From: Pedobacter jejuensis
Lineage (GTDB): Bacteria; Bacteroidota; Bacteroidia; Sphingobacteriales; Sphingobacteriaceae
Length of the DNA: 64,000 nt
Direction: 5' to 3'
Assembly (NCBI RefSeq): GCF_003725795.1
Contig: NZ_RBEE01000002.1
Location: 62,001 to 126,000, forward strand
Positions 1 to 64,000 of this stretch are shown one piece after another (the stretch's first letter is position 1; each line of letters starts with the position of its first letter). The notes under the pieces were generated by a model that was not told where the DNA came from, made no database searches, and worked only from the letters and a program-made list of their open reading frames with translations. Position numbers and translations under genes: made by a program.

Positions 1-234
1 ATGCAAATATCTTAATTTTATTTCTTAAATACAAGCGCAAATTAGAATTTTATATTGTAATAGTTTTGCATTTAAATTATTATGTCAATATCTAATTTCA
101 CGTCAGAGATGTAGCATAAAGTTTTTCAGAGCTATGTGTTTTCAAAGTGTTAGAAAAAGTTACCACAAAAATCTTCGCATTAATTTGAAGTATTTATAAA
201 CTATATTTATTGTTTCAATCACTTTACCATCCCC

Positions 235-1857
235 ATGAATAGAAGAAACTTTATTAAAAGCGGCTCTGCTGCAGGTTTAATTACTACAATTGGCTTACCT
301 GTATCTGCAGGAATTATTGTTGATGATGATATAATTACCGAATTTAAAGATGATTTCGATTTAAATGAAGTCACGATAACCCAATTGCAAAAGCTAATGC
401 AAAGTGGTAAAGCAAGTTCGAAATCAATTACAAAAATGTATTTAAAAAGGATTGAAAAGATTGATAACAGCGGACCGAAATTAAACGCTGTGATAGAACT
501 TAATCCAGATGCTATGGAAATTGCATCTAAAATGGATGATGAACGAAAAGCAGGTAAAATCAGAGGGATGATGCATGGAATACCTATTTTAATTAAAGAC
601 AATATTAATACTGCAGATAAAATGCAAACCACAGCTGGTTCATTGGCTTTGGCTGGAAATGTAGCTAGCGAAGATGCATTTATAGTTAAAAAACTTCGTG
701 ATGCTGGTGCTGTAATTCTTGGCAAAACAAATTTAAGTGAGTGGGCAAATTTCCGCTCTACACGGTCTTGCAGTGGTTGGAGTAGCCAAGGCGGACAAAC
801 TAAAAATCCATATATTTTAGATAGAAGTCCGAGTGGTTCTAGCTCAGGTTCTGGTTCTGCTGTATCGGCCAATTTATGTGCGATAGCCATTGGTACCGAA
901 ACCAACGGCTCTGTTATTGCTCCATCATCGTACAATGGTGTTGTTGGATTAAAACCTACTGTTGGTTTGCTAAGCCGGAGTGGTATTATTCCAATTTCAA
1001 CAACTCAAGATACCGCCGGACCAATGGGTAGAAATGTTACCGATGTTGCAATCTTGCTCTCATCCCTTTCAGGAGTTGATGTGGAAGATGAAATAACGAA
1101 AAATAGTGAGGGTAAATCAGCAATAGATTATACCTCATTTTTAAAAGAAGACGCACTTAAAGGTAAAAGAATTGGTATAGAGAAGTCATTTTTAACAGGG
1201 CATGAAGGTGTAGTTGCGCTTTACAAAAACGCTATAGAAAAATTAAAGGAATTAGGGGCAGAAATTATCGAAATAGAGCTTTTAAAGGAAATGAGAGTTA
1301 TTGGCTCTGCAAGTTTTACGGTATTGCAATGCGAATTTAAAGATGGCGTAAATGCTTATTTATCAAAAGCAAATGCGAAGGTTAAAACTTTGACTGATGT
1401 AATCGCATTTAATAAAGCTAATGAAGATAAGGCTATGCCTTATTTTAAACAAGAAACTTTAGAAAGTAGTGATAAAGCACCTAAAATTGATAGTAAAGAA
1501 TATAAAGATGCTTTGGAAAAAGTAATCTCATCAAGAAAAATAATTACAGATTTGATGGCAAAATTTAAATTAGATGCCATTGCAGGAACGAGTTATGGAA
1601 TTCCATCTGGTATTGATTTATTTAACGGAGATTACGGAAGTGGGTTTTATTTCTGTTCGCCGGCAGCTATGGCTGGCTTCCCACACATTACTGTACCGAT
1701 GGGCAAAATTTATGAATTACCGGTTGGTTTATCAATTATGGCATTGGCTTATGAGGAACCTAAAGTTTTATCCATGGCTTTTGCTTATGAACAAGCTACG
1801 AAACACAGAACGGCACCAAAATTTATTAAATCATCGAATTTTTCATCGGGTGTTTAA
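235..1857 (+). CDS. Amidase signature family hydrolase, probably Tat-exported
   Basis: The 540-residue product belongs to the amidase signature family, which hydrolyses amide bonds with a Ser-cisSer-Lys triad. Visible elements are Lys121 in GIPILIKDNI, a Gly/Ser-rich cis-Ser segment at about 198-208, and the nucleophile Ser226 in GTETNGS. The N-terminus (NRRNFIKSG, then a hydrophobic stretch ending near VSAG) looks like a twin-arginine signal, so it probably acts in the periplasm. It resembles GatA in sequence but has no GatB/GatC neighbour and carries a signal, so a role in tRNA amidation is unlikely. The substrate cannot be told from sequence. It stands alone, and no clear promoter box was seen in the 234 bases upstream. 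Confidence 0.9.
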   Translation: MNRRNFIKSGSAAGLITTIGLPVSAGIIVDDDIITEFKDDFDLNEVTITQLQKLMQSGKASSKSITKMYLKRIEKIDNSGPKLNAVIELNPDAMEIASKMDDERKAGKIRGMMHGIPILIKDNINTADKMQTTAGSLALAGNVASEDAFIVKKLRDAGAVILGKTNLSEWANFRSTRSCSGWSSQGGQTKNPYILDRSPSGSSSGSGSAVSANLCAIAIGTETNGSVIAPSSYNGVVGLKPTVGLLSRSGIIPISTTQDTAGPMGRNVTDVAILLSSLSGVDVEDEITKNSEGKSAIDYTSFLKEDALKGKRIGIEKSFLTGHEGVVALYKNAIEKLKELGAEIIEIELLKEMRVIGSASFTVLQCEFKDGVNAYLSKANAKVKTLTDVIAFNKANEDKAMPYFKQETLESSDKAPKIDSKEYKDALEKVISSRKIITDLMAKFKLDAIAGTSYGIPSGIDLFNGDYGSGFYFCSPAAMAGFPHITVPMGKIYELPVGLSIMALAYEEPKVLSMAFAYEQATKHRTAPKFIKSSNFSSGV

Positions 1858-1864
1858 TCATTTG

Positions 1865-1888
1865 CCACGGAATCACAGAATACACGGA
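1865..1888. repeat. Short intergenic repeat of the cacggaat/cacagaat type
   Basis: Just after the amidase stop, three near-copies of an 8-base unit (cacggaat, cacagaat, acacgga) occur in a row. Similar ccacgg-acacgg strings are, to my knowledge, common between genes in this group. No function is visible. Confidence 0.4.
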
Positions 1889-1974
1889 AACAAGTTTTTA
1901 TAATCAAAGTACTGTGTTTTTATCTTGCATGAAAATTAAGTCTGCTTTGAACGCCCACTTCCAACATTTAGGCT

Positions 1975-2250
1975 TTATCTGCTGAATGTTTTCCAGGTTT
2001 CGATTTTGGCAAGTTGCCTAGCAATATATGCATCAGTTATTACCTCTGCGGAGCTCATACCTTCTGTAGTTTCAAGTAGCTCTTTTAATTTATATTGGTC
2101 AACATCGGCTTTGTATAAAATCTGAAGCAATTTTGGAAAATCATTATCAACTAAATAAGCAAAGGCATCTACAAGAACTTCTCGCAGCTGATTTTCTGAA
2201 AGGTTTTCGTTTAAATCGAAGTCTTTACCGATGATATTAATTATTTGCAC
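1975..2250 (-). CDS. Small conserved-looking hypothetical protein, GTG start
   Basis: This is a 91-residue, acidic, soluble-looking protein that I do not recognise. The reading frame opens with GTG at 2248-2250; no ATG lies between the preceding stop and the body of the protein, so GTG is the likely start. The sequence is predicted to be mostly helical, with leucine-rich segments such as LREVLVDAFAYLV and LLQILYKADV, and no signal peptide or membrane segment. Base composition is like its neighbours and codon use looks genuine. It converges on the amidase and lies next to a repeat-filled gap, so there is no operon context to suggest a role. Confidence 0.6.
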   Translation of the reverse strand: MQIINIIGKDFDLNENLSENQLREVLVDAFAYLVDNDFPKLLQILYKADVDQYKLKELLETTEGMSSAEVITDAYIARQLAKIETWKTFSR

Positions 2251-2367
2251 GTAACAGGATTTTGAGATTTTAGAATTTTAGGATCTTGCTTTACGCTAAG
2301 AACCACAAAACTAAGTTAAATAAACCTGATAAAAGCGGACACGGAGCATCAGCCTTTTCGGCTGATT

Positions 2368-2751
2368 GCGGAGTAAAGCGGTTAGCAGGACTGCTGGTGC
2401 CGATGAAATGCAGAACCATTCATTTCCAAATCCCTAATCAACATTAAGGAATTAAGATCCCCGCATACGCCCGAATGACGAGCGTGTGAAAAAACATGCG
2501 GAATAAAGCGGTTAGCAGGACTGCTGGTGCCGATGAAATGCAGAACCATTCATTTGCAAATCCTTAATCAACATTAAGGGAATTAAGATCCCAGCATACG
2601 CCCGAATGACGAGCGTGTGAAAAAACTTGCGGAGTAAAGTGCTTAGCAGGACTGTAGAAGCCCTTGAAATGTAGAACCACTCATTTTCAAATCCTTAATC
2701 AACACTAAAGGAATTAAGATTCCCGCATACGCGAGAATGACAAGCGAATAA
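2368..2751. repeat. Three tandem copies of a ~130-bp intergenic repeat
   Basis: The 540-base gap between the 91-residue gene and the epimerase gene holds three copies starting at 2368, 2498 and 2629 (periods 130 and 131). Each begins gcggagtaaagcggttagca and ends with a cgcatacgc..gaatgac.agcg string. Copies 1 and 2 are almost identical, and copy 3 has diverged more. No open reading frame of useful length spans a unit. The flanks (2251-2367 and 2752-2791) show nothing else recognisable. Confidence 0.85.
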
Positions 2752-2791
2752 AACACATCATCCATTTCCCATTCACACATCTTCCATCATT

Positions 2792-3199
2792 TTATATCCA
2801 CTTTATCTCCTGGCAAATTTCTATCAAAACGCCATTTGTATCTTTAGGATGTACAAAACAAACCATTTTATTGTCAGCACCTTTTTTTGGAGATTCATTT
2901 AGCAAAACAAAACCTTCTTGATGCAAGCGTTCCATTTCTGCCAAAATATCATCCACAAGAAAAGCAACGTGATGAATGCCCTCCCCTTTTTTCTCGATAA
3001 ATTTTGCAATTGCACTATCATTAGAAGTCGCCTCTAAAAGTTCAATTTTATTATCTCCAGTTTTAAAAAAAGCTGTATTTACAAATTCTGATGCTACAAG
3101 TTCGGTTTTATAGCAATCGGTATTCAGTAATTTTTGGTAAATATCTATCGATGCATTTAAATCTTTTACGGCAATGCCAATATGTTCTATCTTATTCAT
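2792..3199 (-). CDS. mce: Methylmalonyl-CoA epimerase
   Basis: The 135-residue protein is a vicinal-oxygen-chelate fold enzyme that interconverts the D and L forms of methylmalonyl-CoA in propionate and succinate metabolism. The start MNKIEHIGIAVKDL gives the first metal-binding His at residue 6. The second is in GEGIHHVAFLV near residue 77, and the terminal Glu is in GVLIEICQ. Length and motif order match bacterial epimerases. The methylmalonyl-CoA mutase genes are not in the window, so the gene is separate from its pathway partners here. It is transcribed divergently from iscS. Confidence 0.93.
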   Translation of the reverse strand: MNKIEHIGIAVKDLNASIDIYQKLLNTDCYKTELVASEFVNTAFFKTGDNKIELLEATSNDSAIAKFIEKKGEGIHHVAFLVDDILAEMERLHQEGFVLLNESPKKGADNKMVCFVHPKDTNGVLIEICQEIKWI

Positions 3200-3266
3200 A
3201 GTTTATAAGGTTATGTGAATGTAAAAATGCATGTTTTCCCTATACCATCATAGCTATTAATTATAA

Positions 3267-3294
3267 TTGTTAAATAAGTTTTTTCGTATCTTTG
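3267..3294 (+). promoter_or_regulatory. Promoter of iscSUA (Bacteroidota type)
   Basis: A -33 TTG at 3267-3269 and a -7 TATCTTTG at 3287-3294 are separated by 17 bases. They match the TTG / TAnnTTTG consensus of Bacteroidota housekeeping promoters. Transcription would start near 3301, about 15 bases before the iscS ATG. Confidence 0.75.
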
Positions 3295-3316
3295 TGTTAC
3301 AAATAACAGAACTGAA

Positions 3317-4528
3317 ATGAAACAGCCGATATATTTAGATAATAATGCAACTACACCTCTTGATCCAAGAGTTTTAGAGGCGATGCTACCATACTTTACC
3401 GAGAAATTTGGAAATGCTGCAAGCCGTAATCACGCTTTTGGTTGGGTGGCAGAAGAGGGAGTAGATTATGCTCGTGAACAAGTAGCCAAATTAATCGGCT
3501 GTACTGAAAAAGAAATTATTTTTACATCTGGCGCTACAGAGGCTGATAACCTTGGTATTAAAGGTGTTTTTGAAATGTATAAAGAAAAAGGTAACCATAT
3601 TATTACTACGGTTACTGAGCATAAAGCTGTATTAGATACTTGTAAACATCTTGAAAAACAAGGTGCAAGAGTTACCTATTTAGGTGTTAAAGAAGATGGT
3701 TTAATTGATTTACAAGAACTTGAAGCTGCAATGACACCTGAAACGATTTTAGTTTCTATTATGTATGGAAACAATGAAATCGGTGTAATTCAACCAGTTA
3801 GAGAAATTGCTGCCATTGCACACAGATTTGGTGCTTTATTTATGACTGATGCAACACAAGCAGTTGGAAAGATACCTGTAGATGTAATTGCAGATGGTAT
3901 CGATTTAATGGCTTTTACTGCGCACAAAATGTATGGACCAAAAGGCGTAGGTGCACTTTACGTTCGCAGAAAAAATCCAAGAGTTAAAGTAACCTCTCAA
4001 ATGGATGGCGGTGGTCACGAACGTGGAATGCGTTCTGGTACTTTAAACGTTCCTGGCATTGTTGGTTTGGGTAAAGCATGCGAACTTTGTCGCCTGGAAA
4101 TGGAAAGCGAAGCAATTCGTTTATCCGCTTTGCGTGATAGATTAGAATCTACCTTAAGCCAATTAGAAGAAAGTTATGTGAACGGAAATACGCAACATCG
4201 TTTACCACATGTAGCCAACATTTCTTTTAAATATGTTGAAGGTGAAGGTTTGATGATGGCGATGAGTGATTTAGCAGTTTCATCTGGTTCTGCTTGTACT
4301 TCAGCTTCGTTGGAACCATCTTACGTTTTAAAAAGCTTAGGTTTATCTGATGATTTAGCACACTCATCTATCCGTTACGGTTTAGGAAGATTTACTACTG
4401 AAGAAGACATTGACCAGGCTATTGCAATTACTCAAAAAGCTGTACTTCACTTAAGAGAACTTTCTCCACTTTGGGAAATGTTTAAAGAAGGTATCGATTT
4501 AAGTAAAATTGAGTGGGCAGAACATTAA
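3317..4528 (+). CDS. iscS: Cysteine desulfurase IscS
   Basis: The 403-residue PLP enzyme takes sulfur from cysteine and passes it to the scaffold protein IscU for iron-sulfur cluster assembly. The PLP lysine is Lys204 in [10 protein letters not shown]. The catalytic loop cysteine is Cys327 in [10 protein letters not shown], the group I (IscS/NifS) arrangement with a long mobile loop. Length fits the family. It is the first gene of an iscS-iscU-iscA set with a good promoter upstream. No iscR, hscA, hscB or ferredoxin gene is nearby, so the operon is minimal. The 190-base gap to iscU is filled with two repeats. Confidence 0.97.
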
Positions 4529-4542
4529 TTTGCTACGCAAAT

Positions 4543-4580
4543 AAAGTTAAAAGTTATCAGTTGAAAGTTAAAAGTTAGGA
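4543..4580. repeat. AGTTAAAAGTTA-type direct repeat in the iscS-iscU spacer
   Basis: The block aaagttaaaagtta occurs twice within 38 bases, separated by tcagttg. It is a low-complexity intergenic repeat directly downstream of iscS. Confidence 0.6.
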
Positions 4581-4656
4581 TGCAAAACATAAATATATTC
4601 AAATCGTTTGGTTAATAATTTGTGTTCTATATAACAATAATATATAATTAATAATG

Positions 4657-4703
4657 GGCTTCTACAGCTCTCTCCCTACTGGGGAGGGTTGGGGTGGGGC
4701 TCT
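4657..4703. repeat. GC-rich repeat element just upstream of iscU
   Basis: A GC-rich stretch contains the short hairpin ctccc-tactg-gggag followed by ggttggggtggggc, in otherwise AT-rich DNA. This type of ctctccc..gggagggttggggtgggg string is, to my knowledge, a frequent interspersed repeat in the phylum. It ends 15 bases before the iscU ATG, so it would form most of the iscU leader RNA. Confidence 0.65.
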
Positions 4704-4718
4704 AAAATCAAAAATATC

Positions 4719-5132
4719 ATGGCATATTCAGAAAAAGTAATTGACCATTACAATAACCCACGTAACGTAGGGACATTAAATAAAGAAAGTAAATTTGTAG
4801 GCACCGGTTTAGTTGGTGCACCTGAGTGCGGCGATGTAATGCGCTTACAAATTGAAGTTGGAGCAGATAACGTAATTACCGATGCAAAGTTTAAAACATT
4901 TGGTTGCGGTTCTGCAATTGCTTCTTCATCTTTAGCTACAGAATGGTTAAAAGGTAAAACAATTGATGAGGCTTTAACAATCGACAATATGGATATTGTT
5001 GAAGAGTTAGCATTACCTCCAGTAAAAATTCACTGTTCTGTGTTGGCAGAAGATGCAATTAAATCAGCAATTAACGATTATCGCGTTAAAAATGGTTTAG
5101 AGGCAATCGTTTTAGAAAAATCACACCACTAG
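4719..5132 (+). CDS. iscU: Iron-sulfur cluster scaffold protein IscU
   Basis: The 137-residue scaffold receives sulfur from IscS and iron to build [2Fe-2S] clusters. The three cluster cysteines are Cys37 (with Asp39 in PECGDV), Cys63 in FGCGSAIASS and Cys106 in KIHCSVLA, with His105 beside the last. I chose the ATG at 4719 because MAYSEKVIDHYNNPRNVG is the family's normal N-terminus. An in-frame TTG at 4689 would start inside a repeat and add a tail not seen in homologs. IscS lies upstream and iscA downstream. Confidence 0.96.
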   Translation: MAYSEKVIDHYNNPRNVGTLNKESKFVGTGLVGAPECGDVMRLQIEVGADNVITDAKFKTFGCGSAIASSSLATEWLKGKTIDEALTIDNMDIVEELALPPVKIHCSVLAEDAIKSAINDYRVKNGLEAIVLEKSHH

Positions 5133-5153
5133 GAAATTTTAGATATTAGATTG

Positions 5154-5200
5154 ACGATTTTAGATTGCATTTTGCAGGCTAATCGTAAATCTAAAATCGT
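5154..5200. repeat. Inverted repeat (13-bp stem) in the iscU-iscA spacer
   Basis: acgattttagatt at 5154-5166 is perfectly matched by aatctaaaatcgt at 5188-5200, with a 21-base loop. There is no T-run after the second arm, so it is probably not a terminator. It may act as an RNA stability or attenuation hairpin, or simply be an interspersed repeat. Confidence 0.7.
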
Positions 5201-5215
5201 AAATCGTAAATAAAC

Positions 5216-5542
5216 ATGATTACAATAACCGATAAAGCAAAAGAAAAAATCGACCATTTGATGCAGGATTCTGAAATGGGTTCTGATTATTTTTTACGCG
5301 TTTCTGTAAAAGGAGGTGGTTGTTCTGGTTTATCTTATAATTTAGATTTTGATAATGAATCTAAAACCGGAGATCAGTTTTTTGAAGACAGAGGAATTAA
5401 AATTGCATTAGATATGAAATCTTTCCTTTATTTGGCCGGAACGGAATTAGATTTTACTGATGGATTAAATGGTAAAGGTTTTAATTTCATAAACCCTAAT
5501 GCCAGCCGCACTTGCGGTTGTGGCGAAAGTTTTTCAGTTTAA
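5216..5542 (+). CDS. iscA: Iron-sulfur cluster assembly protein IscA (HesB family)
   Basis: The 108-residue A-type carrier delivers iron-sulfur clusters to target proteins. The three conserved cysteines are Cys36 in GGGCSGLSY and Cys100 and Cys102 in the C-terminal CGCGES motif. The length is typical. It is the last gene of the iscS-iscU-iscA group, 83 bases after iscU across a hairpin-forming repeat. ErpA or SufA are the alternative names for this fold; the genome context favours IscA. Confidence 0.93.
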   Translation: MITITDKAKEKIDHLMQDSEMGSDYFLRVSVKGGGCSGLSYNLDFDNESKTGDQFFEDRGIKIALDMKSFLYLAGTELDFTDGLNGKGFNFINPNASRTCGCGESFSV

Positions 5543-5559
5543 AAAACATTTTTATATTT

Positions 5560-5601
5560 AAAAATAGCCTCTACAAGAAACCTTCTTTAGAGGCTATTTT
5601 T
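5560..5601. terminator. Bidirectional terminator overlapping the response regulator stop codon
   Basis: A perfect 14-bp stem (5560-5573 with 5588-5601) has A-run and T-run tails on both sides, so it can work in both directions between convergent iscA and the response regulator. The regulator's TAG (5571-5573) and its last coding triplets lie inside the hairpin. Confidence 0.88.
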
Positions 5602-6203
5602 ATTAATTCAGCAACGTTATTAGCTTTAAATTTATGCAATAAGTTTTTTCTATGCGTTTCTACAGTTAATTTACTCAGGAATAGCATTTTAGCAATCTCT
5701 AAAGTTATTTTACCATCAGATATCAAAAGTAAAATTTCCTTTTCTCGCTTAGTAAGTTTTGGCATTTCACAATTACCATTTAAAGCTGGTTTTAATATTA
5801 TAGCCCTTACGTCTTCGCTGAAAACAATTTGACCATTTAAAGCATCATTAATACAATTTAATAACTCAGCTGAAGATATATTTTTAAGCAAATAACCGCT
5901 TGCTCCGTTTTGAATCATATTCATTACCATACTTCGTTCTGTATGATTACTAAAGGCCAATACAATTGTTTCTGGAGCAATAGCTTTTAATTCTTTACAT
6001 AAATCTATTCCGCTAAGATCAGGCAAGTTAATATCCAGCAATACCAATTCTACAGCATTCTTTTGTATGTATTTAATAAAATCATAGCCGTTATTAAAAC
6101 TTGCTGCCAATTCGAATTTGTCAAAAATAAGAAGAAGTTTTTGTAAACCTTCAATTACTACGGGATGGTCATCAACAATGGCTATGCGTGTTTTACGTAA
6201 CAT
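5571..6203 (-). CDS. NarL/LuxR-family response regulator
   Basis: The 210-residue protein has an N-terminal receiver domain with the acidic pair Asp11-Asp12 and the phosphoacceptor Asp57 in VLLDINLPDLSG. A C-terminal LuxR-type helix-turn-helix (about 145-205: LTKREKEILLLISDGK, then VETHRKNLLHK) follows. Its start overlaps the 3' end of the sensor kinase gene by 11 bases, so the two are translationally coupled and form a two-component pair. Targets are unknown. The 3' end is used as half of a transcription terminator hairpin. Confidence 0.93.
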   Translation of the reverse strand: MLRKTRIAIVDDHPVVIEGLQKLLLIFDKFELAASFNNGYDFIKYIQKNAVELVLLDINLPDLSGIDLCKELKAIAPETIVLAFSNHTERSMVMNMIQNGASGYLLKNISSAELLNCINDALNGQIVFSEDVRAIILKPALNGNCEMPKLTKREKEILLLISDGKITLEIAKMLFLSKLTVETHRKNLLHKFKANNVAELIKIASKEGFL

Positions 6204-8145
6204 TTAACTCAATATTTACGGTTGTACCTTTTTGGTTTTGTTCAGATTGTAACTCCAATTTTCCTTTCAAATAATTTACTCTGTGTTTGATATTGGTCAT
6301 ACCCATTCCCTGCTTTTGTTTTATTAAATCAATATCAAAACCTTTACCATCATCCTCTACAGTTATAAAAATGGTATCCCCGTTTTGGCTGCATTGCACC
6401 ATAATTTGTTTTGCTTCAGCGTGGCGAACTGCATTTGAAAGCAATTCTTGAATGATACGATAAATTGTAAATTGTATTTTTGAAGGCAATTCTGTACTGA
6501 GATTATATAAATGGAAATCAACAGAAGTATTTTCTGTATTGGCAGATTCGCATAAATCTTTCAAAGCTGTTTCCAATCCGAACTTCAATAAAGATTCGGG
6601 CATCATATTTCGGGCTATATGTCGCAGTTCTTTAACAGAGCCATCTAGTTGAGCTATTATTTTTTCTAATTCCGGATCGGCAATGATTTCATTCTTATTC
6701 GCAGCCCATGTAGATAATTTGATTTTAACCGCCGAAAGCATTCCACCCAAACCGTCGTGCAAATCTCTTGCTACCCTCCTACGCTCTTTTTCCTCTCCAT
6801 CAAGCATTGCATTAGAAGTAATAAGTTTGTTTTTGTTTTTGTAATAATTTATTGTGAAGAATGTAATAAGTAACAAAAAGGCTGCTACCGCTGCAAGCAA
6901 CCAAATTGTTAATCGATTATTTTTTGCAGATAAACTCGCTTTTTCTTTTTCTATCTGAAGCTGTTCTATTTTTTTTTGATTTTCTACATTTCTAAATTTT
7001 ATTTCTAATGCGTTAATTTTTTCTTTAAGCTTTGCATCATTTAGGCTATCATTAATTTTATTATATGCGACTAGCCATTTATAAGCTTCATCCATTAAGC
7101 CCATATTAGCATTTGTTTTAGCCAATTGGCCATAAATACTTTTTCTGCTATTTACATCCGATCGTAGTGGCCCATAAGACAGCAGATCCAACAAAATATT
7201 TTTACTCTTACCGTATTGCTTTGCATTGATATAAACCTCGTGTTTACGAAAGGAAAGCATTTGATACAACATCTTTTGATTATATGCCTTAGCGAGGACC
7301 ATACCTTTATCTGCATTTTCCAATATGCGATTGGGAATTTGCTTGGAGGTGTAATACATGGATTCGCTATAATAATAAAGCGGATACTGAATGGATTCAG
7401 GATAAGGCTTAAGTATCTCCGCTGCTCGGTTCAGCATTTTTCTTGCTTGGCTGGTTTTGATAAGATAGCAGTAATTACCTGCTGCTGAAAGATAAGCCAG
7501 CAGAATGGTCGATGAATTGGGGTATGTTTTTTCAGCTAAAGCAATGGATTTATTAAATAATAATTCTGCTTTATTAAATTGAGCATTATACATAAAAGCA
7601 CACCCAAGTTGTGTGTAGTAATAGGCCGTTCGTTCTGTATCGTTAATAGATTCTGATATGGGAATTACCTTTTTTAATATAATATCTATCAAATATTCGT
7701 ACCCGTTTTCTGCTCGTTTAACAAGCGCATAATTAAACCAGCTGTAGGCTAATAATTGTTTAGCATCTTTAGTGCTATATTTTGCTAATTCGGCACAAGC
7801 TTTACCATAAGCCTGCTCAGCACTAATTTTATCATTGGCAACCAAATACCCGCCCTGATAAAAATAGAATGCCGCTTGTAAGAATTTGTATTTTTCTGAT
7901 TGTTTTTTACCTGTTAACAAATAACGCTTACTTTTTACAGAATCTTTTAATCGCCAATAATCTGATAATAAAAAATTTGCCTTAGCAGACAGGCTATCCG
8001 ATTTTTTGGAAACAATTATATTGTTCAGGCTATCAAGATATTTGTGCTCATTTAAAGGGACGTATTGCTGAGCCACGAGGTTTGAAAAATTGCAGAATAG
8101 AAAGCATACGGACAACCATCTTTTTAAAACAATCGATTTTTGCAT
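6193..8145 (-). CDS. TPR-containing sensor histidine kinase (HisKA_3 / NarX type)
   Basis: The 650-residue kinase has an N-terminal signal (hydrophobic to about residue 26) and a periplasmic tetratricopeptide-like region of about 330 residues. A coiled-coil-like segment rich in K/E/Q precedes one membrane helix near 412-435. The phosphoacceptor box RRVARDLHDGLGGMLS lies near 455-470 and an ATPase domain ends the protein, with DDGKGFD and the G box KQGMGMTNIKHRV. TPR sensor kinases of this kind pair with LuxR-type regulators in Bacteroidota, and the overlapping downstream gene is exactly that. The signal sensed is unknown, and no metabolic neighbour suggests one. Confidence 0.93.
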   Translation of the reverse strand: MQKSIVLKRWLSVCFLFCNFSNLVAQQYVPLNEHKYLDSLNNIIVSKKSDSLSAKANFLLSDYWRLKDSVKSKRYLLTGKKQSEKYKFLQAAFYFYQGGYLVANDKISAEQAYGKACAELAKYSTKDAKQLLAYSWFNYALVKRAENGYEYLIDIILKKVIPISESINDTERTAYYYTQLGCAFMYNAQFNKAELLFNKSIALAEKTYPNSSTILLAYLSAAGNYCYLIKTSQARKMLNRAAEILKPYPESIQYPLYYYSESMYYTSKQIPNRILENADKGMVLAKAYNQKMLYQMLSFRKHEVYINAKQYGKSKNILLDLLSYGPLRSDVNSRKSIYGQLAKTNANMGLMDEAYKWLVAYNKINDSLNDAKLKEKINALEIKFRNVENQKKIEQLQIEKEKASLSAKNNRLTIWLLAAVAAFLLLITFFTINYYKNKNKLITSNAMLDGEEKERRRVARDLHDGLGGMLSAVKIKLSTWAANKNEIIADPELEKIIAQLDGSVKELRHIARNMMPESLLKFGLETALKDLCESANTENTSVDFHLYNLSTELPSKIQFTIYRIIQELLSNAVRHAEAKQIMVQCSQNGDTIFITVEDDGKGFDIDLIKQKQGMGMTNIKHRVNYLKGKLELQSEQNQKGTTVNIELNVT

Positions 8146-8385
8146 TTACCTATATCTTTTTTAATTGAGGGACAATAATTCAATTAGTATTTTAACAAAA
8201 AAGCATCTTTGCTTATTATCTATAACAACGCAAAAGATAAGTATTATTAAATATATTAATTAAGTATTTTTAAATATACCTGTAAATGGGTACAAAAAAA
8301 ATGCCTGCATGTTGGTATTGATTGCATTACATCTTGATCATAATTTTATTAAGCTTTTAATGAAAAACATTTAATAAAATAAATT

Positions 8386-8841
8386 ATGAAAAAAACGTGG
8401 ATAACTTGTTTTGCCTTTATATTGTTAGGCATAACATCGGCAAATGCTCAAGGAATTTTAGATAAAATTGACCGCACATTAAATAAGGCAGACAGGGCAG
8501 CTAATACAGCAGACAGAACAAATAATACAGCTGGTAAAATTGGTGGTATGTTCGGAAAGAAAAAATCTGCTTCTGGAGATAAATCAGATAACACAACCCT
8601 GATAAAGCTTAGTGGTGTAACATTTGCATCTCTTAAAACCATTAATGCAAATGTTCAAGCTAGTAAAGGTGTAGAAAATACAAAAATGAAATTTAGTTCT
8701 TCAGGCTCAACAATTACAGTACAACACGCCGGAACAACAGAAGATTTATTAAAATCTCTGCAGAAAAGTTCACCATCTACTTTTGTTGAAAAAAATATTG
8801 ATGGCTTGGATGAAGGAGAAATTTCAGTCAAAATAAAATAA
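8386..8841 (+). CDS. Secreted small protein of unknown function
   Basis: The 151-residue product starts with a clear Sec signal, MKKTWITCFAFILLGITSANAQ, and is then rich in D, K, N and A. Residues 24-50 contain a loose repeat (DRTLNKADRAANTADRTNN). The C-terminal half, from about 75, looks like a compact alpha/beta domain and ends in EISVKIK. I do not recognise the family. It is transcribed away from the sensor kinase gene, followed by a hairpin and a lipoprotein gene in the same direction. A periplasmic or surface location is likely from the signal peptide only. Confidence 0.75.
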   Translation: MKKTWITCFAFILLGITSANAQGILDKIDRTLNKADRAANTADRTNNTAGKIGGMFGKKKSASGDKSDNTTLIKLSGVTFASLKTINANVQASKGVENTKMKFSSSGSTITVQHAGTTEDLLKSLQKSSPSTFVEKNIDGLDEGEISVKIK

Positions 8842-8864
8842 ATGGAAAATTAACACATCTTAGT

Positions 8865-8900
8865 AATCCTTGGGTAGGTTCTATCTAAGGATTATTTGTT
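8865..8900 (+). terminator. Likely terminator after the secreted protein gene
   Basis: aatcctt (8865-8871) pairs with aaggatt (8887-8893), and the loop can pair further (ggtag with ctatc). A T-rich stretch follows (atttgtttta). Confidence 0.6.
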
Positions 8901-8972
8901 TTATACGCTCAGTTTTTTTGCAAATAGATTATCTGAAGTAATAATTATTAATGTTAATTAATCAACCCTTTT

Positions 8973-9512
8973 ATGCAAACATCTAAATTTCGCAACATTT
9001 TATCTTTACTTTTTTGTATTGTGCTAATTACGGTTCTTTTATCGTGTGGTAAAGATGCTGCTGGAGAAGCAAGTACTGATAAATTTTTAAAGTGTAAATT
9101 AAATGGCAAAGCGTATAATTTTAATTATAATGTAAATGCCAATGATAAACCATCCGAAAAAGAAATTCATTTTGTAACAATTAGTGGATGGGAAAAGGAA
9201 GATATGATAACGGGCTTTGGCATCGGTTTAGTGGTTCCAAATGAGGGCGCTAAAGAAACAACCTATTCAGTAGCAGGTTCTTTATCCCCAGAGCTTGATG
9301 GAGACTATTTCATCCAAAACATGAAAGACGGCAAAATTATTAGCACTACCGTTTACAGCGGCGGCAGAAGTAGCGAAACATCATTTACATTAACGATAAC
9401 CAGTTTAACCAAATGGGGCGTTAAAGGAACTTTTTCAGGAAAGCTAAAATTAAGTGGTGGTAATACCTTTATAAATGTAACTGAAGGTGAATTTTCTGCC
9501 CCTTACAATTGA
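8973..9512 (+). CDS. Putative lipoprotein, beta-rich, unknown function
   Basis: The 179-residue protein has a lipoprotein signal with the lipobox LLSC at about residues 23-26, followed by GKDAAGEAS. The mature part is small and beta-rich: FLKCKLNGKAYNFNYN near the start, and a closing pattern WGVKGTFSGKLKLSGG..VNVTEGEFSAPYN. This resembles the Bacteroidota lipoprotein folds often annotated as DUF6252-like, but the assignment is tentative. It has its own downstream terminator and no obvious partner. Location is probably the outer membrane. Confidence 0.75.
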   Translation: MQTSKFRNILSLLFCIVLITVLLSCGKDAAGEASTDKFLKCKLNGKAYNFNYNVNANDKPSEKEIHFVTISGWEKEDMITGFGIGLVVPNEGAKETTYSVAGSLSPELDGDYFIQNMKDGKIISTTVYSGGRSSETSFTLTITSLTKWGVKGTFSGKLKLSGGNTFINVTEGEFSAPYN

Positions 9513-9576
9513 AATTAGAATTTACCTCATAGCTAGTTATAAGGTATAAATAAACCCTTACCATCTAAAAAACAAC

Positions 9577-9608
9577 AAGGCTTCGAATTTTCGGAGCCTT
9601 TTGCATTT
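9577..9608 (+). terminator. Rho-independent terminator
   Basis: aaggcttcg (9577-9585) pairs with cggagcctt (9592-9600), with one G-T pair and a six-base loop. The tail is tttgcattttt. It separates the lipoprotein gene from the acyl-CoA ligase gene. Confidence 0.8.
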
Positions 9609-9664
9609 TTTAATCAAAAAGCGTTATTATTGCTAACTGTAACGAGCAAACCAAATTGTAAGCA

Positions 9665-11581
9665 ATGCCAATAATTAACGAGTTTTCTACTATACCTACA
9701 TTACTAAGAAATGTGGTAAAAACCATTCATAAACCCGAACATACCTTTTTAATTCACAAGCAGGGTGCAGAATGGGCAGAAATATCTTTTGAAGATACTT
9801 TAAAGAGAGCTGACGCTGTATCTGCTTATTTCTTAGAGAAGGGAATTAAAAAAGGCGATCGATTAGGATTAATGATAGAAAATTCGCCAGAATATGTTTA
9901 TTACGATCAGGGAATTCAGCAAATTGGCGTTATAAATGTATCCATCTTTCCAACATTATCAGAGCAAGAAGTTGCATATATCATCAATGATTCGGGCATT
10001 AAAGGCATTTTAATAGGTAACAATTTTTTATATCGCAAAGTGCTCAAAGTAACCGGAAGATGTAAAGAACTCAAATACATTATCCCCGCTTTTAAGGATT
10101 TTGAAAAGGTAACAATACCTGCCGATGTAAATGTAGAAGTAATTGCATTTTCGGATATTCTTGCTCTTAAACATCAAATCAGCGCTGCTGAAAAAGCAGA
10201 AATTGAACAATGCAGAAATGCTGTAAATCCAAGCGATGTTTCTTCTTTAATATATACTTCAGGAACTACCGGAACGCCTAAAGGTGTTATGCTAACACAC
10301 TACAATTTTGTTAAAAATGTTGAGGTTTGCTTGGAACAGATTCCTGTAATTGATAAAACTGAAACATTTCTATCCTTCTTACCTCTTTCACACGTCTTCG
10401 AACGCACTGCAACCTATCATGTATGCTGTGCACAAGGCTGTAAAATAGCTTTTGCTCAAAGTTTAGAGCTTCTGGCAAAAAATATGGGCGAGGTTCGTCC
10501 TACAATTATGAGTTGCGTGCCTAGATTATTAGAACGGATTCATGATAAAGCCATAAAATCTGGTACAGCCGGTGGTGGTACAAAAGCCAAGATATTTACT
10601 TGGGCTCTAGAAACCGGAAATAAATATCGCTTATCTAAAGAGGCTGGAGAAAATCCAGGACTTGTTTTGACTGCTAAAAAAGCTATTGCCGAGAAACTGG
10701 TATTTAGTAAGATTAAAGAAAAAACCGGCGGAAGATTGAAATTTATGATTTCTGGTGGTGCAGCATTACCAAAAAATGTTGGTGAATTTTTTGGTGATTT
10801 GGGCATTAAAATATTAGAGGGTTTTGGTTTAACAGAAACCTCACCCGTTATGGCAGTTACAGAGTATCACCGACAGGTTTATGGTACCGTGGGACGCGTT
10901 ATACCTGGTATTGAAATTGGCATTCAGGAGATTGAATCTAAAGAGATTATTAACATACAAACACACGATACTTTTAATGAAGACTTTGAATGCGCTGAAG
11001 GAGAAGTAATCGTACGTGGCCATTGCGTTATGAAAGGTTATTTTAATAAACCAGCAGAAACTGCCGAAGCAATCGATTCGGCTATGTGGTTTCATACTGG
11101 AGATATTGGTCGGTTTTATAAAGGCAATCTTCAAATTACAGACCGCTTAAAAAACATGATTGTTAACGCTTACGGCAAAAACGTATATCCAACTCCGGTT
11201 GAAAATATTTACCTAAAAAGTCCGAAGATTGAACAATTATTTTTAATAGGCGATAAACGCGAATTTATTACAGCCATCATCATTCCAAATCGTGAAACTT
11301 TAGAGGAAACCTTTAATCTGAAACCTTCGTTTTTTGATGAAGCTGATCCTTTTATTCAAAACAAAGATATAAAGGATTGGATGGAACAGGATATTAAAAA
11401 GATTTCTAATGAGTTGGCCAAGTTCGAACGCATTAAAAACTTTAAAATTAAACGAAATCCTTTTAATATTGATGAAGGAGAAATTACGCCTACCATGAAA
11501 GTTAAACGGAGAATTGTTGAAAAAAAGTATGCTGATGCGATTGATGAAATGTACGAAGAAGGCATAGAAGCTGAAAGCTAA
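9665..11581 (+). CDS. Long-chain fatty acid--CoA ligase (AMP-binding)
   Basis: The 638-residue enzyme activates long-chain fatty acids to acyl-CoA through an acyl-adenylate. The AMP-binding P-loop is SLIYTSGTTGTPKGVMLTHY near residues 195-214. Further motifs are GFGLTETSP near 393 and the TGDIGRF and DRLKNMI hinge region near 478-500. The length and the split C-terminal domain fit the eukaryote-like FAA1/FadD15 group common in Bacteroidota. A MaoC-type hydratase follows 126 bases downstream in the same direction, which fits a fatty acid role. Confidence 0.93.
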   Translation: MPIINEFSTIPTLLRNVVKTIHKPEHTFLIHKQGAEWAEISFEDTLKRADAVSAYFLEKGIKKGDRLGLMIENSPEYVYYDQGIQQIGVINVSIFPTLSEQEVAYIINDSGIKGILIGNNFLYRKVLKVTGRCKELKYIIPAFKDFEKVTIPADVNVEVIAFSDILALKHQISAAEKAEIEQCRNAVNPSDVSSLIYTSGTTGTPKGVMLTHYNFVKNVEVCLEQIPVIDKTETFLSFLPLSHVFERTATYHVCCAQGCKIAFAQSLELLAKNMGEVRPTIMSCVPRLLERIHDKAIKSGTAGGGTKAKIFTWALETGNKYRLSKEAGENPGLVLTAKKAIAEKLVFSKIKEKTGGRLKFMISGGAALPKNVGEFFGDLGIKILEGFGLTETSPVMAVTEYHRQVYGTVGRVIPGIEIGIQEIESKEIINIQTHDTFNEDFECAEGEVIVRGHCVMKGYFNKPAETAEAIDSAMWFHTGDIGRFYKGNLQITDRLKNMIVNAYGKNVYPTPVENIYLKSPKIEQLFLIGDKREFITAIIIPNRETLEETFNLKPSFFDEADPFIQNKDIKDWMEQDIKKISNELAKFERIKNFKIKRNPFNIDEGEITPTMKVKRRIVEKKYADAIDEMYEEGIEAES

Positions 11582-11707
11582 TAAACTGTAAAACAATTTG
11601 TAAACAATTAATGTTCATCAGTTCTTAATAATCGAAATATTTTCAAACAAAGTATAAATAATTTAATGTTTTAATCAATACCCGGAAATGGGAATCAATG
11701 CAATTTT

Positions 11708-12166
11708 ATGGTTATAATTAATAGTTTCGAAGAGTATAAATCATATTTAGGTTGCGCAATAGGTTCGTCTAATTGGCACAAAATAGATCAGGAGCAAATC
11801 AATAAATTTGCCGAGGCAACACTTGATTTTCAATGGATACATACCGACCCAGTAGCGGCTAAAGAAAACAGTCCATTTGGAGGAACTATTGCTCATGGTT
11901 ATTTAACGTTATCTCTTATTCCGTATTTATGGAAACAAATTGCCGACATACAGAATGTTAAAATGGAGGTAAATTATGGCATTGAATCATTTAAGTTTAA
12001 CAAACCAGTATTGGTAAATGATGAGGTTCAGTTAAGAGCAAAACTTATCGCGATATCAGATTTGAGAGGGATTACTAAAGTTGTTATTGAGGCAAATTTA
12101 GACATCAAAGGACAAACAAAAACAGCTTATACCGGCAATGTTATCTTCCTTTATCATTTCAAATAA
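11708..12166 (+). CDS. MaoC-family (R)-specific enoyl-CoA hydratase-like protein
   Basis: The 152-residue protein is a single hot-dog domain. The hydratase-2 motif is visible: FAEATLDFQWIHTDPVAAK near residues 36-54, carrying the catalytic Asp and His, then SPFGGTIAHGYLTLSL. Enzymes of this size hydrate trans-2-enoyl-CoA to (R)-3-hydroxyacyl-CoA. It follows the acyl-CoA ligase gene, so both may serve fatty acid turnover. It could also act on a different acyl thioester, because MaoC family specificity is not readable from sequence. Confidence 0.88.
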   Translation: MVIINSFEEYKSYLGCAIGSSNWHKIDQEQINKFAEATLDFQWIHTDPVAAKENSPFGGTIAHGYLTLSLIPYLWKQIADIQNVKMEVNYGIESFKFNKPVLVNDEVQLRAKLIAISDLRGITKVVIEANLDIKGQTKTAYTGNVIFLYHFK

Positions 12167-12260
12167 TTCAATTAATAAAAATTCAGGCTATTCATTTATT
12201 TAAAACAGCCACCAAATACCACACGAGGCAAAATTATTACTTTAATACAGCAGATTACTA

Positions 12261-12292
12261 TTGCTAAACGTGTTGTAAAATGCATACTTTTG
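12261..12292 (+). promoter_or_regulatory. Promoter of lysS (Bacteroidota type)
   Basis: TTG at 12261-12263 and TACTTTTG at 12285-12292 are 21 bases apart. The predicted start near 12299 leaves a leader of only about 10 bases before the lysS ATG at 12308. Confidence 0.75.
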
Positions 12293-12307
12293 CAAAAAAT
12301 ACCTGAA

Positions 12308-14017
12308 ATGAGTATAGGATTATCAGAACAAGAAATACTACGACGTGAGTCGCTAAAACAACTTAGAGAATTAGGCATTAACCCTTATCCTGCAGAATCT
12401 TACGAAATTAATGTAAGCGCTGCTGATATTTTAGCAAACTACGAAAAGGATAAAACCGCTTATAGAACCGTTAGTTTAGCTGGTCGCATCATGAGCAGGA
12501 ATATCATGGGTGCTGCATCATTTGCAGAACTTCAAGATTCTACAGGTCGTATTCAAATTTACTTAAAAAGAGATGAGCTTTGTCCTGATGAAGACAAAAC
12601 ACTTTACAATACCGTTTTTAAAAAGCTTTTAGATATTGGTGATTTTATTGGTGTGAAAGGATACGTTTTCACAACGCAAACAGGAGAAATTTCTATTCAT
12701 GTTACCGGCTTTACAGTTTTATCAAAATCATTAAGACCATTGCCAATTGTTAAGCGAGACGACGAAGGAAACGTTTATGATGGATTTACAAATCCGGAAT
12801 TACGTTACAGAATGCGTTACGTTGATTTAACGGTAAATCCCGATTTTAAGCAAATTTTCATCAAACGCAGTAAGGTAATTAACTCCATGCGTAATTATTT
12901 TGATGAACAAGGTTGGATGGAGGTAGAAACCCCAATTTTACAACCGATTCACGGTGGTGCTGCTGCTCGCCCCTTTGCTACGCATCACAATACTTTAGAT
13001 ATGCCTCTTTATTTGCGCATTGCAAATGAATTGTACCTAAAAAGATTAATTGTTGCAGGTTTTGATGGCGTTTATGAGTTCGGTAAAATGTTCCGTAATG
13101 AAGGAATGGACCGTACACATAACCCTGAATATACTTCAATGGAAATTTATGTAGCCTACAAAGATTATATCTGGATGATGGCTATGGTTGAAGAATGTCT
13201 GGAGAAAGTAGCTATCGCTACAAATGGTAGTCCTGTGGTTACTGTCGGCGATAATCAAATTAATTTTCAGGGTCCGTACGAAAAATTAACCATGTACGAA
13301 TCGATACAGAAATTTACCGGAATTGATGTTTCGGCAATGAATGAAGAACAATTAATTCAAACATGTAAAGAATTAGGTATTGAAACCGATTCTACCATGG
13401 GTCGTGGTAAATTGGTTGATGAAATATTTAGCGAGAAGGTTGAAGCCAATTTAATTCAACCAACTTTTATAACCGATTATCCGATTGAAATGACTCCTCT
13501 TGCGAAGAAACATCGCTCCGCAGAAGGATTGGTAGAACGTTTTGAAATATTTGTTAATGGTAAAGAAATCGGAAATGCGTATTCAGAATTAAATGATCCT
13601 ATTGACCAAAAAGAACGTTTTGAAGATCAATTAAAACTTGCAGACCGCGGTGATGCCGAAGCAATGGCAATGGATGATGATTTTGTTCGTGCTTTGGAAT
13701 ACGGAATGCCGCCAACTTCGGGCTTAGGCTTTGGTATTGATAGGATTGTGATGCTTATGACCAATCAAAGTACCATTCAAGAAGTTCTGTTTTTCCCACA
13801 AATGCGACCAGAGAAGAAGAAAATTGAATTAACACCCGAAGAAGCTGAATTATTCGCATTGGTAAAAGAGGGAGAAAATTTTCTTTTAGCTGATGTTAAG
13901 GCAAAACTAGCAGACTGGAGTAATAAAAAATGGGATGTTACCTTAAAAGCATTAACAGGTAAAGGTATTTTAAAAGTTACTAAAACTGAAGAAGGATTAT
14001 TTTTATCGCATAAATAA
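12308..14017 (+). CDS. lysS: Lysyl-tRNA synthetase, class II
   Basis: The 569-residue enzyme charges tRNA-Lys. An N-terminal OB-fold anticodon-binding domain (about 50-170) precedes the class II catalytic core, with motif 2 around FRNEGMDRTHNPEYTSMEIY and motif 3 in TSGLGFGIDRIVMLMTNQS. A C-terminal extension of about 70 residues after motif 3 (from KKKIELTPEEAEL) looks like a small winged or helical add-on seen in Bacteroidota LysS. I chose the ATG at 12308; an in-frame TTG at 12290 lies inside the promoter and cannot be transcribed from it. A strong terminator follows. Confidence 0.97.
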   Translation: MSIGLSEQEILRRESLKQLRELGINPYPAESYEINVSAADILANYEKDKTAYRTVSLAGRIMSRNIMGAASFAELQDSTGRIQIYLKRDELCPDEDKTLYNTVFKKLLDIGDFIGVKGYVFTTQTGEISIHVTGFTVLSKSLRPLPIVKRDDEGNVYDGFTNPELRYRMRYVDLTVNPDFKQIFIKRSKVINSMRNYFDEQGWMEVETPILQPIHGGAAARPFATHHNTLDMPLYLRIANELYLKRLIVAGFDGVYEFGKMFRNEGMDRTHNPEYTSMEIYVAYKDYIWMMAMVEECLEKVAIATNGSPVVTVGDNQINFQGPYEKLTMYESIQKFTGIDVSAMNEEQLIQTCKELGIETDSTMGRGKLVDEIFSEKVEANLIQPTFITDYPIEMTPLAKKHRSAEGLVERFEIFVNGKEIGNAYSELNDPIDQKERFEDQLKLADRGDAEAMAMDDDFVRALEYGMPPTSGLGFGIDRIVMLMTNQSTIQEVLFFPQMRPEKKKIELTPEEAELFALVKEGENFLLADVKAKLADWSNKKWDVTLKALTGKGILKVTKTEEGLFLSHK

Positions 14018-14070
14018 GGTATTAACTATAAATATCTACACATAGTTAACGTAAACATAACACAAATTTA

Positions 14071-14107
14071 AAAGGCTTGCTAACAAATATTTAGCAAGCC
14101 TTTTCTA
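14071..14107 (+). terminator. Strong terminator after lysS
   Basis: A perfect 13-bp stem (14071-14083 with 14091-14103), a seven-base loop and a T-rich tail lie 54 bases after the lysS stop. Confidence 0.92.
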
Positions 14108-14142
14108 TATTTACAGCAATCGATAATTAAAATCATTGCTAT

Positions 14143-14355
14143 ATGAATACTTCAAGTTTAGAGATTACCGAAAGAGAATATTGCATTAAATTGAGTAAAG
14201 ATGCATTCGACTTATCTTTGGTTCACCAGTTAATTAAAAGAATTCAAGCCGAAGCTTTCTTTTTCAAAAGAGCTGAAGCTCAAGAAGACGATATTTTAAG
14301 TAAAAGAAATCAAAGAGAAGAATTAGAAGGATTTGATTACTTAGGTGATAAGTAA
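14143..14355 (+). CDS. Small soluble hypothetical protein (70 residues)
   Basis: The 70-residue charged protein starts MNTSSLEITEREYCIKLSK and has a helical centre (DLSLVHQLIKRIQAEAFFFK) and an acidic tail. No signal or membrane segment is seen. It sits directly after the lysS terminator, so it has its own transcript. A small hairpin (agcaat at 14115-14120 with attgct at 14135-14140) ends just before the ATG and could affect its translation. The family is not recognised. Codon use looks like real coding sequence. Confidence 0.65.
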   Translation: MNTSSLEITEREYCIKLSKDAFDLSLVHQLIKRIQAEAFFFKRAEAQEDDILSKRNQREELEGFDYLGDK

Positions 14356-14404
14356 AGATTTTAAAGAGTAAAAACTCCAAAATTGTTAATCAACCTTGGC
14401 TTTT

Positions 14405-14474
14405 ATCTCACCCTTAAACTCAATCTTAACCTTATCCTCAACCTTAATCTCATCCTTAACCTCAATCTCAACCA
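14405..14474. repeat. Pyrimidine-rich degenerate tandem repeat (cttaacctcaat units)
   Basis: About six degenerate copies of a 12-base unit such as cttaacctcaat fill the gap between two convergent genes. The plus strand is almost free of G. It ends exactly at the stop codon of the stress protein gene. Confidence 0.75.
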
Positions 14475-15029
14475 CTAATCAATATCTAAAGTACCCTCAA
14501 CCGAATCATCCATTGTTTTTCCAGTAATCACCGAAGCTGCAATTTTTAGGAAAGCTACCGCGGTACCGTGTTTTGTATCCCAATAATAACCCTCTGAAGG
14601 GATAACTTTTATCAACGTAATATTAGGATCGTCTTTACCACCTTGAAACCAGGTCTTAATAAATGGACTCCAAAGTTCATCAATTTTAGCTTGGTCTCTA
14701 AGAATTTCTGAAATACCATAAATATTAACGAAACCAGAATGAGCACCAGCCTGAAACAAAAGATGTGTAAACGGGTCTGAAGCAATTTCCTCATTTTTAT
14801 TGCTATCCTTCATACTCATAAACCAAATGTTGCCCTCATCATCAACTTGCTGAATGGCCATTGGCCTAACCGACATTGGTACACCAGTTTTAATATTTGT
14901 ACAAAAGAAACAACTTTCAGCTTTATCTGCCAAATCACGTAGTTTCTCTACAGCTTCTTTTCCGCCTAAATCTTTAATATTATTTTCTTCTTGAGTATTG
15001 TTCGTACTCCCTTCTTGCGATGTTGCCAT
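14475..15029 (-). CDS. Pyridoxamine 5'-phosphate oxidase family general stress protein
   Basis: The 184-residue protein is a flavin-binding split-barrel of the general stress protein 26 type. Residues 20-55 (AVEKLRDLADKAESCFFCTN) lead into the barrel strand MSVRPMAIQQVDDEGNIWFM, typical of Pyridox_oxase_2 proteins, and GYYWDTKHG lies near the C-terminus. Members bind FMN or F420-like cofactors and are linked to stress, but the true substrate is unknown. I chose the ATG at 15029 (MATSQEGS). A start at 15050 would add an unusual MYIKLTL tail. Confidence 0.85.
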   Translation of the reverse strand: MATSQEGSTNNTQEENNIKDLGGKEAVEKLRDLADKAESCFFCTNIKTGVPMSVRPMAIQQVDDEGNIWFMSMKDSNKNEEIASDPFTHLLFQAGAHSGFVNIYGISEILRDQAKIDELWSPFIKTWFQGGKDDPNITLIKVIPSEGYYWDTKHGTAVAFLKIAASVITGKTMDDSVEGTLDID

Positions 15030-15049
15030 AAGTGTAAGTTTTATATACA

Positions 15050-15169
15050 CTACAATTTTAAAATTGATTTGGTTTTGAAGATTTCGAAAAGCACATTCCC
15101 AATAAGAATAAATGTCAGTCCTGCTATCACTACTATCTTTTTGTTAATGTTAGTGCTAGCATTATTAAT
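15050..15169 (-). other. Possible tiny membrane-protein frame without ATG
   Basis: On the minus strand an open frame of about 38 codons between TGA (15176-15178) and TAG (15050-15052) encodes a plausible single membrane helix, with KKIVVIAGLTFILIGN followed by the basic tail FKTKSILKL. There is no ATG, GTG or TTG before the helix, and the first possible start is ATT at 15169. It could be a decayed small gene, a real one with a rare start, or chance. It lies directly upstream of the stress protein gene. Confidence 0.22.
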
Positions 15170-15363
15170 TCTACATCAAAAAGTATAATCGTTCTATCAG
15201 GTTTATCCACTTAAGTTCGTGCTGTAAACTTAAAGCATTACGTCTATACATCTCGCAAATTGCTTAATTTTAAAGCAAGATTGGAATAGCATTCTCGTTG
15301 TTTTTCGCAAAGTTTGAATTTACAGCGGATGTTCATTTTCCATAAAATGCTAAAATACATTTT

Positions 15364-15397
15364 AAAAAAAAAGCCAAATCAATTAAGAAATGGCTTT
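15364..15397 (-). terminator. Terminator of the TPR membrane protein gene
   Basis: On the minus strand aaagcca pairs with tggcttt (15370-15376 with 15391-15397) around a 14-base loop, followed by a run of nine T residues. The rest of the 15170-15363 gap shows nothing recognisable. Confidence 0.75.
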
Positions 15398-15415
15398 CAT
15401 TTATTTTGATAGAAT

Positions 15416-15955
15416 TTATCTATATCTAACCTGCTGTTGCTTATCCATCATACCCATTTGGTCTTTCATTTGTTTAATCTGGTCGGCAAGTAATTTATTT
15501 TTATCTGCTTTTTTTGCTTCGGCTAGATACATTGTTGCTTCACGCTTGTTACGTTTTGCCATAGCAATACCTGCCAAACTTAATTTAGCCAATGCAATGT
15601 TGTGTTCCATTTGCATACCTAAACTTAAAGCTGTTTTAAAATATTTTTCTGATTTTAAAGGTGCTGTTCTACTTTCAATTAAACCAACAAGAAGGTTGTA
15701 GTATCCGTGTTGCACTTTAATTAGTTGTTTCTGATAATCAGTAATTCTATCTAAATACATTTTAGCTTTAGGCATATTATCCTTTCTAAGAAACCATTGT
15801 GCCAACAACATATTCTCATTGAAAAAATAAGTTACCAATACAATTAGCCCAAGGAATATGGCAACAATGCCCCATGGCCAAAAACCGAAAATAAATAAAG
15901 CTACAGCGCCACCCAATAATGCAAACCCCGCAATTAATCTTATAATATTTGGCAT
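15416..15955 (-). CDS. Membrane protein with TPR-like C-terminal region
   Basis: The 179-residue protein starts with two hydrophobic segments (about 5-26 and 28-45, with GFWPWGIVAIFLGLIVLV). A cytoplasmic helical part follows, with tetratricopeptide-like pairs: AQWFLRKDNMPKAKMYLDRI, then SEKYFKTALSLGM and AKRNKREATMYLAEAKKAD. The end is rich in Q and M. I do not know its function; similar proteins are annotated only as membrane or TPR proteins. It has its own terminator, and its neighbours run the other way or are separated by long gaps. Confidence 0.75.
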   Translation of the reverse strand: MPNIIRLIAGFALLGGAVALFIFGFWPWGIVAIFLGLIVLVTYFFNENMLLAQWFLRKDNMPKAKMYLDRITDYQKQLIKVQHGYYNLLVGLIESRTAPLKSEKYFKTALSLGMQMEHNIALAKLSLAGIAMAKRNKREATMYLAEAKKADKNKLLADQIKQMKDQMGMMDKQQQVRYR

Positions 15956-16068
15956 AAATTTTATTCTAAATATTTTTTTTTTGCAAATATCGTGTTTAAA
16001 TAGCAGAAATTAGATTTTAAAACAATAATTTCATTAAAAATTTAGACGTAAAAAACTTAGCCATCAAA

Positions 16069-16587
16069 ATGAAATATCTATTATCTATAACCCTAATTAT
16101 CCTAGCCATGAATGTTTCTGCACAAGAAGTGAATAAAAAAATTCACGATGCTGCTCACAATAAAGAAATTCTAATTAACACTTGTACAAGAGAAGGCGTT
16201 GTCACCTTCCCCGAATTTAAAGAAATGTATGATCCATTGTATGCTGCGTACATTCCAGATGCCGCAACAATGATTGAACTGAAAAAATTAATTAAAAAGG
16301 AACAAGTAAAGATTGTTTTTGGAACCTGGTGTGGTGATAGTAAGGTAAATGTTCCTAACTTTTTTAAAGTTTTAGATGCTTTACATTTTAAAGAAAAAAA
16401 TGTAAGTATTATTGCTGTAGATGGACATAAAAAAGCAGAGAATGGAATTATTGATGGTTTAGATATTCAAAGAGTACCTACTTTTATTGTGTATGATAAA
16501 AAAGGTAAGGAATTAGGTAGAATTGTCGAGCATCCTAAAACAACTCTTGAAGGTGATTTTTTAGCAATTCTTAAAAAGAAACCTTAA
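16069..16587 (+). CDS. Secreted thioredoxin-fold protein with WCGDS active-site region
   Basis: The 172-residue protein has a Sec signal (MKYLLSITLIILAMNVSAQ). Its C-terminal domain has a thioredoxin fold: VKIVFGTWCGDSKVNVPNFF, then the cis-Pro motif RVPTFIVYDKKGKELGRI. The active site has a single cysteine (WCGDS), so the second Cys of the usual WCxxC is missing. It probably does not act as a normal dithiol oxidoreductase; a monothiol or binding role is possible. Such single-Cys members are known in Bacteroidota, but their role is not settled. It lies just upstream of ung in the same direction, 78 bases away. Confidence 0.82.
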   Translation: MKYLLSITLIILAMNVSAQEVNKKIHDAAHNKEILINTCTREGVVTFPEFKEMYDPLYAAYIPDAATMIELKKLIKKEQVKIVFGTWCGDSKVNVPNFFKVLDALHFKEKNVSIIAVDGHKKAENGIIDGLDIQRVPTFIVYDKKGKELGRIVEHPKTTLEGDFLAILKKKP

Positions 16588-16665
16588 AACTTTAATAGAT
16601 TAATTTGGTTGTATTTTAAAATCATTGATTGATTTATACGATTCACAATTTTATACCAATAATAT

Positions 16666-17343
16666 ATGTCTGCCGCGTTAGAACCAGGTTGGTTAGCCGT
16701 TTTAGAAGAAGAGTTTAATAAAGACTACATGAAAAGCCTTAAAGCTTTTTTGACTGAAGAAAAGCAAAAAGGTCATCAGGTTTTTCCAAAAGGCAGCGAT
16801 ATTTTTAATGCACTAAATACAACTCCATTTGATAAAGTTAAGGTTGTTATTCTTGGTCAGGATCCTTATCATGGTAATAATCAAGCTCATGGACTTTCAT
16901 TTTCTGTTCAAAAAGGAGTTGCGATTCCGCCCTCATTAAAAAATATATATAAAGAACTGGAAACAGATATAGAAGGTTTTCAAGCACCGCAACATGGAAA
17001 CTTGATGCAGTGGGCAGAACAAGGTGTTTTATTGCTTAATGCAACATTAACCGTTCGTGCTTCAGAAGCTGGTTCACATCAAAATAGAGGTTGGGAAATA
17101 TTTACTGATGAAATCATTAAAGCGTTATCGCAAAAGCGTGAGCATTTAATTTTTCTTCTTTGGGGAAAATACGCTCAACAAAAAGCTACATTGATAGACG
17201 AGAAGAAACATTACGTTTTAACTGCAGCTCACCCATCCCCTTTTTCTGCATACAATGGATTTTTCGGTTCAAAGCACTTTTCAAAAGCAAATCAATTGTT
17301 GGTACAGAATAATTTAACGCCGATTGATTGGACAATAAGGTAA
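16666..17343 (+). CDS. ung: Uracil-DNA glycosylase (family 1)
   Basis: The 225-residue enzyme cuts uracil out of DNA to start base-excision repair. The water-activating Asp66 is in VILGQDPYHG. The uracil pocket Asn is in LLLNATLTV, and the DNA-inserting loop HPSPFSAY carries the catalytic His and is followed by GFFGSKHFSKAN. Length and motif order are those of family 1 UNG. The N-terminus MSAALEPGWLAVLEEEF is typical and fixes the start. Confidence 0.97.
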   Translation: MSAALEPGWLAVLEEEFNKDYMKSLKAFLTEEKQKGHQVFPKGSDIFNALNTTPFDKVKVVILGQDPYHGNNQAHGLSFSVQKGVAIPPSLKNIYKELETDIEGFQAPQHGNLMQWAEQGVLLLNATLTVRASEAGSHQNRGWEIFTDEIIKALSQKREHLIFLLWGKYAQQKATLIDEKKHYVLTAAHPSPFSAYNGFFGSKHFSKANQLLVQNNLTPIDWTIR

Positions 17344-17379
17344 ACTTATTACCACCTTAGACATCTTAGAACATCTAAG

Positions 17380-17583
17380 TTAGGTGTTTAGATTGAACAT
17401 GTATTCACTAACAAATGCTTTCTTGCCGTTTTGCACAATGTTGGTACAATTGAAATTTACAAGCATTCCTTTTGGAGCTTTCAATAATTTCATGTAAGTA
17501 ATAATTTGTGCTTCGTGTATTGGAAGAATTTTTTCCACAGATTTTAATTCCAAAACCAAGCATCCACTAAAATAATCTGAAAT
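17380..17583 (-). pseudogene. Broken GxxExxY-family gene (C-terminal half only)
   Basis: Read on the minus strand, an open frame of 67 codons encodes SGCLVLELKSVEKILPIHEA, then QIITYMKLLKAPKGMLVNFN, and ends with YMFNLNT before TAA (17380-17382). This matches the C-terminal half of GxxExxY proteins (about 125 residues), including the LVLELKSVEKILP and HEAQ..TYMKL..GMLVNF signature. The N-terminal half with the GxxExxY motif is absent, and a stop (TAA, 17584-17586) lies directly upstream in frame. No start is available before the internal ATG, so I read it as a decaying remnant between ung and the Lrp gene. Confidence 0.8.
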
Positions 17584-17611
17584 TTATTTGAAATCTAAGA
17601 TCCTAAGTAAA

Positions 17612-18082
17612 TTAATACTCCAAAGGTACAATAGGCTCCTTTTTAGTCGTAGACATGATCATCATCGTTTGAAAAGTTTTAACAACAGATATTTTACTAA
17701 TTTTATCCATAATTAAACGCTCGTAAGCTTTGATATCCTTCACATAAACCTTCAATAAAAAATCTGCCTGCCCAGTAACATGGTGGCACTCCGTAATCTC
17801 TTTTATTTGATTTACTTCATCCAAAAAGATTTGAATGGTATTGTTTTTATGGAAATCGAGCTGAATTTGGATGAACGTTTTAATACCCAAACCTAATTTT
17901 TCTTCATCAACTAAAGCATGGTAACTTTTGATAAATCCTGCCATTTCCAATTTACGAACACGTTCTAAAGTTGGAGCCGGAGATAAACCAATTTCCTGAG
18001 ATAGTAAAAGATTGGTAATTCTACCATTCTCTTGTAAAATTTTTAAAATTTTAAAATCAATTTTGTCTAATTCAGATGCCAT
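17612..18082 (-). CDS. Lrp/AsnC family transcriptional regulator
   Basis: The 156-residue protein has an N-terminal winged helix-turn-helix (DKIDFKILKILQENGRITN, then GLSPAPTLERVRKLEMAGFI). A C-terminal RAM domain for amino acid binding and oligomerisation begins near residue 70 and includes ECHHVTGQADFLLKVYVKD. The length is typical. Target genes cannot be read from the sequence. It has a promoter of its own (18090-18119) and is transcribed divergently from the mntR operon, across a 126-base gap. Confidence 0.93.
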   Translation of the reverse strand: MASELDKIDFKILKILQENGRITNLLLSQEIGLSPAPTLERVRKLEMAGFIKSYHALVDEEKLGLGIKTFIQIQLDFHKNNTIQIFLDEVNQIKEITECHHVTGQADFLLKVYVKDIKAYERLIMDKISKISVVKTFQTMMIMSTTKKEPIVPLEY

Positions 18083-18089
18083 ATAAGTT

Positions 18090-18119
18090 CAAAGGTATTG
18101 AGAACACAAACATAACCAA
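18090..18119 (-). promoter_or_regulatory. Promoter of the Lrp gene
   Basis: On the minus strand a -33 TTG (18117-18119) and a -7 TACCTTTG (18090-18097) are 19 bases apart. The -7 box is only 7 bases from the ATG at 18082, so the transcript is nearly leaderless, or the true start lies slightly inside. Confidence 0.7.
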
Positions 18120-18169
18120 ATTATATTCTAAAATTTAACATAATTTATCATATATATTTTAAATAATAA

Positions 18170-18189
18170 TTTTTAGATTTACCTAAAAA
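18170..18189. promoter_or_regulatory. Candidate MntR/DtxR operator upstream of mntR-mntH
   Basis: A 20-base palindrome has exact 7-base half-sites TTTTTAG and CTAAAAA around the centre atttac. It lies 20 bases before the mntR ATG, where a repressor would block initiation. Inverted repeats of the TTTAG..CTAAA type are characteristic targets of DtxR/MntR-family repressors, so self-regulation by the first gene product is the simplest reading. Confidence 0.65.
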
Positions 18190-18208
18190 TATAATTAGAT
18201 AAACATAA

Positions 18209-18871
18209 ATGCAAAGTTTTACCGAAGAGAATTATCTTAAAGTTATTTATCACTTGGCTGAGCAAACAAACAATGTTCAAACCAATGCAATTGCCGAGCA
18301 GATACAAACAAAACCTGCTTCTGTAACCGATATGATTAAGAAACTTGCCGAGAAAGGTTTAGTAGATTATATAAAATATCAGGGTGTAACACTTACAGAT
18401 AAAGGCAGACATGCCGCAGTCGATATTGTGCGCAAGCATAGACTTTGGGAAGTTTTTTTAGTTGAAAAACTAAATTTTAAATGGGATGAAGTTCATGATG
18501 TTGCAGAAGAACTAGAACACATAAAATCCGTTAGTCTAATTGAGCGTTTGGATGAATTCTTAGGTTTTCCGAAAGCAGATCCTCATGGCGACCCTATTCC
18601 GGATAAAAACGGAAGGTTTGCAAAAACTCAGTTCATCAAGCTTATCGAATTAAAAATTGGCGACAGTGGAACTATTACAGGTGTTAGTCAACACAGTTCA
18701 GCATTTTTAAAACACCTAGAAAAGCTTGGTTTAACATTAGGCAAACAAATCAAAATTTCTGATGTTACGGATTTCGATGGTTCGGTAGAAATTTTAATTG
18801 AAGAAAAACAAATCAACATAAGCAGAGAAGTTGCAAAACACATTTTAATAAGCAATAATGGCAAAAACTGA
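18209..18871 (+). CDS. mntR: Metal-dependent transcriptional repressor, DtxR/MntR family
   Basis: The 220-residue protein has an N-terminal winged helix domain (FTEENYLKVIYHLAEQTNN, with KPASVTDMIKKLAEKGLVDY as recognition helix region). A metal-binding and dimerisation domain (about 75-140: RKHRLWEVFLVEKL, then DPHGDPIP) and a C-terminal FeoA/SH3-like domain follow. Its last 14 bases overlap the start of the Nramp transporter gene, so the two are translationally coupled. The transporter suggests Mn(II), or possibly Fe(II), as the sensed metal. Confidence 0.92.
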   Translation: MQSFTEENYLKVIYHLAEQTNNVQTNAIAEQIQTKPASVTDMIKKLAEKGLVDYIKYQGVTLTDKGRHAAVDIVRKHRLWEVFLVEKLNFKWDEVHDVAEELEHIKSVSLIERLDEFLGFPKADPHGDPIPDKNGRFAKTQFIKLIELKIGDSGTITGVSQHSSAFLKHLEKLGLTLGKQIKISDVTDFDGSVEILIEEKQINISREVAKHILISNNGKN

Positions 18872-20720
18872 GTCGTTAAGTGAAGTTCATCAGAGCGTAA
18901 ATACCGATAAAAGAAAAGGCTGGCGGAGAATTTTATCATTCATCGGGCCTGCGTATTTAATCAGCGTTGGTTACATGGACCCAGGAAACTGGGCTACAGA
19001 TTTAGCAGGTGGCAGTAAATTTGGTTACCAACTGATTTGGGTTTTATTAATGTCGAACCTCATCGCTTTACTATTACAATCGCTTAGTGCAAGGCTTGGC
19101 ATCGTTCGAGGATTAGATTTGGCTCAAGCTTCGAAACATGCCTATCCTAAATGGGTAAATATTCCATTGTTTGGTTTGGCACAAACAGCAATTGTTGCTT
19201 GCGATTTAGCCGAGATTATTGGAATGGCAATTGGCTTACAGCTGCTTTTTGGATTACCTTTAATTTGGGGTATCTCTATCACCATATTCGATACCATATT
19301 ATTGCTATTCCTTTTAAACAGAGGTATGAGAGCCATGGAGGGTTTTATCGTATCAATGGTATTTATAGTTGGGATTTCTTTTTTAGTAGAGATGTTTATC
19401 GTAGAACCTTCACTTAAAGAGGTAGTTAAAGGTTTCGAACCTTCACTTTTAAGTGGCGATGCATTGTACATTGCTATCGGTATCATAGGCGCAACGGTGA
19501 TGCCGCATAATCTTTATCTGCATTCTTCACTAGTACAAACCCGAAAAATAGAACGTACGAATAAAGGCATGAAAGAAGCCATAAAATTTAATTTTATTGA
19601 TACAGCCGTAGCTTTAAACTTGGCATTTTTTGTAAACGCAGCTATCTTAATTTTGGCTGCTGCAGCATTTTTTAGAAATGGTTTACACGAGGTAGCAGAA
19701 ATTCAGGATGCGCACAAATTGCTATCAAATATCTTCGGTAACGTAGCCCCAACCCTATTTGCTATTGCATTGATAGCGGCCGGGCAAAGTTCTACCGTAA
19801 CTGGAACACTTGCCGGACAAATTATTATGGAAGGGCATATTAACTTACGTATTCAGCCCTGGTTAAGAAGATTAATAACACGATTATTGGCCATAATACC
19901 TGCATTTTTTACGATTTTGTATTATGGAGATGGTGCTTTAGGTAGCTTGCTGGTGTTAAGTCAGGTTGTTTTGAGCCTGCAATTGGGTTTTGCAGTTATT
20001 CCACTAATTCATTTCACATCAGATAAAAAGCTGATGAAAGATTTTGCCATCAAAACATGGATGAAGGTTTGGGCTTGGGGAAGTGCATTTCTTATTATTT
20101 CTCTAAATGTTAAGTTGGTCATAGAAGAAATCTCAGGTTGGGCTAAAGATGCGAACACCTGGTGGATTTATGTTTTTGTTTTTCCGGCGGTAGTTTTGGT
20201 GGTATTGCTTTTATTGTATGTATTTCTTCATCCGCTGATAAACAAAGGCAATCTTCAAAGACAAATGGTTCCCCATGGAAATGCGCTCGATATTGGTAAA
20301 ATAGAAAAGATAAGTTATGAAAGAATTGGCATAGCGGTTGATTTTTCTACAAACGATAGAAATACCATAAGGCATGCCTTAATTCAAGGCGGAAAAGATG
20401 CGCATTATTACTTAATTCATGTGGTAGAAACAGCAGCAGCAAGGTATCATGGTGATATTGTGATGGATCATGAAACACAAAGTGATGCCAATAATCTCGA
20501 AAAATATAAAATAAACCTGGCGGATTTAGGATACGATGCTACTGTTTTTATAGGATTTGGTGGCACAGCAAAAGCAATTGCAGACATTAGCAATAAAAAT
20601 AAATTTGAGCTTTTGGTGATGGGCGCTCATGGACATAAAGGACTTAAAGATTTAATCTTTGGCACAACAGTAGATTCTGTTAGGCATAAAGTTAATATCC
20701 CGGTTTTGATTATCCGATAG
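18858..20720 (+). CDS. mntH: Nramp-family Mn(II)/Fe(II) transporter fused to a universal stress protein domain
   Basis: The 620-residue protein imports divalent metal with proton coupling. The metal-site motif DPGNWATDLAGG lies at about 41-52 and the second metal motif MPHNLYLHSS near 215. The family signature GQSSTVTGTLAGQIIMEG is near 310. About eleven hydrophobic helices run to residue 460. The remainder (about 475-620) is a UspA-like domain, IGIAVDFSTNDRNTIRHALI through VMGAHGHKGLKDLIFGTT to VNIPVLIIR, with the nucleotide-binding GxxGHKG pattern. This fusion is much longer than typical MntH (about 410-430). The domain may sense ATP and tune transport. Confidence 0.93.
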   Translation: MAKTESLSEVHQSVNTDKRKGWRRILSFIGPAYLISVGYMDPGNWATDLAGGSKFGYQLIWVLLMSNLIALLLQSLSARLGIVRGLDLAQASKHAYPKWVNIPLFGLAQTAIVACDLAEIIGMAIGLQLLFGLPLIWGISITIFDTILLLFLLNRGMRAMEGFIVSMVFIVGISFLVEMFIVEPSLKEVVKGFEPSLLSGDALYIAIGIIGATVMPHNLYLHSSLVQTRKIERTNKGMKEAIKFNFIDTAVALNLAFFVNAAILILAAAAFFRNGLHEVAEIQDAHKLLSNIFGNVAPTLFAIALIAAGQSSTVTGTLAGQIIMEGHINLRIQPWLRRLITRLLAIIPAFFTILYYGDGALGSLLVLSQVVLSLQLGFAVIPLIHFTSDKKLMKDFAIKTWMKVWAWGSAFLIISLNVKLVIEEISGWAKDANTWWIYVFVFPAVVLVVLLLLYVFLHPLINKGNLQRQMVPHGNALDIGKIEKISYERIGIAVDFSTNDRNTIRHALIQGGKDAHYYLIHVVETAAARYHGDIVMDHETQSDANNLEKYKINLADLGYDATVFIGFGGTAKAIADISNKNKFELLVMGAHGHKGLKDLIFGTTVDSVRHKVNIPVLIIR

Positions 20721-21186
20721 CTTTTAAAACTTTTTTGATGCCGCCATCTCCATAAGTGTAAACCAGCAATTTTCCAGCAGGCGAGTATAAATAAATGGCA
20801 GGATACTGTGATGGTAAAAACGTTGGAATAAAAGTTCGGTTTCTATCTTGAAGAACGGTAACATTTGGTTTTAAGTTTAAACCTGGTGCAAAAGAGCCAA
20901 AAAACTTTTGGATAGAAATCGATTCATCAAGCGTAACCATCAAAATTGTAACATTTTTCAATTTAGAGTAGGCCAGATTAAGTTCTTTCGCTTCTCTTTG
21001 ACAATGCTCGCATGTACAATCAAAAAGAATGAAAAGTGTTTTTTTTGTCGTGTTGATATTGATGTTAGAATATGGCTTTCCATCTAATTTAAAAAATTTA
21101 AATTGAGGTAAATAATTCGGTTGTTGTGCATTTGCCGAAAAAGCAAAAAACATAATCAAAACAAAAAACAGGTTTCTAAACTTCAT
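20710..21186 (-). CDS. Secreted thioredoxin-like (TlpA/redoxin) protein
   Basis: The 158-residue protein starts with a Sec signal (KFRNLFFVLIMFFAFSANAQ). A thioredoxin-like domain carries LFDCTCEHCQREAKELN, where Cys-Glu-His-Cys is a CxxC active site preceded by an extra Cys, and ends with QYPAIYLYSPAGKLLVYTYG. It probably handles disulfides or reduces peroxides in the periplasm. Its 3' end overlaps the 3' end of the transporter gene by 11 bases in the opposite direction, which may cause transcript interference. No clear partner gene is adjacent. Confidence 0.87.
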   Translation of the reverse strand: MKFRNLFFVLIMFFAFSANAQQPNYLPQFKFFKLDGKPYSNININTTKKTLFILFDCTCEHCQREAKELNLAYSKLKNVTILMVTLDESISIQKFFGSFAPGLNLKPNVTVLQDRNRTFIPTFLPSQYPAIYLYSPAGKLLVYTYGDGGIKKVLKAIG

Positions 21187-21316
21187 AACGAATAATATAA
21201 ATTCAAACTTAAATTTTTAAATTGATAACAGAACACATTATAGATTAGGTTTTACAAAAATTGAACATTTATATTTTATAGACAAGTTGCATAAAATAAT
21301 AAATTTCATGCATTTT

Positions 21317-21346
21317 TTGAGATATTTGCAACCCCAAGTATTTTTG
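21317..21346 (+). promoter_or_regulatory. Promoter of smpB
   Basis: TTG at 21317-21319 and TATTTTTG at 21339-21346 with a 19-base spacer match the Bacteroidota promoter pattern. Transcription would start near 21353, about 40 bases before smpB. Confidence 0.75.
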
Positions 21347-21392
21347 CTTCAACAATTAGCATTTACTTATTTGGTTTAACAACGTACCCATT

Positions 21393-21842
21393 TTGAAAAA
21401 CGATATTAATATAAAAAATAAAAGAGCTTATTTCGATTACAATTTGATTGATAAATATGTAGCAGGAATTGCCCTTTTAGGAACAGAAATAAAAGCCATT
21501 AGACAAGGAAAAGCAAACATGACAGATGCATTTTGCATGTTTATTGGTGGAAATTTGTACGTAAGAAATCTCCATATTTCTGAATACAGCCACAGTTCCT
21601 TTTTTCATCACGATATTAAAAGAGACCGTGCTTTGCTGCTTCAAAAAAGAGAAATTAAGAAACTGAAAGCTAAGGGGGAAGAAAAAGGTTACACAATTGT
21701 TCCGCTTAGAATTTTTGTAAATGAGCGTGGCTTTGCTAAAATAGAAATCGCGTTAGCTCAAGGAAAAAAAGAATTTGATAAACGCGACAGTTTGAAAGAT
21801 AAAGATGTAAAGCGGGAAATGGATAGAGCAATGAAAAGATAG
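21393..21842 (+). CDS. smpB: SsrA-binding protein SmpB, TTG start
   Basis: The 149-residue protein binds tmRNA and rescues stalled ribosomes. The family pattern is clear: NIKNKRAYFDYNLIDKYVAG, then LLGTEIKAIRQGKANMTDAF, and a basic C-terminal tail KKEFDKRDSLKDKDVKREMD. The only in-frame start that gives the expected N-terminus is TTG at 21393 (KNDINIKNKRAY); no ATG occurs between the promoter and the conserved part. The tmRNA gene itself was not found in the window. Confidence 0.94.
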   Translation: MKNDINIKNKRAYFDYNLIDKYVAGIALLGTEIKAIRQGKANMTDAFCMFIGGNLYVRNLHISEYSHSSFFHHDIKRDRALLLQKREIKKLKAKGEEKGYTIVPLRIFVNERGFAKIEIALAQGKKEFDKRDSLKDKDVKREMDRAMKR

Positions 21843-21894
21843 TTTTAAAATCAATTTTCTATTTTTTAGTGCTGATATTTAAATAAACCATCAC

Positions 21895-21968
21895 CAAATG
21901 AATAACCAACAACCAAAAAACTAACGAACCAAAAAACTAAACAACCAAAAAACCAACCAACCAAAAAC
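21895..21968. repeat. C/A-rich low-complexity tract (ccaaccaaaaaacta units)
   Basis: Between convergent smpB and pcm lies a G-poor tract of repeated aaccaac, caaaaaacta and accaacc units, running up to the pcm stop codon. No protein or RNA gene is visible in it. Confidence 0.75.
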
Positions 21969-22625
21969 CTACCAAGCTTGGTCGCCCACTAATGGCACAA
22001 ACCTAAAGGTATCTAAAACAATTTTCTCGTAATCATTTTCGCTAACCCTAATTACGGTTACCATTTTTTGAGTACGCTCATCTCCTACCGGTATTACCAA
22101 TATGCCGCCAACCTTTAATTGCTTCAATAAAATTTCTGGTACGAGTGGCGCTCCTGCAGTAACTATAATTTTATCATAAGGTGCATGTTCAGCTATTCCT
22201 TTTGAGCCATCACCACAAAAAAAAGAAGGTTTGTATCCCATTCCCGGCAAAACCTGGATGGTTCGGTTAAAAATATTTTCTTGTCGCTCTATTGTGTAAA
22301 CTTTAGCGCCCAATTCCATTAAAATACAGGTTTGATAACCAGAGCCCGTTCCAATTTCCAATACCTTATCGCCTTTTTTTATATGTACCAATTCACTTTG
22401 GTACGCTACGGTATAAGGTTGAGATATGGTTTGTCCATCTCCAATAGGAAAAGCAATATCTTTATAAGCCTGATTCCAGAAAGTTTCGTCAAAAAAGAAA
22501 TGACGTGGAACTTTTCCTATTGCTTTTAATACATTTTCATCTTCAATTCCACGAGCTTTTAGCAATTCAACTAACTTCTTTCTCGCTCCTTTTTCCCGGT
22601 AATTATCAACAAATTTGTAGGCCAT
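21969..22625 (-). CDS. pcm: Protein-L-isoaspartate O-methyltransferase
   Basis: The 218-residue SAM-dependent enzyme methylates isoaspartyl residues for protein repair. The SAM motif I is VLEIGTGSGYQTCILMELGA near residues 85-104, preceded by the substrate motif DGQTISQPYTVAYQSEL. The later motif APYDKIIVTAGAPLVPEILL and GGILVIPVGDE also fit the family. It has a well-formed promoter immediately upstream and no obvious operon partner. Confidence 0.94.
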   Translation of the reverse strand: MAYKFVDNYREKGARKKLVELLKARGIEDENVLKAIGKVPRHFFFDETFWNQAYKDIAFPIGDGQTISQPYTVAYQSELVHIKKGDKVLEIGTGSGYQTCILMELGAKVYTIERQENIFNRTIQVLPGMGYKPSFFCGDGSKGIAEHAPYDKIIVTAGAPLVPEILLKQLKVGGILVIPVGDERTQKMVTVIRVSENDYEKIVLDTFRFVPLVGDQAW

Positions 22626-22632
22626 GAAGTTT

Positions 22633-22662
22633 CAAAAGTAGTTTATTTATGCTTTTGTACAA
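22633..22662 (-). promoter_or_regulatory. Promoter of pcm
   Basis: On the minus strand TTG (22660-22662) and TACTTTTG (22633-22640) are separated by 19 bases. The -7 box lies 7 bases upstream of the pcm ATG, so the leader is very short. Confidence 0.72.
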
Positions 22663-22742
22663 GGTAAAAAAATATTTCTGAATGTAAGTTGCAGGTAATC
22701 AAAACTAAAATTTTTTAAGCTTGTTAGCACCATAAATATTAT

Positions 22743-22774
22743 TTGTTCGTTATTAAGAATTATTTCTACTTTTG
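22743..22774 (+). promoter_or_regulatory. Promoter of the outer-membrane barrel gene
   Basis: TTG at 22743-22745 and TACTTTTG at 22767-22774 with a 21-base spacer. The start would be near 22781, about 34 bases before the ATG. Confidence 0.72.
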
Positions 22775-22814
22775 AAAACTAAATACATTTATAAAAATAT
22801 CTATTTCCTCTTAA

Positions 22815-23501
22815 ATGAAAAAAATACTACTTAGCATACTTATTTTATGCACCGCCGTTACCACAACCATATTTGCACAAACAAGCGCCGATTATAATTA
22901 CTCTTTTGCAGTTAGAGGCTTTAGTATGATGCAACTACCTAAGATATTAAATCAAACTAATACTCAGGATTATACCAAAATGGTTGGTAACGGAGCAATG
23001 TTAAAATTTAACGATAACCAGATAAGCTATAGAATAAGCGGGAATTACTTTAGAGATACTGATGTTCAATTTCAAAATACATGCGAAACCTGCGAAATTG
23101 CTAAAGGAAAAGTAACTGATTATTCATTTAAAATAGGATTCGAAAAAAACTTTAACTATTCAAGAGTTCAACCATATTTTGCTTTTGATATTGGATATCG
23201 TTCTAACAGATTTACCGGAACATTATCACCGGCCAATTCTATGGTTCCTACCACAAGTCAATCTGCCGATGCAAGTAAAAACGGATTGGTTATGACTCCA
23301 TCTTTGGGACTTAAAATTAACATTATTCCAAACCTTGCAATATTTGCCGAAAGCAGTTTAGATTTTAATTATTCTTACGAAAAGCAAGATATTACACAGC
23401 CAAACCTTGCAGGCAGAACCATAAATACATACAATAAGTGGGAATTTTTGTTAAATCCAGTTTCAGCAGGAATTCAGTTTAACTTTAATAGTAAAAACTA
23501 A
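22815..23501 (+). CDS. Outer-membrane beta-barrel protein
   Basis: The 228-residue protein has a Sec signal (MKKILLSILILCTAVTTTIFAQ). The mature part shows alternating hydrophobic beta-strands (KNFNYSRVQPYFAFDIGYRS, LGLKINIIPNLAIFAESSLD) and ends in a strand VSAGIQFNFNSKN, typical of eight-stranded OmpA/OmpX-like barrels of Bacteroidota. A short CETCEI segment near residue 95 carries two cysteines. The function is unknown. It has its own promoter, and its stop overlaps the stop of priA on the other strand by four bases. Confidence 0.85.
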   Translation: MKKILLSILILCTAVTTTIFAQTSADYNYSFAVRGFSMMQLPKILNQTNTQDYTKMVGNGAMLKFNDNQISYRISGNYFRDTDVQFQNTCETCEIAKGKVTDYSFKIGFEKNFNYSRVQPYFAFDIGYRSNRFTGTLSPANSMVPTTSQSADASKNGLVMTPSLGLKINIIPNLAIFAESSLDFNYSYEKQDITQPNLAGRTINTYNKWEFLLNPVSAGIQFNFNSKN

Positions 23502-25978
23502 TAAGGGTCAACATCAATTTGAATTAAAACACCTTTATATTCTTTCATTGCATTAAATTCGGTAAGGGTTTCTCTTAAAACTGATTTTACTTTATTAATT
23601 GCCGTGTGTTTATCTGCTTTAATTATGATTTGTTTTATGTAGAGATTCCTTACTCTGCTAACCAAAGGCTGTTCAGGACCTAAAACCCTTTGTCCGAATT
23701 TTGCTTTTAATATTTTCGCAAGGAAAAAAGCGGCATTTTCCAAAACTGTAGCGTCTTTATGTTTCACGGCAATGAAAATCATTCTTGAAAATGGCGGATA
23801 TAAAAACTTTTCACGTTCTGCAATTTCATCGTTATACATTCCCAGGTAATCATTATCAACAACCTGCTTGATAATTCTATTATCAGCATCATAAGTTTGT
23901 ATGCAAACGTTCCCTTGGTCTGCCCGCCTACCTGCCCTACCAGCAACCTGAGCTAACAATTGATAGCTACGCTCGTAAGCCCTAAAATCCGGGTAGCCTA
24001 GTAAAGTATCTGCATTGATTACACCAATAAGACTTAAATTATCAAAATCCAAACCCTTCGCAACCATTTGCGTACCAATTAAAATATCCGTTTTTTTATC
24101 TTGAAAATCGGTTAAAATTTGCTGAAGCCCATTTTTAGTTCTGGTAGTATCCATATCTAAACGGGCAATGGTAATTTCCGGATAGAGTAATCTCAGTTCC
24201 TCTTCAATACGCTCTGTGCCGAAGCCTTTCTGCTCGACATGTACTGAGCCACAAGCCGGACAAATATTAACACTGCTCTGCTGAAATCCGCAGTAGTGAC
24301 AATGTAACTTGCCGCTGCTTTTATGATATGTTAAACTAACATCGCAATTTACACACTTGGGGGTGTAGCCACAGGTAGCGCAAATTAAAATCGTTGCATA
24401 CCCTCTGCGGTTTTGGAATAGAACAATTTGCTCCTTCTTACTTAAGGCTAAATCAATATCCTTAATCAAAACGCTAGAAAAATAAGAAACCATTGTTTTT
24501 CTTTTGGTTTCTTCAGCTATGCTAACAACTTGTTGATTTGGCAATTGAACGCCACCAAAACGTTCTTTCAGCTCTACCAAGCCATATTTTCCTATTAATG
24601 CATTATGATAACTTTCCAGTGATGGTGTTGCGGAACCTAAAATAACCTTTGCTTTATGCAAATGGGCCAAATATATGGCCGAATCTCTGGCCTGGTACCT
24701 TGGAGCCGGATCGTATTGTTTGTAAGATGGTTCATGCTCTTCATCAATAACAATTAATTTTAAATTCTGAAAAGGCAAAAACACAGCCGAGCGAGCGCCT
24801 AATACGACTTTAAAAGCACCATGCTTAACCTTATTCCAAATTTCTACCCTTTCGCTATTGTTAAATTTTGAATGATAAACGCCAATTGAATTGCCAAAAT
24901 ATTTTTTAATCCTTTCTACAATTTGCGTGGTTAAAGCAATCTCCGGTAATAAAAATAAAACCTGCCCATCGCTGGTATTTATAATTTCTTCGATTAGTTT
25001 AATGTAAACCTGGGTTTTACCAGATGCTGTAACGCCGTGGAGCAAAACCACGTCTTTATCTTCAAAAGCGGTATTGATTTGAATTAGTGCACTTTGCTGA
25101 CCATCATTGAGCAAAAAATTTACACTGAAATCATCATCATGAGCTGCAAGCCTGCTTACTGGTCGTTTTAAAACTGTAAAAATATCTTTATCAGTTAATG
25201 CTTTCAATGCTGCTGCACCACAATTACTTTCTTCTAAAAGCTGTTCTTTAGAAATTGGCAAACCTAGTTTATTCAATTTTAGGTAAGCGAGAAGTGCATC
25301 TAGCTGTTTAGGTGCTCTATCTAAAATTGCAAAAAGCTGTTTTAAATTTTCTTCTTCGTTATAAAACTCATTTAAAATTATAAATGATTTTAACAAAGGC
25401 TTATACTTTTGAATAACTTCTTCGGCAACAAGAATAAGTTCCTTATCCAATAAATGGTTAATAATCGGATAAATGGTTTTTTGACCCAATAACTTGGAGA
25501 CATCATTAACCGTTAGCTTTTGCTGCTTTTGTAAAGCACTTATAATTATTGCTTCTCTTTCTGTTAGTTCAACGCTATCATCAAAATTTTCTCGCAGAAT
25601 AAGAATGGTTTCACTCGCCAATTTTAAGCTTGCAGGCAATGCAGCAGCCATCACATCACCTTCATTACACATGTAATAATCCATCATCCACTTCCAAAAC
25701 TTAAGTTGGGTTTCGGTAACTGAAGGTGCAGAATCAATTACATCGAGTATGTATTTTGCTTCGTAAATGGTTGGTGGAACGGTTGTAATGCTGTTAATTA
25801 AAGCAGTATAAATTTTATGCTTACCAAACTGAACAACTACCCTTTTACCAATTTCAATCTGACTATTCAGCTCGAAAGGCACGCGATAGGTATAGTTTTT
25901 TGCCAAAGATAAAGGCAAAATAACTTCCACAAAAAGTGTTTCTCTTTCTGTAAAAATATCCAATTCAAATCCGTTCAT
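23498..25978 (-). CDS. priA: Primosomal protein N' (replication restart helicase PriA)
   Basis: The 826-residue helicase reloads the replisome at stalled forks. Visible are an N-terminal DNA-binding domain, Walker A in GVTASGKTQVYIKLI near 315-330, and the DEEH box IDEEHEPSYKQYDPAPRY. Zinc-binding cysteines (CATCGYTPKCVNC, then CHYCGF and CPACGS) lie near 540-585. Helicase motifs V-VI (GTQMVAKGLDFDNL, QVAGRAGR) follow. Length is slightly above E. coli PriA. The start codon overlaps the stop of the DUF423 gene upstream (TAATG), so the two are translationally coupled. Confidence 0.95.
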   Translation of the reverse strand: MNGFELDIFTERETLFVEVILPLSLAKNYTYRVPFELNSQIEIGKRVVVQFGKHKIYTALINSITTVPPTIYEAKYILDVIDSAPSVTETQLKFWKWMMDYYMCNEGDVMAAALPASLKLASETILILRENFDDSVELTEREAIIISALQKQQKLTVNDVSKLLGQKTIYPIINHLLDKELILVAEEVIQKYKPLLKSFIILNEFYNEEENLKQLFAILDRAPKQLDALLAYLKLNKLGLPISKEQLLEESNCGAAALKALTDKDIFTVLKRPVSRLAAHDDDFSVNFLLNDGQQSALIQINTAFEDKDVVLLHGVTASGKTQVYIKLIEEIINTSDGQVLFLLPEIALTTQIVERIKKYFGNSIGVYHSKFNNSERVEIWNKVKHGAFKVVLGARSAVFLPFQNLKLIVIDEEHEPSYKQYDPAPRYQARDSAIYLAHLHKAKVILGSATPSLESYHNALIGKYGLVELKERFGGVQLPNQQVVSIAEETKRKTMVSYFSSVLIKDIDLALSKKEQIVLFQNRRGYATILICATCGYTPKCVNCDVSLTYHKSSGKLHCHYCGFQQSSVNICPACGSVHVEQKGFGTERIEEELRLLYPEITIARLDMDTTRTKNGLQQILTDFQDKKTDILIGTQMVAKGLDFDNLSLIGVINADTLLGYPDFRAYERSYQLLAQVAGRAGRRADQGNVCIQTYDADNRIIKQVVDNDYLGMYNDEIAEREKFLYPPFSRMIFIAVKHKDATVLENAAFFLAKILKAKFGQRVLGPEQPLVSRVRNLYIKQIIIKADKHTAINKVKSVLRETLTEFNAMKEYKGVLIQIDVDPY

Positions 25979-26364
25979 TATTTGTCTTTAACAGCAGCGA
26001 AAAATAACATTATCCAGCCCAATACAAAAAGCAAGCCTCCAATCGGAGTAATCGGACCAATAACATCAACAAATCCAATATTTAAAATACTTCTGGTTGC
26101 CAGCAGATACAATGAGCCTGAGAAAAGTACAATTCCGAAGGTGAAACAAAAATAAGCTATATTGATTAATTTATTTCGGTAACGGGCAAATGTTGAAAGG
26201 TAGAGTAAAGCAAAAGTGTGGTAAAACTGATAATTTACGCCCTTCTGCCAAATTTCTAAAGAAGAAGCATCAACCAGAGATTTCAAGCCGTGCGAGCCGA
26301 AAGCACCCAATAGAACAGCAACGGCACCAAAGAAAGAAGCAGTAAGAATTATACGTTTGTTCAT
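25978..26364 (-). CDS. DUF423 family small membrane protein
   Basis: The 128-residue protein has four hydrophobic segments and the family pattern FGAVAVLLGAFGSHGLK near the start, WQKGVNYQFYHTFALLYLS in the middle and FSGSLYLLA near residue 80. DUF423 proteins (YgdD-like) are widespread inner-membrane proteins with no settled role. Its stop overlaps the priA start by one base, so it is co-transcribed with priA. This may be only gene packing. Confidence 0.9.
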   Translation of the reverse strand: MNKRIILTASFFGAVAVLLGAFGSHGLKSLVDASSLEIWQKGVNYQFYHTFALLYLSTFARYRNKLINIAYFCFTFGIVLFSGSLYLLATRSILNIGFVDVIGPITPIGGLLFVLGWIMLFFAAVKDK

Positions 26365-26455
26365 AAAGTTTAGCTTGAAACAAACGCTAAATTAATAAAT
26401 TGGGTAAGAACTTAGTACAAATGGATGTAATAATTTAAATTTGTTGCACAAACAG

Positions 26456-28024
26456 ATGAGAAAAATCTTAATTCTAATAATTGCATTGATTGCAGGCGTT
26501 GCATTTTTAACTTACCTGTATTTTTCTAAATTAAGTAATGAGAACAATGCGAAAGATTTAGCCTTACAATCTGCCACTAATAATGCTGCAATTATTTTTG
26601 CTTTTCAAAATGATAAAAGTTTTTACCAAATTATTGAAAGTCAGGGTTTATTGCAGCAGGTTTTAGGCACACAGAAAACCTGGTTTTTAAGGCATTTAAG
26701 AGATAAAATTATTAATAACAATGCTTTAAACAGTTTTATTGCTGATGAAAAAATCTACATAAGCATTTTACCAGATGAACAAAAAGAGCTAAATTTTTTA
26801 ATCACAACCCAAATTTTAGCAGATAGAGATTTTAAACAATTCAATCAGGAACTAAAAAAGGAAACCAATTTAACTGCCATTAAAAAAGACGTTTATAAAA
26901 TTAATTTTAATGATAGTCTGTCAATTTTTATTGGCGTTCAAAACCAGGTGTTAACTGCCTCAACATCTTTAAAACTTATTGATGATGCTGCTGTAAGGTT
27001 ATCCGAAAATCCTTTTACGGATTATATTAACAAAAACAATCTGTTGAATAAAAACGTATTGGCGCATTTATACATTAATTTTAACCATGCACCACAAGCA
27101 TTAAAAAATATAATTTCCGGAAATTTAAATGGTGAAATCTCATTTCTTAACAAGCAAAACAGTTTTGCTTCGCTAACTTATAATTTTAGTAAAGAGCAGA
27201 TATTATTTAGTGGCACTACAGAATTTGTAGCTACAGATAATTACCTGAAAATTTTTGAAAATGATGTTCCCCAAGCCATCAGCATTACAAACCTGTTACC
27301 TAATAATACTGCTAATTACAGCCTTTTTTCATATAGTGATTATAAACTTTGGAACAAAAAACTTAATAATTGGCAAAGCCTAATAGAAGAAACAAAAAAA
27401 ATAGAAGGCACCATCAATTCAGTTAAAAACAATTATCGTGTTGATTTAAAATCTATCTTTTTACCTTATGTGAAAAATCAGTTTATTAGTTTCCAATTAA
27501 GTACAACAGAAAAATTGGGTGCAATTACCTTATCAAATGGCGAAAAGGTAAAGCAATTGCTTTTAGATGTTAGTGCAGATTATAGCGATGAAATCAAAAT
27601 TTTTAAATCGCCAAATATTTTGTACAGTTTCTTTGGTGAACCATTTAAAAAATTTGAAAGACCATATTATACCATCATTGATAATAATTTGGTTTTTGCT
27701 AATAATGCAAGTACAGTTCAATCTTTTTTAAATAGTTACAAAAACAATAAATTATTAATTCAACAAGCTGACTATCAAGATGCTTTAAATCAGCTTTCAA
27801 CAACATCAAACATTAGTTATTATATAAATACTAAGAATTCGACTGATATTTTCAGAAGGAATATTAACTTAAACTACTACAAACATTTAAGGGCAGATAG
27901 TGGCTTAAAGGGTTTCGATACTTTTTATTATCAAATGAGTTCGGATAAGAATAAATTTATTACTAACACGCTACTAAACAAATATTTAAAATCACAAATA
28001 CCAGATTCACTAAGTGCTCGTTAA
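26456..28024 (+). CDS. Large envelope protein of unknown function, single N-terminal membrane helix
   Basis: The 522-residue protein begins MRKILILIIALIAGVAFLTY, an uncleaved or poorly cleaved membrane anchor, so it is probably periplasmic and anchored in the inner membrane. The rest is lysine- and asparagine-rich with beta-strand patterns (SLSIFIGVQNQVLTAST, NNLVFANNASTVQSFLNSY) that recall DUF3352-like proteins. I cannot assign a function. I chose the ATG at 26456 over an in-frame TTG at 26441. It is followed after 38 bases by a DUF5723-type outer-membrane gene, so the two may form an envelope pair. Confidence 0.78.
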   Translation: MRKILILIIALIAGVAFLTYLYFSKLSNENNAKDLALQSATNNAAIIFAFQNDKSFYQIIESQGLLQQVLGTQKTWFLRHLRDKIINNNALNSFIADEKIYISILPDEQKELNFLITTQILADRDFKQFNQELKKETNLTAIKKDVYKINFNDSLSIFIGVQNQVLTASTSLKLIDDAAVRLSENPFTDYINKNNLLNKNVLAHLYINFNHAPQALKNIISGNLNGEISFLNKQNSFASLTYNFSKEQILFSGTTEFVATDNYLKIFENDVPQAISITNLLPNNTANYSLFSYSDYKLWNKKLNNWQSLIEETKKIEGTINSVKNNYRVDLKSIFLPYVKNQFISFQLSTTEKLGAITLSNGEKVKQLLLDVSADYSDEIKIFKSPNILYSFFGEPFKKFERPYYTIIDNNLVFANNASTVQSFLNSYKNNKLLIQQADYQDALNQLSTTSNISYYINTKNSTDIFRRNINLNYYKHLRADSGLKGFDTFYYQMSSDKNKFITNTLLNKYLKSQIPDSLSAR

Positions 28025-28062
28025 TAAATCAGCCAATAAACTCAAGCCAAAACCAACCATTA

Positions 28063-29463
28063 ATGAAGAAACTTCTACTTGCTATCATTCTTTTCGTATC
28101 ATTCAACACCAGTTTTGCACAACAGTATGCTTTGTTTGGCACCAAAACCATGTTTGATGCCTTTGAAAATCCATCTCAAAAATCGTTCACTTTAGATTCT
28201 TCCAGAAAATTTTCCTCGAACTTTTTCCTGCCTTATTTCGGTGTTAATGGTGCTAATAAAGGAAGTGCCGAATCCGTTATCCGAAGGTTAATGGTTGATG
28301 GCGTAAACGACAACAGAGATTTACCAATTGGAACGGGCGAAATAAATCATTTTTATCAAAACAGCAATATTTATGTGCTTACTTTACGGCTTTTCCATTC
28401 TTATAAATATCAAAAAGAAATGGGTTTTGCCTGGCAAATTAGGTCAGATTCTCAAATTGATTACACCAACGAATCACTTATCATTTTTGATTCAGCTCCG
28501 AGATTTCCTGATAATAGATTAGATGATATTTTTAATACCAAAGGTTATCAGCAATCTTACCACCAATTTAGTTTTACTTACCGAGAAAATTACAATAAAA
28601 GATTAGCATTTGGCGTAAAGGCAAGTGTGTTAAGTGGCATTGTTTACAACGATTTAAACATTTCGGATTCGTATTTAGATAAAGATCCTTCTACAGGCTC
28701 ATTAGATATTGGCTTGACTGGTACCTACGCTAGCAATTTTAATGATCAAAATAAAATCAATAGGAATACAGTAATTCCTAATTTTAAAAATCCAGGTGTT
28801 TCTGTTGGCTTTAGTACAAATTACACCACCAAAAAAGGATTGTTTTTAATGGCTAACATCAAAGATTTGGGCTTTATATGGTGGAGAAGTAATACCACAC
28901 AATCGACGCTAAGCATTCCTAGTACAATTAATACTTCAAATCAAGGCAATACCAATCGGCAGATAAGAGATATTTTTGAATCATCAGAACAGCCGAAAAA
29001 ATTCTTAGCTGCGACCAATGCCAAAGCTGATGTTTACATATCGAAAAACTTTGATTTTTATAAACCCGCAATTGCAATTTCAAAAAATCTATTTTACAAA
29101 GGTGGCGATATTGCATTCATAAATACATTTAAATACAATGATTTTAGCGGAAGTGTAACGCCTTTATACAACCTAAACAATATTTTTATGGTTGGCTTAC
29201 AAGGCAAGTATCAAACGCCTAATTTTGAAATATTTATGGGCACAGATAACTTAATTTCATCTGCCAATTCGGCGAGAGCAATACTAAAAAATGACTACAC
29301 CATAGGCAGCGGACCAAATGGCGCTTCATTTTACATGGGTATTGGAATTAAATTTGGAAATGTGGTTAACCATCCACAATTTAGTGATGTAATGCCTGGA
29401 ATTAATGATAATGGAGGCGGTAGCTTTTTCAAAAACCTGTTCTCATTATTTAAAAAGAATTAA
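28063..29463 (+). CDS. DUF5723-like outer-membrane protein
   Basis: The 466-residue protein has a Sec signal (KKLLLAIILFVSFNTSFAQ). A beta-barrel-like body with strands such as QFSFTYRENYNKRLAFGVKA and NPGVSVGFSTNYTTKKGLFL ends in a glycine-rich tail and SLFKKN. It matches the DUF5723 pattern (early phrase LFGTKTMFDAFENPSQ), a Bacteroidota group related to PorV/PorQ-like barrels. It is probably co-transcribed with the anchored protein upstream. The role is not known. Confidence 0.8.
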   Translation: MKKLLLAIILFVSFNTSFAQQYALFGTKTMFDAFENPSQKSFTLDSSRKFSSNFFLPYFGVNGANKGSAESVIRRLMVDGVNDNRDLPIGTGEINHFYQNSNIYVLTLRLFHSYKYQKEMGFAWQIRSDSQIDYTNESLIIFDSAPRFPDNRLDDIFNTKGYQQSYHQFSFTYRENYNKRLAFGVKASVLSGIVYNDLNISDSYLDKDPSTGSLDIGLTGTYASNFNDQNKINRNTVIPNFKNPGVSVGFSTNYTTKKGLFLMANIKDLGFIWWRSNTTQSTLSIPSTINTSNQGNTNRQIRDIFESSEQPKKFLAATNAKADVYISKNFDFYKPAIAISKNLFYKGGDIAFINTFKYNDFSGSVTPLYNLNNIFMVGLQGKYQTPNFEIFMGTDNLISSANSARAILKNDYTIGSGPNGASFYMGIGIKFGNVVNHPQFSDVMPGINDNGGGSFFKNLFSLFKKN

Positions 29464-29467
29464 TCCG

Positions 29468-30154
29468 TTAAACTTTTTTCTTTGGTTGTGTAAGTACGAA
29501 ATTCTTTAAGTAAAAAGGTTCAAAATATGCCACATCTTCAAAAGTGCCAATTTTAAAAGCATCTTCTGCAAGAATAGAAAGATTACTTGCAGAGTTGAAG
29601 TTGGCAGAACTAAATTTGGCGTTCGGATTTGATAAAATTTCAGCACACTTGGCAGCTCCATCTCCAATAAAGGTAATTTCATGCTCAGCAAGCAGATTTA
29701 CAAAACTTAAGTCGTCAATGATTTTGGCGGTTGTTGACTCTAAAATTTGCAATTCTGAATCAAAAACTGCAGTGTAAACTTCCATTCTTCTAGCATCAAT
29801 CATTGGGCAAACCAAGCCTTTATAACCAGAATTTTGACTTAAAAAACCTGCAGCCATCATGGTTAAAGTTTCTATTGCGATTAATGGTTTATCTAATGCA
29901 TAACACAAACCCTTTGCGGTAGAAACACCTATCCTTAGTCCCGTATATGAACCCGGACCTTTACTGATTGCTATAGCATCTAAATCTTTAAATACATAAC
30001 CAGATGCTTTTAAAACATCTTCGATAAACAAAGTTAAATTACTAGCATGCAAATTCTGCCCGCTTTCTTCTTTTGTGAAAACCGTTTCTCCGTTGACTGA
30101 TAAAGCGACTGAACAAACAGCGGTTGCCGTTTCTAACTGAAGTATTATTGCCAT
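29468..30154 (-). CDS. tsaB: tRNA threonylcarbamoyladenosine biosynthesis protein TsaB
   Basis: The 228-residue protein is the partner of TsaD in making t6A37 in tRNAs that read ANN codons. The family motif KGPGSYTGLRIGVSTAKGLC lies near residues 65-84. The nearby LETATAVCSVALSVNG at the start and AIETLTMMAAGFL also fit. It stands alone here, and TsaC, TsaD and TsaE genes are not in the window. The downstream end converges with the DUF5723 gene, 4 bases apart. Confidence 0.93.
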   Translation of the reverse strand: MAIILQLETATAVCSVALSVNGETVFTKEESGQNLHASNLTLFIEDVLKASGYVFKDLDAIAISKGPGSYTGLRIGVSTAKGLCYALDKPLIAIETLTMMAAGFLSQNSGYKGLVCPMIDARRMEVYTAVFDSELQILESTTAKIIDDLSFVNLLAEHEITFIGDGAAKCAEILSNPNAKFSSANFNSASNLSILAEDAFKIGTFEDVAYFEPFYLKNFVLTQPKKKV

Positions 30155-30239
30155 TTTAATTTGGGTTTAAGGTTTGGATTTTTTTGTGATGAAAGGTTTA
30201 ATGTGTTGAAAATTATTTTTCATTTTTTTTTATTTAATT

Positions 30240-30405
30240 AATTACCAGCAGAGTAACTCGTAACTTTTAACTCTTCCGCATATCGCCCCATAACTCGCAA
30301 CCCCCAACTGGTAACTGTTTATTGCATCCAGCCCCCCAACCGGTAAACGGTCATTGCATCCAGCCCCGCAACTCGCAACCCACAACAGGCAACCATTTAA
30401 AACAA
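30240..30405. repeat. Degenerate repeat tract (aactcgcaacccc units) between yidD and tsaB
   Basis: Repeated taactcgtaac, aactcgcaacccc, aactggtaactg and gcatccagcccc units fill most of the gap. Two copies of the block tattgcatccagcccc or tcattgcatccagcccc occur about 40 bases apart. The composition is C-rich and G-poor on the plus strand. Nothing coding is seen. Confidence 0.75.
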
Positions 30406-30636
30406 CTAAGGCACAGGGTCATGGCCATGATTTCCCCAGGGATGACATCGACCAATACGTTTCAAGGCTAGCCAGCCGCCCTTAAATGGCCCATGCTTTC
30501 TAATTGCTTCCAGTCCATATTGAGAACAAGTTGGCGTAAACCTACAATTCGCACCTAACATTGGCGAAATTGCATATTGATAAATCCTAATCAACCCTAA
30601 AAATAACCAGCCGAAAACTTTATTTATCAACTTCAT
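30406..30636 (-). CDS. yidD: Membrane protein insertion efficiency factor YidD
   Basis: The 76-residue protein has the family signature: an N-terminal amphipathic helix, [20 protein letters not shown] (residues 20-39), [18 protein letters not shown], then [12 protein letters not shown]. It helps YidC insert membrane proteins. It overlaps the rnpA gene by 17 bases, following the widespread rpmH-rnpA-yidD order. Confidence 0.96.
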
Positions 30637-31018
30637 TCGGCTCGATTAACTTAAAAAATCGGTTAAATGTCGCGATTAATTTTTTTTCTACGAAAGAAAA
30701 TTCATACTTCTCTTTACCAATAAACTGAAGCGAAAATAAAAGCAAGCCCTTATCAACAGGTAGTTTTGTGTAAAAATTATTTTGTTTGTTTAATCGGTAA
30801 GCCTCACGAATGCGACGCTTTAAAAGATTGCGGTCGACCGCCCTTTTGTATCTTTTTTTTGGAACATTGATAACCACTTGGGCCTGAACCTTAGCGGGTT
30901 CATCAATAAAAAGATAAGAAACCCTAAACGGGTATAATAAAAAAGAAGAACCGTTTTTAAACAGCAGATCTAAATGTTTTCTGCTGCATAACCGTTCTTC
31001 TTTCCTGAATGTGTACAT
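30620..31018 (-). CDS. rnpA: Ribonuclease P protein component
   Basis: The 132-residue basic protein assists the RNase P RNA in tRNA 5' maturation. It starts [20 protein letters not shown] and carries the RNR-type motif [20 protein letters not shown] near residues 63-82, which fixes the family. I chose the ATG at 31018, where conserved similarity begins; an upstream in-frame extension to 31078 would reach the rpmH end and is less likely. It lies between rpmH and yidD. Confidence 0.94.
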
Positions 31019-31085
31019 ATTTTTTTGATTGATAATTGCAGATTTTGATCTGCCAGTTCCGATTGCTCGGAAAAGCAATCAAAAA

Positions 31086-31244
31086 TTATGCTTTATGCTT
31101 GCGTTCGTCAGAAACTGTTAATCTTTTTCTTCCTTTAGCACGACGTGATGCTAATACTCGTCTGCCGTTAGCTGTTGCCATTCTTTCGCGGAAGCCGTGT
31201 TTGTTTCTTCTCTTTCTTTGCGAAGGTTGGTATGTTCTTTTCAT
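31086..31244 (-). CDS. rpmH: 50S ribosomal protein L34
   Basis: The 52-residue, highly basic protein reads [20 protein letters not shown] at the start and ends [12 protein letters not shown]. The conserved L34 core (RTYQPS.RKR...HGFR.RM.T..GR.VL..RR.KGR) is complete. It is the first gene of rpmH-rnpA-yidD and has a good promoter. No dnaA gene is adjacent, unlike in many other phyla. Confidence 0.96.
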
Positions 31245-31285
31245 GACTGTATATTATCTTATTATAATTTCAAAATTAAGAGGTG

Positions 31286-31316
31286 CAAATATAAAGCGAT
31301 TTCTCTACAATTGCAA
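31286..31316 (-). promoter_or_regulatory. Promoter of rpmH-rnpA-yidD
   Basis: On the minus strand TTG (31314-31316) and TATATTTG (31286-31293) are 20 bases apart, giving a start about 35 bases before the rpmH ATG. Confidence 0.75.
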
Positions 31317-31391
31317 GCCCGATTAATTTTATTTTTTAATTTGAAAAGCAAATGTAGTAAATCTTTCTAAAACGCATTTGCAGATTGCTGT

Positions 31392-32126
31392 TTACAATCC
31401 TAATGCTGTTTTTAATTTGGCATAACCTGTTTTACTCACAGGCAACCAAATGTCTGATTTAAGCAAAACAACATAACTGTCTTTCTCTTTAAGCTCGATT
31501 TTAGTTACTTGTGCCAAATTAATAATGTAAGAACGATGTATTCTGATAAACTGTCCTGCATCAAGCGTTTGCTCAAAGAAAGCCATCGTTTTGTTTTTAT
31601 AAAATGCACCTTCAGTTGTACTTAATTTAACGTAGTCGTCATCCGCTTCCAAATAATTAATATCAGCAACCGGTATAATTTTAATAATACCGTCCTTTTT
31701 AACAACAACACGATTACTTTGAGCCGAACTCATTGCTACAGCATCTAAAACAGCATCAGTACTTTCTTTCTGGTTTAACCTTAAAGGCAGCTTTTGCATG
31801 GCTAAATCGAAGCGACTTTTATCAATTGGTTTCAATAAATAATCTACTGCATTAACTTCGAAAGCTTTAATTGCAAATTCATCAAATGCAGTTGTAAAAA
31901 TTACAGCGGGCTTATCCTCAACCAATTCAAGCATTTCAAACCCACTAATTTTAGGCATTTGAATATCCAGAAAAATTAAATCGGGTTTATGTTGGGTTAT
32001 TGCTTTTAATCCTTCAAAACCATCACAACACTCTGCAATTATTTCTATTTCTTTATGTTCTGATAGGTAATATTTTACAATATCTCTTGCTAAAGGCTCA
32101 TCATCAATTAGTATGGTTCTGATCAT
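31392..32126 (-). CDS. LytTR-family response regulator
   Basis: The 244-residue protein has a receiver domain (Asp8, Asp9 and the phosphoacceptor Asp54 in LIFLDIQMPKISG) and a C-terminal LytTR DNA-binding domain, with KTMAFFEQTLDAGQFIRIHR and SYIINLAQVTKIELK. I chose the ATG at 32126 (MIRTILIDDEPLARD). A longer version starting inside the kinase gene would add a tail not seen in the family. It overlaps the upstream kinase gene by 23 bases, so the pair is co-translated. Confidence 0.93.
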   Translation of the reverse strand: MIRTILIDDEPLARDIVKYYLSEHKEIEIIAECCDGFEGLKAITQHKPDLIFLDIQMPKISGFEMLELVEDKPAVIFTTAFDEFAIKAFEVNAVDYLLKPIDKSRFDLAMQKLPLRLNQKESTDAVLDAVAMSSAQSNRVVVKKDGIIKIIPVADINYLEADDDYVKLSTTEGAFYKNKTMAFFEQTLDAGQFIRIHRSYIINLAQVTKIELKEKDSYVVLLKSDIWLPVSKTGYAKLKTALGL

Positions 32127-33165
32127 CTTTCTGAGGAATTTTAAGAGTGGTAATATATAAATTATTTGCCTCAATTTCGGTTTGTAACAAATTCTGATTG
32201 GCAAATAACAGGTATAATCTTCTTTTAATTGCCGTTAAGCCAAAACCAGTTCCTCCTGTTGCTTTCATTTCAGGGTCGAAAGGGTTTTGTACCCTTAAAT
32301 TTAAAATATCATTCTCGACCGTAACATCTATTTTAATGGTAATCCCTGCAGATGTATTGTACAACCCAAATTTTATAGCATTTTCTACAATTGGCTGCAG
32401 TAATGTACCAGGCAAACATAGGTTAAGTGTATCTTCACTGATGTTCACTTCAATATTTAACCTGTGGCTAAAACGTACTTTTTCGATATCAAGGTAAAGT
32501 TGAATGTATTCCATTTCTTCTTCCACAGATACCCAAAGTTCATCGTCTCTTTTTAAAGTTCCTCTTAAAAAAGAGGCCAATTTGGTTATCATTACACCTG
32601 CTTCTTTTGGGTTTACCATAGTTAAAGCAAATACCGAATTTAAGCTGTTAAATAAAAAATGTGGCTGTAATTGATGCCGTAATTTATTCAGCTCCGCTTC
32701 TTTAGCCAAGTTTTGTGTTGATAATAGCCGTCCTTGCATTTCCGATTGTTCTTCTAACCTATACCATAAAATATTTGCTAAAGCGCACCAACCTAAACAC
32801 ATAAAAGAAATAAGACCTCTAAAAGGAAAAGAAAAATTATAAAAATCCTGATAGTTTTTAAAATCAGTAAAAATAAATAGAAGGGAATATTTTGCGAGAT
32901 AGATGATAACAAAAGTGAGCGCTAATGAAATGATTAAAACATACAAAACCCGTTCATTTTTGGGTTGATAATAGCCAAGCATATTGCTGATGCTGATGCA
33001 TGCCACTATCAGCAAAAAGTTGGTAATTACACTATCTGTAAATGAAATCACCCATGAAAAATTTACCACATAATGCAAACCTGCGGCACATAAAATTATC
33101 CATGCTATGGCAAAAGCAATAGAAATTTTCTGTATTTGTGGAACGGATAATGGTCTGGTTGTCAA
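32104..33165 (-). CDS. LytS/YehU-type membrane histidine kinase
   Basis: The 353-residue kinase has four hydrophobic segments in the first 150 residues. It then has the His_kinase (PF06580) box LRHQLQPHFLFNSLNSVFAL near 181-200, with the phosphoacceptor His in QPHFLFN, and an ATPase domain with PIVENAIKFGL and GGTGFGLTAIKRRL. Such kinases control LytTR regulators, and the overlapping downstream gene is one. The LiaF-like gene upstream suggests an envelope signal. Confidence 0.93.
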   Translation of the reverse strand: MTTRPLSVPQIQKISIAFAIAWIILCAAGLHYVVNFSWVISFTDSVITNFLLIVACISISNMLGYYQPKNERVLYVLIISLALTFVIIYLAKYSLLFIFTDFKNYQDFYNFSFPFRGLISFMCLGWCALANILWYRLEEQSEMQGRLLSTQNLAKEAELNKLRHQLQPHFLFNSLNSVFALTMVNPKEAGVMITKLASFLRGTLKRDDELWVSVEEEMEYIQLYLDIEKVRFSHRLNIEVNISEDTLNLCLPGTLLQPIVENAIKFGLYNTSAGITIKIDVTVENDILNLRVQNPFDPEMKATGGTGFGLTAIKRRLYLLFANQNLLQTEIEANNLYITTLKIPQKDDQNHTN

Positions 33166-33329
33166 TGTTTAGTTAGTTTAGGGAGTAGTTAATGTAATGA
33201 TGAATTTTATATAAGCCTTGGATGAGTGAATTCCAAACTTACCCCTTACCGCGATTTGGCGGCAGTTTACCCACCAAATGTGTTGCAACAATATTTTAAA
33301 TTACGTCTCTTTTTTATAAAGATAATTTC

Positions 33330-34091
33330 TTAAAAACTCTTAATTTCGATGCCACCAAACATTACGGTTCCATCAATTACTAAAGTCTTTTGAACTTCAC
33401 CCGTAGGAATTAAATGTCCGCGTTTATCTTCTACGCTACCAAATATTGGTGTAACATTCGATTTGATAATCCAATTTTGCGGCACAACCAATTTTATCCC
33501 ACCAAAAATTGCCGTAACATCAAGTGCGATGCTTTCTGTAAAATCGGCTTGAATGAAATTTAAATCAGCCCCACCAAATACAACGGTAACATCGCCACCC
33601 TTTAAATTTTTAGAATAAACAATCTGGTTGCTTCCGCCAAAAACTGCAGTTGCTTCTACAAAATCATTACCATCTAAATTTTGATTTATATTGATTGTTT
33701 CACTGCCAGAAGCAGGATTAAAACCATCAGCATAGCGATTTTTCCGTTTTACTTTTAATGTTCCCTTTGGCTTAAAAATTAAATAAGCACCAAAAATAAC
33801 AAAACCAAAACCTAACGCATATTTCGAAATATCAAAGTCGAGATGCATATTTTCAATGGTATTGTATGCTCCAATTAAGATTAAACCTAACCAGGCAATG
33901 CCTTTAAAATTGTTTCTTAAACCAATAAAAATCCCGATAAGAATTAAGAAGTTAGACCAGCTAAAAATCCAACTTGGTAAATCGAGGTTTAATGTATTGA
34001 TAAGAAAAGCTATCCCAATTAATACGATTATCAAGCCGCTAAACATTCTGCTTGAACTATTATTGGATAAATTGTTATTTGAGTTTTCCAT
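33330..34091 (-). CDS. LiaF-like membrane protein (cell envelope stress)
   Basis: The 253-residue protein has four hydrophobic segments (the first after SSSRMFSGLIIVLIGIAFLI). A C-terminal beta-helix-like region repeats the pattern VTAIFGGIKLVVP and FGGADLNFIQADF, the LiaF/YvqF C-terminal fold. I chose the ATG at 34091 (MENSNNNLS). In Firmicutes LiaF restrains a LiaS-type kinase; here the LytS-LytTR pair lies 164 bases downstream in the same direction, so a similar check on that kinase is a reasonable inference. A TACTTTTG -7 box lies at 34111-34118, but without a well-placed -33 TTG. Confidence 0.85.
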   Translation of the reverse strand: MENSNNNLSNNSSSRMFSGLIIVLIGIAFLINTLNLDLPSWIFSWSNFLILIGIFIGLRNNFKGIAWLGLILIGAYNTIENMHLDFDISKYALGFGFVIFGAYLIFKPKGTLKVKRKNRYADGFNPASGSETININQNLDGNDFVEATAVFGGSNQIVYSKNLKGGDVTVVFGGADLNFIQADFTESIALDVTAIFGGIKLVVPQNWIIKSNVTPIFGSVEDKRGHLIPTGEVQKTLVIDGTVMFGGIEIKSF

Positions 34092-34221
34092 TTGTGCAAT
34101 TGTTAATAACCAAAAGTATTTACAATGCAGCAATAGATATATACATCAACTGCAAAAAATGGCTAAAAAGCGGTGAGTTATCTCATTTCATCGGTGAAAA
34201 ATGTTTTAGTATTTTAATCGC

Positions 34222-35094
34222 ATGAAATTTCTATCATTTATCTTATTATTTACTGCCTCAACTACCCTATTTGCTCAAAACATCAGCGATAATTATAAAA
34301 TTTACGATGTTAAAAAACAAAAAATAATCGCAATTAGCGATATTATTGCAGATATGGATAAGGCAGATGTTTTATTTTTTGGTGAAGACCACAACGATTC
34401 TATCGGACATTATCTTGAAGCAGAAATTTTTAAGCAGCTGTATCAAAAATATCCCAAAAAAACAGCCGCATCCTTCGAAATGTTTTACACTGATACGCAA
34501 CCAGTTATTGATGAATATTTGGCAGGATTGATATCGGAGAAAAACTTTATTAAAGAAGCCCGAGTTTGGCCAAACTATAAAGATTATCGTCCGTTAATTG
34601 AATATGCAAAAGAAAATAAAATCGATGTAATTGGTGGTAATGCTGCAACCCGATATAGCAATGCAGTTACAAAAAGTGGATTGGAAACATTGAAAGATTT
34701 TCCGAAAGGCTCTTCCAGCTTTCTTCCACCTTTACCTATTGATACTGCACTTGGCAGATATTATGAAAAATTCGGAGAAAGCATGGGTGGGCATGGAACA
34801 GGCACCATGAAAATTTATCAAACTCAAAATCTTTGGGATGCTACAATGGCCTGGAATATCGATAAGTATTTAAAGGCGCACAATGGATTTAAAATTTTAC
34901 AGCTGAATGGAAGATTCCATAGCGACGAGAAATTAGGAACTTTAGCTAAACTTCAAAAATATGCTCCTAAATTACGAATATTGAATATTTCTTCCTTTTC
35001 TGATGAAAGTTTTGATAATCCTGAATGGGAAAAATTTAAAACTCTGGGCGATTATATTATCATAACAGACCCAAAAGTTAAAAGAAGCTATTAA
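34222..35094 (+). CDS. ChaN-like haem-binding/iron-regulated protein
   Basis: The 290-residue protein has a Sec signal (MKFLSFILLFTASTTLFAQ). The ChaN (DUF399) domain shows DVLFFGEDHNDSIGHYLEAE near residues 49-68, FEMFYTDTQPVIDEYLAG, and RFHSDEKLGTL near the end. Proteins of this fold bind haem at a Campylobacter iron-uptake locus, but many members have unknown roles. No TonB receptor is nearby. It is transcribed divergently from the LiaF-like gene and ends at a strong bidirectional terminator. Confidence 0.85.
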   Translation: MKFLSFILLFTASTTLFAQNISDNYKIYDVKKQKIIAISDIIADMDKADVLFFGEDHNDSIGHYLEAEIFKQLYQKYPKKTAASFEMFYTDTQPVIDEYLAGLISEKNFIKEARVWPNYKDYRPLIEYAKENKIDVIGGNAATRYSNAVTKSGLETLKDFPKGSSSFLPPLPIDTALGRYYEKFGESMGGHGTGTMKIYQTQNLWDATMAWNIDKYLKAHNGFKILQLNGRFHSDEKLGTLAKLQKYAPKLRILNISSFSDESFDNPEWEKFKTLGDYIIITDPKVKRSY

Positions 35095-35101
35095 GGAAAA
35101 A

Positions 35102-35149
35102 GGCTGTTTCAAAAGTGGTATGGTTAAATCCATATCTTTTGAAACAGCC
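35102..35149. terminator. Bidirectional terminator between the ChaN-like gene and mscL
   Basis: A perfect 14-bp stem (35102-35115 with 35136-35149) has an inner atgg/ccat pairing. A-rich and T-rich flanks serve both directions. Confidence 0.88.
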
Positions 35150-35157
35150 AAATTTAT

Positions 35158-35607
35158 TTATGCTTTTGTTTTAAGTAAATCTCTTATTTCTGTCAAAAGC
35201 GTTTCTTCTTTTGTAGGCGCAACCGGCACTGCAACTGCTGCCGCTTCTTCTTTCTTCTTCATATTATTAATCGTTTTTACCATAATAAAAACAATTAATG
35301 CTAATAATAGGAAGTTGATGGCAACCGTAATAAAATTACCGTATGCAAATATTGCAGCGTCAGGAGCAGCTTTTTTAGCATCCGCTAATGATGCACCTGT
35401 CGGTATCAACTCTGCGCCTTTACCCATCGCAAAATAAATACTACTAAAATCGGGCTTTCCAACCATAGCTGCAACTATGGGCATTACCAGGTCATCAATA
35501 ACACTAGTAACTATTTTACCAAAAGCACCACCTATAATTACCCCAACAGCTAAGTCGAAAGCATTACCTTTAATTGCAAATTCCTTAAATTCTTTTACAA
35601 AACCCAT
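35158..35607 (-). CDS. mscL: Large-conductance mechanosensitive channel MscL
   Basis: The 149-residue channel protects against osmotic down-shock. The N-terminal motif MGFVKEFKEFAIKGNAFDLA leads into TM1 (VGVIIGGAFGKIVTSVIDDL), and TM2 (FITVAINFLLLALIVFIMVK) is followed by the charged helix NNMKKKEEAAA and the C-terminal bundle TKEETLLTEIRDLLK. All parts match the family. It is transcribed alone. Confidence 0.97.
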   Translation of the reverse strand: MGFVKEFKEFAIKGNAFDLAVGVIIGGAFGKIVTSVIDDLVMPIVAAMVGKPDFSSIYFAMGKGAELIPTGASLADAKKAAPDAAIFAYGNFITVAINFLLLALIVFIMVKTINNMKKKEEAAAVAVPVAPTKEETLLTEIRDLLKTKA

Positions 35608-35771
35608 ACTATATTCTATTATTTGTTTGATTTAAGACTAAAGTAATAAACATAAACATTATTTCAAACGTTTAGGGAATATTTAAAATATGATCTTAAA
35701 ACAGCATTTATTCTATTCTAGAAAATATCTGAGATGATTTGTTTATTTTTGCCATTCCTTTTATATAAAAT

Positions 35772-37247
35772 ATGTTAAAGCAGCACCTACAACAAAAATT
35801 ATTACAAAAATTATCTCCTCAGCAAATACAATTTATAAAGTTGTTGCAGGTACCAACCGTTGCTTTAGATACCCGTGTAAAAGAAGAATTAGAAGAAAAT
35901 CCTGCGCTTGAAGACCCAAGTTTAATGACTGCCGATGAGCCAAAAGGCGAATACGATGATTTAAATGATGGCCCGGAGGATTATGATAAATCATCAGACG
36001 ATAACAGTAGTACTGATGAATTTAATGTAGATGATTATCTGCAAGATGATAACACCAACGATTACAGCACAAACTACAATAATGGCGATGATGATGAGGA
36101 GAAAAAAGAAACGCCAATTGCTATAGAAAGTACGTTTTTCGAGAGCTTACAGGAGCAGCTAGATTTAATTCCACTTTCTGACCAGGATTTTATTATTGGC
36201 AAACAAATTATTGGCAGCTTGGATGATGATGGTTATTTACGCCGTCCGTTAAGTTCCATGATAGATGATTTGGCTTTCTCTCAGAATGTAATGGTTGAGG
36301 AAGAAGATGTATTGGAAATGTTAAGGCTTATTCAAAGTTTCGATCCTCCAGGCATTGGCGCCAGAGATTTAAAAGAATGTTTATTGATTCAACTGAAAAG
36401 AAAAGATGCCGGCAATCCAATAATCGTTAAAGCGATGAATGTTGTCGAAAATTATCTTGATGAATTTACACGTAAGCATTATGATAAACTAGAGAAAAGC
36501 TTAGGTTTAGATAGTGAAGAATTAAAAGAAGTAGTTAATGAAATTCTTCGGTTGAATCCAAAACCTGGAGATGCTAATCAGGTTACTACGAAACAAATGC
36601 AAATCATTCCAGATTTTCATATTAGCAATAACGATGGCATTTTAATTTTAACACTAAACTCTAAAAATGCTCCTGAACTTAAGGTTAGCCGTTCTTATCA
36701 AGAAATGTTTGAGCATTACGATAAAGCCTCATCAAAAGATAAAAAGCTAAAAGAAGCCGTTCAGTTTGTTAAGCAAAAATTAGATTCGGCCCGTTGGTTT
36801 ATCGATGCAATTAAGCAAAGACAACAAACTTTGCTTAAAACCATGAATGCGATTATGCATTATCAATACGAATATTTTTTAACAGCTGATGAACGTAAGA
36901 TGCGTCCGATGATTTTGAAAGATATTGCCGATAAGATTGATATGGATATTTCTACGGTATCACGGGTTGCAAACTCTAAATATGTACAGACAGAATTTGG
37001 TACATTTTTATTAAAATCATTTTTCTCTGAGGCAATTCAAACCGAAAATGGTGAAGAAGTTTCTAATAAAGAAGTTAAAAAAATTCTGGAAGATTGTATT
37101 GGCGATGAAGATAAACGCAAGCCACTGGCCGATGAGAAACTTACTGATATTTTAAAAGAACGCGGTTATAACATCGCCAGGAGAACTGTTGCAAAATACC
37201 GCGAACAGATGAATATTCCTGTTGCAAGGCTTAGAAAAGAACTTTAG
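35772..37247 (+). CDS. rpoN: RNA polymerase sigma-54 factor
   Basis: The 491-residue factor has the Q- and L-rich activator-binding region I (LQQKLLQKLSPQQIQFIKLL) and an acidic linker (about 50-115, DDDEEKK type). The core-binding region (IGSLDDDGYLRRPL, FDPPGIGARDLKECLL) and the helix-turn-helix (TVSRVANSKYVQTEFG) follow. It ends with the RpoN box ARRTVAKYREQMNIPVARLR. Sigma-54 needs AAA+ activators, and none is visible in this window. A TATTTTTG box lies at 35744-35751 but lacks a good -33 TTG. Confidence 0.95.
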   Translation: MLKQHLQQKLLQKLSPQQIQFIKLLQVPTVALDTRVKEELEENPALEDPSLMTADEPKGEYDDLNDGPEDYDKSSDDNSSTDEFNVDDYLQDDNTNDYSTNYNNGDDDEEKKETPIAIESTFFESLQEQLDLIPLSDQDFIIGKQIIGSLDDDGYLRRPLSSMIDDLAFSQNVMVEEEDVLEMLRLIQSFDPPGIGARDLKECLLIQLKRKDAGNPIIVKAMNVVENYLDEFTRKHYDKLEKSLGLDSEELKEVVNEILRLNPKPGDANQVTTKQMQIIPDFHISNNDGILILTLNSKNAPELKVSRSYQEMFEHYDKASSKDKKLKEAVQFVKQKLDSARWFIDAIKQRQQTLLKTMNAIMHYQYEYFLTADERKMRPMILKDIADKIDMDISTVSRVANSKYVQTEFGTFLLKSFFSEAIQTENGEEVSNKEVKKILEDCIGDEDKRKPLADEKLTDILKERGYNIARRTVAKYREQMNIPVARLRKEL

Positions 37248-37256
37248 GCTTACTTG

Positions 37257-37490
37257 TCTTTTGGGTTTTTGGGTGTTTCGTTTTTTGGGCTCAAAGTTTC
37301 ATAAAGAATTTTAAGATATGGATTCGATGCAGGAAATACACTAATCACCCATTTTCTATCTTTTATGCCAACAAACTAATTAACCTCCAAACGTCGAAAA
37401 AACTTACAAACAAACCAATTAACAAACTATCCCTAACCATCCAAAAAACTAACAAACTAACCAACCAAAAAACCCAACCACACCTACCAC
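37257..37490. repeat. G/T-rich then C/A-rich low-complexity tracts between rpoN and the SprF gene
   Basis: The left part (37257-37293) is ttttgggtttttgggtgttt-like, and the right part (about 37360-37490) is made of aaccaac and ccaaaaaactaac units. The two parts are roughly complementary, so together they could form a long imperfect hairpin between convergent genes. Confidence 0.7.
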
Positions 37491-38497
37491 ATTCTAATAT
37501 ACGACGGCACTTTATAAATGTTATTCAGCAGTAAGCCTAACACAATTTCGTGGCTACCGTTGCTAACCGTGTTTAAATCAGAAGTTGTAAAATCGTAAGA
37601 GTAAGTTAAGTTTACGATTTTACCAATGTTAAAACCTGCCATAGCAGCGAAAGAATCATCTTTACGATAACTTCCTCCAAGCCAGATTTTATCTCTAAAA
37701 GCAATTTTCATATTCAAATCTACCGATACCGGAGCAGGCTGAACATATTTAACCATTACAGATGGTATAGCAGCAATCTGTTCATCCAGGAAAAATTTAT
37801 ATCCTGCCGTAGCAAAATAATGTGGAACCTCTTTGCCTGTATTGTAGTTATCAGAATTTGTAAAACTTAATTTTTGTGATAACACTTGTTGTGCTGAAAC
37901 ACCGGCAAACATTCGGGCTCCATAAAGCCAAACGCCAACACTTAAATCTGGCCTCAGCTGACTAATAAAAGCGTTTGTTAATGCCGGGTCGGTTTGGCTA
38001 TCCGGAAAAGTAAGCGAATTAACATCTAATTTAATGCTCGAAACTCCCGCCGCTGCACCAACGGATATATTGAAATTATTGCTTAATTGTAAATGATAAG
38101 CATACGTTAAATTAGCATCTATTCTTGAAATCGGACCTGCCTTATCTTGAACTACTGTAACACCCATACCGTGGTGGGCTGGAGAAGAAGTATAGTTTTG
38201 TGTATAATTTCTATCCATCGGGTCGCCACTTTGTTCTGGAAAGGAAGTTAAAGCATTGCTCCACAAATGATTATCACTAAGCGCCCAATGTGCAGAAACA
38301 AAAGAAGTTTGCGGCGCATCATTAATTCCCGCCCATTGCTTGCGATAACCAGCCTTAAAATCGATATAATTTTCAATTCCCGATATTGCAGGATTTAATA
38401 AGTATTGATTAAAAATATATTGCGTGTACTGCGGTTTCTGCTGACTAAAACTTTTGAAACCAATAAATAGGGCGATTATGATGAAGTACCTTTTCAA
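37484..38497 (-). CDS. Type IX secretion PorP/SprF family outer-membrane protein
   Basis: The 337-residue barrel protein has a Sec signal (MKRYFIIIALFIGFKSFSQ). The PorP/SprF motif follows: PQYTQYIFNQYLLNPAISGI, YIDFKAGYRKQWAGINDAP and PHYFATAGYKFFLDE, ending with NNIYKVPSYIRMW. In Flavobacterium johnsoniae, SprF helps export the type B cargo SprB. Here it lies 2 bases after a gliding-motility C-terminal domain protein, so it most likely serves that cargo. Confidence 0.93.
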   Translation of the reverse strand: MKRYFIIIALFIGFKSFSQQKPQYTQYIFNQYLLNPAISGIENYIDFKAGYRKQWAGINDAPQTSFVSAHWALSDNHLWSNALTSFPEQSGDPMDRNYTQNYTSSPAHHGMGVTVVQDKAGPISRIDANLTYAYHLQLSNNFNISVGAAAGVSSIKLDVNSLTFPDSQTDPALTNAFISQLRPDLSVGVWLYGARMFAGVSAQQVLSQKLSFTNSDNYNTGKEVPHYFATAGYKFFLDEQIAAIPSVMVKYVQPAPVSVDLNMKIAFRDKIWLGGSYRKDDSFAAMAGFNIGKIVNLTYSYDFTTSDLNTVSNGSHEIVLGLLLNNIYKVPSYIRMW

Positions 38498-38499
38498 TT

Positions 38500-41400
38500 C
38501 TATCTGATTATGGTTAAAGGGCCGGTTATTGATTTTCGCCCATTTCTTGGATTGATAACGTAATAATAAACGCCAACGGGCAAAGGCTCATTTTGATAAT
38601 TGCCATCGAAAGGCACTTTATATGCATTGCTGAAAAACACCCTGTTACCGTTCCTATTGAAAACCTCAATCGTTGCATTTGGGTAACTTTCTAAATATTT
38701 GATGTTCCACACATCGTTAACGCCATCGCCATTTGGTGTAAATGAATTTGGCGGAACTAAAGCTTGTAACACAATAACTTTATAAATTACTTTTACGGTA
38801 CATCCATCACGTGTAGTTGCTGTTAATTCATAATCTGTATCTTTCTCCGGCGATGCTATTGGATTTAAAACATTGGCACTATCTAAACCTAAAGAAGGGC
38901 TCCAGTTGTACGTTAAACCCGAACCTGTTACAAAAGCAGGAAGTTTAACCTGACCACCAGCAAGAATATAAAGAGTGGCTCCCATATCTGCAGTTGGCGA
39001 TTCGTATACGTTTATGGTTCTTGAAATTACTTCTGCACAACCATTGATAGCTGTAAAAGTATAAGTAATTACATGCGAACCGATGCTTACAGATTTAGGA
39101 TTGAAATTACCATCTGCATCTACCCCATCGCCAGAATATATTCCTGAACCTGCAATACCTGAAGTTTCTTTTGCCTGGTTGATTATAACTGAGCCATCAT
39201 TTTGGCAAGCAGCAGGAATATCTGCAAACTCTAATATTGGGGATGGTTTAAGCGTAACAATTTTCGATGTTTCTTTAAAACAGGTTTCTCCTGAATAAGC
39301 AACTAGTTTTATGGTATAATCTTTAGTAGCTGAACCGCCAAAAGGCAAATAAACTAAATGAATATCATCTGAAGTTGGATATATAATCGTCTCAAAAACT
39401 TCGGGTTCATCTACAAAATCTTTATAAATAATTATTTTAGTTATTTTACCAAAAAAAGCGCTCGAAGAATTATTAATTATAACATCTTTATTACTACATA
39501 GGTTGGTTTGGTTTTGAATAGAAAAATCTGCTTTTTCCACTTGCCCATTTACTGTAAAAAGCTTTTGTTGAATAACCTGGCAGCCATTTTCATTGGTAAT
39601 TTTTAATGTTACTAAGTAATCTCCAGCAGTTAGATAAGTGTGTTTACCATCAATATCACTGGAGGTATTTGTTGAAGAACCAATTTCTCCAAAGTTCCAT
39701 TCATAAGTTAAACCATTTGTAGTACCATTAACATTTTTAGATGTATTTTTAAATATTGCAACTCCATCATCAAAACAAACTGCTGGAGTTGTAAAATCTG
39801 CTGTAGGTAAATCGGTAATTGTGATGGTTTTTATGGTAGATGTACTACTGCATCCCATATCAGATGTAGTTCTTAGGGTTACACTTTTAGTTCCAGTACT
39901 TAAATACTGATGTGTCGGATTTTGTTCTATTGATTTTGGTGTTCCATCACCAAAATCCCATTCCCAGGAAGCTATTTTTGCATCAGCATAGATTTCCTTG
40001 TTTATTTTTGACAAATCCTCAAAGCTTACACTGGTATTAATGCAGGTTGTTGTATTACTAATGGAAAATTCAGACACAGGAATAGGGTAAACCATAATGG
40101 TCTTTTTAAGCGGATCAGACCAACATCCATCCTGTGTTCCCACACTTAATGTTACTGAATGCGGTCCCTCTGTATTAAAAGCAAATTTTGGATTCTGATC
40201 AGTAATTATTGTACCATCAAAGTCCCATTTCCATTTGGTTATTTGATTATCAGCTAATGTACTCTTATCGATGGGCATAAATTCGATTCCCAAACAAACT
40301 TTTTCATCTAAAGTAAATTCTGTTTTTGGTGCTTCCTTAACAGTAAAATTGCCTTCTATTTCTTCTGTCAGACCGCAATTTGTAGCATTTAAATATGTTA
40401 CATTTACAGTAAAAGTATTATCTCCGGGTGTTGTAATTATTATATCATCAGGGTAAGTGTAAGTGTAATAAATTTTTCCTCCTATGCTTGTTTCTATTGG
40501 TGTGAGATTTGTTTGATTCTTTGTATACGCACCTCCAAGATTCCATAAAATTTCTGAAGCAGGAGCAGATAAATTAATTTTTAGTTTAAAAGGTTCGTTA
40601 GAACAACTTGATGTAATACTTTGATTGGCCAAGTTGCTGGTTTGAAAAGTAAAACTTTGAATATTTGCACCTGCTAGATATGCATAGGATTCGACATTAC
40701 CGTAACCATAGGCTATTGCAGAGAACCCACCATCAGATGTTAATCGATGTTGCGCTTGTAAGTTTGTAACGTCAATAACAGCATAGCTATATTCAGAACC
40801 AGGTATATTTACAAACGATGAATTGAAATTAGCACCATCAAGTTTAAAAGTTACTATATCTATAGTTTTAATGATAACATTAATAAAATATTTATTAATT
40901 GATGTTGGAACTCCTAATGATCGAATATTTGAAAAGACAGTAATATCATTAAGCGTTTGTTCAACTGGATTTAATAAAGTTATTTCAGGATCGCCAGGAA
41001 AAGGTATTGATGCATTCATACCAGTAGCAGTAGGATTACTTAAGTTACAGGTTTGCGAAGTTTGATAATGAGCTAATGCTATAGGCTTGGAGCCCGAAAC
41101 AATGTTTGGTGCCGTAGAAAAAAACGTTATAACGGAACCTTTTGCATAAGGATTAGTTAAAGGCAAACCATTAGCATTTGATGTGCTACCATTTACATTA
41201 ATTATTGTATTATCTTCTGATACGATAATTTTGAATGCATCTGTATTTCCATGCAACGTATTATAAAATGGTGCAGTAACAAAATTTTTGCCCCAAGAAT
41301 TTATTGGAAATATCTGTTGATACAGATTATCACCACCGCTTGGTGATCTTGAATTACCGTCTTCACAGAAAGCAGTCCAAGTATTACCAGAAAAAAATGC

Positions 41401-42066
41401 AATAGGCTTACAATCACCCACACTACTTACATAACTTCCAGTCAAATCGCTAATAGATTGATACTGATAAATGTCACCTTTATTTAGCTGAATAGTGAAT
41501 TTAGTATTTGCAAGTCTATTCCCACTTCTTGAAGTTTGAGTTGGTGTAATTTCTACTTCAGTTCCATCTTTAGTAGCTAAAACTGTGAATTGAGAATATA
41601 CTGTATTAGAACCAGAATTACCCCCAAAATTTTGATACGAGAACGCATAGTAATCTTTACCTAGAGTATTGGTAGGCAAAATCATTGAGCCACCAGTTCG
41701 CGAGTTATTGGATATGATTGCATATAATGAAATTGACTTATCAGTTACGACATGTATTGCCTTGTCAGTCTCCTTAACTTCCGAAGATGAAATATAAACG
41801 TTAAATGCATTAGGGTTTATAATTTCTTGTTTAGATGTATTGGCAGCGATACTACCTGTTGCAACGACGGTATTTCCAATAGAAACGGTATAATTGGTTT
41901 GAACATCAGCAGAAAGGATCAAAGTCATTCTGGATGTTAAATTATCCACGTGTGCAGAATATGCTAAATAAAAATCTTTGCCTTTATTTGATGAGCTTTG
42001 CCCAAAACTTTTTAAAGAAAACGAAAATACAAAAACAATAAAAACCAAAAAAGCAGTCTTCATCAT
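38500..42066 (-). CDS. Large type IX-secreted surface protein: IgGFc-binding, PKD domains, type B (CHU_C) C-terminal
   Basis: The 1188-residue protein starts MMKTAFLVFIVFVFSFSLKS; ATG at 42066 or 42063 is preferred over an upstream frame extension. An IgGFc-binding-like domain (SSNKGKDFYLAYSAHVDNLT, GSMILPTNTLGKDYYAFSYQ) covers about 25-480. Three PKD domains follow, marked by ITKWKWDFDG, IASWEWDFGDGTPKS and LTYEWNFGEIGSS. The C-terminus, from about 1100, is the gliding-motility-associated type B domain with SFTPNGDGVNDVWNIKYLE and PVGVYYYVINP, which is recognised by type IX secretion. It is probably surface-exposed, with SprF downstream as export partner. Ligand unknown. Confidence 0.93.
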   Translation of the reverse strand: MMKTAFLVFIVFVFSFSLKSFGQSSSNKGKDFYLAYSAHVDNLTSRMTLILSADVQTNYTVSIGNTVVATGSIAANTSKQEIINPNAFNVYISSSEVKETDKAIHVVTDKSISLYAIISNNSRTGGSMILPTNTLGKDYYAFSYQNFGGNSGSNTVYSQFTVLATKDGTEVEITPTQTSRSGNRLANTKFTIQLNKGDIYQYQSISDLTGSYVSSVGDCKPIAFFSGNTWTAFCEDGNSRSPSGGDNLYQQIFPINSWGKNFVTAPFYNTLHGNTDAFKIIVSEDNTIINVNGSTSNANGLPLTNPYAKGSVITFFSTAPNIVSGSKPIALAHYQTSQTCNLSNPTATGMNASIPFPGDPEITLLNPVEQTLNDITVFSNIRSLGVPTSINKYFINVIIKTIDIVTFKLDGANFNSSFVNIPGSEYSYAVIDVTNLQAQHRLTSDGGFSAIAYGYGNVESYAYLAGANIQSFTFQTSNLANQSITSSCSNEPFKLKINLSAPASEILWNLGGAYTKNQTNLTPIETSIGGKIYYTYTYPDDIIITTPGDNTFTVNVTYLNATNCGLTEEIEGNFTVKEAPKTEFTLDEKVCLGIEFMPIDKSTLADNQITKWKWDFDGTIITDQNPKFAFNTEGPHSVTLSVGTQDGCWSDPLKKTIMVYPIPVSEFSISNTTTCINTSVSFEDLSKINKEIYADAKIASWEWDFGDGTPKSIEQNPTHQYLSTGTKSVTLRTTSDMGCSSTSTIKTITITDLPTADFTTPAVCFDDGVAIFKNTSKNVNGTTNGLTYEWNFGEIGSSTNTSSDIDGKHTYLTAGDYLVTLKITNENGCQVIQQKLFTVNGQVEKADFSIQNQTNLCSNKDVIINNSSSAFFGKITKIIIYKDFVDEPEVFETIIYPTSDDIHLVYLPFGGSATKDYTIKLVAYSGETCFKETSKIVTLKPSPILEFADIPAACQNDGSVIINQAKETSGIAGSGIYSGDGVDADGNFNPKSVSIGSHVITYTFTAINGCAEVISRTINVYESPTADMGATLYILAGGQVKLPAFVTGSGLTYNWSPSLGLDSANVLNPIASPEKDTDYELTATTRDGCTVKVIYKVIVLQALVPPNSFTPNGDGVNDVWNIKYLESYPNATIEVFNRNGNRVFFSNAYKVPFDGNYQNEPLPVGVYYYVINPRNGRKSITGPLTIIR

Positions 42067-42301
42067 TATTAATTTATTAGGAATGTAGTTTGCATTTGGT
42101 TGGATATCGAAATGCAATATACTATTTATGAATATACAACAAAAGCACTAAGCAGTTATTTAACAATTTTAAATTGTTAAACTATGGTTTTGTGTAAAAA
42201 AGACGAAAATTGATAGAATAAAAAAAATGATTTTAACTTCTAAAGCCTTAAATATCTATGCGATAAATAAATACATTTAGAATATCATGAAGAAAAATTA
42301 A

Positions 42302-42442
42302 TTACTTATCCGGAGGTTCATCCTTACCTTCTTTAAATTCTTTAATACTTCTTCCAATCCCTTTCATTAATTCAGGTAGTTTTTTACCTCCAAAAATTAA
42401 AAGAATTACTGCACCAATTAAGATTATTTCCACGACCGACAT
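42302..42442 (-). CDS. tatA: Sec-independent protein translocase TatA, very short
   Basis: The 46-residue protein reads [20 protein letters not shown], then [20 protein letters not shown], then DEPPDK. A TM helix, the FGGKKLPEL hinge and the amphipathic helix [12 protein letters not shown] are all present, so TatA is convincing despite the short tail. The upstream in-frame codons offer no ATG before a TAA. No tatC is adjacent. The window's amidase looks Tat-dependent, which fits. It lies between the type IX cargo gene and the HD hydrolase gene, all on the minus strand. Confidence 0.87.
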
Positions 42443-42501
42443 ATTAGGGTTTTCAGTAATATACGATTTATCGGCGCTTAAGTTTTATTTTAATATATTA
42501 T

Positions 42502-43356
42502 TTAAACTAATAACGCTTTTAAGCTTCTTGCTTTTACTTTCGGTAAAGCTCCATGCCGCATAAATTCAGCAAATCCTTTTAGTTGTTTAATAGATTTAAC
42601 AGCCTCATAACCAAAAGTATAACTTCTTATTTTATTCAACAACATAGTGTCCGTTTTAAATAAATCACTTTCTGATAATATTTGCTTCTTTATTAAATTT
42701 TTAATCAACTCAGCCATTTTTCCATTTGCATAAAGGTAAAGCGGCAGTTTAAATACATCCTCATTAAGTTTTATAAAGGTTTCATTAATCCAGAGCACTT
42801 CTTTTTTGCTGTTTATCGCAATTTTTCCATTCTTAAGGATTACAGCTTTTAAAAATTCTTTTGCTCTTTGTCTCGATATAATTCCGGCGTAAACACCATC
42901 ACGTAATGTATAATCCAATCTATCCGCACAAAGCGCTGGTAAAGGCTGCTCTAAAATATCAAACTTGCTAAACAAAATTTGATTTACACTATATCCAAAT
43001 TTTATCAGTACATCAGGAATTTCCGACTTGTACAAAACTTCGGCAAATACCTTTTCGTGATAATCTTCTTCAACGTTATCAAAAACATAATCTCCAACAT
43101 GAGAGAAAGCAGTATGTGATACATCATGCAATAAACCGGCAATTTGTTCAATTTCTGTTCCGCCTAATTTTTTGATTAGCATGGTTACACCAATAGCATG
43201 CTCTAATCTGGAATGACAGATATCTGGATTTACCAAATAGATAGCGCCACTCTGGTGGATTCCGGCCAAACGCTTTAAAGCATCAGTTGCTAAAAGTTCG
43301 GTAAATACATCTGGCAATTCCATTTTACCATACAAAAAATCGCTTAGCTGCATCAT
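42502..43356 (-). CDS. HD-domain phosphohydrolase (dGTPase-like, COG1078)
   Basis: The 284-residue protein has the HD pattern: HSRLEHAIGV (first His region), IEQIAGLLHDVSHTAFSHVG (HD pair), DYHEKVF, and LCADRLDYTLRDGVY (last Asp). These match small dNTP triphosphohydrolase-like proteins. The substrate is uncertain, as HD proteins of this size act on various nucleotides. The start at 43356 (MMQLSDFLYG) is preferred; an upstream TTG would only add four residues. Its 5' region is 215 bases from the divergent TetR gene. Confidence 0.87.
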   Translation of the reverse strand: MMQLSDFLYGKMELPDVFTELLATDALKRLAGIHQSGAIYLVNPDICHSRLEHAIGVTMLIKKLGGTEIEQIAGLLHDVSHTAFSHVGDYVFDNVEEDYHEKVFAEVLYKSEIPDVLIKFGYSVNQILFSKFDILEQPLPALCADRLDYTLRDGVYAGIISRQRAKEFLKAVILKNGKIAINSKKEVLWINETFIKLNEDVFKLPLYLYANGKMAELIKNLIKKQILSESDLFKTDTMLLNKIRSYTFGYEAVKSIKQLKGFAEFMRHGALPKVKARSLKALLV

Positions 43357-43571
43357 ATTAATAATGTTCAAATTGTGAAAATCAATACACGAAATTACTA
43401 ATATTTTTAGTTAAATAATTAATTATTATTCCACATTTAACTAAATTTTATAGCTTGTAAATTAACTTTCAATTATTTTGAAATTGATTATTACAATAAC
43501 ATGATTAAGAAATTGTTGTGTAAAAAAACAAGGAAATCATATTAACGTTATACTTGTAAAAAAACAGGTAT

Positions 43572-44228
43572 ATGGCAACTGCTCAACAAATTCGACAAGC
43601 ATATCTTGATTATGTTTTAACCAACAATGAGAAACCAAAATCGGTTTACGTTTTCGTTAAAAAACTTAAAATTACCGAAGCTGAATTTTATCAGTTTTAT
43701 GCTTCGTTCGAAAGTATCGAAAAGAATGTTTGGTTTCAATTAACGTTCGAAACCATTACAAAAATTAAAGAACAAGAGGTTTGGCTTCAATATTCCTCTC
43801 GTGAGAAAATACTTTCCTTTTTTTATAGCTACTTAGAAAATTTAAAAAACGAACGCAGTTTTGTTATTTATAGCTTAAAAAATCAAAAAGGAAAATTTGA
43901 AATGCCAAATGTGCTTTCTGGTGTTAAACCTATCTTCGAAAATTTTGCTGAAGAAATTATAGCTGAAGGTTTGGAAAGTGGCGAGCTTGCCGAACGCAGG
44001 TTTTTAAGCAAAAGATATAAGGATGCTTTGTGGATTCAGTTTGCATTTATTTTAAATTTTTGGATAAATGATGATAGCGATGGTTTCGAAAAAACAGATG
44101 AAGCGATTGAAAAAGGCATAAATGTTACCTTCGATTTATTTCAGCACTCTCCAATAGATAACTTGTTTGAGTATGGCAAGTTTTTAAGCCGCAATGGCAA
44201 GTACGCAGGTAAAATGGGTTTTAATTAA
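43572..44228 (+). CDS. TetR-family regulator paired with AarF kinase
   Basis: The 218-residue protein has a TetR-like N-terminal helix-turn-helix (QIRQAYLDYVLTNNEKPKSV, then ITEAEFYQFYASFESIEKNV), although the recognition region is weak. The C-terminal part is a helical ligand or dimer domain with ENFAEEIIAEGLESGELAER. The next gene (AarF/UbiB-type kinase) starts immediately after its stop, with no gap, so they form a coupled pair. A weak -7 like box TATACTTG lies at 43549-43556. The ligand and targets are unknown. Confidence 0.82.
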   Translation: MATAQQIRQAYLDYVLTNNEKPKSVYVFVKKLKITEAEFYQFYASFESIEKNVWFQLTFETITKIKEQEVWLQYSSREKILSFFYSYLENLKNERSFVIYSLKNQKGKFEMPNVLSGVKPIFENFAEEIIAEGLESGELAERRFLSKRYKDALWIQFAFILNFWINDDSDGFEKTDEAIEKGINVTFDLFQHSPIDNLFEYGKFLSRNGKYAGKMGFN

Positions 44229-45536
44229 ATGAAAGAACAAAATAGTATTCCTGTAACAAAGGTAGAACGATCTGCTAAATTTGTAAAAACTGGTTTTCAA
44301 ATTGGCGGAAATTACATAAAACATTATTCTAAAAAATTGTTCAATCCAGAAATGGATAGAGAACAACTTAATGAAGATAATGCCACAGATATTTACAAAT
44401 CTTTAAGTGAACTTAAAGGCAGTGCTTTAAAAATTGCGCAAATGTTGAGTATGGATAAAAACATACTTCCAAAATCTTATGTTGATAAATTTACGCAGTC
44501 GCAATATAATGCTCCACCCCTTTCCGGACCATTAATTGTAAGAACTTTTACCAAAAATTTCGGCAAAACGCCAGAGCAGATTTACGATACTTTTAACATT
44601 AATTCTACAAATGCAGCTTCAATTGGTCAGGTGCATCAAGCTACTTTAAAAGGTAAAAAACTTGCGGTTAAAATCCAATATCCTGGTGTTGGCGATAGCA
44701 TCTCATCAGATTTAAAATTGGTAAAACCTTTTGCGTTCCGCTTGTTGGGCATGTCTGAAAAGGAATTAAACATTTACATTAAAGAAGTTGAAGAAAGACT
44801 ATTAGAAGAAACGGATTATGAACTAGAAGTTAAACGTTCTATTGAATTTTCTGAAGCTTGCAAAAATTTGGATAATGTAGTTTTCCCAACGTATTACCCT
44901 GAACTTTCTGGTAAAAGAATCATATCCATGGATTGGATTGATGGATTACACTTAAAAGAGTTTTTGCAGACTAATCCGTCACAAGAATTAAGAAATAAAA
45001 TTGGACAAGCCCTTTGGGATTTTTATAATTTCCAACAGCATGAATTAAGGGCAGTACATGCAGATCCGCACCCGGGTAATTTTATGATTACGCCTGATGA
45101 AAAACTGGGGGTAATTGATTTTGGTTGTATAAAAGAAATGCCTGATGATTTTTACTATCCGTTTTTCTCATTAATTTCAACAGATGTCATTAATGATAAA
45201 GCAAAAACAATTGATGCATTTAGGCAGCTTGACATGATTCATAAAGATGATACTGCATCGCAGGTTGAGTTTTATTATAAATCGTACAAAGAAATGATTG
45301 AGCTTTTTGCGAAACCATACATTAATAACACTTTCGATTTTAGTCAGAATGAGTTTTTCGAAAAGCTTTATGAATATGGCGAGAAAATAGCCAAAATGCC
45401 TGAATTTAAACAAGCCCGTGGCGTGAAGCATTTTATTTATGTAAACCGAACTAATTTTGGTTTATATACGATCTTACATGATTTAAAAGCTGTAGTAAAA
45501 ACAGATACTTTTAAACCTTCATTAAATAAAAATTAG
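44229..45536 (+). CDS. ABC1/UbiB (AarF) family atypical kinase
   Basis: The 435-residue protein has the ABC1 motif SELKGSALKIAQMLSMDKNI (KxGQ-like region). It also has the lysine motif ASIGQVHQATLKGKKLAVKI (residues 132-151), the catalytic HADPHPGNFMI and the metal motif VIDFGC. UbiB-type kinases support quinone synthesis or lipid handling through an ATPase activity. No ubiquinone or menaquinone gene is adjacent. Its transcript follows a TetR gene with no intergenic space. The last bases overlap the receiver gene by four bases on the opposite strand. Confidence 0.92.
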   Translation: MKEQNSIPVTKVERSAKFVKTGFQIGGNYIKHYSKKLFNPEMDREQLNEDNATDIYKSLSELKGSALKIAQMLSMDKNILPKSYVDKFTQSQYNAPPLSGPLIVRTFTKNFGKTPEQIYDTFNINSTNAASIGQVHQATLKGKKLAVKIQYPGVGDSISSDLKLVKPFAFRLLGMSEKELNIYIKEVEERLLEETDYELEVKRSIEFSEACKNLDNVVFPTYYPELSGKRIISMDWIDGLHLKEFLQTNPSQELRNKIGQALWDFYNFQQHELRAVHADPHPGNFMITPDEKLGVIDFGCIKEMPDDFYYPFFSLISTDVINDKAKTIDAFRQLDMIHKDDTASQVEFYYKSYKEMIELFAKPYINNTFDFSQNEFFEKLYEYGEKIAKMPEFKQARGVKHFIYVNRTNFGLYTILHDLKAVVKTDTFKPSLNKN

Positions 45537-45889
45537 GTATTCCGTTTAACCACTTTTACCATATCATCAATATCAAAAGGCTTTTGAATGTAATCATCAG
45601 CCTTGCTTTCTTCTGCAATTTCAGGAAGTTTTTCTGACGTTGATGTAAGAATAGCAGACACATCTTCTGTTTTAGGATCAGACTTAAGGTCTTTAACAAC
45701 TTTAGAACCTTTTTTTGATCCTTTTATATGATCATCAATAACAACCACATCCGGATCTATCTCCTCAATTTTATCTATAGGATCGGTTGTTAATGATGGC
45801 GTTACATCAAATCCCTCTTCTTCCAATATCTGGTCCATAATGTCCAAAATATCTTTGTTATCCTGAACGAGAACAACCTTTTTCTTCAT
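45533..45889 (-). CDS. Stand-alone response regulator receiver protein
   Basis: The 118-residue protein is a single receiver domain: acidic pocket in VLVQDNKDILDIMD, phosphoacceptor Asp52 or Asp53 in VVVIDDHIKGS, the Thr/Ser switch in AILTST and the conserved Lys in DDYIQKPFDIDDM. The first acidic position is Gln-Asp rather than Asp-Asp, a small variation. There is no output domain, so it works through a partner that is not in the window. The gene is transcribed alone. Confidence 0.87.
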   Translation of the reverse strand: MKKKVVLVQDNKDILDIMDQILEEEGFDVTPSLTTDPIDKIEEIDPDVVVIDDHIKGSKKGSKVVKDLKSDPKTEDVSAILTSTSEKLPEIAEESKADDYIQKPFDIDDMVKVVKRNT

Positions 45890-46010
45890 GTGTGGTGTTT
45901 GGCTTATTTTGCATAAAGATACTAAAAAGTATAACTACACATCATATTTAGAATTATTTTACAAATAGACAAAAAATACATTTGGTTCGTCTGTTTTTTA
46001 CACCTGTTCG

Positions 46011-46050
46011 TCGATTAGTTACCAATGCTGGTATAATATCAAGTAATCGA
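46011..46050 (+). ncRNA. Structured leader element upstream of the GIN-domain gene
   Basis: A 7-bp outer stem (tcgatta 46011-46017 with taatcga 46044-46050) encloses a hairpin taccA-atgc-tggta (46020-46033). It may form part of the 5' untranslated region of the GIN gene at 46134, or be a chance palindrome. It does not match a riboswitch I know. Confidence 0.3.
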
Positions 46051-46133
46051 CTGCAACGTTTTTATGTTGATGGCGTCTTATCTACAAAACAACTTAAAAA
46101 CTTAAATAATAAATAATTTTAAAATACAGCATT

Positions 46134-46736
46134 ATGAAAACCTCAATCAAAACTCTAATCGCAACATCATTAACAGCTATTGTTTTAACAACAACTACAT
46201 TTGCAACCAGTGTAATGGCGGCAGAAAAATATCCGGTATCATCTGAGTCATCTACCAGCTACAGAAGAATAATTGTTAAAGGAAATGTAGAAGTAACGCT
46301 TGTACAAAGACAAAACGAAGGCATCAATTATGCTGATGATAATTTAGGAAATGCAAAAATAACACAGGAAGGAAATATATTAAAAATCAGTTCGAATGAT
46401 AAAGAAGTAAGCAAGCTTACTGTATATGTTAACGACCTTTACAGAATTGAAGCTTCTGAAAATGCAGTTGTAAAAACTAATGGAAAACTTAAAGCTAGAT
46501 TTTTACAAATCTTTTTAAAAGACAATGCTTTTGCACAGATTAATTCAAGCACAGAAGGTTTATATACAGTAATTAAAGATAATGCTGATTTAAAATTAAG
46601 CGGCGCTACAGATAATCATACATTAGTAATGGGCAACACGCCAAAACTTACCATTGATAAATTTGCAGCCTTAAAAACAAATATTAGCTCAGTAGAATCT
46701 AATGATGCTATTGAAGTTGCTGCCAACATAAAATAG
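46134..46736 (+). CDS. Secreted GIN-domain (DUF2807) protein
   Basis: The 200-residue protein has a signal sequence (MKTSIKTLIATSLTAIVLTT, ending near VMAA). A DUF2807-like head domain follows: SYRRIIVKGNVEVTLVQRQN, then repeated beta turns such as IEASENAVVKTNGKLKARFL and LSGATDNHTLVMGN. GIN domains build beta-helix-like surface or periplasmic proteins in Bacteroidota. Function unknown. It has its own terminator and a structured leader. Confidence 0.85.
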   Translation: MKTSIKTLIATSLTAIVLTTTTFATSVMAAEKYPVSSESSTSYRRIIVKGNVEVTLVQRQNEGINYADDNLGNAKITQEGNILKISSNDKEVSKLTVYVNDLYRIEASENAVVKTNGKLKARFLQIFLKDNAFAQINSSTEGLYTVIKDNADLKLSGATDNHTLVMGNTPKLTIDKFAALKTNISSVESNDAIEVAANIK

Positions 46737-46754
46737 AGCTTATTTATCAGGAAG

Positions 46755-46787
46755 AAAGCGATGAGGAAAACCTTATCGCTTTTTTTG
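46755..46787 (+). terminator. Terminator after the GIN-domain gene
   Basis: aaagcgatgagg (46755-46766) pairs with ccttatcgcttt (46771-46782), with one G-T pair and a four-base A-rich loop. A run of T follows. Confidence 0.85.
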
Positions 46788-46866
46788 TGTCCAACATTTT
46801 TGGGTCGAGATTTATCTTCAGCATTCCTTCAGATTTGAAAGTTAACTTCGATGAAATTTCCTTTTA

Positions 46867-48813
46867 ATGAAAAAATTATTTAAAGGTAGATTTGCACTAT
46901 ATTTTGCATTTCTGACTTTCTTCATCATATTTTCTTTTACAGTCAGAACATTACTCTTTATCTCTGCATGTCATCACACCGATTTCACATTATTCGAAAT
47001 TGTAAAAATATTTGGCATAGGATTGTTCTTCGATATAGGCACCGGATTAATAATTGCACTTCCATATGCCCTATTTTTATTATTTGTATCTGATAAATTG
47101 TACCGCAAGAAATGGAATAAAATTTTTACTCCAATAATTTTATTCATTTTTATCGTTATTACTCTTTTCTCTTTTTTTGCGGAATTAACCTTTTGGCAAG
47201 AATTCGAAAGCAGGTTTAATTTTATCGCCGTAGATTATTTAATATATACTTACGAAGTTATACACAACATAAACGAATCCTACCCAATTCCTTTATTACT
47301 TGCTGCAATATTGATAATAGCCTTTGTGATTACTTATGGTTTGTATAAGCTTAAAATTTTTAGTCAAACTTTTGAAAGTGCATCCACTAAAAAATCAAGA
47401 AGTGTACCATCTATCACATTAATAGTTTTTGCTGTTGCATTTATCATCTTTGTTAAAAATTCCTGGGCAGAACAAGGTAATAACCATTACACCAATGAGT
47501 TAAGCAAAGCTGGTACATATTCATTTTTTGCTGCATTTAAAAACAATGAACTGAATTACCAGGATTTTTACAGCCAAGTTGACGATAAAATGGCTTTCGA
47601 AATTATACGAAATCAGCTAAAAGAAAGCAATAGTAGTTTTATAAACTCTGGAAAATCCATTAAAAGAATCATTTCAAGTAAAAACAAAGCCTATAAACCT
47701 AATGTAATCACAATAACGATTGAAAGTTTAAGTGCCGATTTTTTGGCGCATTACGGCAATACACAACATTTAACACCCTTTCTTGATTCTTCAGCAAATC
47801 AAAGTGTATTTTTTAGCAACATGTATGCAACAGGAACCAGAACTGTTCGAGGTATGGAAGCACTTACACTGTGTATTCCGCCAACGCCTGGAAGCAGCAT
47901 TGTAAGGCGAATGGATAATGAGCATTTATTTACAGTTGGACATGTTTTTAAAAATCAAGGCTATACCAATACATTTTTTTATGGTGGCGATGGTTATTTT
48001 GATAACATGAATCACTTTTTTGGAAACAATGGTTATAATATTGTTGATAGAGGTAGAAAACTTTTGAATGAAACATACGATGGTAGCAGAACCATGATTC
48101 AAGATAAGGACGTGACTTTCGAAAACGCATGGGGCATTTGCGATGAAGATATTTTTAATGTGGTTGTAAAAGATGCAGATGAAAAATATAAACACCATCA
48201 GCTATTTAATAATTTCATAATGACTACTTCGAATCACAGGCCATACACATTCCCTGCCAATAAAATAAATCTTGCACAGGGTACGCGAGAAGCAGCAGTT
48301 AGATATACAGATTATGCCATCGAAAAATTTATTGAAAAGATAAAAAATAAGCCATGGTTTGAAAATACGGTTATTGTAATTGTTGCAGACCATTGTGCCA
48401 GTAGTGCTGGTAAAAATGAAATCGATATTTCTAAATATCAAATACCCTGTATGATATTAAATTTGAAAAATACAGCAAACACCAATATCAATAAAATGAC
48501 TTCTCAAATTGATGTTTTTCCTACACTATGGGGGTTTATAGGATGGAATTATACCAATGACTTTTTCGGAAAAAATGTGTTGGATAGCAACTATAAACCA
48601 AGAGTAGTTTTAGGAACTTATCAAAAGCTGGCTTATATGCAAAACGATAGTTTGGTGATTTTAAGTCCGCAGCGAAAAATAGAAAGTTACTTATACGATA
48701 AATCAAAAAATGAACAGCGGAAAGCAAATTTTTCAAAAGAGTTTACCAATAAAGCAATTGCAAATTATCAAACTGCTTATGAACTTTTTAAAAATGGAGG
48801 ATTAAAAGAGTAG
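46867..48813 (+). CDS. LTA synthase/sulfatase-type membrane phosphotransferase
   Basis: The 648-residue protein has five hydrophobic segments in the first 200 residues and an extracytoplasmic alkaline-phosphatase-fold domain. Metal and catalytic motifs are NVITITIESLSADFLAHYG (Glu286), GTRTVRGMEAL with the likely nucleophile Thr326, and VIVVADHCASS. LtaS-type enzymes move phosphoglycerol groups, and related Gram-negative members modify glycans or lipids. There is no lipoteichoic acid in this phylum, so the acceptor is unknown. It stands alone. Confidence 0.9.
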   Translation: MKKLFKGRFALYFAFLTFFIIFSFTVRTLLFISACHHTDFTLFEIVKIFGIGLFFDIGTGLIIALPYALFLLFVSDKLYRKKWNKIFTPIILFIFIVITLFSFFAELTFWQEFESRFNFIAVDYLIYTYEVIHNINESYPIPLLLAAILIIAFVITYGLYKLKIFSQTFESASTKKSRSVPSITLIVFAVAFIIFVKNSWAEQGNNHYTNELSKAGTYSFFAAFKNNELNYQDFYSQVDDKMAFEIIRNQLKESNSSFINSGKSIKRIISSKNKAYKPNVITITIESLSADFLAHYGNTQHLTPFLDSSANQSVFFSNMYATGTRTVRGMEALTLCIPPTPGSSIVRRMDNEHLFTVGHVFKNQGYTNTFFYGGDGYFDNMNHFFGNNGYNIVDRGRKLLNETYDGSRTMIQDKDVTFENAWGICDEDIFNVVVKDADEKYKHHQLFNNFIMTTSNHRPYTFPANKINLAQGTREAAVRYTDYAIEKFIEKIKNKPWFENTVIVIVADHCASSAGKNEIDISKYQIPCMILNLKNTANTNINKMTSQIDVFPTLWGFIGWNYTNDFFGKNVLDSNYKPRVVLGTYQKLAYMQNDSLVILSPQRKIESYLYDKSKNEQRKANFSKEFTNKAIANYQTAYELFKNGGLKE

Positions 48814-48854
48814 CTTTTTCATTGTGGAAGATTAGAAGAAACCTTAAGCTAAAA

Positions 48855-48887
48855 TAGTTACAAAGCCTATATTAAGCTTTGTAACTA
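48855..48887 (+). terminator. Hairpin after the LTA synthase-like gene
   Basis: A perfect 12-bp stem (48855-48866 with 48876-48887) with a nine-base loop lies 42 bases after the stop. The T-run is missing, so the terminator call is tentative. Confidence 0.55.
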
Positions 48888-48950
48888 ATAACCTGAGGAG
48901 TTCAATTCTTAATTTTCATTCACATCATTAATAAGTTTTTTTTCTAGTTT

Positions 48951-49019
48951 ACGTCACCCTGAATTTATTTCAGGGTCTTATATTGCAGGAAAGATGCTGA
49001 AATGAATTCAGCATGACGT
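48951..49019. repeat. 69-bp palindromic interspersed element
   Basis: The element starts acgtca and ends tgacgt. It contains two internal hairpins, ccctgaa/ttcaggg (48957-48963 with 48969-48975) and atgctgaa/ttcagcat (48994-49001 with 49007-49014). Elements of this form are, to my knowledge, highly repeated in Pedobacter-like genomes. The rest of the 48888-49127 gap shows nothing else. Confidence 0.8.
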
Positions 49020-49127
49020 GTCGTACAAGCAAAACGGCTATAAAACAGCAAAATATTAAGTTTAATAATCAAACTCAGTTTAATAATGGATATAACAAAA
49101 ATTGGCCTTAAGACAATATAGATTTCT

Positions 49128-51524
49128 CTAATTTTCGTTTAAGCTCATATCTTCAGTTTTCGCGTTTACCAATTCTCGCTTTGTATTTTTACTTAAATAT
49201 TTAACGCCTACTCTCAAAGCTTTTAACCCTGAAACGCCTTGAAGTTCTTCCAAATCCAATTGCTCCAAATCATCATTTAAATAACCTTGATCTTGCAAAT
49301 ATTTAATGTATTCGATGTATTCCTTAGCTTCTTCTGCATTGAAATAAACCATCGCAATTTTATCTGGCTGGGTTAAACGTTCTGATGTATTTTTAATTAA
49401 AACCTTATCAATTCGTTTTTTAACAACCTCATACCTAATATTATATGCACCTTCCACATCAAATCTTCTTTCATCATTTCTAAAGCTGATATCAATTGAA
49501 TTCGAATGGATGAAAACCAATTGAGTGGTTTGTAATGGTCGTGGCATTTCGCCTATTAAACTTTTAGAAAGCCTAGCAATTTCTACCATTGATGTAAGCT
49601 GCCATAAGCGAATATTTTTCAAATACAGCAAATCGAAAGGTTTGTTAGGCGCAATTTCCTGACCGATGTAAATATCATATTCAACACCATCGGTTCTAAA
49701 TTTTGCAAAATAACAAGGGTATGAAGCCTGAAGATTTTGTTGAGCTGTTTCTAAAAACTGACTCACTTCCATATTAATGGATTGCATCGAAACCTCCAGT
49801 TTTCTTCTATTCTCATAAGCTAAACCAGTTTCAGGTATAATCTCAGCAAAATAATCATCTACAATTTCGGTTACCTCAGGATGATTTAATTTAATAACGG
49901 AAAAGAAAGGATAAACCTCAGCGCTCAAAAACTCATTCAACAGCATTTCTTCATTGCTAGAGGCAACGTTGCTTATACGAACAATCCAATCATTACAATT
50001 AAAAATGAGCTTCTCTATAAGTTCTAAAGGAACAAACTTCCGAATACCTTTTAAAGTTTTGATGATATTTAAAAGGTGTACATGCATATCCTCTTTTAAA
50101 GCTTGGTTACGCTCATTAGTCGAATTCCTGATGTCAACCGCACCAAATAAAGGGTACATATTTTTGAAAGTAATTGTATCGATCTGTCTGTGCTTTCTAC
50201 TTTCTTTATTTTGTCGAAGAAAATGCCAAACTGCCTCATTAAATTTCCATTGAACAGAAGGCTGCAAAGCAGTAAATTTATCCATCAAAACGGCATCCAT
50301 TTTGGCATTAAACTCCTCAATACTATATTGAAAAAGCTGTCCAATTAATGGCATTGCAGGGCGTAATCTCGATAATAATTTATCATCGACAGCCATTTCT
50401 TTTGTAGAATAAACCTCAAGTACGCCAGCCAACTGCTTATTGTAATAAATTGGCAAAACAGAATATGAACAAACACCAGCAGCTTTTAAAACGCGTAAAA
50501 ACGGATCTTTAACAATCTGATCCTCATTAATAGAACTTACAAAAATTGCTCTTGGATCTTCTTTATATTTATCTACTAAAGAGTAAAAAACCTCTTCTTC
50601 GAGGTTAGATGCTTTAGCAGAATTTATCAGCATACTTTGAGAAAAATCCTGATTATCAAAAACCAATTTATCATTAACAGTTAAAAATGGCATTAAACCA
50701 AATTCTAAGTCACCATTTCCACTCAACGTTTTTAAAGCCTGAATAACGTGATTATAGGCTTCTGTTTGATAATTATGATCAACCAATGCACTTCTAATTC
50801 CTTCTATTGCATGCTGTAACGTTACATCAGTTATTGATATTACACTAAAACCTTCAAAAGTAAATTTCTTTAGTGGAAGATTTTTATCCAGGTATTCTAT
50901 TTCTGTTCCCTCCTGGAAATGTTTAGCCAATTCTTCAAAATTCAATTCGGGCAAGCTACCTTTATGCTGAATATCAATAAATTGCGTATCATTTTGAATG
51001 TTGTAATACTGCGTTAGGTTGTTTTCGGTATTTACATGCGCATAAATAATATCATTTTTTAACACCGAGGTAAAGCTGTAAAATCTATTTAAAATTAAAT
51101 TATAAATAAATTTTAAATGCTTCATTTGCGCCGATTCATCTTTACCAGTATTTACTTTGGTTTTAGGATCGTGATCTTTAAAGAATTGATAGAAAGCATT
51201 TGTACTGAAGAATATTTCATCAGGTACAGGCGTACTCAACGCCCAATACAATTCATTTTCGTTAGCCATTAAAGGCGTCAAAATCGTGAATATTAATTCA
51301 AGCGTATCTTTATGTTTTGCTAATTCTTGCGTAGTTATATTTCCAAGTAAAGCGTCTTCTTTCTCTATTTTTTCCAATAGAAATCTGTAAAACTCAGATT
51401 TAACGGTTTTCTCGGTTTTCAATCTGTTCTTCAGATAATTTACTAATGGTCTGAAAGACAAATTTGATTTTACTTGGCAATGAATACATTCATTTTTATG
51501 TATTTGTATTACATTGGTATTCAT
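49128..51524 (-). CDS. Large GAF-domain protein, possible signalling role
   Basis: The 798-residue cytoplasmic protein starts with a short Cys/His segment (HKNECIHCQVKS) and has a GAF-like domain at about 245-400, including VCSYSVLPIYYNKQLAGVLE. A following region at about 445-475 (YPLFGAVDIRNSTNERN) looks like the first metal motif of class III nucleotide cyclases. The C-terminal 300 residues are helical and not recognised. No signal peptide or membrane helix is seen. A TATCTTTG -7 box lies at 51578-51585 without a well-placed -33. Proteins of this type are annotated only as GAF proteins. Confidence 0.8.
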   Translation of the reverse strand: MNTNVIQIHKNECIHCQVKSNLSFRPLVNYLKNRLKTEKTVKSEFYRFLLEKIEKEDALLGNITTQELAKHKDTLELIFTILTPLMANENELYWALSTPVPDEIFFSTNAFYQFFKDHDPKTKVNTGKDESAQMKHLKFIYNLILNRFYSFTSVLKNDIIYAHVNTENNLTQYYNIQNDTQFIDIQHKGSLPELNFEELAKHFQEGTEIEYLDKNLPLKKFTFEGFSVISITDVTLQHAIEGIRSALVDHNYQTEAYNHVIQALKTLSGNGDLEFGLMPFLTVNDKLVFDNQDFSQSMLINSAKASNLEEEVFYSLVDKYKEDPRAIFVSSINEDQIVKDPFLRVLKAAGVCSYSVLPIYYNKQLAGVLEVYSTKEMAVDDKLLSRLRPAMPLIGQLFQYSIEEFNAKMDAVLMDKFTALQPSVQWKFNEAVWHFLRQNKESRKHRQIDTITFKNMYPLFGAVDIRNSTNERNQALKEDMHVHLLNIIKTLKGIRKFVPLELIEKLIFNCNDWIVRISNVASSNEEMLLNEFLSAEVYPFFSVIKLNHPEVTEIVDDYFAEIIPETGLAYENRRKLEVSMQSINMEVSQFLETAQQNLQASYPCYFAKFRTDGVEYDIYIGQEIAPNKPFDLLYLKNIRLWQLTSMVEIARLSKSLIGEMPRPLQTTQLVFIHSNSIDISFRNDERRFDVEGAYNIRYEVVKKRIDKVLIKNTSERLTQPDKIAMVYFNAEEAKEYIEYIKYLQDQGYLNDDLEQLDLEELQGVSGLKALRVGVKYLSKNTKRELVNAKTEDMSLNEN

Positions 51525-51708
51525 GAGTATAGGTGCTTAATAGACGTAAAATTTAATAAGTAAAAAAAATAATTACACAAAGATACAAACAGCGAAAGCC
51601 AAAAACAGTCTGCAAAACGTAATACTATTTTTACAAATTCAATAGTTAATATACGCTTAATTGCTGTAAATAGTTTCTAAACGACCAAATTACTTAACTA
51701 AAGAGGTT

Positions 51709-54700
51709 TTAATATCTGAAGTTTAATGATACATAAGGGTACCATCCATCAGTTGAATGTCCCATTACGAAACGTAAAACTGTTAATGATGCAGGCGCAA
51801 AATAAACACCACCACCAACGCCATGGTGCCATAAATCAGAACTTTGATTTCTGCACCAAACCCTACCAACATCGTAAAATCCTAACAGGCCAATTTGCCC
51901 TGGTAGAACGTAACTCACTAAATCTCCAAGTTTAGCTCTTAATTCTAAATTATTATAAAAACTATGGTCGCCTGCAAACCTAAATTGGCGATAGCCCAAC
52001 AAATTTCCCTGACCACCAATAAACTGAGATTGATAAAAAGCTGGCTTACCGATTGTAATACCGCCACCAAATCTATCAGCAAGAATAAATGCTTTTCTGC
52101 CATCAAGATTTTTATATAAAGCAATGCTACCCGTAAACTGCCCGAAAGAGTTTGAGTATTTATTTAAGCCTTTGTATCCTAAAAATTTAAAATCAACAAA
52201 ACTACCCAGTGTTGGCAACAAATCATTATCACGAGTATTGTTTGTAAAGTTAACAATCGCACCACCAAACATTTTTTCGTTACGAACATTTAAACTATCA
52301 GATGACCCAAGTGGCGCACCACTGGTTATAAATCGGCCTTCGTTATCTTCCTGATTCAATTTATAATATTGAAACGACGGACCAAAGCTAAAAGTAGATT
52401 TTGGTCTGCGCCATCTTAAGGTTGGTTCTACTTGATAAAGATTAAATCTGGCTCTGTAAAACCTGATATCATCTCCATGCTCATCAAAAACAGTTTCATT
52501 TCCAACACCGAAAAAGTTTTGAGTATTATTGGGTGCATAAGCATCGGCTTTAATTATAAAATCTGCTTTACCTAATGCTTTTAACCATTCGCCCCTGTAA
52601 TTAAAGCGAAATGCTTTTGTAGAAAATGAATGTAAAAATGAAACTGTCTGCGTATTACCATAAGGTTGTTTTCTAAATCCAGGATTGGTTTGTTTATAAA
52701 TTAGCCCTAGTAAAATACCATCATCATTATTGTAACCAGCGTTTAAATTATACGATCTTCTATCGTACATATCTTTCGGTATGTAACTGAAATTGGACGT
52801 ATCATTAGAAATTACTTTACTGATTTTTTTAACATCGTTTCCATTGTAAGTCGCTTTATCTTCTCTGCCATATAGCTTTACAAAGCCATTACTACTTTTG
52901 AAATCGTAAACCTTATCTCCCTTACCTCCAATAATCCTGATTTTAATTTTCGAATTTTTATTATTTAGAAATAGGCTGTCGTTACCATTGTGCATATAAA
53001 CCCTTATTTCTTTGGTTACTTTTGGGTCGAAAACACGATTAAACAATTCATCCTTAATATTTCCTTCTTTTGATATTTTGTTGATTTTAACTTTTAAGCC
53101 CTTATCATCGGTATCACTAATTTTAATCAATTCATTTTTATTGGTTACTTCGATATCAACTACTTCGTTAAAGAAATGATAATAATCGTTCATTAATTTT
53201 GGCAATTGCTTAATTCTAACTCGCATTTGTGCTAAAATTGCATCGTGATGAAGCGAATAACTTGGCTCCGGAAGTTTCTTCAAGGCCTTTTCGAAAACTT
53301 CATCATTGTACTTGGAACAAAAATCTTCAACAATCTTATCCCACTCTTTTTCATCAATATTGGCTGTCCACCTGCTACTGATTTCTCTACCTTCCCATAA
53401 AAACCATTTGATGCTTTGTATATCGCGTTCGTAACCCTGCATCATTGGCAAAAGAGATGAAGATTGTGTGTAACGCTGTAATTTACCATCTGACCTGAAG
53501 AAAACCTGGTCTCTATCTCTAGGAACCGGCGAATAATGAGAACCACCATCTTTTTTAGTTTCCTTCCATCTCCACTGGTCTTCATGTCTATCCCAATCAC
53601 CAAGCAAAACATCAAAAGCTCTGGCTCTAACCCAGGCTGGTCCATCTAAAGTATTGTCATTATCATCCGTTAATTTTTTATCCATTTTCGGCGAACTATC
53701 CGATTCTCCTAATGGCTCACGTTCTTCTAAAAGGCATAAAGTGTTCGCGAAAGCAGATTCATATTCGCCCAGATTATCATCAGGAGAAACCCAACCAATT
53801 ATTGGATTACTGTGTGGAATACCACCTGCTTTAGCTAATTCTGGTACAATTAGCGCAGAAAACGGGTGTTGAGCAGACATGTTATCTTTTATAATATCCT
53901 TGGCAAAGGTTTGCCTTAATTGCTCTGGCAAAAGCACTTCCGGAAATTTTTCTACACTCCGTAAAACATATTCTTTACCGTTTTTATCTTCTAACCTTAA
54001 CGAACGAGATTGATTACCGCCACCCCGTTGTGTAGCTTTTAGTCCTCCTCCTATTTGAGATATTTTTATAACCGGGACTTTTGTTTTTTGTGCATATTCT
54101 TTTCGGTAGTTTTCTCCAAAAACATATCTATGGAAACGGCCAACACTATCATATTCTGGTTTGATGGTTACAAAAATACTATCAGCTGTAAGTGGTTTAT
54201 CTCTGTTTCTAACCTTTTGATTTACGTTTTCGAATTTTTTAATGTAACTGAAAACGCGTTTAACACCTGTATCGGCATAAATGTAATATTCGTACCGCAT
54301 ATCGTTGTTTAACAACTGGTCTGCAACTACATACCCCTGTTCCATTTCATGAAACAAAGATGTTTTACCCTGTTTATTTGGAGAAACTTTAGAACCCGAA
54401 CCACTAACAATTTGCAATTGTTCTCCTTTAATTAGTTGTAAACCGTGCTCGTGCCCAGCTACATAAGTAACATTAGGATCATCGCCAAAAACACCATTTA
54501 CAGATTTAATCATTTCTTTATAAGCTGGATGATTTAAATCTTCGGGGCTTAATAAAGTAGAGCGTAAAACAGGATAAACCGAACCTAAAATTGGCAGCGG
54601 AATGTATAAGTTTTTGTTGAGAGAAGTTAATGGAAAAAGATGATTTCTTAAATTAAAATAACCACCATGCGGACCGTAGCTTTGAAATGGATGATGTGAT

Positions 54701-55314
54701 GCAAGCAGAATTACCTTGCCTTTGTTTTTCTCTAGCAAATCTTCCATTTTAACCAAAACTTCATCCGTGGTGCGGCATTCGCATTCGCCGTTTGGATTTG
54801 ACTTATTGTAAGGAAAAAGCCACCATTCGCTGTCGTAAGCGATGATGGTTAATTTGTCGGTTAAATTTATTGCCACCGGATCAGGACAACCATTTTGTGG
54901 AATTAACTTTAAAAGCGGATCATTTTGAGCTTTTAAGTAATCATCCTGTGCTTTAATTTTTGCCAAGCCTTTTGGCCCTGATTTGTCCCAATCGTGATTA
55001 CCTGGAATAAAATATACTGCAGCACCCATCTCTCGCATTGGCGCAAACTGAGATTGTAAAATCTTTTTAGTATCCTCTTCCTCTAAACTTCCCGGCAAAC
55101 CCATTCCGGTTGGATAAATATTATCGCCAAGATAGATTACCGTAGTTTTTTTTGGAATAATTTGTTTTGCAGCATTTTTTAAATCCTGCGTTTGTGCAGG
55201 ATTCATTTCGCCAGCATCGCCAAATAAAATTACCCTATATTTTACATCGCTTTGGGCAGACGCTATAAAGTATATCAGGGAGAAGAATATTGATAAAGTA
55301 AAATTTTTAATCAT
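51709..55314 (-). CDS. Calcineurin-type phosphatase fused to a kinase-like region and outer-membrane barrel
   Basis: The 1201-residue protein (start MIKNFTLSIFFSLIYFIASA) has a Sec signal. Its metallophosphoesterase domain (about 24-300) shows GDAGE (32-36), YLGDNIYP, GNHDWD (105), ASHHPF (205) and AGHEHG (287). The middle carries kinase-like motifs: SRSLRLEDKNGKEYVLRSVE at about 437-455, LLGDWDRHEDQWRW at 570-583 and PRDRDQVFF at 598-606. From about 850 it is a barrel with glycine-aromatic strands, ending WYPYVSLNFRY. The N-terminal part is therefore likely periplasmic and tied to the outer membrane. An upstream start (55386) is less likely, as it precedes the signal. It follows the SdiA-type lipoprotein gene by about 80 bases. 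Confidence 0.88.
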   Translation of the reverse strand: MIKNFTLSIFFSLIYFIASAQSDVKYRVILFGDAGEMNPAQTQDLKNAAKQIIPKKTTVIYLGDNIYPTGMGLPGSLEEEDTKKILQSQFAPMREMGAAVYFIPGNHDWDKSGPKGLAKIKAQDDYLKAQNDPLLKLIPQNGCPDPVAINLTDKLTIIAYDSEWWLFPYNKSNPNGECECRTTDEVLVKMEDLLEKNKGKVILLASHHPFQSYGPHGGYFNLRNHLFPLTSLNKNLYIPLPILGSVYPVLRSTLLSPEDLNHPAYKEMIKSVNGVFGDDPNVTYVAGHEHGLQLIKGEQLQIVSGSGSKVSPNKQGKTSLFHEMEQGYVVADQLLNNDMRYEYYIYADTGVKRVFSYIKKFENVNQKVRNRDKPLTADSIFVTIKPEYDSVGRFHRYVFGENYRKEYAQKTKVPVIKISQIGGGLKATQRGGGNQSRSLRLEDKNGKEYVLRSVEKFPEVLLPEQLRQTFAKDIIKDNMSAQHPFSALIVPELAKAGGIPHSNPIIGWVSPDDNLGEYESAFANTLCLLEEREPLGESDSSPKMDKKLTDDNDNTLDGPAWVRARAFDVLLGDWDRHEDQWRWKETKKDGGSHYSPVPRDRDQVFFRSDGKLQRYTQSSSLLPMMQGYERDIQSIKWFLWEGREISSRWTANIDEKEWDKIVEDFCSKYNDEVFEKALKKLPEPSYSLHHDAILAQMRVRIKQLPKLMNDYYHFFNEVVDIEVTNKNELIKISDTDDKGLKVKINKISKEGNIKDELFNRVFDPKVTKEIRVYMHNGNDSLFLNNKNSKIKIRIIGGKGDKVYDFKSSNGFVKLYGREDKATYNGNDVKKISKVISNDTSNFSYIPKDMYDRRSYNLNAGYNNDDGILLGLIYKQTNPGFRKQPYGNTQTVSFLHSFSTKAFRFNYRGEWLKALGKADFIIKADAYAPNNTQNFFGVGNETVFDEHGDDIRFYRARFNLYQVEPTLRWRRPKSTFSFGPSFQYYKLNQEDNEGRFITSGAPLGSSDSLNVRNEKMFGGAIVNFTNNTRDNDLLPTLGSFVDFKFLGYKGLNKYSNSFGQFTGSIALYKNLDGRKAFILADRFGGGITIGKPAFYQSQFIGGQGNLLGYRQFRFAGDHSFYNNLELRAKLGDLVSYVLPGQIGLLGFYDVGRVWCRNQSSDLWHHGVGGGVYFAPASLTVLRFVMGHSTDGWYPYVSLNFRY

Positions 55315-55393
55315 ATAGTTTGTTTGGTATGCTTCAATAGTATCAAAAGAACTGTTTGCTGCCCTAATTTTCGAGCAGCAAAACAATTCTATT

Positions 55394-56293
55394 CTATTTC
55401 TTTAGTTTAAACTGTAATATATCTCCCGAAGCTAATGTTCCACCTTCATTTGAAATATATAAATTATTGTCTTTATCAAATGCAATTCCTTCAGGTTGAT
55501 TAAAATTACCACCTTTTAATGGATAAGTAGCTTTTATTTTAAAATCAGCATCAGCAACAACTAACATTTTATTAACTGAAGAAAGAATGTACCATTCATT
55601 TGTAGCCTGATTTTTAGCTAACGCAGATGGCTTAAATTTTACTTTGCCTTCACCAGATATTTTTTCTATATCGGCATACGGTAAATTAAATTCACCTGCT
55701 GGTTTTAAAGAACCATTACCATCAAAATCGAATGCGTAAATACTTGTGGCTTTATTTTTATCATCAGCTTTGCTGGCTTTGGTTAGAATATAAACTTTAC
55801 CAGTTTTTTCATCGGCAGCTAGACCTTCATATTCTGCCTTAGGTACCAAATCTTTAACTTTATCTACATTTTCAGCTTCAGATTTACTAATTTCTGATAA
55901 TGGAAAAATGTGTAATTCACCGTTACTTTTCAAAACAATAACTTTATTTTTAATTATGGCAACATCTTCATAATCACCTTTGCCTCCAAATTTTACATAT
56001 TTCGAATCCTTATCATCCAAACCTAAATAAAATAGGTCTCCATCTTCATCCTGAATAGCAAAAACCTGTTTAGCATCTCCATTATTAAAAGCAATGCCCG
56101 ATATTTCGAATAGGTTTTGAGGCATATTGTATTTAACAGGATTGTTTAAATCATAAGGTAAAGTGCTTTTTTCAGTTGTTGAAGCTTCAGCATCTGCTTT
56201 ATCATCGTGCTTCTCATTTACACATGAAATGCATAAAAAAGCCATCATTAAAACTGCACAACCAGATGCTATGTATAATTTGTAATTTTTCAT
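55394..56293 (-). CDS. SdiA-regulated-like beta-propeller lipoprotein
   Basis: The 299-residue protein is a lipoprotein (MKNYKLYIASGCAVLMMAFL, lipobox CISC near residue 24). The mature part shows propeller repeats: FEISGIAFNNGDAKQVFAIQ, EDVAIIKNKVIVLKSNGELH, EGLAADEKTGKVYILTKAS and PEGIAFDKDNNLYISNEGGT. This is the SdiA-regulated (YjiK-like) family, whose function is unknown. It starts 10 bases after ppk1 ends and precedes the phosphatase-barrel gene, so it is probably part of one transcript with them. Confidence 0.87.
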   Translation of the reverse strand: MKNYKLYIASGCAVLMMAFLCISCVNEKHDDKADAEASTTEKSTLPYDLNNPVKYNMPQNLFEISGIAFNNGDAKQVFAIQDEDGDLFYLGLDDKDSKYVKFGGKGDYEDVAIIKNKVIVLKSNGELHIFPLSEISKSEAENVDKVKDLVPKAEYEGLAADEKTGKVYILTKASKADDKNKATSIYAFDFDGNGSLKPAGEFNLPYADIEKISGEGKVKFKPSALAKNQATNEWYILSSVNKMLVVADADFKIKATYPLKGGNFNQPEGIAFDKDNNLYISNEGGTLASGDILQFKLKK

Positions 56294-56303
56294 TAGGTAA
56301 AAT

Positions 56304-58343
56304 TTATGATTTGTTTTTTAAAAATTCGTAAATGTTTTGCTGAGATGCAATAAGTGTTCCATCCTTTGGTACAGGAACATTATTCATCGATTCATCAATC
56401 GAAACGGCTTGAACATTGTCATGCAACTGGATTTTGATGAGCTCCAAAATTTCAGCTTTAATTTGGGCATCATAAATGGGAAAACACACTTCAATTCGGC
56501 GGTAAATATTTCTGTTCATCCAATCTGCAGAGCCTAAATAAACATCTTGTTTTCCTAAATTATTAAAGATAAAAATACGACCATGTTCTAGATAACGATC
56601 TACAATACGGGTTATGTTAATGTTTTCGCTCATGCCTTCAACACCAGGAATAAGCCTGCAAATGCTACGCACAATCATATTGATTTTTACACCAGCTTGG
56701 GATGCCTCATAAAGTTTTGTTATGAGTACTTTTTCTTCTAGATTGTTTAATTTTATTGTGATGGAAGCTTCTTTACCTGATTTCGCATGTTTAATTTCCC
56801 TATCTATTAAGTTTAAAAACGTTTGCTGAAGATTAAATTGTGCAACTAAAATGTGTTTAAAATTAATCAAATCTGCTGATGAAGGTTTTACACGTTTAGA
56901 TAGAAAAATAAATAGCAATTCTATTTCGCGTAAAATGTCTTTATTAGCCGTCATTAAAATATGGTCGGTATAAAAAGCGGCTGTACTCTCATTAAAATTT
57001 CCTGTGGCAAGTAAACCTGTGTAAAGCATTCTACCATCAATTTTTCTTTTAACCAAAGCTACTTTAGCATGAACTTTTAAGGCAGTAACGCTGTACACAA
57101 TCTCTACCCCTTTTTCCTTCATTTTCTTTGCCCACTTAATATTGTTGGCTTCATCAAAACGAGCTTTAAGTTCTACCAGCACTAAAACTTTTTTACCGTT
57201 TTGCGCAGCGCTAATAAGTGCATTTATGATTTTAGAATCGCTTGCAACACGATAAATGGTTAAATAAATTTCTTCAACATTCGGGTCTATAGCAGCCTCA
57301 TTAAAGAAGCGAAGCACACTATCATAACTTTGATAGGGCGTATGAATGATAATATCCTTCTTTAAAATTGCTTCTGTTAAGCTTCCATTAAAAACATCAG
57401 TATTGCATAATTTTGGCCACGATTTATTAGATAAGCCTGGCAAACTTACCGGAAAAGCCATAAAATCTTTTAAATTATGATATTGCCCGCCTTCTACCAG
57501 ATTTGCCTTTTTTAAATTAAAGAGCTTTTTAAGCAATGTTAAAACATTTTTTGGAATGCCTGGCTGATGAAGAAACCGCGTTGCCAAGCCCGAATCTCTT
57601 TTTTGAAGTTGTACTTCTAATTGTTCGGAAAGGCTACCAGAATATTCATCTTTTAAATCAATTTCAGCATCTCGGGTAATTTTAAAACTGTAGCAACCCG
57701 TAATTTCTGCTTTGAATATTAAATCGAGATGAAAACGAATGATATCATCTAAAAAAACAATATAGGTCTGATCATCCGCTTCAATTTTATAAAACCTAGG
57801 CAATTCGTTAGACGGAATATTTATAATGACGGATTGGTATGAGTCGCCCTGATTTAACGTAATTAAAAAATACAGCTCGTTATTCGAAGGGAAAAATTTT
57901 GTCTGCTCGTTAATATATACAGGTTTAATAAAAGCCAAAACCTGACTCAAGAAATATCTTGTTACTTGTTGATTAATTAGATCAGGAAACTCTTCACCAT
58001 AAATTAGATTGATCTTATTCTTCTTTAACGCTGGAATGATGTTTTGCTTTAAAGCTTGTCCGTAACGCTGTTGCTGGTTTAATATTAAATCATTCGCGGA
58101 TTTTAATAAATCAGCTTCAATTTTGATATCATTATCATCGCGATTGCTTAATTTTTCTAATGCAAGCAAAACCGGCATTCTCACCCGATAAAATTCATCA
58201 AGATTGGAAGAAAAAATAGATAAAAATTTAACGCGTTCTAAAAGCGGAACTGTTTCCCGTTCGGCTTCCATTAAAATACGTTCGTTAAACTTAAGCCAGC
58301 TTAAATCTCTGTTAAACAAAGTGGTATTCACTAAATCTTCCAT
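56304..58343 (-). CDS. ppk1: Polyphosphate kinase 1
   Basis: The 679-residue enzyme makes polyphosphate from ATP through a phosphohistidine. It has the N-terminal domain signature NRDLSWLKFNERILMEAERE and EFYRVRMP, and the two phospholipase-D-like HKD-type halves with KVHAKVALVKRKIDGRMLYT, ATGNFNESTAAFYTDHILMT and YLGSADWMNRNIYRRIEVCF. Length is as usual. Its start overlaps the stop of the HD-PycTM gene by one base, a strong sign of coupled translation. Confidence 0.96.
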   Translation of the reverse strand: MEDLVNTTLFNRDLSWLKFNERILMEAERETVPLLERVKFLSIFSSNLDEFYRVRMPVLLALEKLSNRDDNDIKIEADLLKSANDLILNQQQRYGQALKQNIIPALKKNKINLIYGEEFPDLINQQVTRYFLSQVLAFIKPVYINEQTKFFPSNNELYFLITLNQGDSYQSVIINIPSNELPRFYKIEADDQTYIVFLDDIIRFHLDLIFKAEITGCYSFKITRDAEIDLKDEYSGSLSEQLEVQLQKRDSGLATRFLHQPGIPKNVLTLLKKLFNLKKANLVEGGQYHNLKDFMAFPVSLPGLSNKSWPKLCNTDVFNGSLTEAILKKDIIIHTPYQSYDSVLRFFNEAAIDPNVEEIYLTIYRVASDSKIINALISAAQNGKKVLVLVELKARFDEANNIKWAKKMKEKGVEIVYSVTALKVHAKVALVKRKIDGRMLYTGLLATGNFNESTAAFYTDHILMTANKDILREIELLFIFLSKRVKPSSADLINFKHILVAQFNLQQTFLNLIDREIKHAKSGKEASITIKLNNLEEKVLITKLYEASQAGVKINMIVRSICRLIPGVEGMSENINITRIVDRYLEHGRIFIFNNLGKQDVYLGSADWMNRNIYRRIEVCFPIYDAQIKAEILELIKIQLHDNVQAVSIDESMNNVPVPKDGTLIASQQNIYEFLKNKS

Positions 58344-59575
58344 TAAAGTTTACCATAAGCTGCGTAAGCAACCACAAACGCCAATACCGCAGCAATTAAG
58401 CCAAACATAAATATGTTGTAAGCCAACCTGATTAATTTGTATTTCCTTCCTAAAACCACACCACCAGAATACACATCGGTAATCAGCGTTCCGTATAAAA
58501 AGTCTTTATCATTCATTACTTTAATCATACCATCTGTATACGCAGGTAGCGACATTTTGTAGAAATTACCGAAGAATAATAAATTAACTTTCTTATTGTC
58601 AACATCTTGCGGGGTGAAAATTCCTGGCGGAATAGATGGTCTGGTAGATAAAATTGAAACGACAACACAAGTTAAACTTACTGTAAGCAAAATAAATGTT
58701 GGGATAATTAAGTTACTGTGATCTTCTAATCTTCTTAAGAGTAAACTTACAATTAACGAAAGCATAATCGAATTTACCGTGATTAAAATATGTGCTTTAT
58801 TATCGGCCATATCGCTTAAACGCTGATTATTGGCAGATGTAATTCTGAACATGGTTTCTATACCTTTATCAGGCTTTTCGGTTTTATCACCTTTATCTTT
58901 TTTCTTTTTTTTATCTTCTGCAAAGATTGATGAACTGGTTGTTGAAATTGACTGATCATCAAAACGAACAATTTCCTTTTCGCCAGATAATTTACTTTTT
59001 ATCTTTTCGATATTTTTGTTCTTTTGATCGCCTAATAATAGCTTTACGTAATCGGTATGGTATTCCTGAGCTTGCAGAAACTGAATATCCTTAACACGCC
59101 AATCATTTTTCTTGATGTCTTTTTCATAAATCAATTCGGCCTCCTTGTGCATCAATTTGCCCTTTTGCCTAAAATTTTCTGTACCGAGGTGAAAAAGATC
59201 TGCATCACATAAAATATCCTCTAAAAGATTTGCGGGTTTTTGAGGAATTTGCGTGCTTAAAATTGCACTCGAAACTTTAGTTCTAATTTCTTCACTTATG
59301 CCTTCAGCTTTTAAATATTTTTTCGCCAAATCTGCGCCTTTAACCTCATGGTTGAATACATCTTCAAAATAACCAGTATCATGAAACCATGCGGCAGTGG
59401 TTACGATAAAAAAATCTTCATCACTTAGCTGATAGTGATTTGCGATTTGCTGTGTGGCTTCTACCACATCTTTGGTATGCTGTAAGTTATGGTAAACCAA
59501 TCTAGAATCGTGGTTTTCTTTAAAGTAGTCGGTAACATGCTTTTCTACATCAATTTGTAGTTGCTTATAATCCAT
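58343..59575 (-). CDS. HD phosphohydrolase fused to a PycTM (DUF5706) membrane domain
   Basis: The 410-residue protein has an HD domain (His29 and His33 in YHNLQHTKDVV, His65-Asp66 in AAWFHDTGYF, Asp124 in CDADLFHLG). A basic linker near 222-236 (KKKKKDKGDK) follows. The C-terminal domain (about 240-408) has the PycTM pattern RITSANNQRLSDMADNKAHI, ILITVNSIMLSLIVSLLLRR and FGNFYKMSLPAYTDGMIKVM, with membrane helices at about 262-281, 288-308 and 382-405. PycTM domains are effectors in Pycsar phage defence, where a cyclic pyrimidine opens membrane damage. No cyclase lies beside it; instead ppk1 overlaps its 3' end by one base, so a nucleotide-signalling role tied to polyphosphate is possible. 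Confidence 0.88.
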   Translation of the reverse strand: MDYKQLQIDVEKHVTDYFKENHDSRLVYHNLQHTKDVVEATQQIANHYQLSDEDFFIVTTAAWFHDTGYFEDVFNHEVKGADLAKKYLKAEGISEEIRTKVSSAILSTQIPQKPANLLEDILCDADLFHLGTENFRQKGKLMHKEAELIYEKDIKKNDWRVKDIQFLQAQEYHTDYVKLLLGDQKNKNIEKIKSKLSGEKEIVRFDDQSISTTSSSIFAEDKKKKKDKGDKTEKPDKGIETMFRITSANNQRLSDMADNKAHILITVNSIMLSLIVSLLLRRLEDHSNLIIPTFILLTVSLTCVVVSILSTRPSIPPGIFTPQDVDNKKVNLLFFGNFYKMSLPAYTDGMIKVMNDKDFLYGTLITDVYSGGVVLGRKYKLIRLAYNIFMFGLIAAVLAFVVAYAAYGKL

Positions 59576-59875
59576 GAGCGTGCTGCTAAATTTTAATTTC
59601 TAATATGAACAAAACAGTATTTAAAAGATAGTGTTTGGTTGGATAAAATTACGTTAATTTTTGCTAAAAAGATTTCCTGATCTTGATAACAGAAATAGAT
59701 TTTATTTTACAATAACGTAATCTTAAAGAAATTATTGATTTTTTGTTTCTTTAGAAAAAGGAAATATCTGATAATGAACGGAAAAAGTAGAGTTGAAAAA
59801 AATTAGTGAAAAACTTTTTCCTAAATTGGATGCAAATTTGTAACATTGCACTCGCAAAAAACAATAGTTTTTTCA

Positions 59876-59949
59876 GGGCCTATAGCTCAGTTGGTTAGAG
59901 TAGAAGACTCATAATCTTTTGGTCGCTGGTTCGAGCCCAGCTGGGCCCA
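59876..59949 (+). tRNA. tRNA with anticodon CAT (probably elongator Met)
   Basis: A 74-base cloverleaf is visible. The acceptor stem is gggccta with tgggccc and discriminator A, followed by the D-loop gctcagttggttagag. The anticodon stem gaaga/tcttt holds loop ctcataa (CAT), and the T-arm is gctgg-ttcgagc-ccagc. CCA is not encoded. The first base pairs with C, so it is not the initiator type. CAT could also be the Ile tRNA whose C34 is modified to lysidine. No clear promoter is seen in the 300-base gap upstream, 59576-59875. Confidence 0.93.
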
Positions 59950-59957
59950 CAAATTTA

Positions 59958-59997
59958 AAATGCCTTCTAAGTTTCTTAGAGGGCATTTTTTTTTTGT
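59958..59997 (+). terminator. Terminator after the tRNA
   Basis: aaatgccttctaag (59958-59971) pairs with cttagagggcattt (59975-59988) with G-T pairs, followed by a run of T. It starts nine bases after the tRNA. Confidence 0.85.
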
Positions 59998-60052
59998 GTT
60001 AAGGTTTTTATCCTTCAAAATATTCAACTAATTATTTGAAGAGAAACGAAGG

Positions 60053-60268
60053 CTATAAAACAGCTATAGCTTTGGTTTGTGATTGAGATTTGTATTTTAC
60101 TAGCCTCTTAGTGAGAAGCAAATAAATAAATGGCCATAAGTACGGGACAAAAACCAACAATAAGATATTGATCAGGTGAATCTTTCTTCTATTTTTTGCC
60201 ATATCATAGGCTGCATAAAGAAAAGCTACAATAATCACTACAAAAACTACAATCAATAATACTTTCAT
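60053..60268 (-). CDS. Small two-helix membrane protein
   Basis: The 71-residue protein has two hydrophobic helices: KVLLIVVFVVIIVAFLYAAY near 2-21 and INILLLVFVPYLWPFIYLLL near 33-53, with a charged loop KNRRKIH and a polar tail. The FVPYLWPFIYLL part resembles the short PLDc_N-type segments found in some membrane proteins, but the match is weak. Function unknown. It is the first gene past the tRNA, transcribed toward it. Confidence 0.6.
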   Translation of the reverse strand: MKVLLIVVFVVIIVAFLYAAYDMAKNRRKIHLINILLLVFVPYLWPFIYLLLTKRLVKYKSQSQTKAIAVL

Positions 60269-60579
60269 AATATGTTTAATTTTTACTCATTAGTTACTTA
60301 AATCTATTTCGTTGGGATATTGAAAATAAATTGGTATAGAATATTTTTTTCTAAATATAAGTAATTGGCTTAAAACTTCTTTATCAAGATTAAGGTTTTA
60401 TATAATTAAGGAAAGGAAGAACGGAATGAATAGGTTGTGTAAAAGCTACATGAGCGTTTATGACGTAGTTCCTTAATCCATATTGGGAGGGCACGCTTAA
60501 AATTGTGCGGTAGTTAGATAGATACTATATATCACCACTTTTCAATATGCAACTTTTATTCTATTTATTACTTTTGAGG
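60269..60579. other. Intergenic gap, nothing recognised
   Basis: This 311-base stretch has no supportable open reading frame, and no attachment repeat of the tRNA 3' end was found in it. Base composition is AT-rich, with a slightly GC-richer part at about 60400-60520. Confidence 0.5.
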
Positions 60580-61536
60580 TTAGGTTTTAGTTTTGGATAC
60601 GTCTTCTATTTCTATAGAATGTCTTTTTTGCATTTCATCGTATGCTTCTAGCAAATCGAAGCTCAAATTGTCTCGTCCACTGGAATATAGCAACTGTACA
60701 TCTACAGTAACACCTCTCATTGCGGCTATGGGGTCAGTTTTGTCTAAAAGTAATTTGCAATGAACAACATTTGAAGTCTCATCAGGAAATAATGGCTCTT
60801 TGCTCGTCACACTTAGTTTCCAAACACCGTTTTTGAGATTGGTATAATTATAATTGGTGTCCGTTTTTAGGCTTTCAATGGTTATTAATCTGTTGGAGTT
60901 AGACATAAACACATTAACTTTATAATCCTTTTCATAAGTGTTCGAAATGTTTTGAACTTGAATTGCAAAATGAACTTTTACCCATTCTTCGGTAACATCT
61001 TGATGCTTATCATTCAAATACCATTGTGAGATAGCTAGTTTTGATTTGCTTTTCCTACCATAGGTTTGTCGGACTTCGTACTCCTCCATTGGAACTGACA
61101 TAAAGTTATACCTCTTATAATACCTATTATCTTTACTAAGATGTGGTGCATCGTAGCTGTAAGGAATCTTGACTACGTAAACGCTTTTTTTAAGGTCCCC
61201 GCCAAATCTGATGGGAAAAATCTTGATGTCAGAAATCCGACGCTGAACATACGAGCTTATAACCTGTTCTATCCATTCCTTGGTATATTCATTGCCATCA
61301 ATAAATGAGAACTCAGATGCAACATGATTTTCTTCCTTAATACCATAGACGATTATACCACCATCTGAGTTCGCAAAAGAAGCAACATCTTTGGATAGCT
61401 CCATGCGCTTTTTATCAGTTTTCTCTAATGATCCTGCACTTTTAAAATCAAGATATATTGATTCTTCAACTTGGTTGTCGATTAACGATTGTATATCTTC
61501 AACAGTGTAATCCTCTTTATCGTAGAAGCTTTTCAT
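60580..61536 (-). CDS. Schlafen AlbA_2 domain protein (putative ATP- or nucleic-acid-binding)
   Basis: The 318-residue protein has an AlbA_2 domain at about 15-150. The signature pieces are VEESIYLDFKSAG (the E..DFK motif), KDVASFANSDGGIIVYGIKE (AN..GG.I..G) and KNDRYYKRYNF-like DNRYYKRYN. AlbA_2 domains occur in defence and transcription-related proteins and resemble the Schlafen core. The C-terminal half (LAISQWYLNDKHQDVTEEWV onward) is beta-rich and not recognised. It is the last gene of a three-gene operon, starting 8 bases after its neighbour. Confidence 0.85.
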   Translation of the reverse strand: MKSFYDKEDYTVEDIQSLIDNQVEESIYLDFKSAGSLEKTDKKRMELSKDVASFANSDGGIIVYGIKEENHVASEFSFIDGNEYTKEWIEQVISSYVQRRISDIKIFPIRFGGDLKKSVYVVKIPYSYDAPHLSKDNRYYKRYNFMSVPMEEYEVRQTYGRKSKSKLAISQWYLNDKHQDVTEEWVKVHFAIQVQNISNTYEKDYKVNVFMSNSNRLITIESLKTDTNYNYTNLKNGVWKLSVTSKEPLFPDETSNVVHCKLLLDKTDPIAAMRGVTVDVQLLYSSGRDNLSFDLLEAYDEMQKRHSIEIEDVSKTKT

Positions 61537-61544
61537 AATGCAGT

Positions 61545-62486
61545 TTACTTAAGACCGCTTTGCTCTATTAGGAAGATAATGTTAGCTCCGGTAAGGTTCA
61601 AACCATATCTTGTCAATTCGTCATCAACCTTTTGAGGTACTTGGCCTTGTCCATGACCACCCACCTTATTTCTTATCGTTGGGATTCCAGTTGTCAAGAG
61701 GTTTTGAAGAGATGAGAATTGATTCTGTGTAAATGAAGGAATTAGATTATTTGTAAAGCAGATACTAATAAGCTTACTTGCTGTATCGGTTGGATTATAT
61801 GTCCAACCATTCTCATTACATATTGTTTTAATGGCACTTTCAAAAGCCTTAAGACAATCTGTTAAGCACTCTTTGTTTCTTCCATGCCTGTAGTGTTCAT
61901 GAGCTTTCAAATACTCTTCATTTGCTCCTGTGAAACGTTCATCCCAAAGTAGACTCAATGTTGGTTTTGTCACTTCTGAATGCATATAGGTTGAATCTAC
62001 CCTGATTATTTTATCAGATTCAAATTGATACCCAACACCATGTTCGCGAAAGCGCAAATTTAGCTCGTTCATAGCCTCTTCGGGTGTCATGGATATGTTT
62101 ACGGTAATTTCGTATTCATTGAGATCTTTGTTTATTACACGGGATATATACCGAAACGACAGCTCAATTATATCTAATACCTGGTCAACATTGGGAGAGT
62201 ACAATAAGTGACTTTTCACCTGTTCTAATTCAGACTGAGCATAGCCACTTCCATTAACACCGATTTCAAATACACCATATTCTCGACACAAAATCTTATG
62301 TATCATGGAATAGGCTAGTTGCGGTCTATTTGATTCCCCAGAACCACTTTTCCGAACCCCAAATGCATCATCTATGATCATTTTAATTTGAACTCGTAAT
62401 GCAGTAGGTAAGATATCAAACGATAGCACCTCTGGAACTTCCCCTCGCTCCCTTTTTTGCCGCTTTGAAAATAAATCGTAAGTCAT
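61545..62486 (-). CDS. STM4504/CBY_0614-like protein with AbiJ-type regions
   Basis: The 313-residue protein has the STM4504 N-terminal phrase DLFSKRQKRERGEVPEVLSF and TALRVQIKMIIDDAFG, matching AbiJ N-terminal domain-like (AbiJ_NTD4) proteins. The C-terminal part has DCLKAFESAIKTICNENGWT and PTIRNKVGGHGQG, where RNK.GGHG recalls abortive-infection (AbiJ-like) C-terminal domains. This family is linked to phage-resistance loci but its mechanism is unknown. It sits in a three-gene operon between a lipoprotein gene and the AlbA_2 gene, with 8-9 base gaps. Confidence 0.82.
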   Translation of the reverse strand: MTYDLFSKRQKRERGEVPEVLSFDILPTALRVQIKMIIDDAFGVRKSGSGESNRPQLAYSMIHKILCREYGVFEIGVNGSGYAQSELEQVKSHLLYSPNVDQVLDIIELSFRYISRVINKDLNEYEITVNISMTPEEAMNELNLRFREHGVGYQFESDKIIRVDSTYMHSEVTKPTLSLLWDERFTGANEEYLKAHEHYRHGRNKECLTDCLKAFESAIKTICNENGWTYNPTDTASKLISICFTNNLIPSFTQNQFSSLQNLLTTGIPTIRNKVGGHGQGQVPQKVDDELTRYGLNLTGANIIFLIEQSGLK

Positions 62487-62495
62487 ATGATATTC

Positions 62496-62999
62496 TTAAT
62501 GTCTTCTTGGTGCTGATCTTGTATGTGGTTTTACATACGTACCATCTTTACGGGTGTAACCTTTTACATGAACAGTCCCGCCAGTTGATTTGGTTGTTTT
62601 AGTCGAACCAGAGCCATAGCTTCTGGACGGTGTATAAGTTGGTGAAGTTGGTGCTAATCTACCGTAACGATATGAGGAGATGGGAACACCATCGTATGTG
62701 TAACCGTAATCGTTAGTAAAAGCTAGTAATTCAAGTTGCTTCTTCGACAGTTTTCTCAACGGTTTCCAGGCTACAATGCGTGGGCTATACCCGCTTATCA
62801 TACCATACTTTGTTGGTGTTCTACGAGAAGTTCCACTGTAGATAAATGCTTTGCCCGCTTCAATTAATCCTTGTTGATCGTAGCCGTTAGCTGTAGAATA
62901 TATTGGTGTTTCTGTATCTGATACTGTCAGATAGTAATTTGTTGTACAACTTGATAACATTAACAATGCTACCAAGAATGCGAGAGCGAATCGCTTCAT
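62496..62999 (-). CDS. Lipoprotein with basic, repeat-rich tail
   Basis: The 167-residue protein has a lipobox LSSC at residues 15-18 after KRFALAFLVALLML. The mature N-terminal half has YYLTVSDTETPIYSTANGYD, which resembles SH3-like or cell-wall-binding domains. The tail is S/T/G-rich and then basic: GGTVHVKGYTRKDGTYVKPH, ending TRSAPRRH, a DNA- or surface-associated style end common in mobile regions. It is the first gene of the three-gene operon and has a good promoter. Confidence 0.8.
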   Translation of the reverse strand: MKRFALAFLVALLMLSSCTTNYYLTVSDTETPIYSTANGYDQQGLIEAGKAFIYSGTSRRTPTKYGMISGYSPRIVAWKPLRKLSKKQLELLAFTNDYGYTYDGVPISSYRYGRLAPTSPTYTPSRSYGSGSTKTTKSTGGTVHVKGYTRKDGTYVKPHTRSAPRRH

Positions 63000-63034
63000 T
63001 GATTGATTTGATTAGTGAGATAATTTAGTAATCA

Positions 63035-63064
63035 CAAAGATATAAGAATCAACGAATTGTACAA
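63035..63064 (-). promoter_or_regulatory. Promoter of the lipoprotein-AbiJ-AlbA_2 operon
   Basis: On the minus strand TTG (63062-63064) and TATCTTTG (63035-63042) are 19 bases apart, the canonical Bacteroidota pattern. Transcription would start near 63029, 30 bases before the first ATG. Confidence 0.77.
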
Positions 63065-63168
63065 CCCTTCTGTGAGCCATCTACCATATGCAAGAATACT
63101 ATCAATTAATTAAGAGGAATTAAAGAATCTTAGACATTGAAAACTTCTAGCTTACTAATCGTTAGTCT

Positions 63169-63783
63169 TCATTTTGTATCTCCACCCATAGAAGATGTAT
63201 GAGCTTTCAATGAAGCCCCATATAGCGATTTCAAGGTAATGTTTGTTATCTCAGAACTTTCTAGTTGCATTTTAGTTAGCGTAACTAAGGCTCCAGCTGA
63301 TGGTACATTTTTAAAGCTTGTAGTGAAATAAGTAGAATGTGATTGAACTCTAACCATGTTATTAATCAGACTATCCACATGTTCCTTCTTTGTTTCTGCA
63401 ATTTCTACTTTGGAACTTCTTTCAACGAGTGTTGATGTAGCTGAGATTAGAGCACCCTTAATCATGTCTGGTGTAGCGATTACATCATAAGCGACTTCGG
63501 TGTCAGAACCTGATAAGTCAAGATTAGCAATTTGTTTTTTAAACTCATCAATTAGCCCATTAAGCTCCTCTGAAGCATAGTATATTGAATCAGCTTGGTT
63601 TGATACGGTATTTATGCCTAGGTCATGTATTTTCTTTAATTCTTCTCTATTTGACATCTTTAGAACATTTTCTGATCGTTCTAATGAATCCTGCACCTGC
63701 CTGAATGAACTAACCATTGGTGATGCACAACATATGAGGATGGAACAGAGTAACGTAAGCGTAATGAAAGAGAAACATTTCAT
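63169..63783 (-). CDS. Lipoprotein resembling the GldM N-terminal helical domain
   Basis: The 204-residue protein has a signal ending in a Cys-rich lipobox-like site (SILICCASP near residue 18). The helical body fits the N-terminal domain of the type IX secretion protein GldM: SSFRQVQDSLERSENVLKMS, then DSIYYASEELNGLIDEFKKQ, and VPSAGALVTLTKMQLESSEI near 165-185 like the GldM VA..ITILNK.Q.D motif. It is much shorter than GldM (about 500 residues) and is a lipoprotein rather than an inner-membrane protein. The function is unknown. Its transcription direction matches the operon next door, but the gap is 170 bases. Confidence 0.7.
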   Translation of the reverse strand: MKCFSFITLTLLCSILICCASPMVSSFRQVQDSLERSENVLKMSNREELKKIHDLGINTVSNQADSIYYASEELNGLIDEFKKQIANLDLSGSDTEVAYDVIATPDMIKGALISATSTLVERSSKVEIAETKKEHVDSLINNMVRVQSHSTYFTTSFKNVPSAGALVTLTKMQLESSEITNITLKSLYGASLKAHTSSMGGDTK

Positions 63784-63968
63784 AAGGTCAAGATATACAA
63801 AATCAATATTGATTACAACAAGCTATTATTAAGGGTATATAACATATCTTGGATATCTTAACACGTGTAATTGCGGGTCTTGTGCATTTTTTTTTATTCC
63901 AAACGAATAAAACCAATCTCTTAAAATTATAGTTTTATTAATATCAAGATTCTAAAAGCTTAATCATA

Positions 63969-64000
63969 ATGGAATACAATTTAGATAGGTTTGTGGAAGC
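63969..64000 (+). CDS. Start of a DUF1810-like gene (cut by window edge)
   Basis: Only the first ten codons are present: MEYNLDRFVE, then part of Ala. That beginning is the usual opening of DUF1810 (YbeU-like) proteins, which continue with a QE..Y..AL.EI pattern. The call rests on a very short stretch and must be confirmed in the next window. Confidence 0.45.
   Translation, partial: MEYNLDRFVE

Follow-up and report, generated by a model that had tools for sequence, protein, structure and literature searches.

A predicted purple-acid-type phosphatase and an atypical kinase-fold domain joined to an Omp85-type barrel in Pedobacter jejuensis

The fusion gene and its neighbours

The stretch of Pedobacter jejuensis DNA that we analysed (64,000 nucleotides, referred to below as the window) contains one open frame for a protein with a predicted phosphatase, kinase fold and outer-membrane barrel (Table 1). 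A longer form starting from TTG at 55386 is also possible. The gene and its neighbours are co-directional, and a terminator-like hairpin (55382-55355) lies immediately upstream of it; the scan of the region gave 10 such sites against 6.7 expected from shuffles. A chance or artefactual origin of the fusion protein was ruled out, since its motifs are kept in 59 representatives and full-length homologs bearing them occur across many genera. In the family sample, 42 of 61 genomes matched at least part of the protein. A home-made rule assigned N-termini resembling export signals or carrying a lipobox to 77 of the 85 representatives.

Table 1. Features of the fusion gene and its neighbourhood (window positions)
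Feature	Position	Strand	Basis or remark
Protein of 798 aa, weak GAF similarity	49128..51524	minus	GAF_2 E 0.02, under cut-off
Fusion-protein CDS	51709..55314	minus	single open frame, ATG 55314, stop 51709, 1201 aa
Omp85-type 16-strand barrel, residues 852-1201	51712..52761	minus	PF01103, 16 long strands, VIA
Beta-rich linker, residues 718-850	52765..53163	minus	secondary structure, full-length model
Atypical kinase-fold domain (predicted), residues 378-715	53170..54183	minus	AF2 pLDDT, Foldseek/VIA, conserved motifs
Metal motif P598-R-D-R-D602	53509..53523	minus	D600 86/86, D602 83/86; in register with CotH PYDYD
Catalytic-loop motif D573-W-D-R-H-E-D-Q580	53575..53598	minus	D573 86/86, D575 81/86, H577 80/86
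End of strand beta-3, R452-S-V-E-K456	53947..53961	minus	R452 82/86 (Lys 2/86), K456 82/86
Gly-rich loop GGGNQSRS, residues 431-438	54001..54024	minus	G431 81/86, G432 83/86, Q435 83/86
Purple-acid-phosphatase-type metallophosphoesterase, residues 24-345	54280..55245	minus	PF00149, VIA, ligand positions
Signal peptide, residues ~1-20	55255..55314	minus	sequence reading
Lipoprotein-like SdiA-regulated/phytase-like propeller	55394..56293	minus	PF06977 1e-11
Polyphosphate kinase 1 (PPK1)	56304..58343	minus	TIGR03705
HD-domain and PycTM membrane protein	58343..59575	minus	PF18967, PF01966

Neighbouring genes were counted in the fetched flanks of 70 three-domain homologs, a set rich in Pedobacter, and at 20 loci from across the phylum. 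The HD-PycTM gene was present in 64/70 and 16/20, respectively, the propeller gene in 59/70 and 13/20, and the GAF-like gene in 64/70 and 6/20. PPK1 accompanied 57 of the 70 homologs, whereas it was found at only 4 of the 20 phylum-wide loci, a count that omits false barrel matches caused by an in-frame fusion ORF (locus L013) in the profile. On the Pedobacter-rich set alone PPK1 looked like an obligate partner, an idea that the phylum-wide count led us to reject. Counted per hand-assigned genus label (n = 20), the totals were PPK1 15, HD-PycTM 16, propeller 15 and GAF-like 17. The Phytase-like match of the propeller (27.3 bits) falls slightly under the Pfam cut-off of 27.6.

The phosphatase and the barrel

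The sequence-only reading had called the N-terminal domain a calcineurin-type phosphatase. PF00149 (residues 27-224, 38.5 bits; cut-off 21.5) and the metal motifs are indeed present, and the assignment can be narrowed to the purple acid phosphatases. Superposition of the predicted model on pig purple acid phosphatase by VIA gave a Z of 28.6 over 267 residues at 3.0 A (residues 22-364, model 3-345). Seven residues, D33, D64, Y67, N106, H207, H288 and H290, which we take to be the metal-ligand positions of these enzymes and which include the Tyr of GDxxY, were kept in 89-92 of 92 phosphatase-bearing homologs; their register comes from a PDB phmmer search with the whole protein. Both the fold and the seven ligand positions are shared with mammalian purple acid phosphatase (TRAP/ACP5), whereas identity is 20% and the Pedobacter phosphatase is one part of a larger protein with a kinase fold and a barrel.

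A barrel from about residue 850 had likewise been proposed, and it is borne out by a PF01103 Omp85 match (residues 946-1163, 37.7 bits; cut-off 24) and by a predicted 16-strand barrel, which places the protein in the Omp85 superfamily. In VIA this barrel matched BamA with a Z of 26.0 and TamA with 25.4. A whole-protein Pfam search with E up to 1 matched no POTRA family. The N-terminus of Omp85 proteins is normally on the periplasmic side, and by analogy the N-terminal domains of the envelope-anchored pair are probably periplasmic; the surface position given in the sequence-only reading is not supported. The AlphaFold2 model of the full-length protein had a pTM of 0.64, so the relative placement of the domains is uncertain.

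The kinase-fold domain

Between PF00149 and Omp85, no Pfam or NCBIfam family scored above cut-off, with a stray GtgE match at E 0.4. The AlphaFold2 model of residues 362-765 (pLDDT 84.3, pTM 0.84) has two kinase-like lobes at about 414-715, as the atypical-kinase reading had anticipated, and this predicted domain has the two-lobed fold of the protein-kinase-like superfamily. The top Foldseek matches were CtkA (E 2e-4) and PI4KII-alpha (3.2e-4), although the superpositions were loose (rmsd 8-10 A, TM-score 0.36-0.53 in the six best rows). VIA matched the model to PI4KII-beta (Z 14.6, 253 residues, 4.2 A), CotH (Z 13.4, 242 residues, 4.0 A) and CtkA (Z 12.8, 227 residues, 4.5 A).

Sequence searches gave fainter signals. 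The Pfam families CotH (PF08757), PF00454 and HipA were not found over cut-off in the fusion protein, in 47 aligned members or in single-domain relatives. When the whole protein was searched against the PDB with phmmer, phosphatases and one MotB match (E 0.29) were obtained, and a 47-row profile of the middle region retrieved unrelated entries only. With a diverse 23-row profile CtkA came fourth, after three unrelated sequences, at an E of 0.51 that is not significant alone; this alignment sets the catalytic loops WDRHEDQW and FDRHNGNW in register. In hhalign, domain-trimmed CotH gave P 4e-4, a score of 37.8 and a probability of 35% (controls: best of 60 column shuffles 26.1, phosphatase alignment 12.3, barrel alignment 17.0); full-length CotH gave a probability of 19.6%, and the diverse set 14.5% with a score of 33.1 (against 22.9 for the best of 60 shuffles and 14.9 for the reversed control). 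GNWDNY and PYDYD of CotH were in register with GDWDRH and PRDRD in the comparison with domain-trimmed CotH.

The three motifs had been located correctly from the sequence: the Lys-bearing strands at 437-456, LLGDWDRHEDQW at 570-581 and PRDRDQVFF at 598-606. Their conservation was followed in 86 proteins, the window protein and 85 representatives less than 70% identical to one another. Judged from the alignment, the predicted catalytic Asp (D575, 81/86) and the predicted metal-binding Asp (D600, 86/86) of the superfamily are present; residue 580 is Gln in 77 and Asn in 8 of the 86. In a further set of 59 representatives (<75% identical), D573, W574, D575, D579, Q580 and P598-R-D-R-D602 were kept in all 59, and R576 and H577 in 58.

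The supposed Lys strand pair could be refined. The strands are there, but in the predicted beta-3 strand (model 87-92, residues 448-453) the Lys usual in the superfamily is replaced by Arg452, the position being judged from the predicted strand, and the conserved Lys, K456, lies just past it. The Arg, in 82/86, counts against an active kinase.

Loss of DWDRH in close homologs and a fold lacking kinase-like lobes had been named beforehand as refutations, and neither was observed: proteins built of the three parts in this order keep DWDRH, with the exception of one (L087), which has DWDQQ. Among 153 aligned kinase-domain rows, six lose one of D573, D575, D600 or D602, three of them barrel-less paralogs and three kinase-barrel proteins. 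These rows are redundant, since one gene may recur in several fetched loci, and architecture counts were made on the 85 representatives and the window protein. Three loci (L142, L143 and L144) carry a copy with Ser at 575 beside an intact one. L148 and L149 retain the barrel with an eroded kinase region; with under 250 profile positions matched, they were excluded from both the 86 and the 153, and Parabacteroides L200 is in neither set. L200 belongs with L150 and L151 to a divergent branch in which residue 575 is Asn and residue 602 either Ser or Asn; this also speaks against an active kinase.

Distribution and possible function

Of the 395 Bacteroidota genomes sampled, 143, about a third, carried the kinase-fold domain, either fused, split over neighbouring genes or alone. 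Among the 85 representatives, 51 had it with phosphatase and barrel, 25 were kinase-barrel proteins and 9 had the kinase domain only. Phosphatase, kinase and barrel are three adjacent single-domain genes at L145 and L146; a phosphatase gene adjoins a kinase-barrel gene at L159, and at L157 and L158 the GAF-like gene alone stands between these two. No phosphatase homolog was found in the fetched flanks of nine kinase-barrel contig loci (0/9), which together with the 25/85 and 9/85 above argues against an obligatory kinase-phosphatase pairing. In a scan of contigs, the best 80 matches were all from Bacteroidota, judged by their record titles. Carriage as phage or plasmid cargo was rejected: phage sequences gave no match, no match to viral contigs was confirmed, and the five matching plasmid records were all from Bacteroidota. 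In four annotated plasmid records with a match the kinase-domain product is labelled 'hypothetical protein'.

The comparisons and models establish three predicted folds, strong conservation of the candidate catalytic residues in both putative enzyme domains, N-termini of the export type, and recurrent joining and splitting of the three parts. We give an even chance to the reading that the protein is exported, anchored in the outer membrane, and combines two enzymes that move phosphate in opposite directions: the purple-acid-type phosphatase and the atypical kinase-fold domain (of CtkA/PI4KII/CotH type), both tethered by the Omp85 barrel. The putative kinase domain would transfer a phosphoryl group, with D575 as its catalytic Asp and a metal bound by D600/D602 and Q580. 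If the N-terminal domains reach into the periplasm like those of other Omp85 proteins, and if the phosphatase takes off the same or a related phosphate, the fusion protein would thereby control how far some envelope substrate, be it a protein, a lipid or a glycan, is phosphorylated. The periplasm is normally poor in ATP, which counts against a kinase there.

It is unlikely, in our judgement, that the kinase fold is no phosphotransferase but carries out AMPylation or glutamylation, or binds a phospholigand and so steers the phosphatase. The Arg at the expected Lys position and the degenerate members (Ser575 copies, eroded kinase regions) would agree with this, and AMPylation and glutamylation are named among the activities of the fold in the abstract of the KINtaro paper (PMC10870513). 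Against it, D575, D600, D602, H577 and Gln or Asn at 580 are kept in most of the 86 proteins, and ligand binding alone would not obviously need both Asp motifs. Phosphorus scavenging, in which phosphatase, propeller and barrel free and admit phosphate or its carriers, with the kinase fold acting on an intermediate that bears phosphate, appears distinctly unlikely. The phosphatase type fits it, as do the adjacent phytase-like propeller and PPK1, the latter flanking so many three-domain homologs; however, to our knowledge an Omp85 barrel has not been described as a phosphate porin, and across the phylum PPK1 is far less constant a neighbour than HD-PycTM. In F. johnsoniae, a gene resembling polyphosphate kinase is reported to respond to phosphate depletion by induction (PMC8115612), although it may not belong to this locus. 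We consider type Vd-like secretion, the route proposed for the patatin protein PlpD, improbable; in that case the barrel would carry the phosphatase and kinase-fold domains out to the cell surface. These domains do lie N-terminal to an Omp85 barrel, and Heinz and Lithgow drew the PlpD analogy for their 'Metallo' subfamily (PMC4104836); yet Pfam, searched with E up to 1, gave no patatin passenger and no POTRA family. Furthermore, kinase-domain relatives with lipobox or membrane-anchor-like N-termini lack a barrel, so the barrel is dispensable for the kinase domain.

Returning to the opposing enzymes, recurrence of the same parts across Bacteroidota suggests that phosphate may be both added and removed at the outer membrane. 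A bolder form, which we rate as unlikely, would be the first outer-membrane-anchored kinase/phosphatase switch, phylum-wide, in which a PI4KII/CtkA-type kinase phosphorylates an envelope lipid or lipoprotein, the phosphatase reverses this and the donor is possibly other than periplasmic ATP; taken jointly with it, and equally unlikely, one genus would pair the kinase with a divergently encoded pseudokinase-like copy. Inositol lipids, made by some Bacteroidota, would be an example of such a substrate. We know of no established enzyme for regulated phosphorylation at the outer membrane. The conserved kinase-fold domain has no name in Pfam or NCBIfam; it occurs in this share of genomes, and the proteins that carry it have export signals. 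Were it active, phosphorylation at the outer membrane would be a regulated process, and the question of the phosphate donor there would arise. Natural fission into single genes makes it easy to test each part separately.

A literature search covering few subscription papers recognised none treating the kinase domain, which may have been noticed earlier. The sequence-only reading knew of no described system with this order, and here it has to be amended, because proteins with PF00149 N-terminal to an Omp85 barrel were grouped in 2014 as the 'Metallo' subfamily (Heinz and Lithgow, PMC4104836). By the published description rather than by a member list, the fusion protein has the Metallo domain order. 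The authors term PF00149 a metalloprotease; their account of the subfamily does not mention the kinase domain, and the main text nowhere uses the word 'kinase'. They describe conservation at genus level (PMC4104836), in contrast to the 143/395 Bacteroidota genomes that carry the kinase domain.

Of the kinases, the top Foldseek match, CtkA, shares the weakly aligned catalytic loop, but identity in the Foldseek rows is 9-10%, the Pedobacter domain has no Pfam HipA match, and the solved CtkA chains (~275-325 residues) are without barrel or phosphatase. CtkA is a HipA-like kinase of Helicobacter pylori. Type II PI4-kinases, the top VIA match, are eukaryotic lipid kinases whose loop DRGNDNW resembles the Pedobacter DRHEDQW, whereas PF00454 is matched neither in the fusion protein nor in the sampled Bacteroidota genomes (0/118). 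Although no Pfam CotH match was found in the fusion protein or elsewhere in the P. jejuensis genome, the CotH spore-coat kinases resemble the domain both in predicted fold and in the register of DWDRH and PRDRD.

Domains and predicted structure of P0001

The gene of P0001, the protein at the centre of this analysis, encodes a single chain of 1201 residues. Its nearest relatives, among the matches listed, are from Pedobacter (P. mendelii, 91%), and it has one match within its own genome. By reading of the sequence the N-terminus is a signal peptide; the domains detected were a phosphoesterase (PF00149) and an Omp85 barrel (PF01103), and residues 225–945 gave no above-cut-off family in Pfam or NCBIfam.

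The full-length protein was modelled with AlphaFold2 from 36 aligned full-length sequences (pLDDT 82.1, pTM 0.64), and 16 long strands starting at residue 852 were seen. In VIA comparisons, residues 22–364 resembled purple acid phosphatases (pig enzyme, Z 28.6 over 267 residues, 3.0 Å), and residues 852–1199 resembled BamA (Z 26.0, 309 residues, 3.3 Å); the barrel region scored Z 25.4 against TamA.

Residues 362–765 were modelled separately from 47 sequences (pLDDT 84.3, pTM 0.84). Foldseek matched this middle domain to CtkA (E 2e-4) and PI4KII-alpha (E 3.2e-4), followed by Fam20C, Rio2 and CotH (E 0.006 to 0.04). The VIA Z-scores were 14.6 for PI4KII-beta, 13.9 for PI4KII-alpha, 13.4 for CotH, 12.8 for CtkA and about 12 for PI3K, the kinase matches covering roughly residues 414–715; every one of the best 50 of 993 chains compared was a kinase, and Z was at least 8 in 314 of the 993. 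The six best Foldseek rows superimposed loosely (rmsd 8–10 Å, TM-scores about 0.36–0.50), so the domain is matched at the level of the superfamily and to no close family. The sequence-only reading had proposed a kinase-like region here from three short motifs, and we judge a kinase fold very likely.

Catalytic motifs and altered members

Conservation was counted in 86 representatives less than 70% identical, P0001 included, drawn from 153 aligned rows. D477, D573, D600 and G610 were present in all 86, D575 in 81, R576 in 82, H577 in 80 and D602 in 83, which bears out the conservation expected of DWDRH (573–577). Position 580 was Gln in 77 and Asn in 8. At the end of strand beta-3, K456 was found in 82/86, and position 452 was Arg in 82 and Lys in 2. 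Predicted fold and motifs together place the domain in the kinase-like superfamily. It lacks the beta-3 Lys typical of that superfamily, and Pfam assigned it to none of the CotH, HipA and PI3/PI4 kinase families.

Additionally, we compared the kinase-domain alignment by hhalign with 20 Bacteroidota CotH proteins cut to the domain. GDWDRH fell opposite GNWDNY and PRDRD (residues 598–602 of P0001) opposite PYDYD, with P 4e-4 and a score of 37.8, against a maximum of 26.1 for 60 column-shuffled versions, 12.3 for the phosphatase alignment and 17.0 for the barrel alignment. A highly divergent set of 23 rows scored 33.1 (shuffle maximum 22.9). When these rows were searched against all PDB sequences, CtkA appeared at E 0.51; three unrelated sequences ranked ahead of it, and the match is therefore supporting only. 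Its catalytic loop aligned gap-free, with D575 opposite CtkA residue 155. In this register D575 would be the catalytic Asp and Q580 the Asn equivalent, a tentative assignment because D573 is more strictly kept. We lean slightly towards a domain that performs catalytic phosphotransfer.

Asp occupied all of positions 573, 575, 600 and 602 in 147/153 rows. Three of the others are barrel-less paralogs from one genus, presumably Hymenobacter-like, with DWSRR in place of DWDRH; each adjoins a divergently encoded copy with intact DWDRH, so that the D575-to-Ser, H577-to-Arg copy and the intact gene look like a kinase/pseudokinase pair. The remaining three are kinase-barrel proteins (L150, L151, L152). 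The L150/L151 branch, to which L200 of Parabacteroides distasonis (its annotation reads 'hypothetical protein') also belongs, has Asn575, Ser or Asn at 602 and a canonical-looking strand, LLKP or MLKP, at residues 450–453; a profile built from these three detects P0001 at E 4e-30. At two further loci (L148, L149) the kinase region is eroded and the barrel kept.

Modularity, distribution and gene neighbourhood

Among 85 representatives (P0001 set aside), the kinase domain was accompanied by phosphatase and barrel in 51, by the barrel only in 25 and by neither in 9. Separate genes, side by side, encode the three parts at two loci (L145, L146), where the kinase and the phosphatase have lipobox-like N-termini. 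A phosphatase gene adjoins the kinase-barrel gene at L159, and at L157 and L158 just a GAF-like gene lies between the two; L140 and L141 encode a lone kinase domain after an N-terminal membrane-anchor-like segment. No phosphatase homolog was found in the fetched flanks of nine kinase-barrel loci from a scan of genome contigs (0/9). By a home-made rule, 77/85 representatives carry export signals, 20 of these with a lipobox-like string, some doubtful; some of the other eight are frame-split or cut by the locus end. Fusions, split genes, lone copies and export signals indicate that the kinase domain is an independent module, predicted to be exported by itself and most often joined to a phosphatase. 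The sequence-only reading had pictured a surface protein that could add and remove phosphate; we judge a periplasmic position rather more probable, and action of kinase and phosphatase on one substrate is possible but doubtful.

The kinase profile matched 143/395 sampled Bacteroidota genomes in 73/170 genera. Within the window's family, P0001 as query matched 42/61 genomes, some through the phosphatase part only. The phages searched gave no match, and the five plasmid records with matches were all from Bacteroidota.

On the minus strand the order is HD-PycTM, PPK1, phytase-like propeller, P0001 and GAF-like protein. In the flanks (up to 10 kb per side) of 70 three-domain homologs, a Pedobacter-heavy set, HD-PycTM and the GAF-like protein each occurred at 64, the propeller at 59 and PPK1 at 57; at 20 loci hand-picked across the phylum the counts were 16 for HD-PycTM, 6 for the GAF-like protein, 13 for the propeller and 4 for PPK1. 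The gene is therefore accompanied most constantly by HD-PycTM and the propeller. The PycTM portion is similar to defence-system effectors. Elsewhere in the window, the adjoining Schlafen AlbA_2 and AbiJ_NTD4 + DUF7014 proteins are a possible defence pair.

Features of the window and of one further locus
Position	Strand	Feature
37484–42117		PorP/SprF-like protein adjoining 1205-aa protein that has PKD repeats and a type IX secretion signal (CHU_C)
44229–45536		ABC1-type atypical kinase (PF03109), a Pfam family distinct from all P0001-related families
49128–51524	−	GAF-like protein, 798 aa
51709–55314	−	P0001
55382–55355	−	Terminator-like hairpin separating propeller and P0001 genes
55394–56293	−	Phytase-like propeller
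56304–58343	−	PPK1
58343–59575	−	HD domain fused to PycTM; commonest family neighbour across the 20 phylum-wide loci
60580–62486		Schlafen AlbA_2 protein adjoining AbiJ_NTD4 + DUF7014 protein
L180 (genome G025), 2998–8565		PPK1 in frame, no stop, into degenerate P0001 copy (1856-codon open frame); GNAG at usual D33, residues about 224–250 absent

Relation to described systems

The main texts of two papers on Bacteroidota BAM and TAM (PMC12611786, PMC12045153) contain none of the words 'phosphatase', 'phosphoesterase' or 'kinase', and 'kinase' is absent from the main text of Heinz and Lithgow 2014 (PMC4104836). A review names a Riemerella metallophosphoesterase as a type IX effector (PMC10202324). 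In Heinz and Lithgow (PMC4104836), the Omp85 'Metallo' subfamily is defined by PF00149, a domain termed a metalloprotease there, and the roles discussed are periplasmic quality control or surface export.
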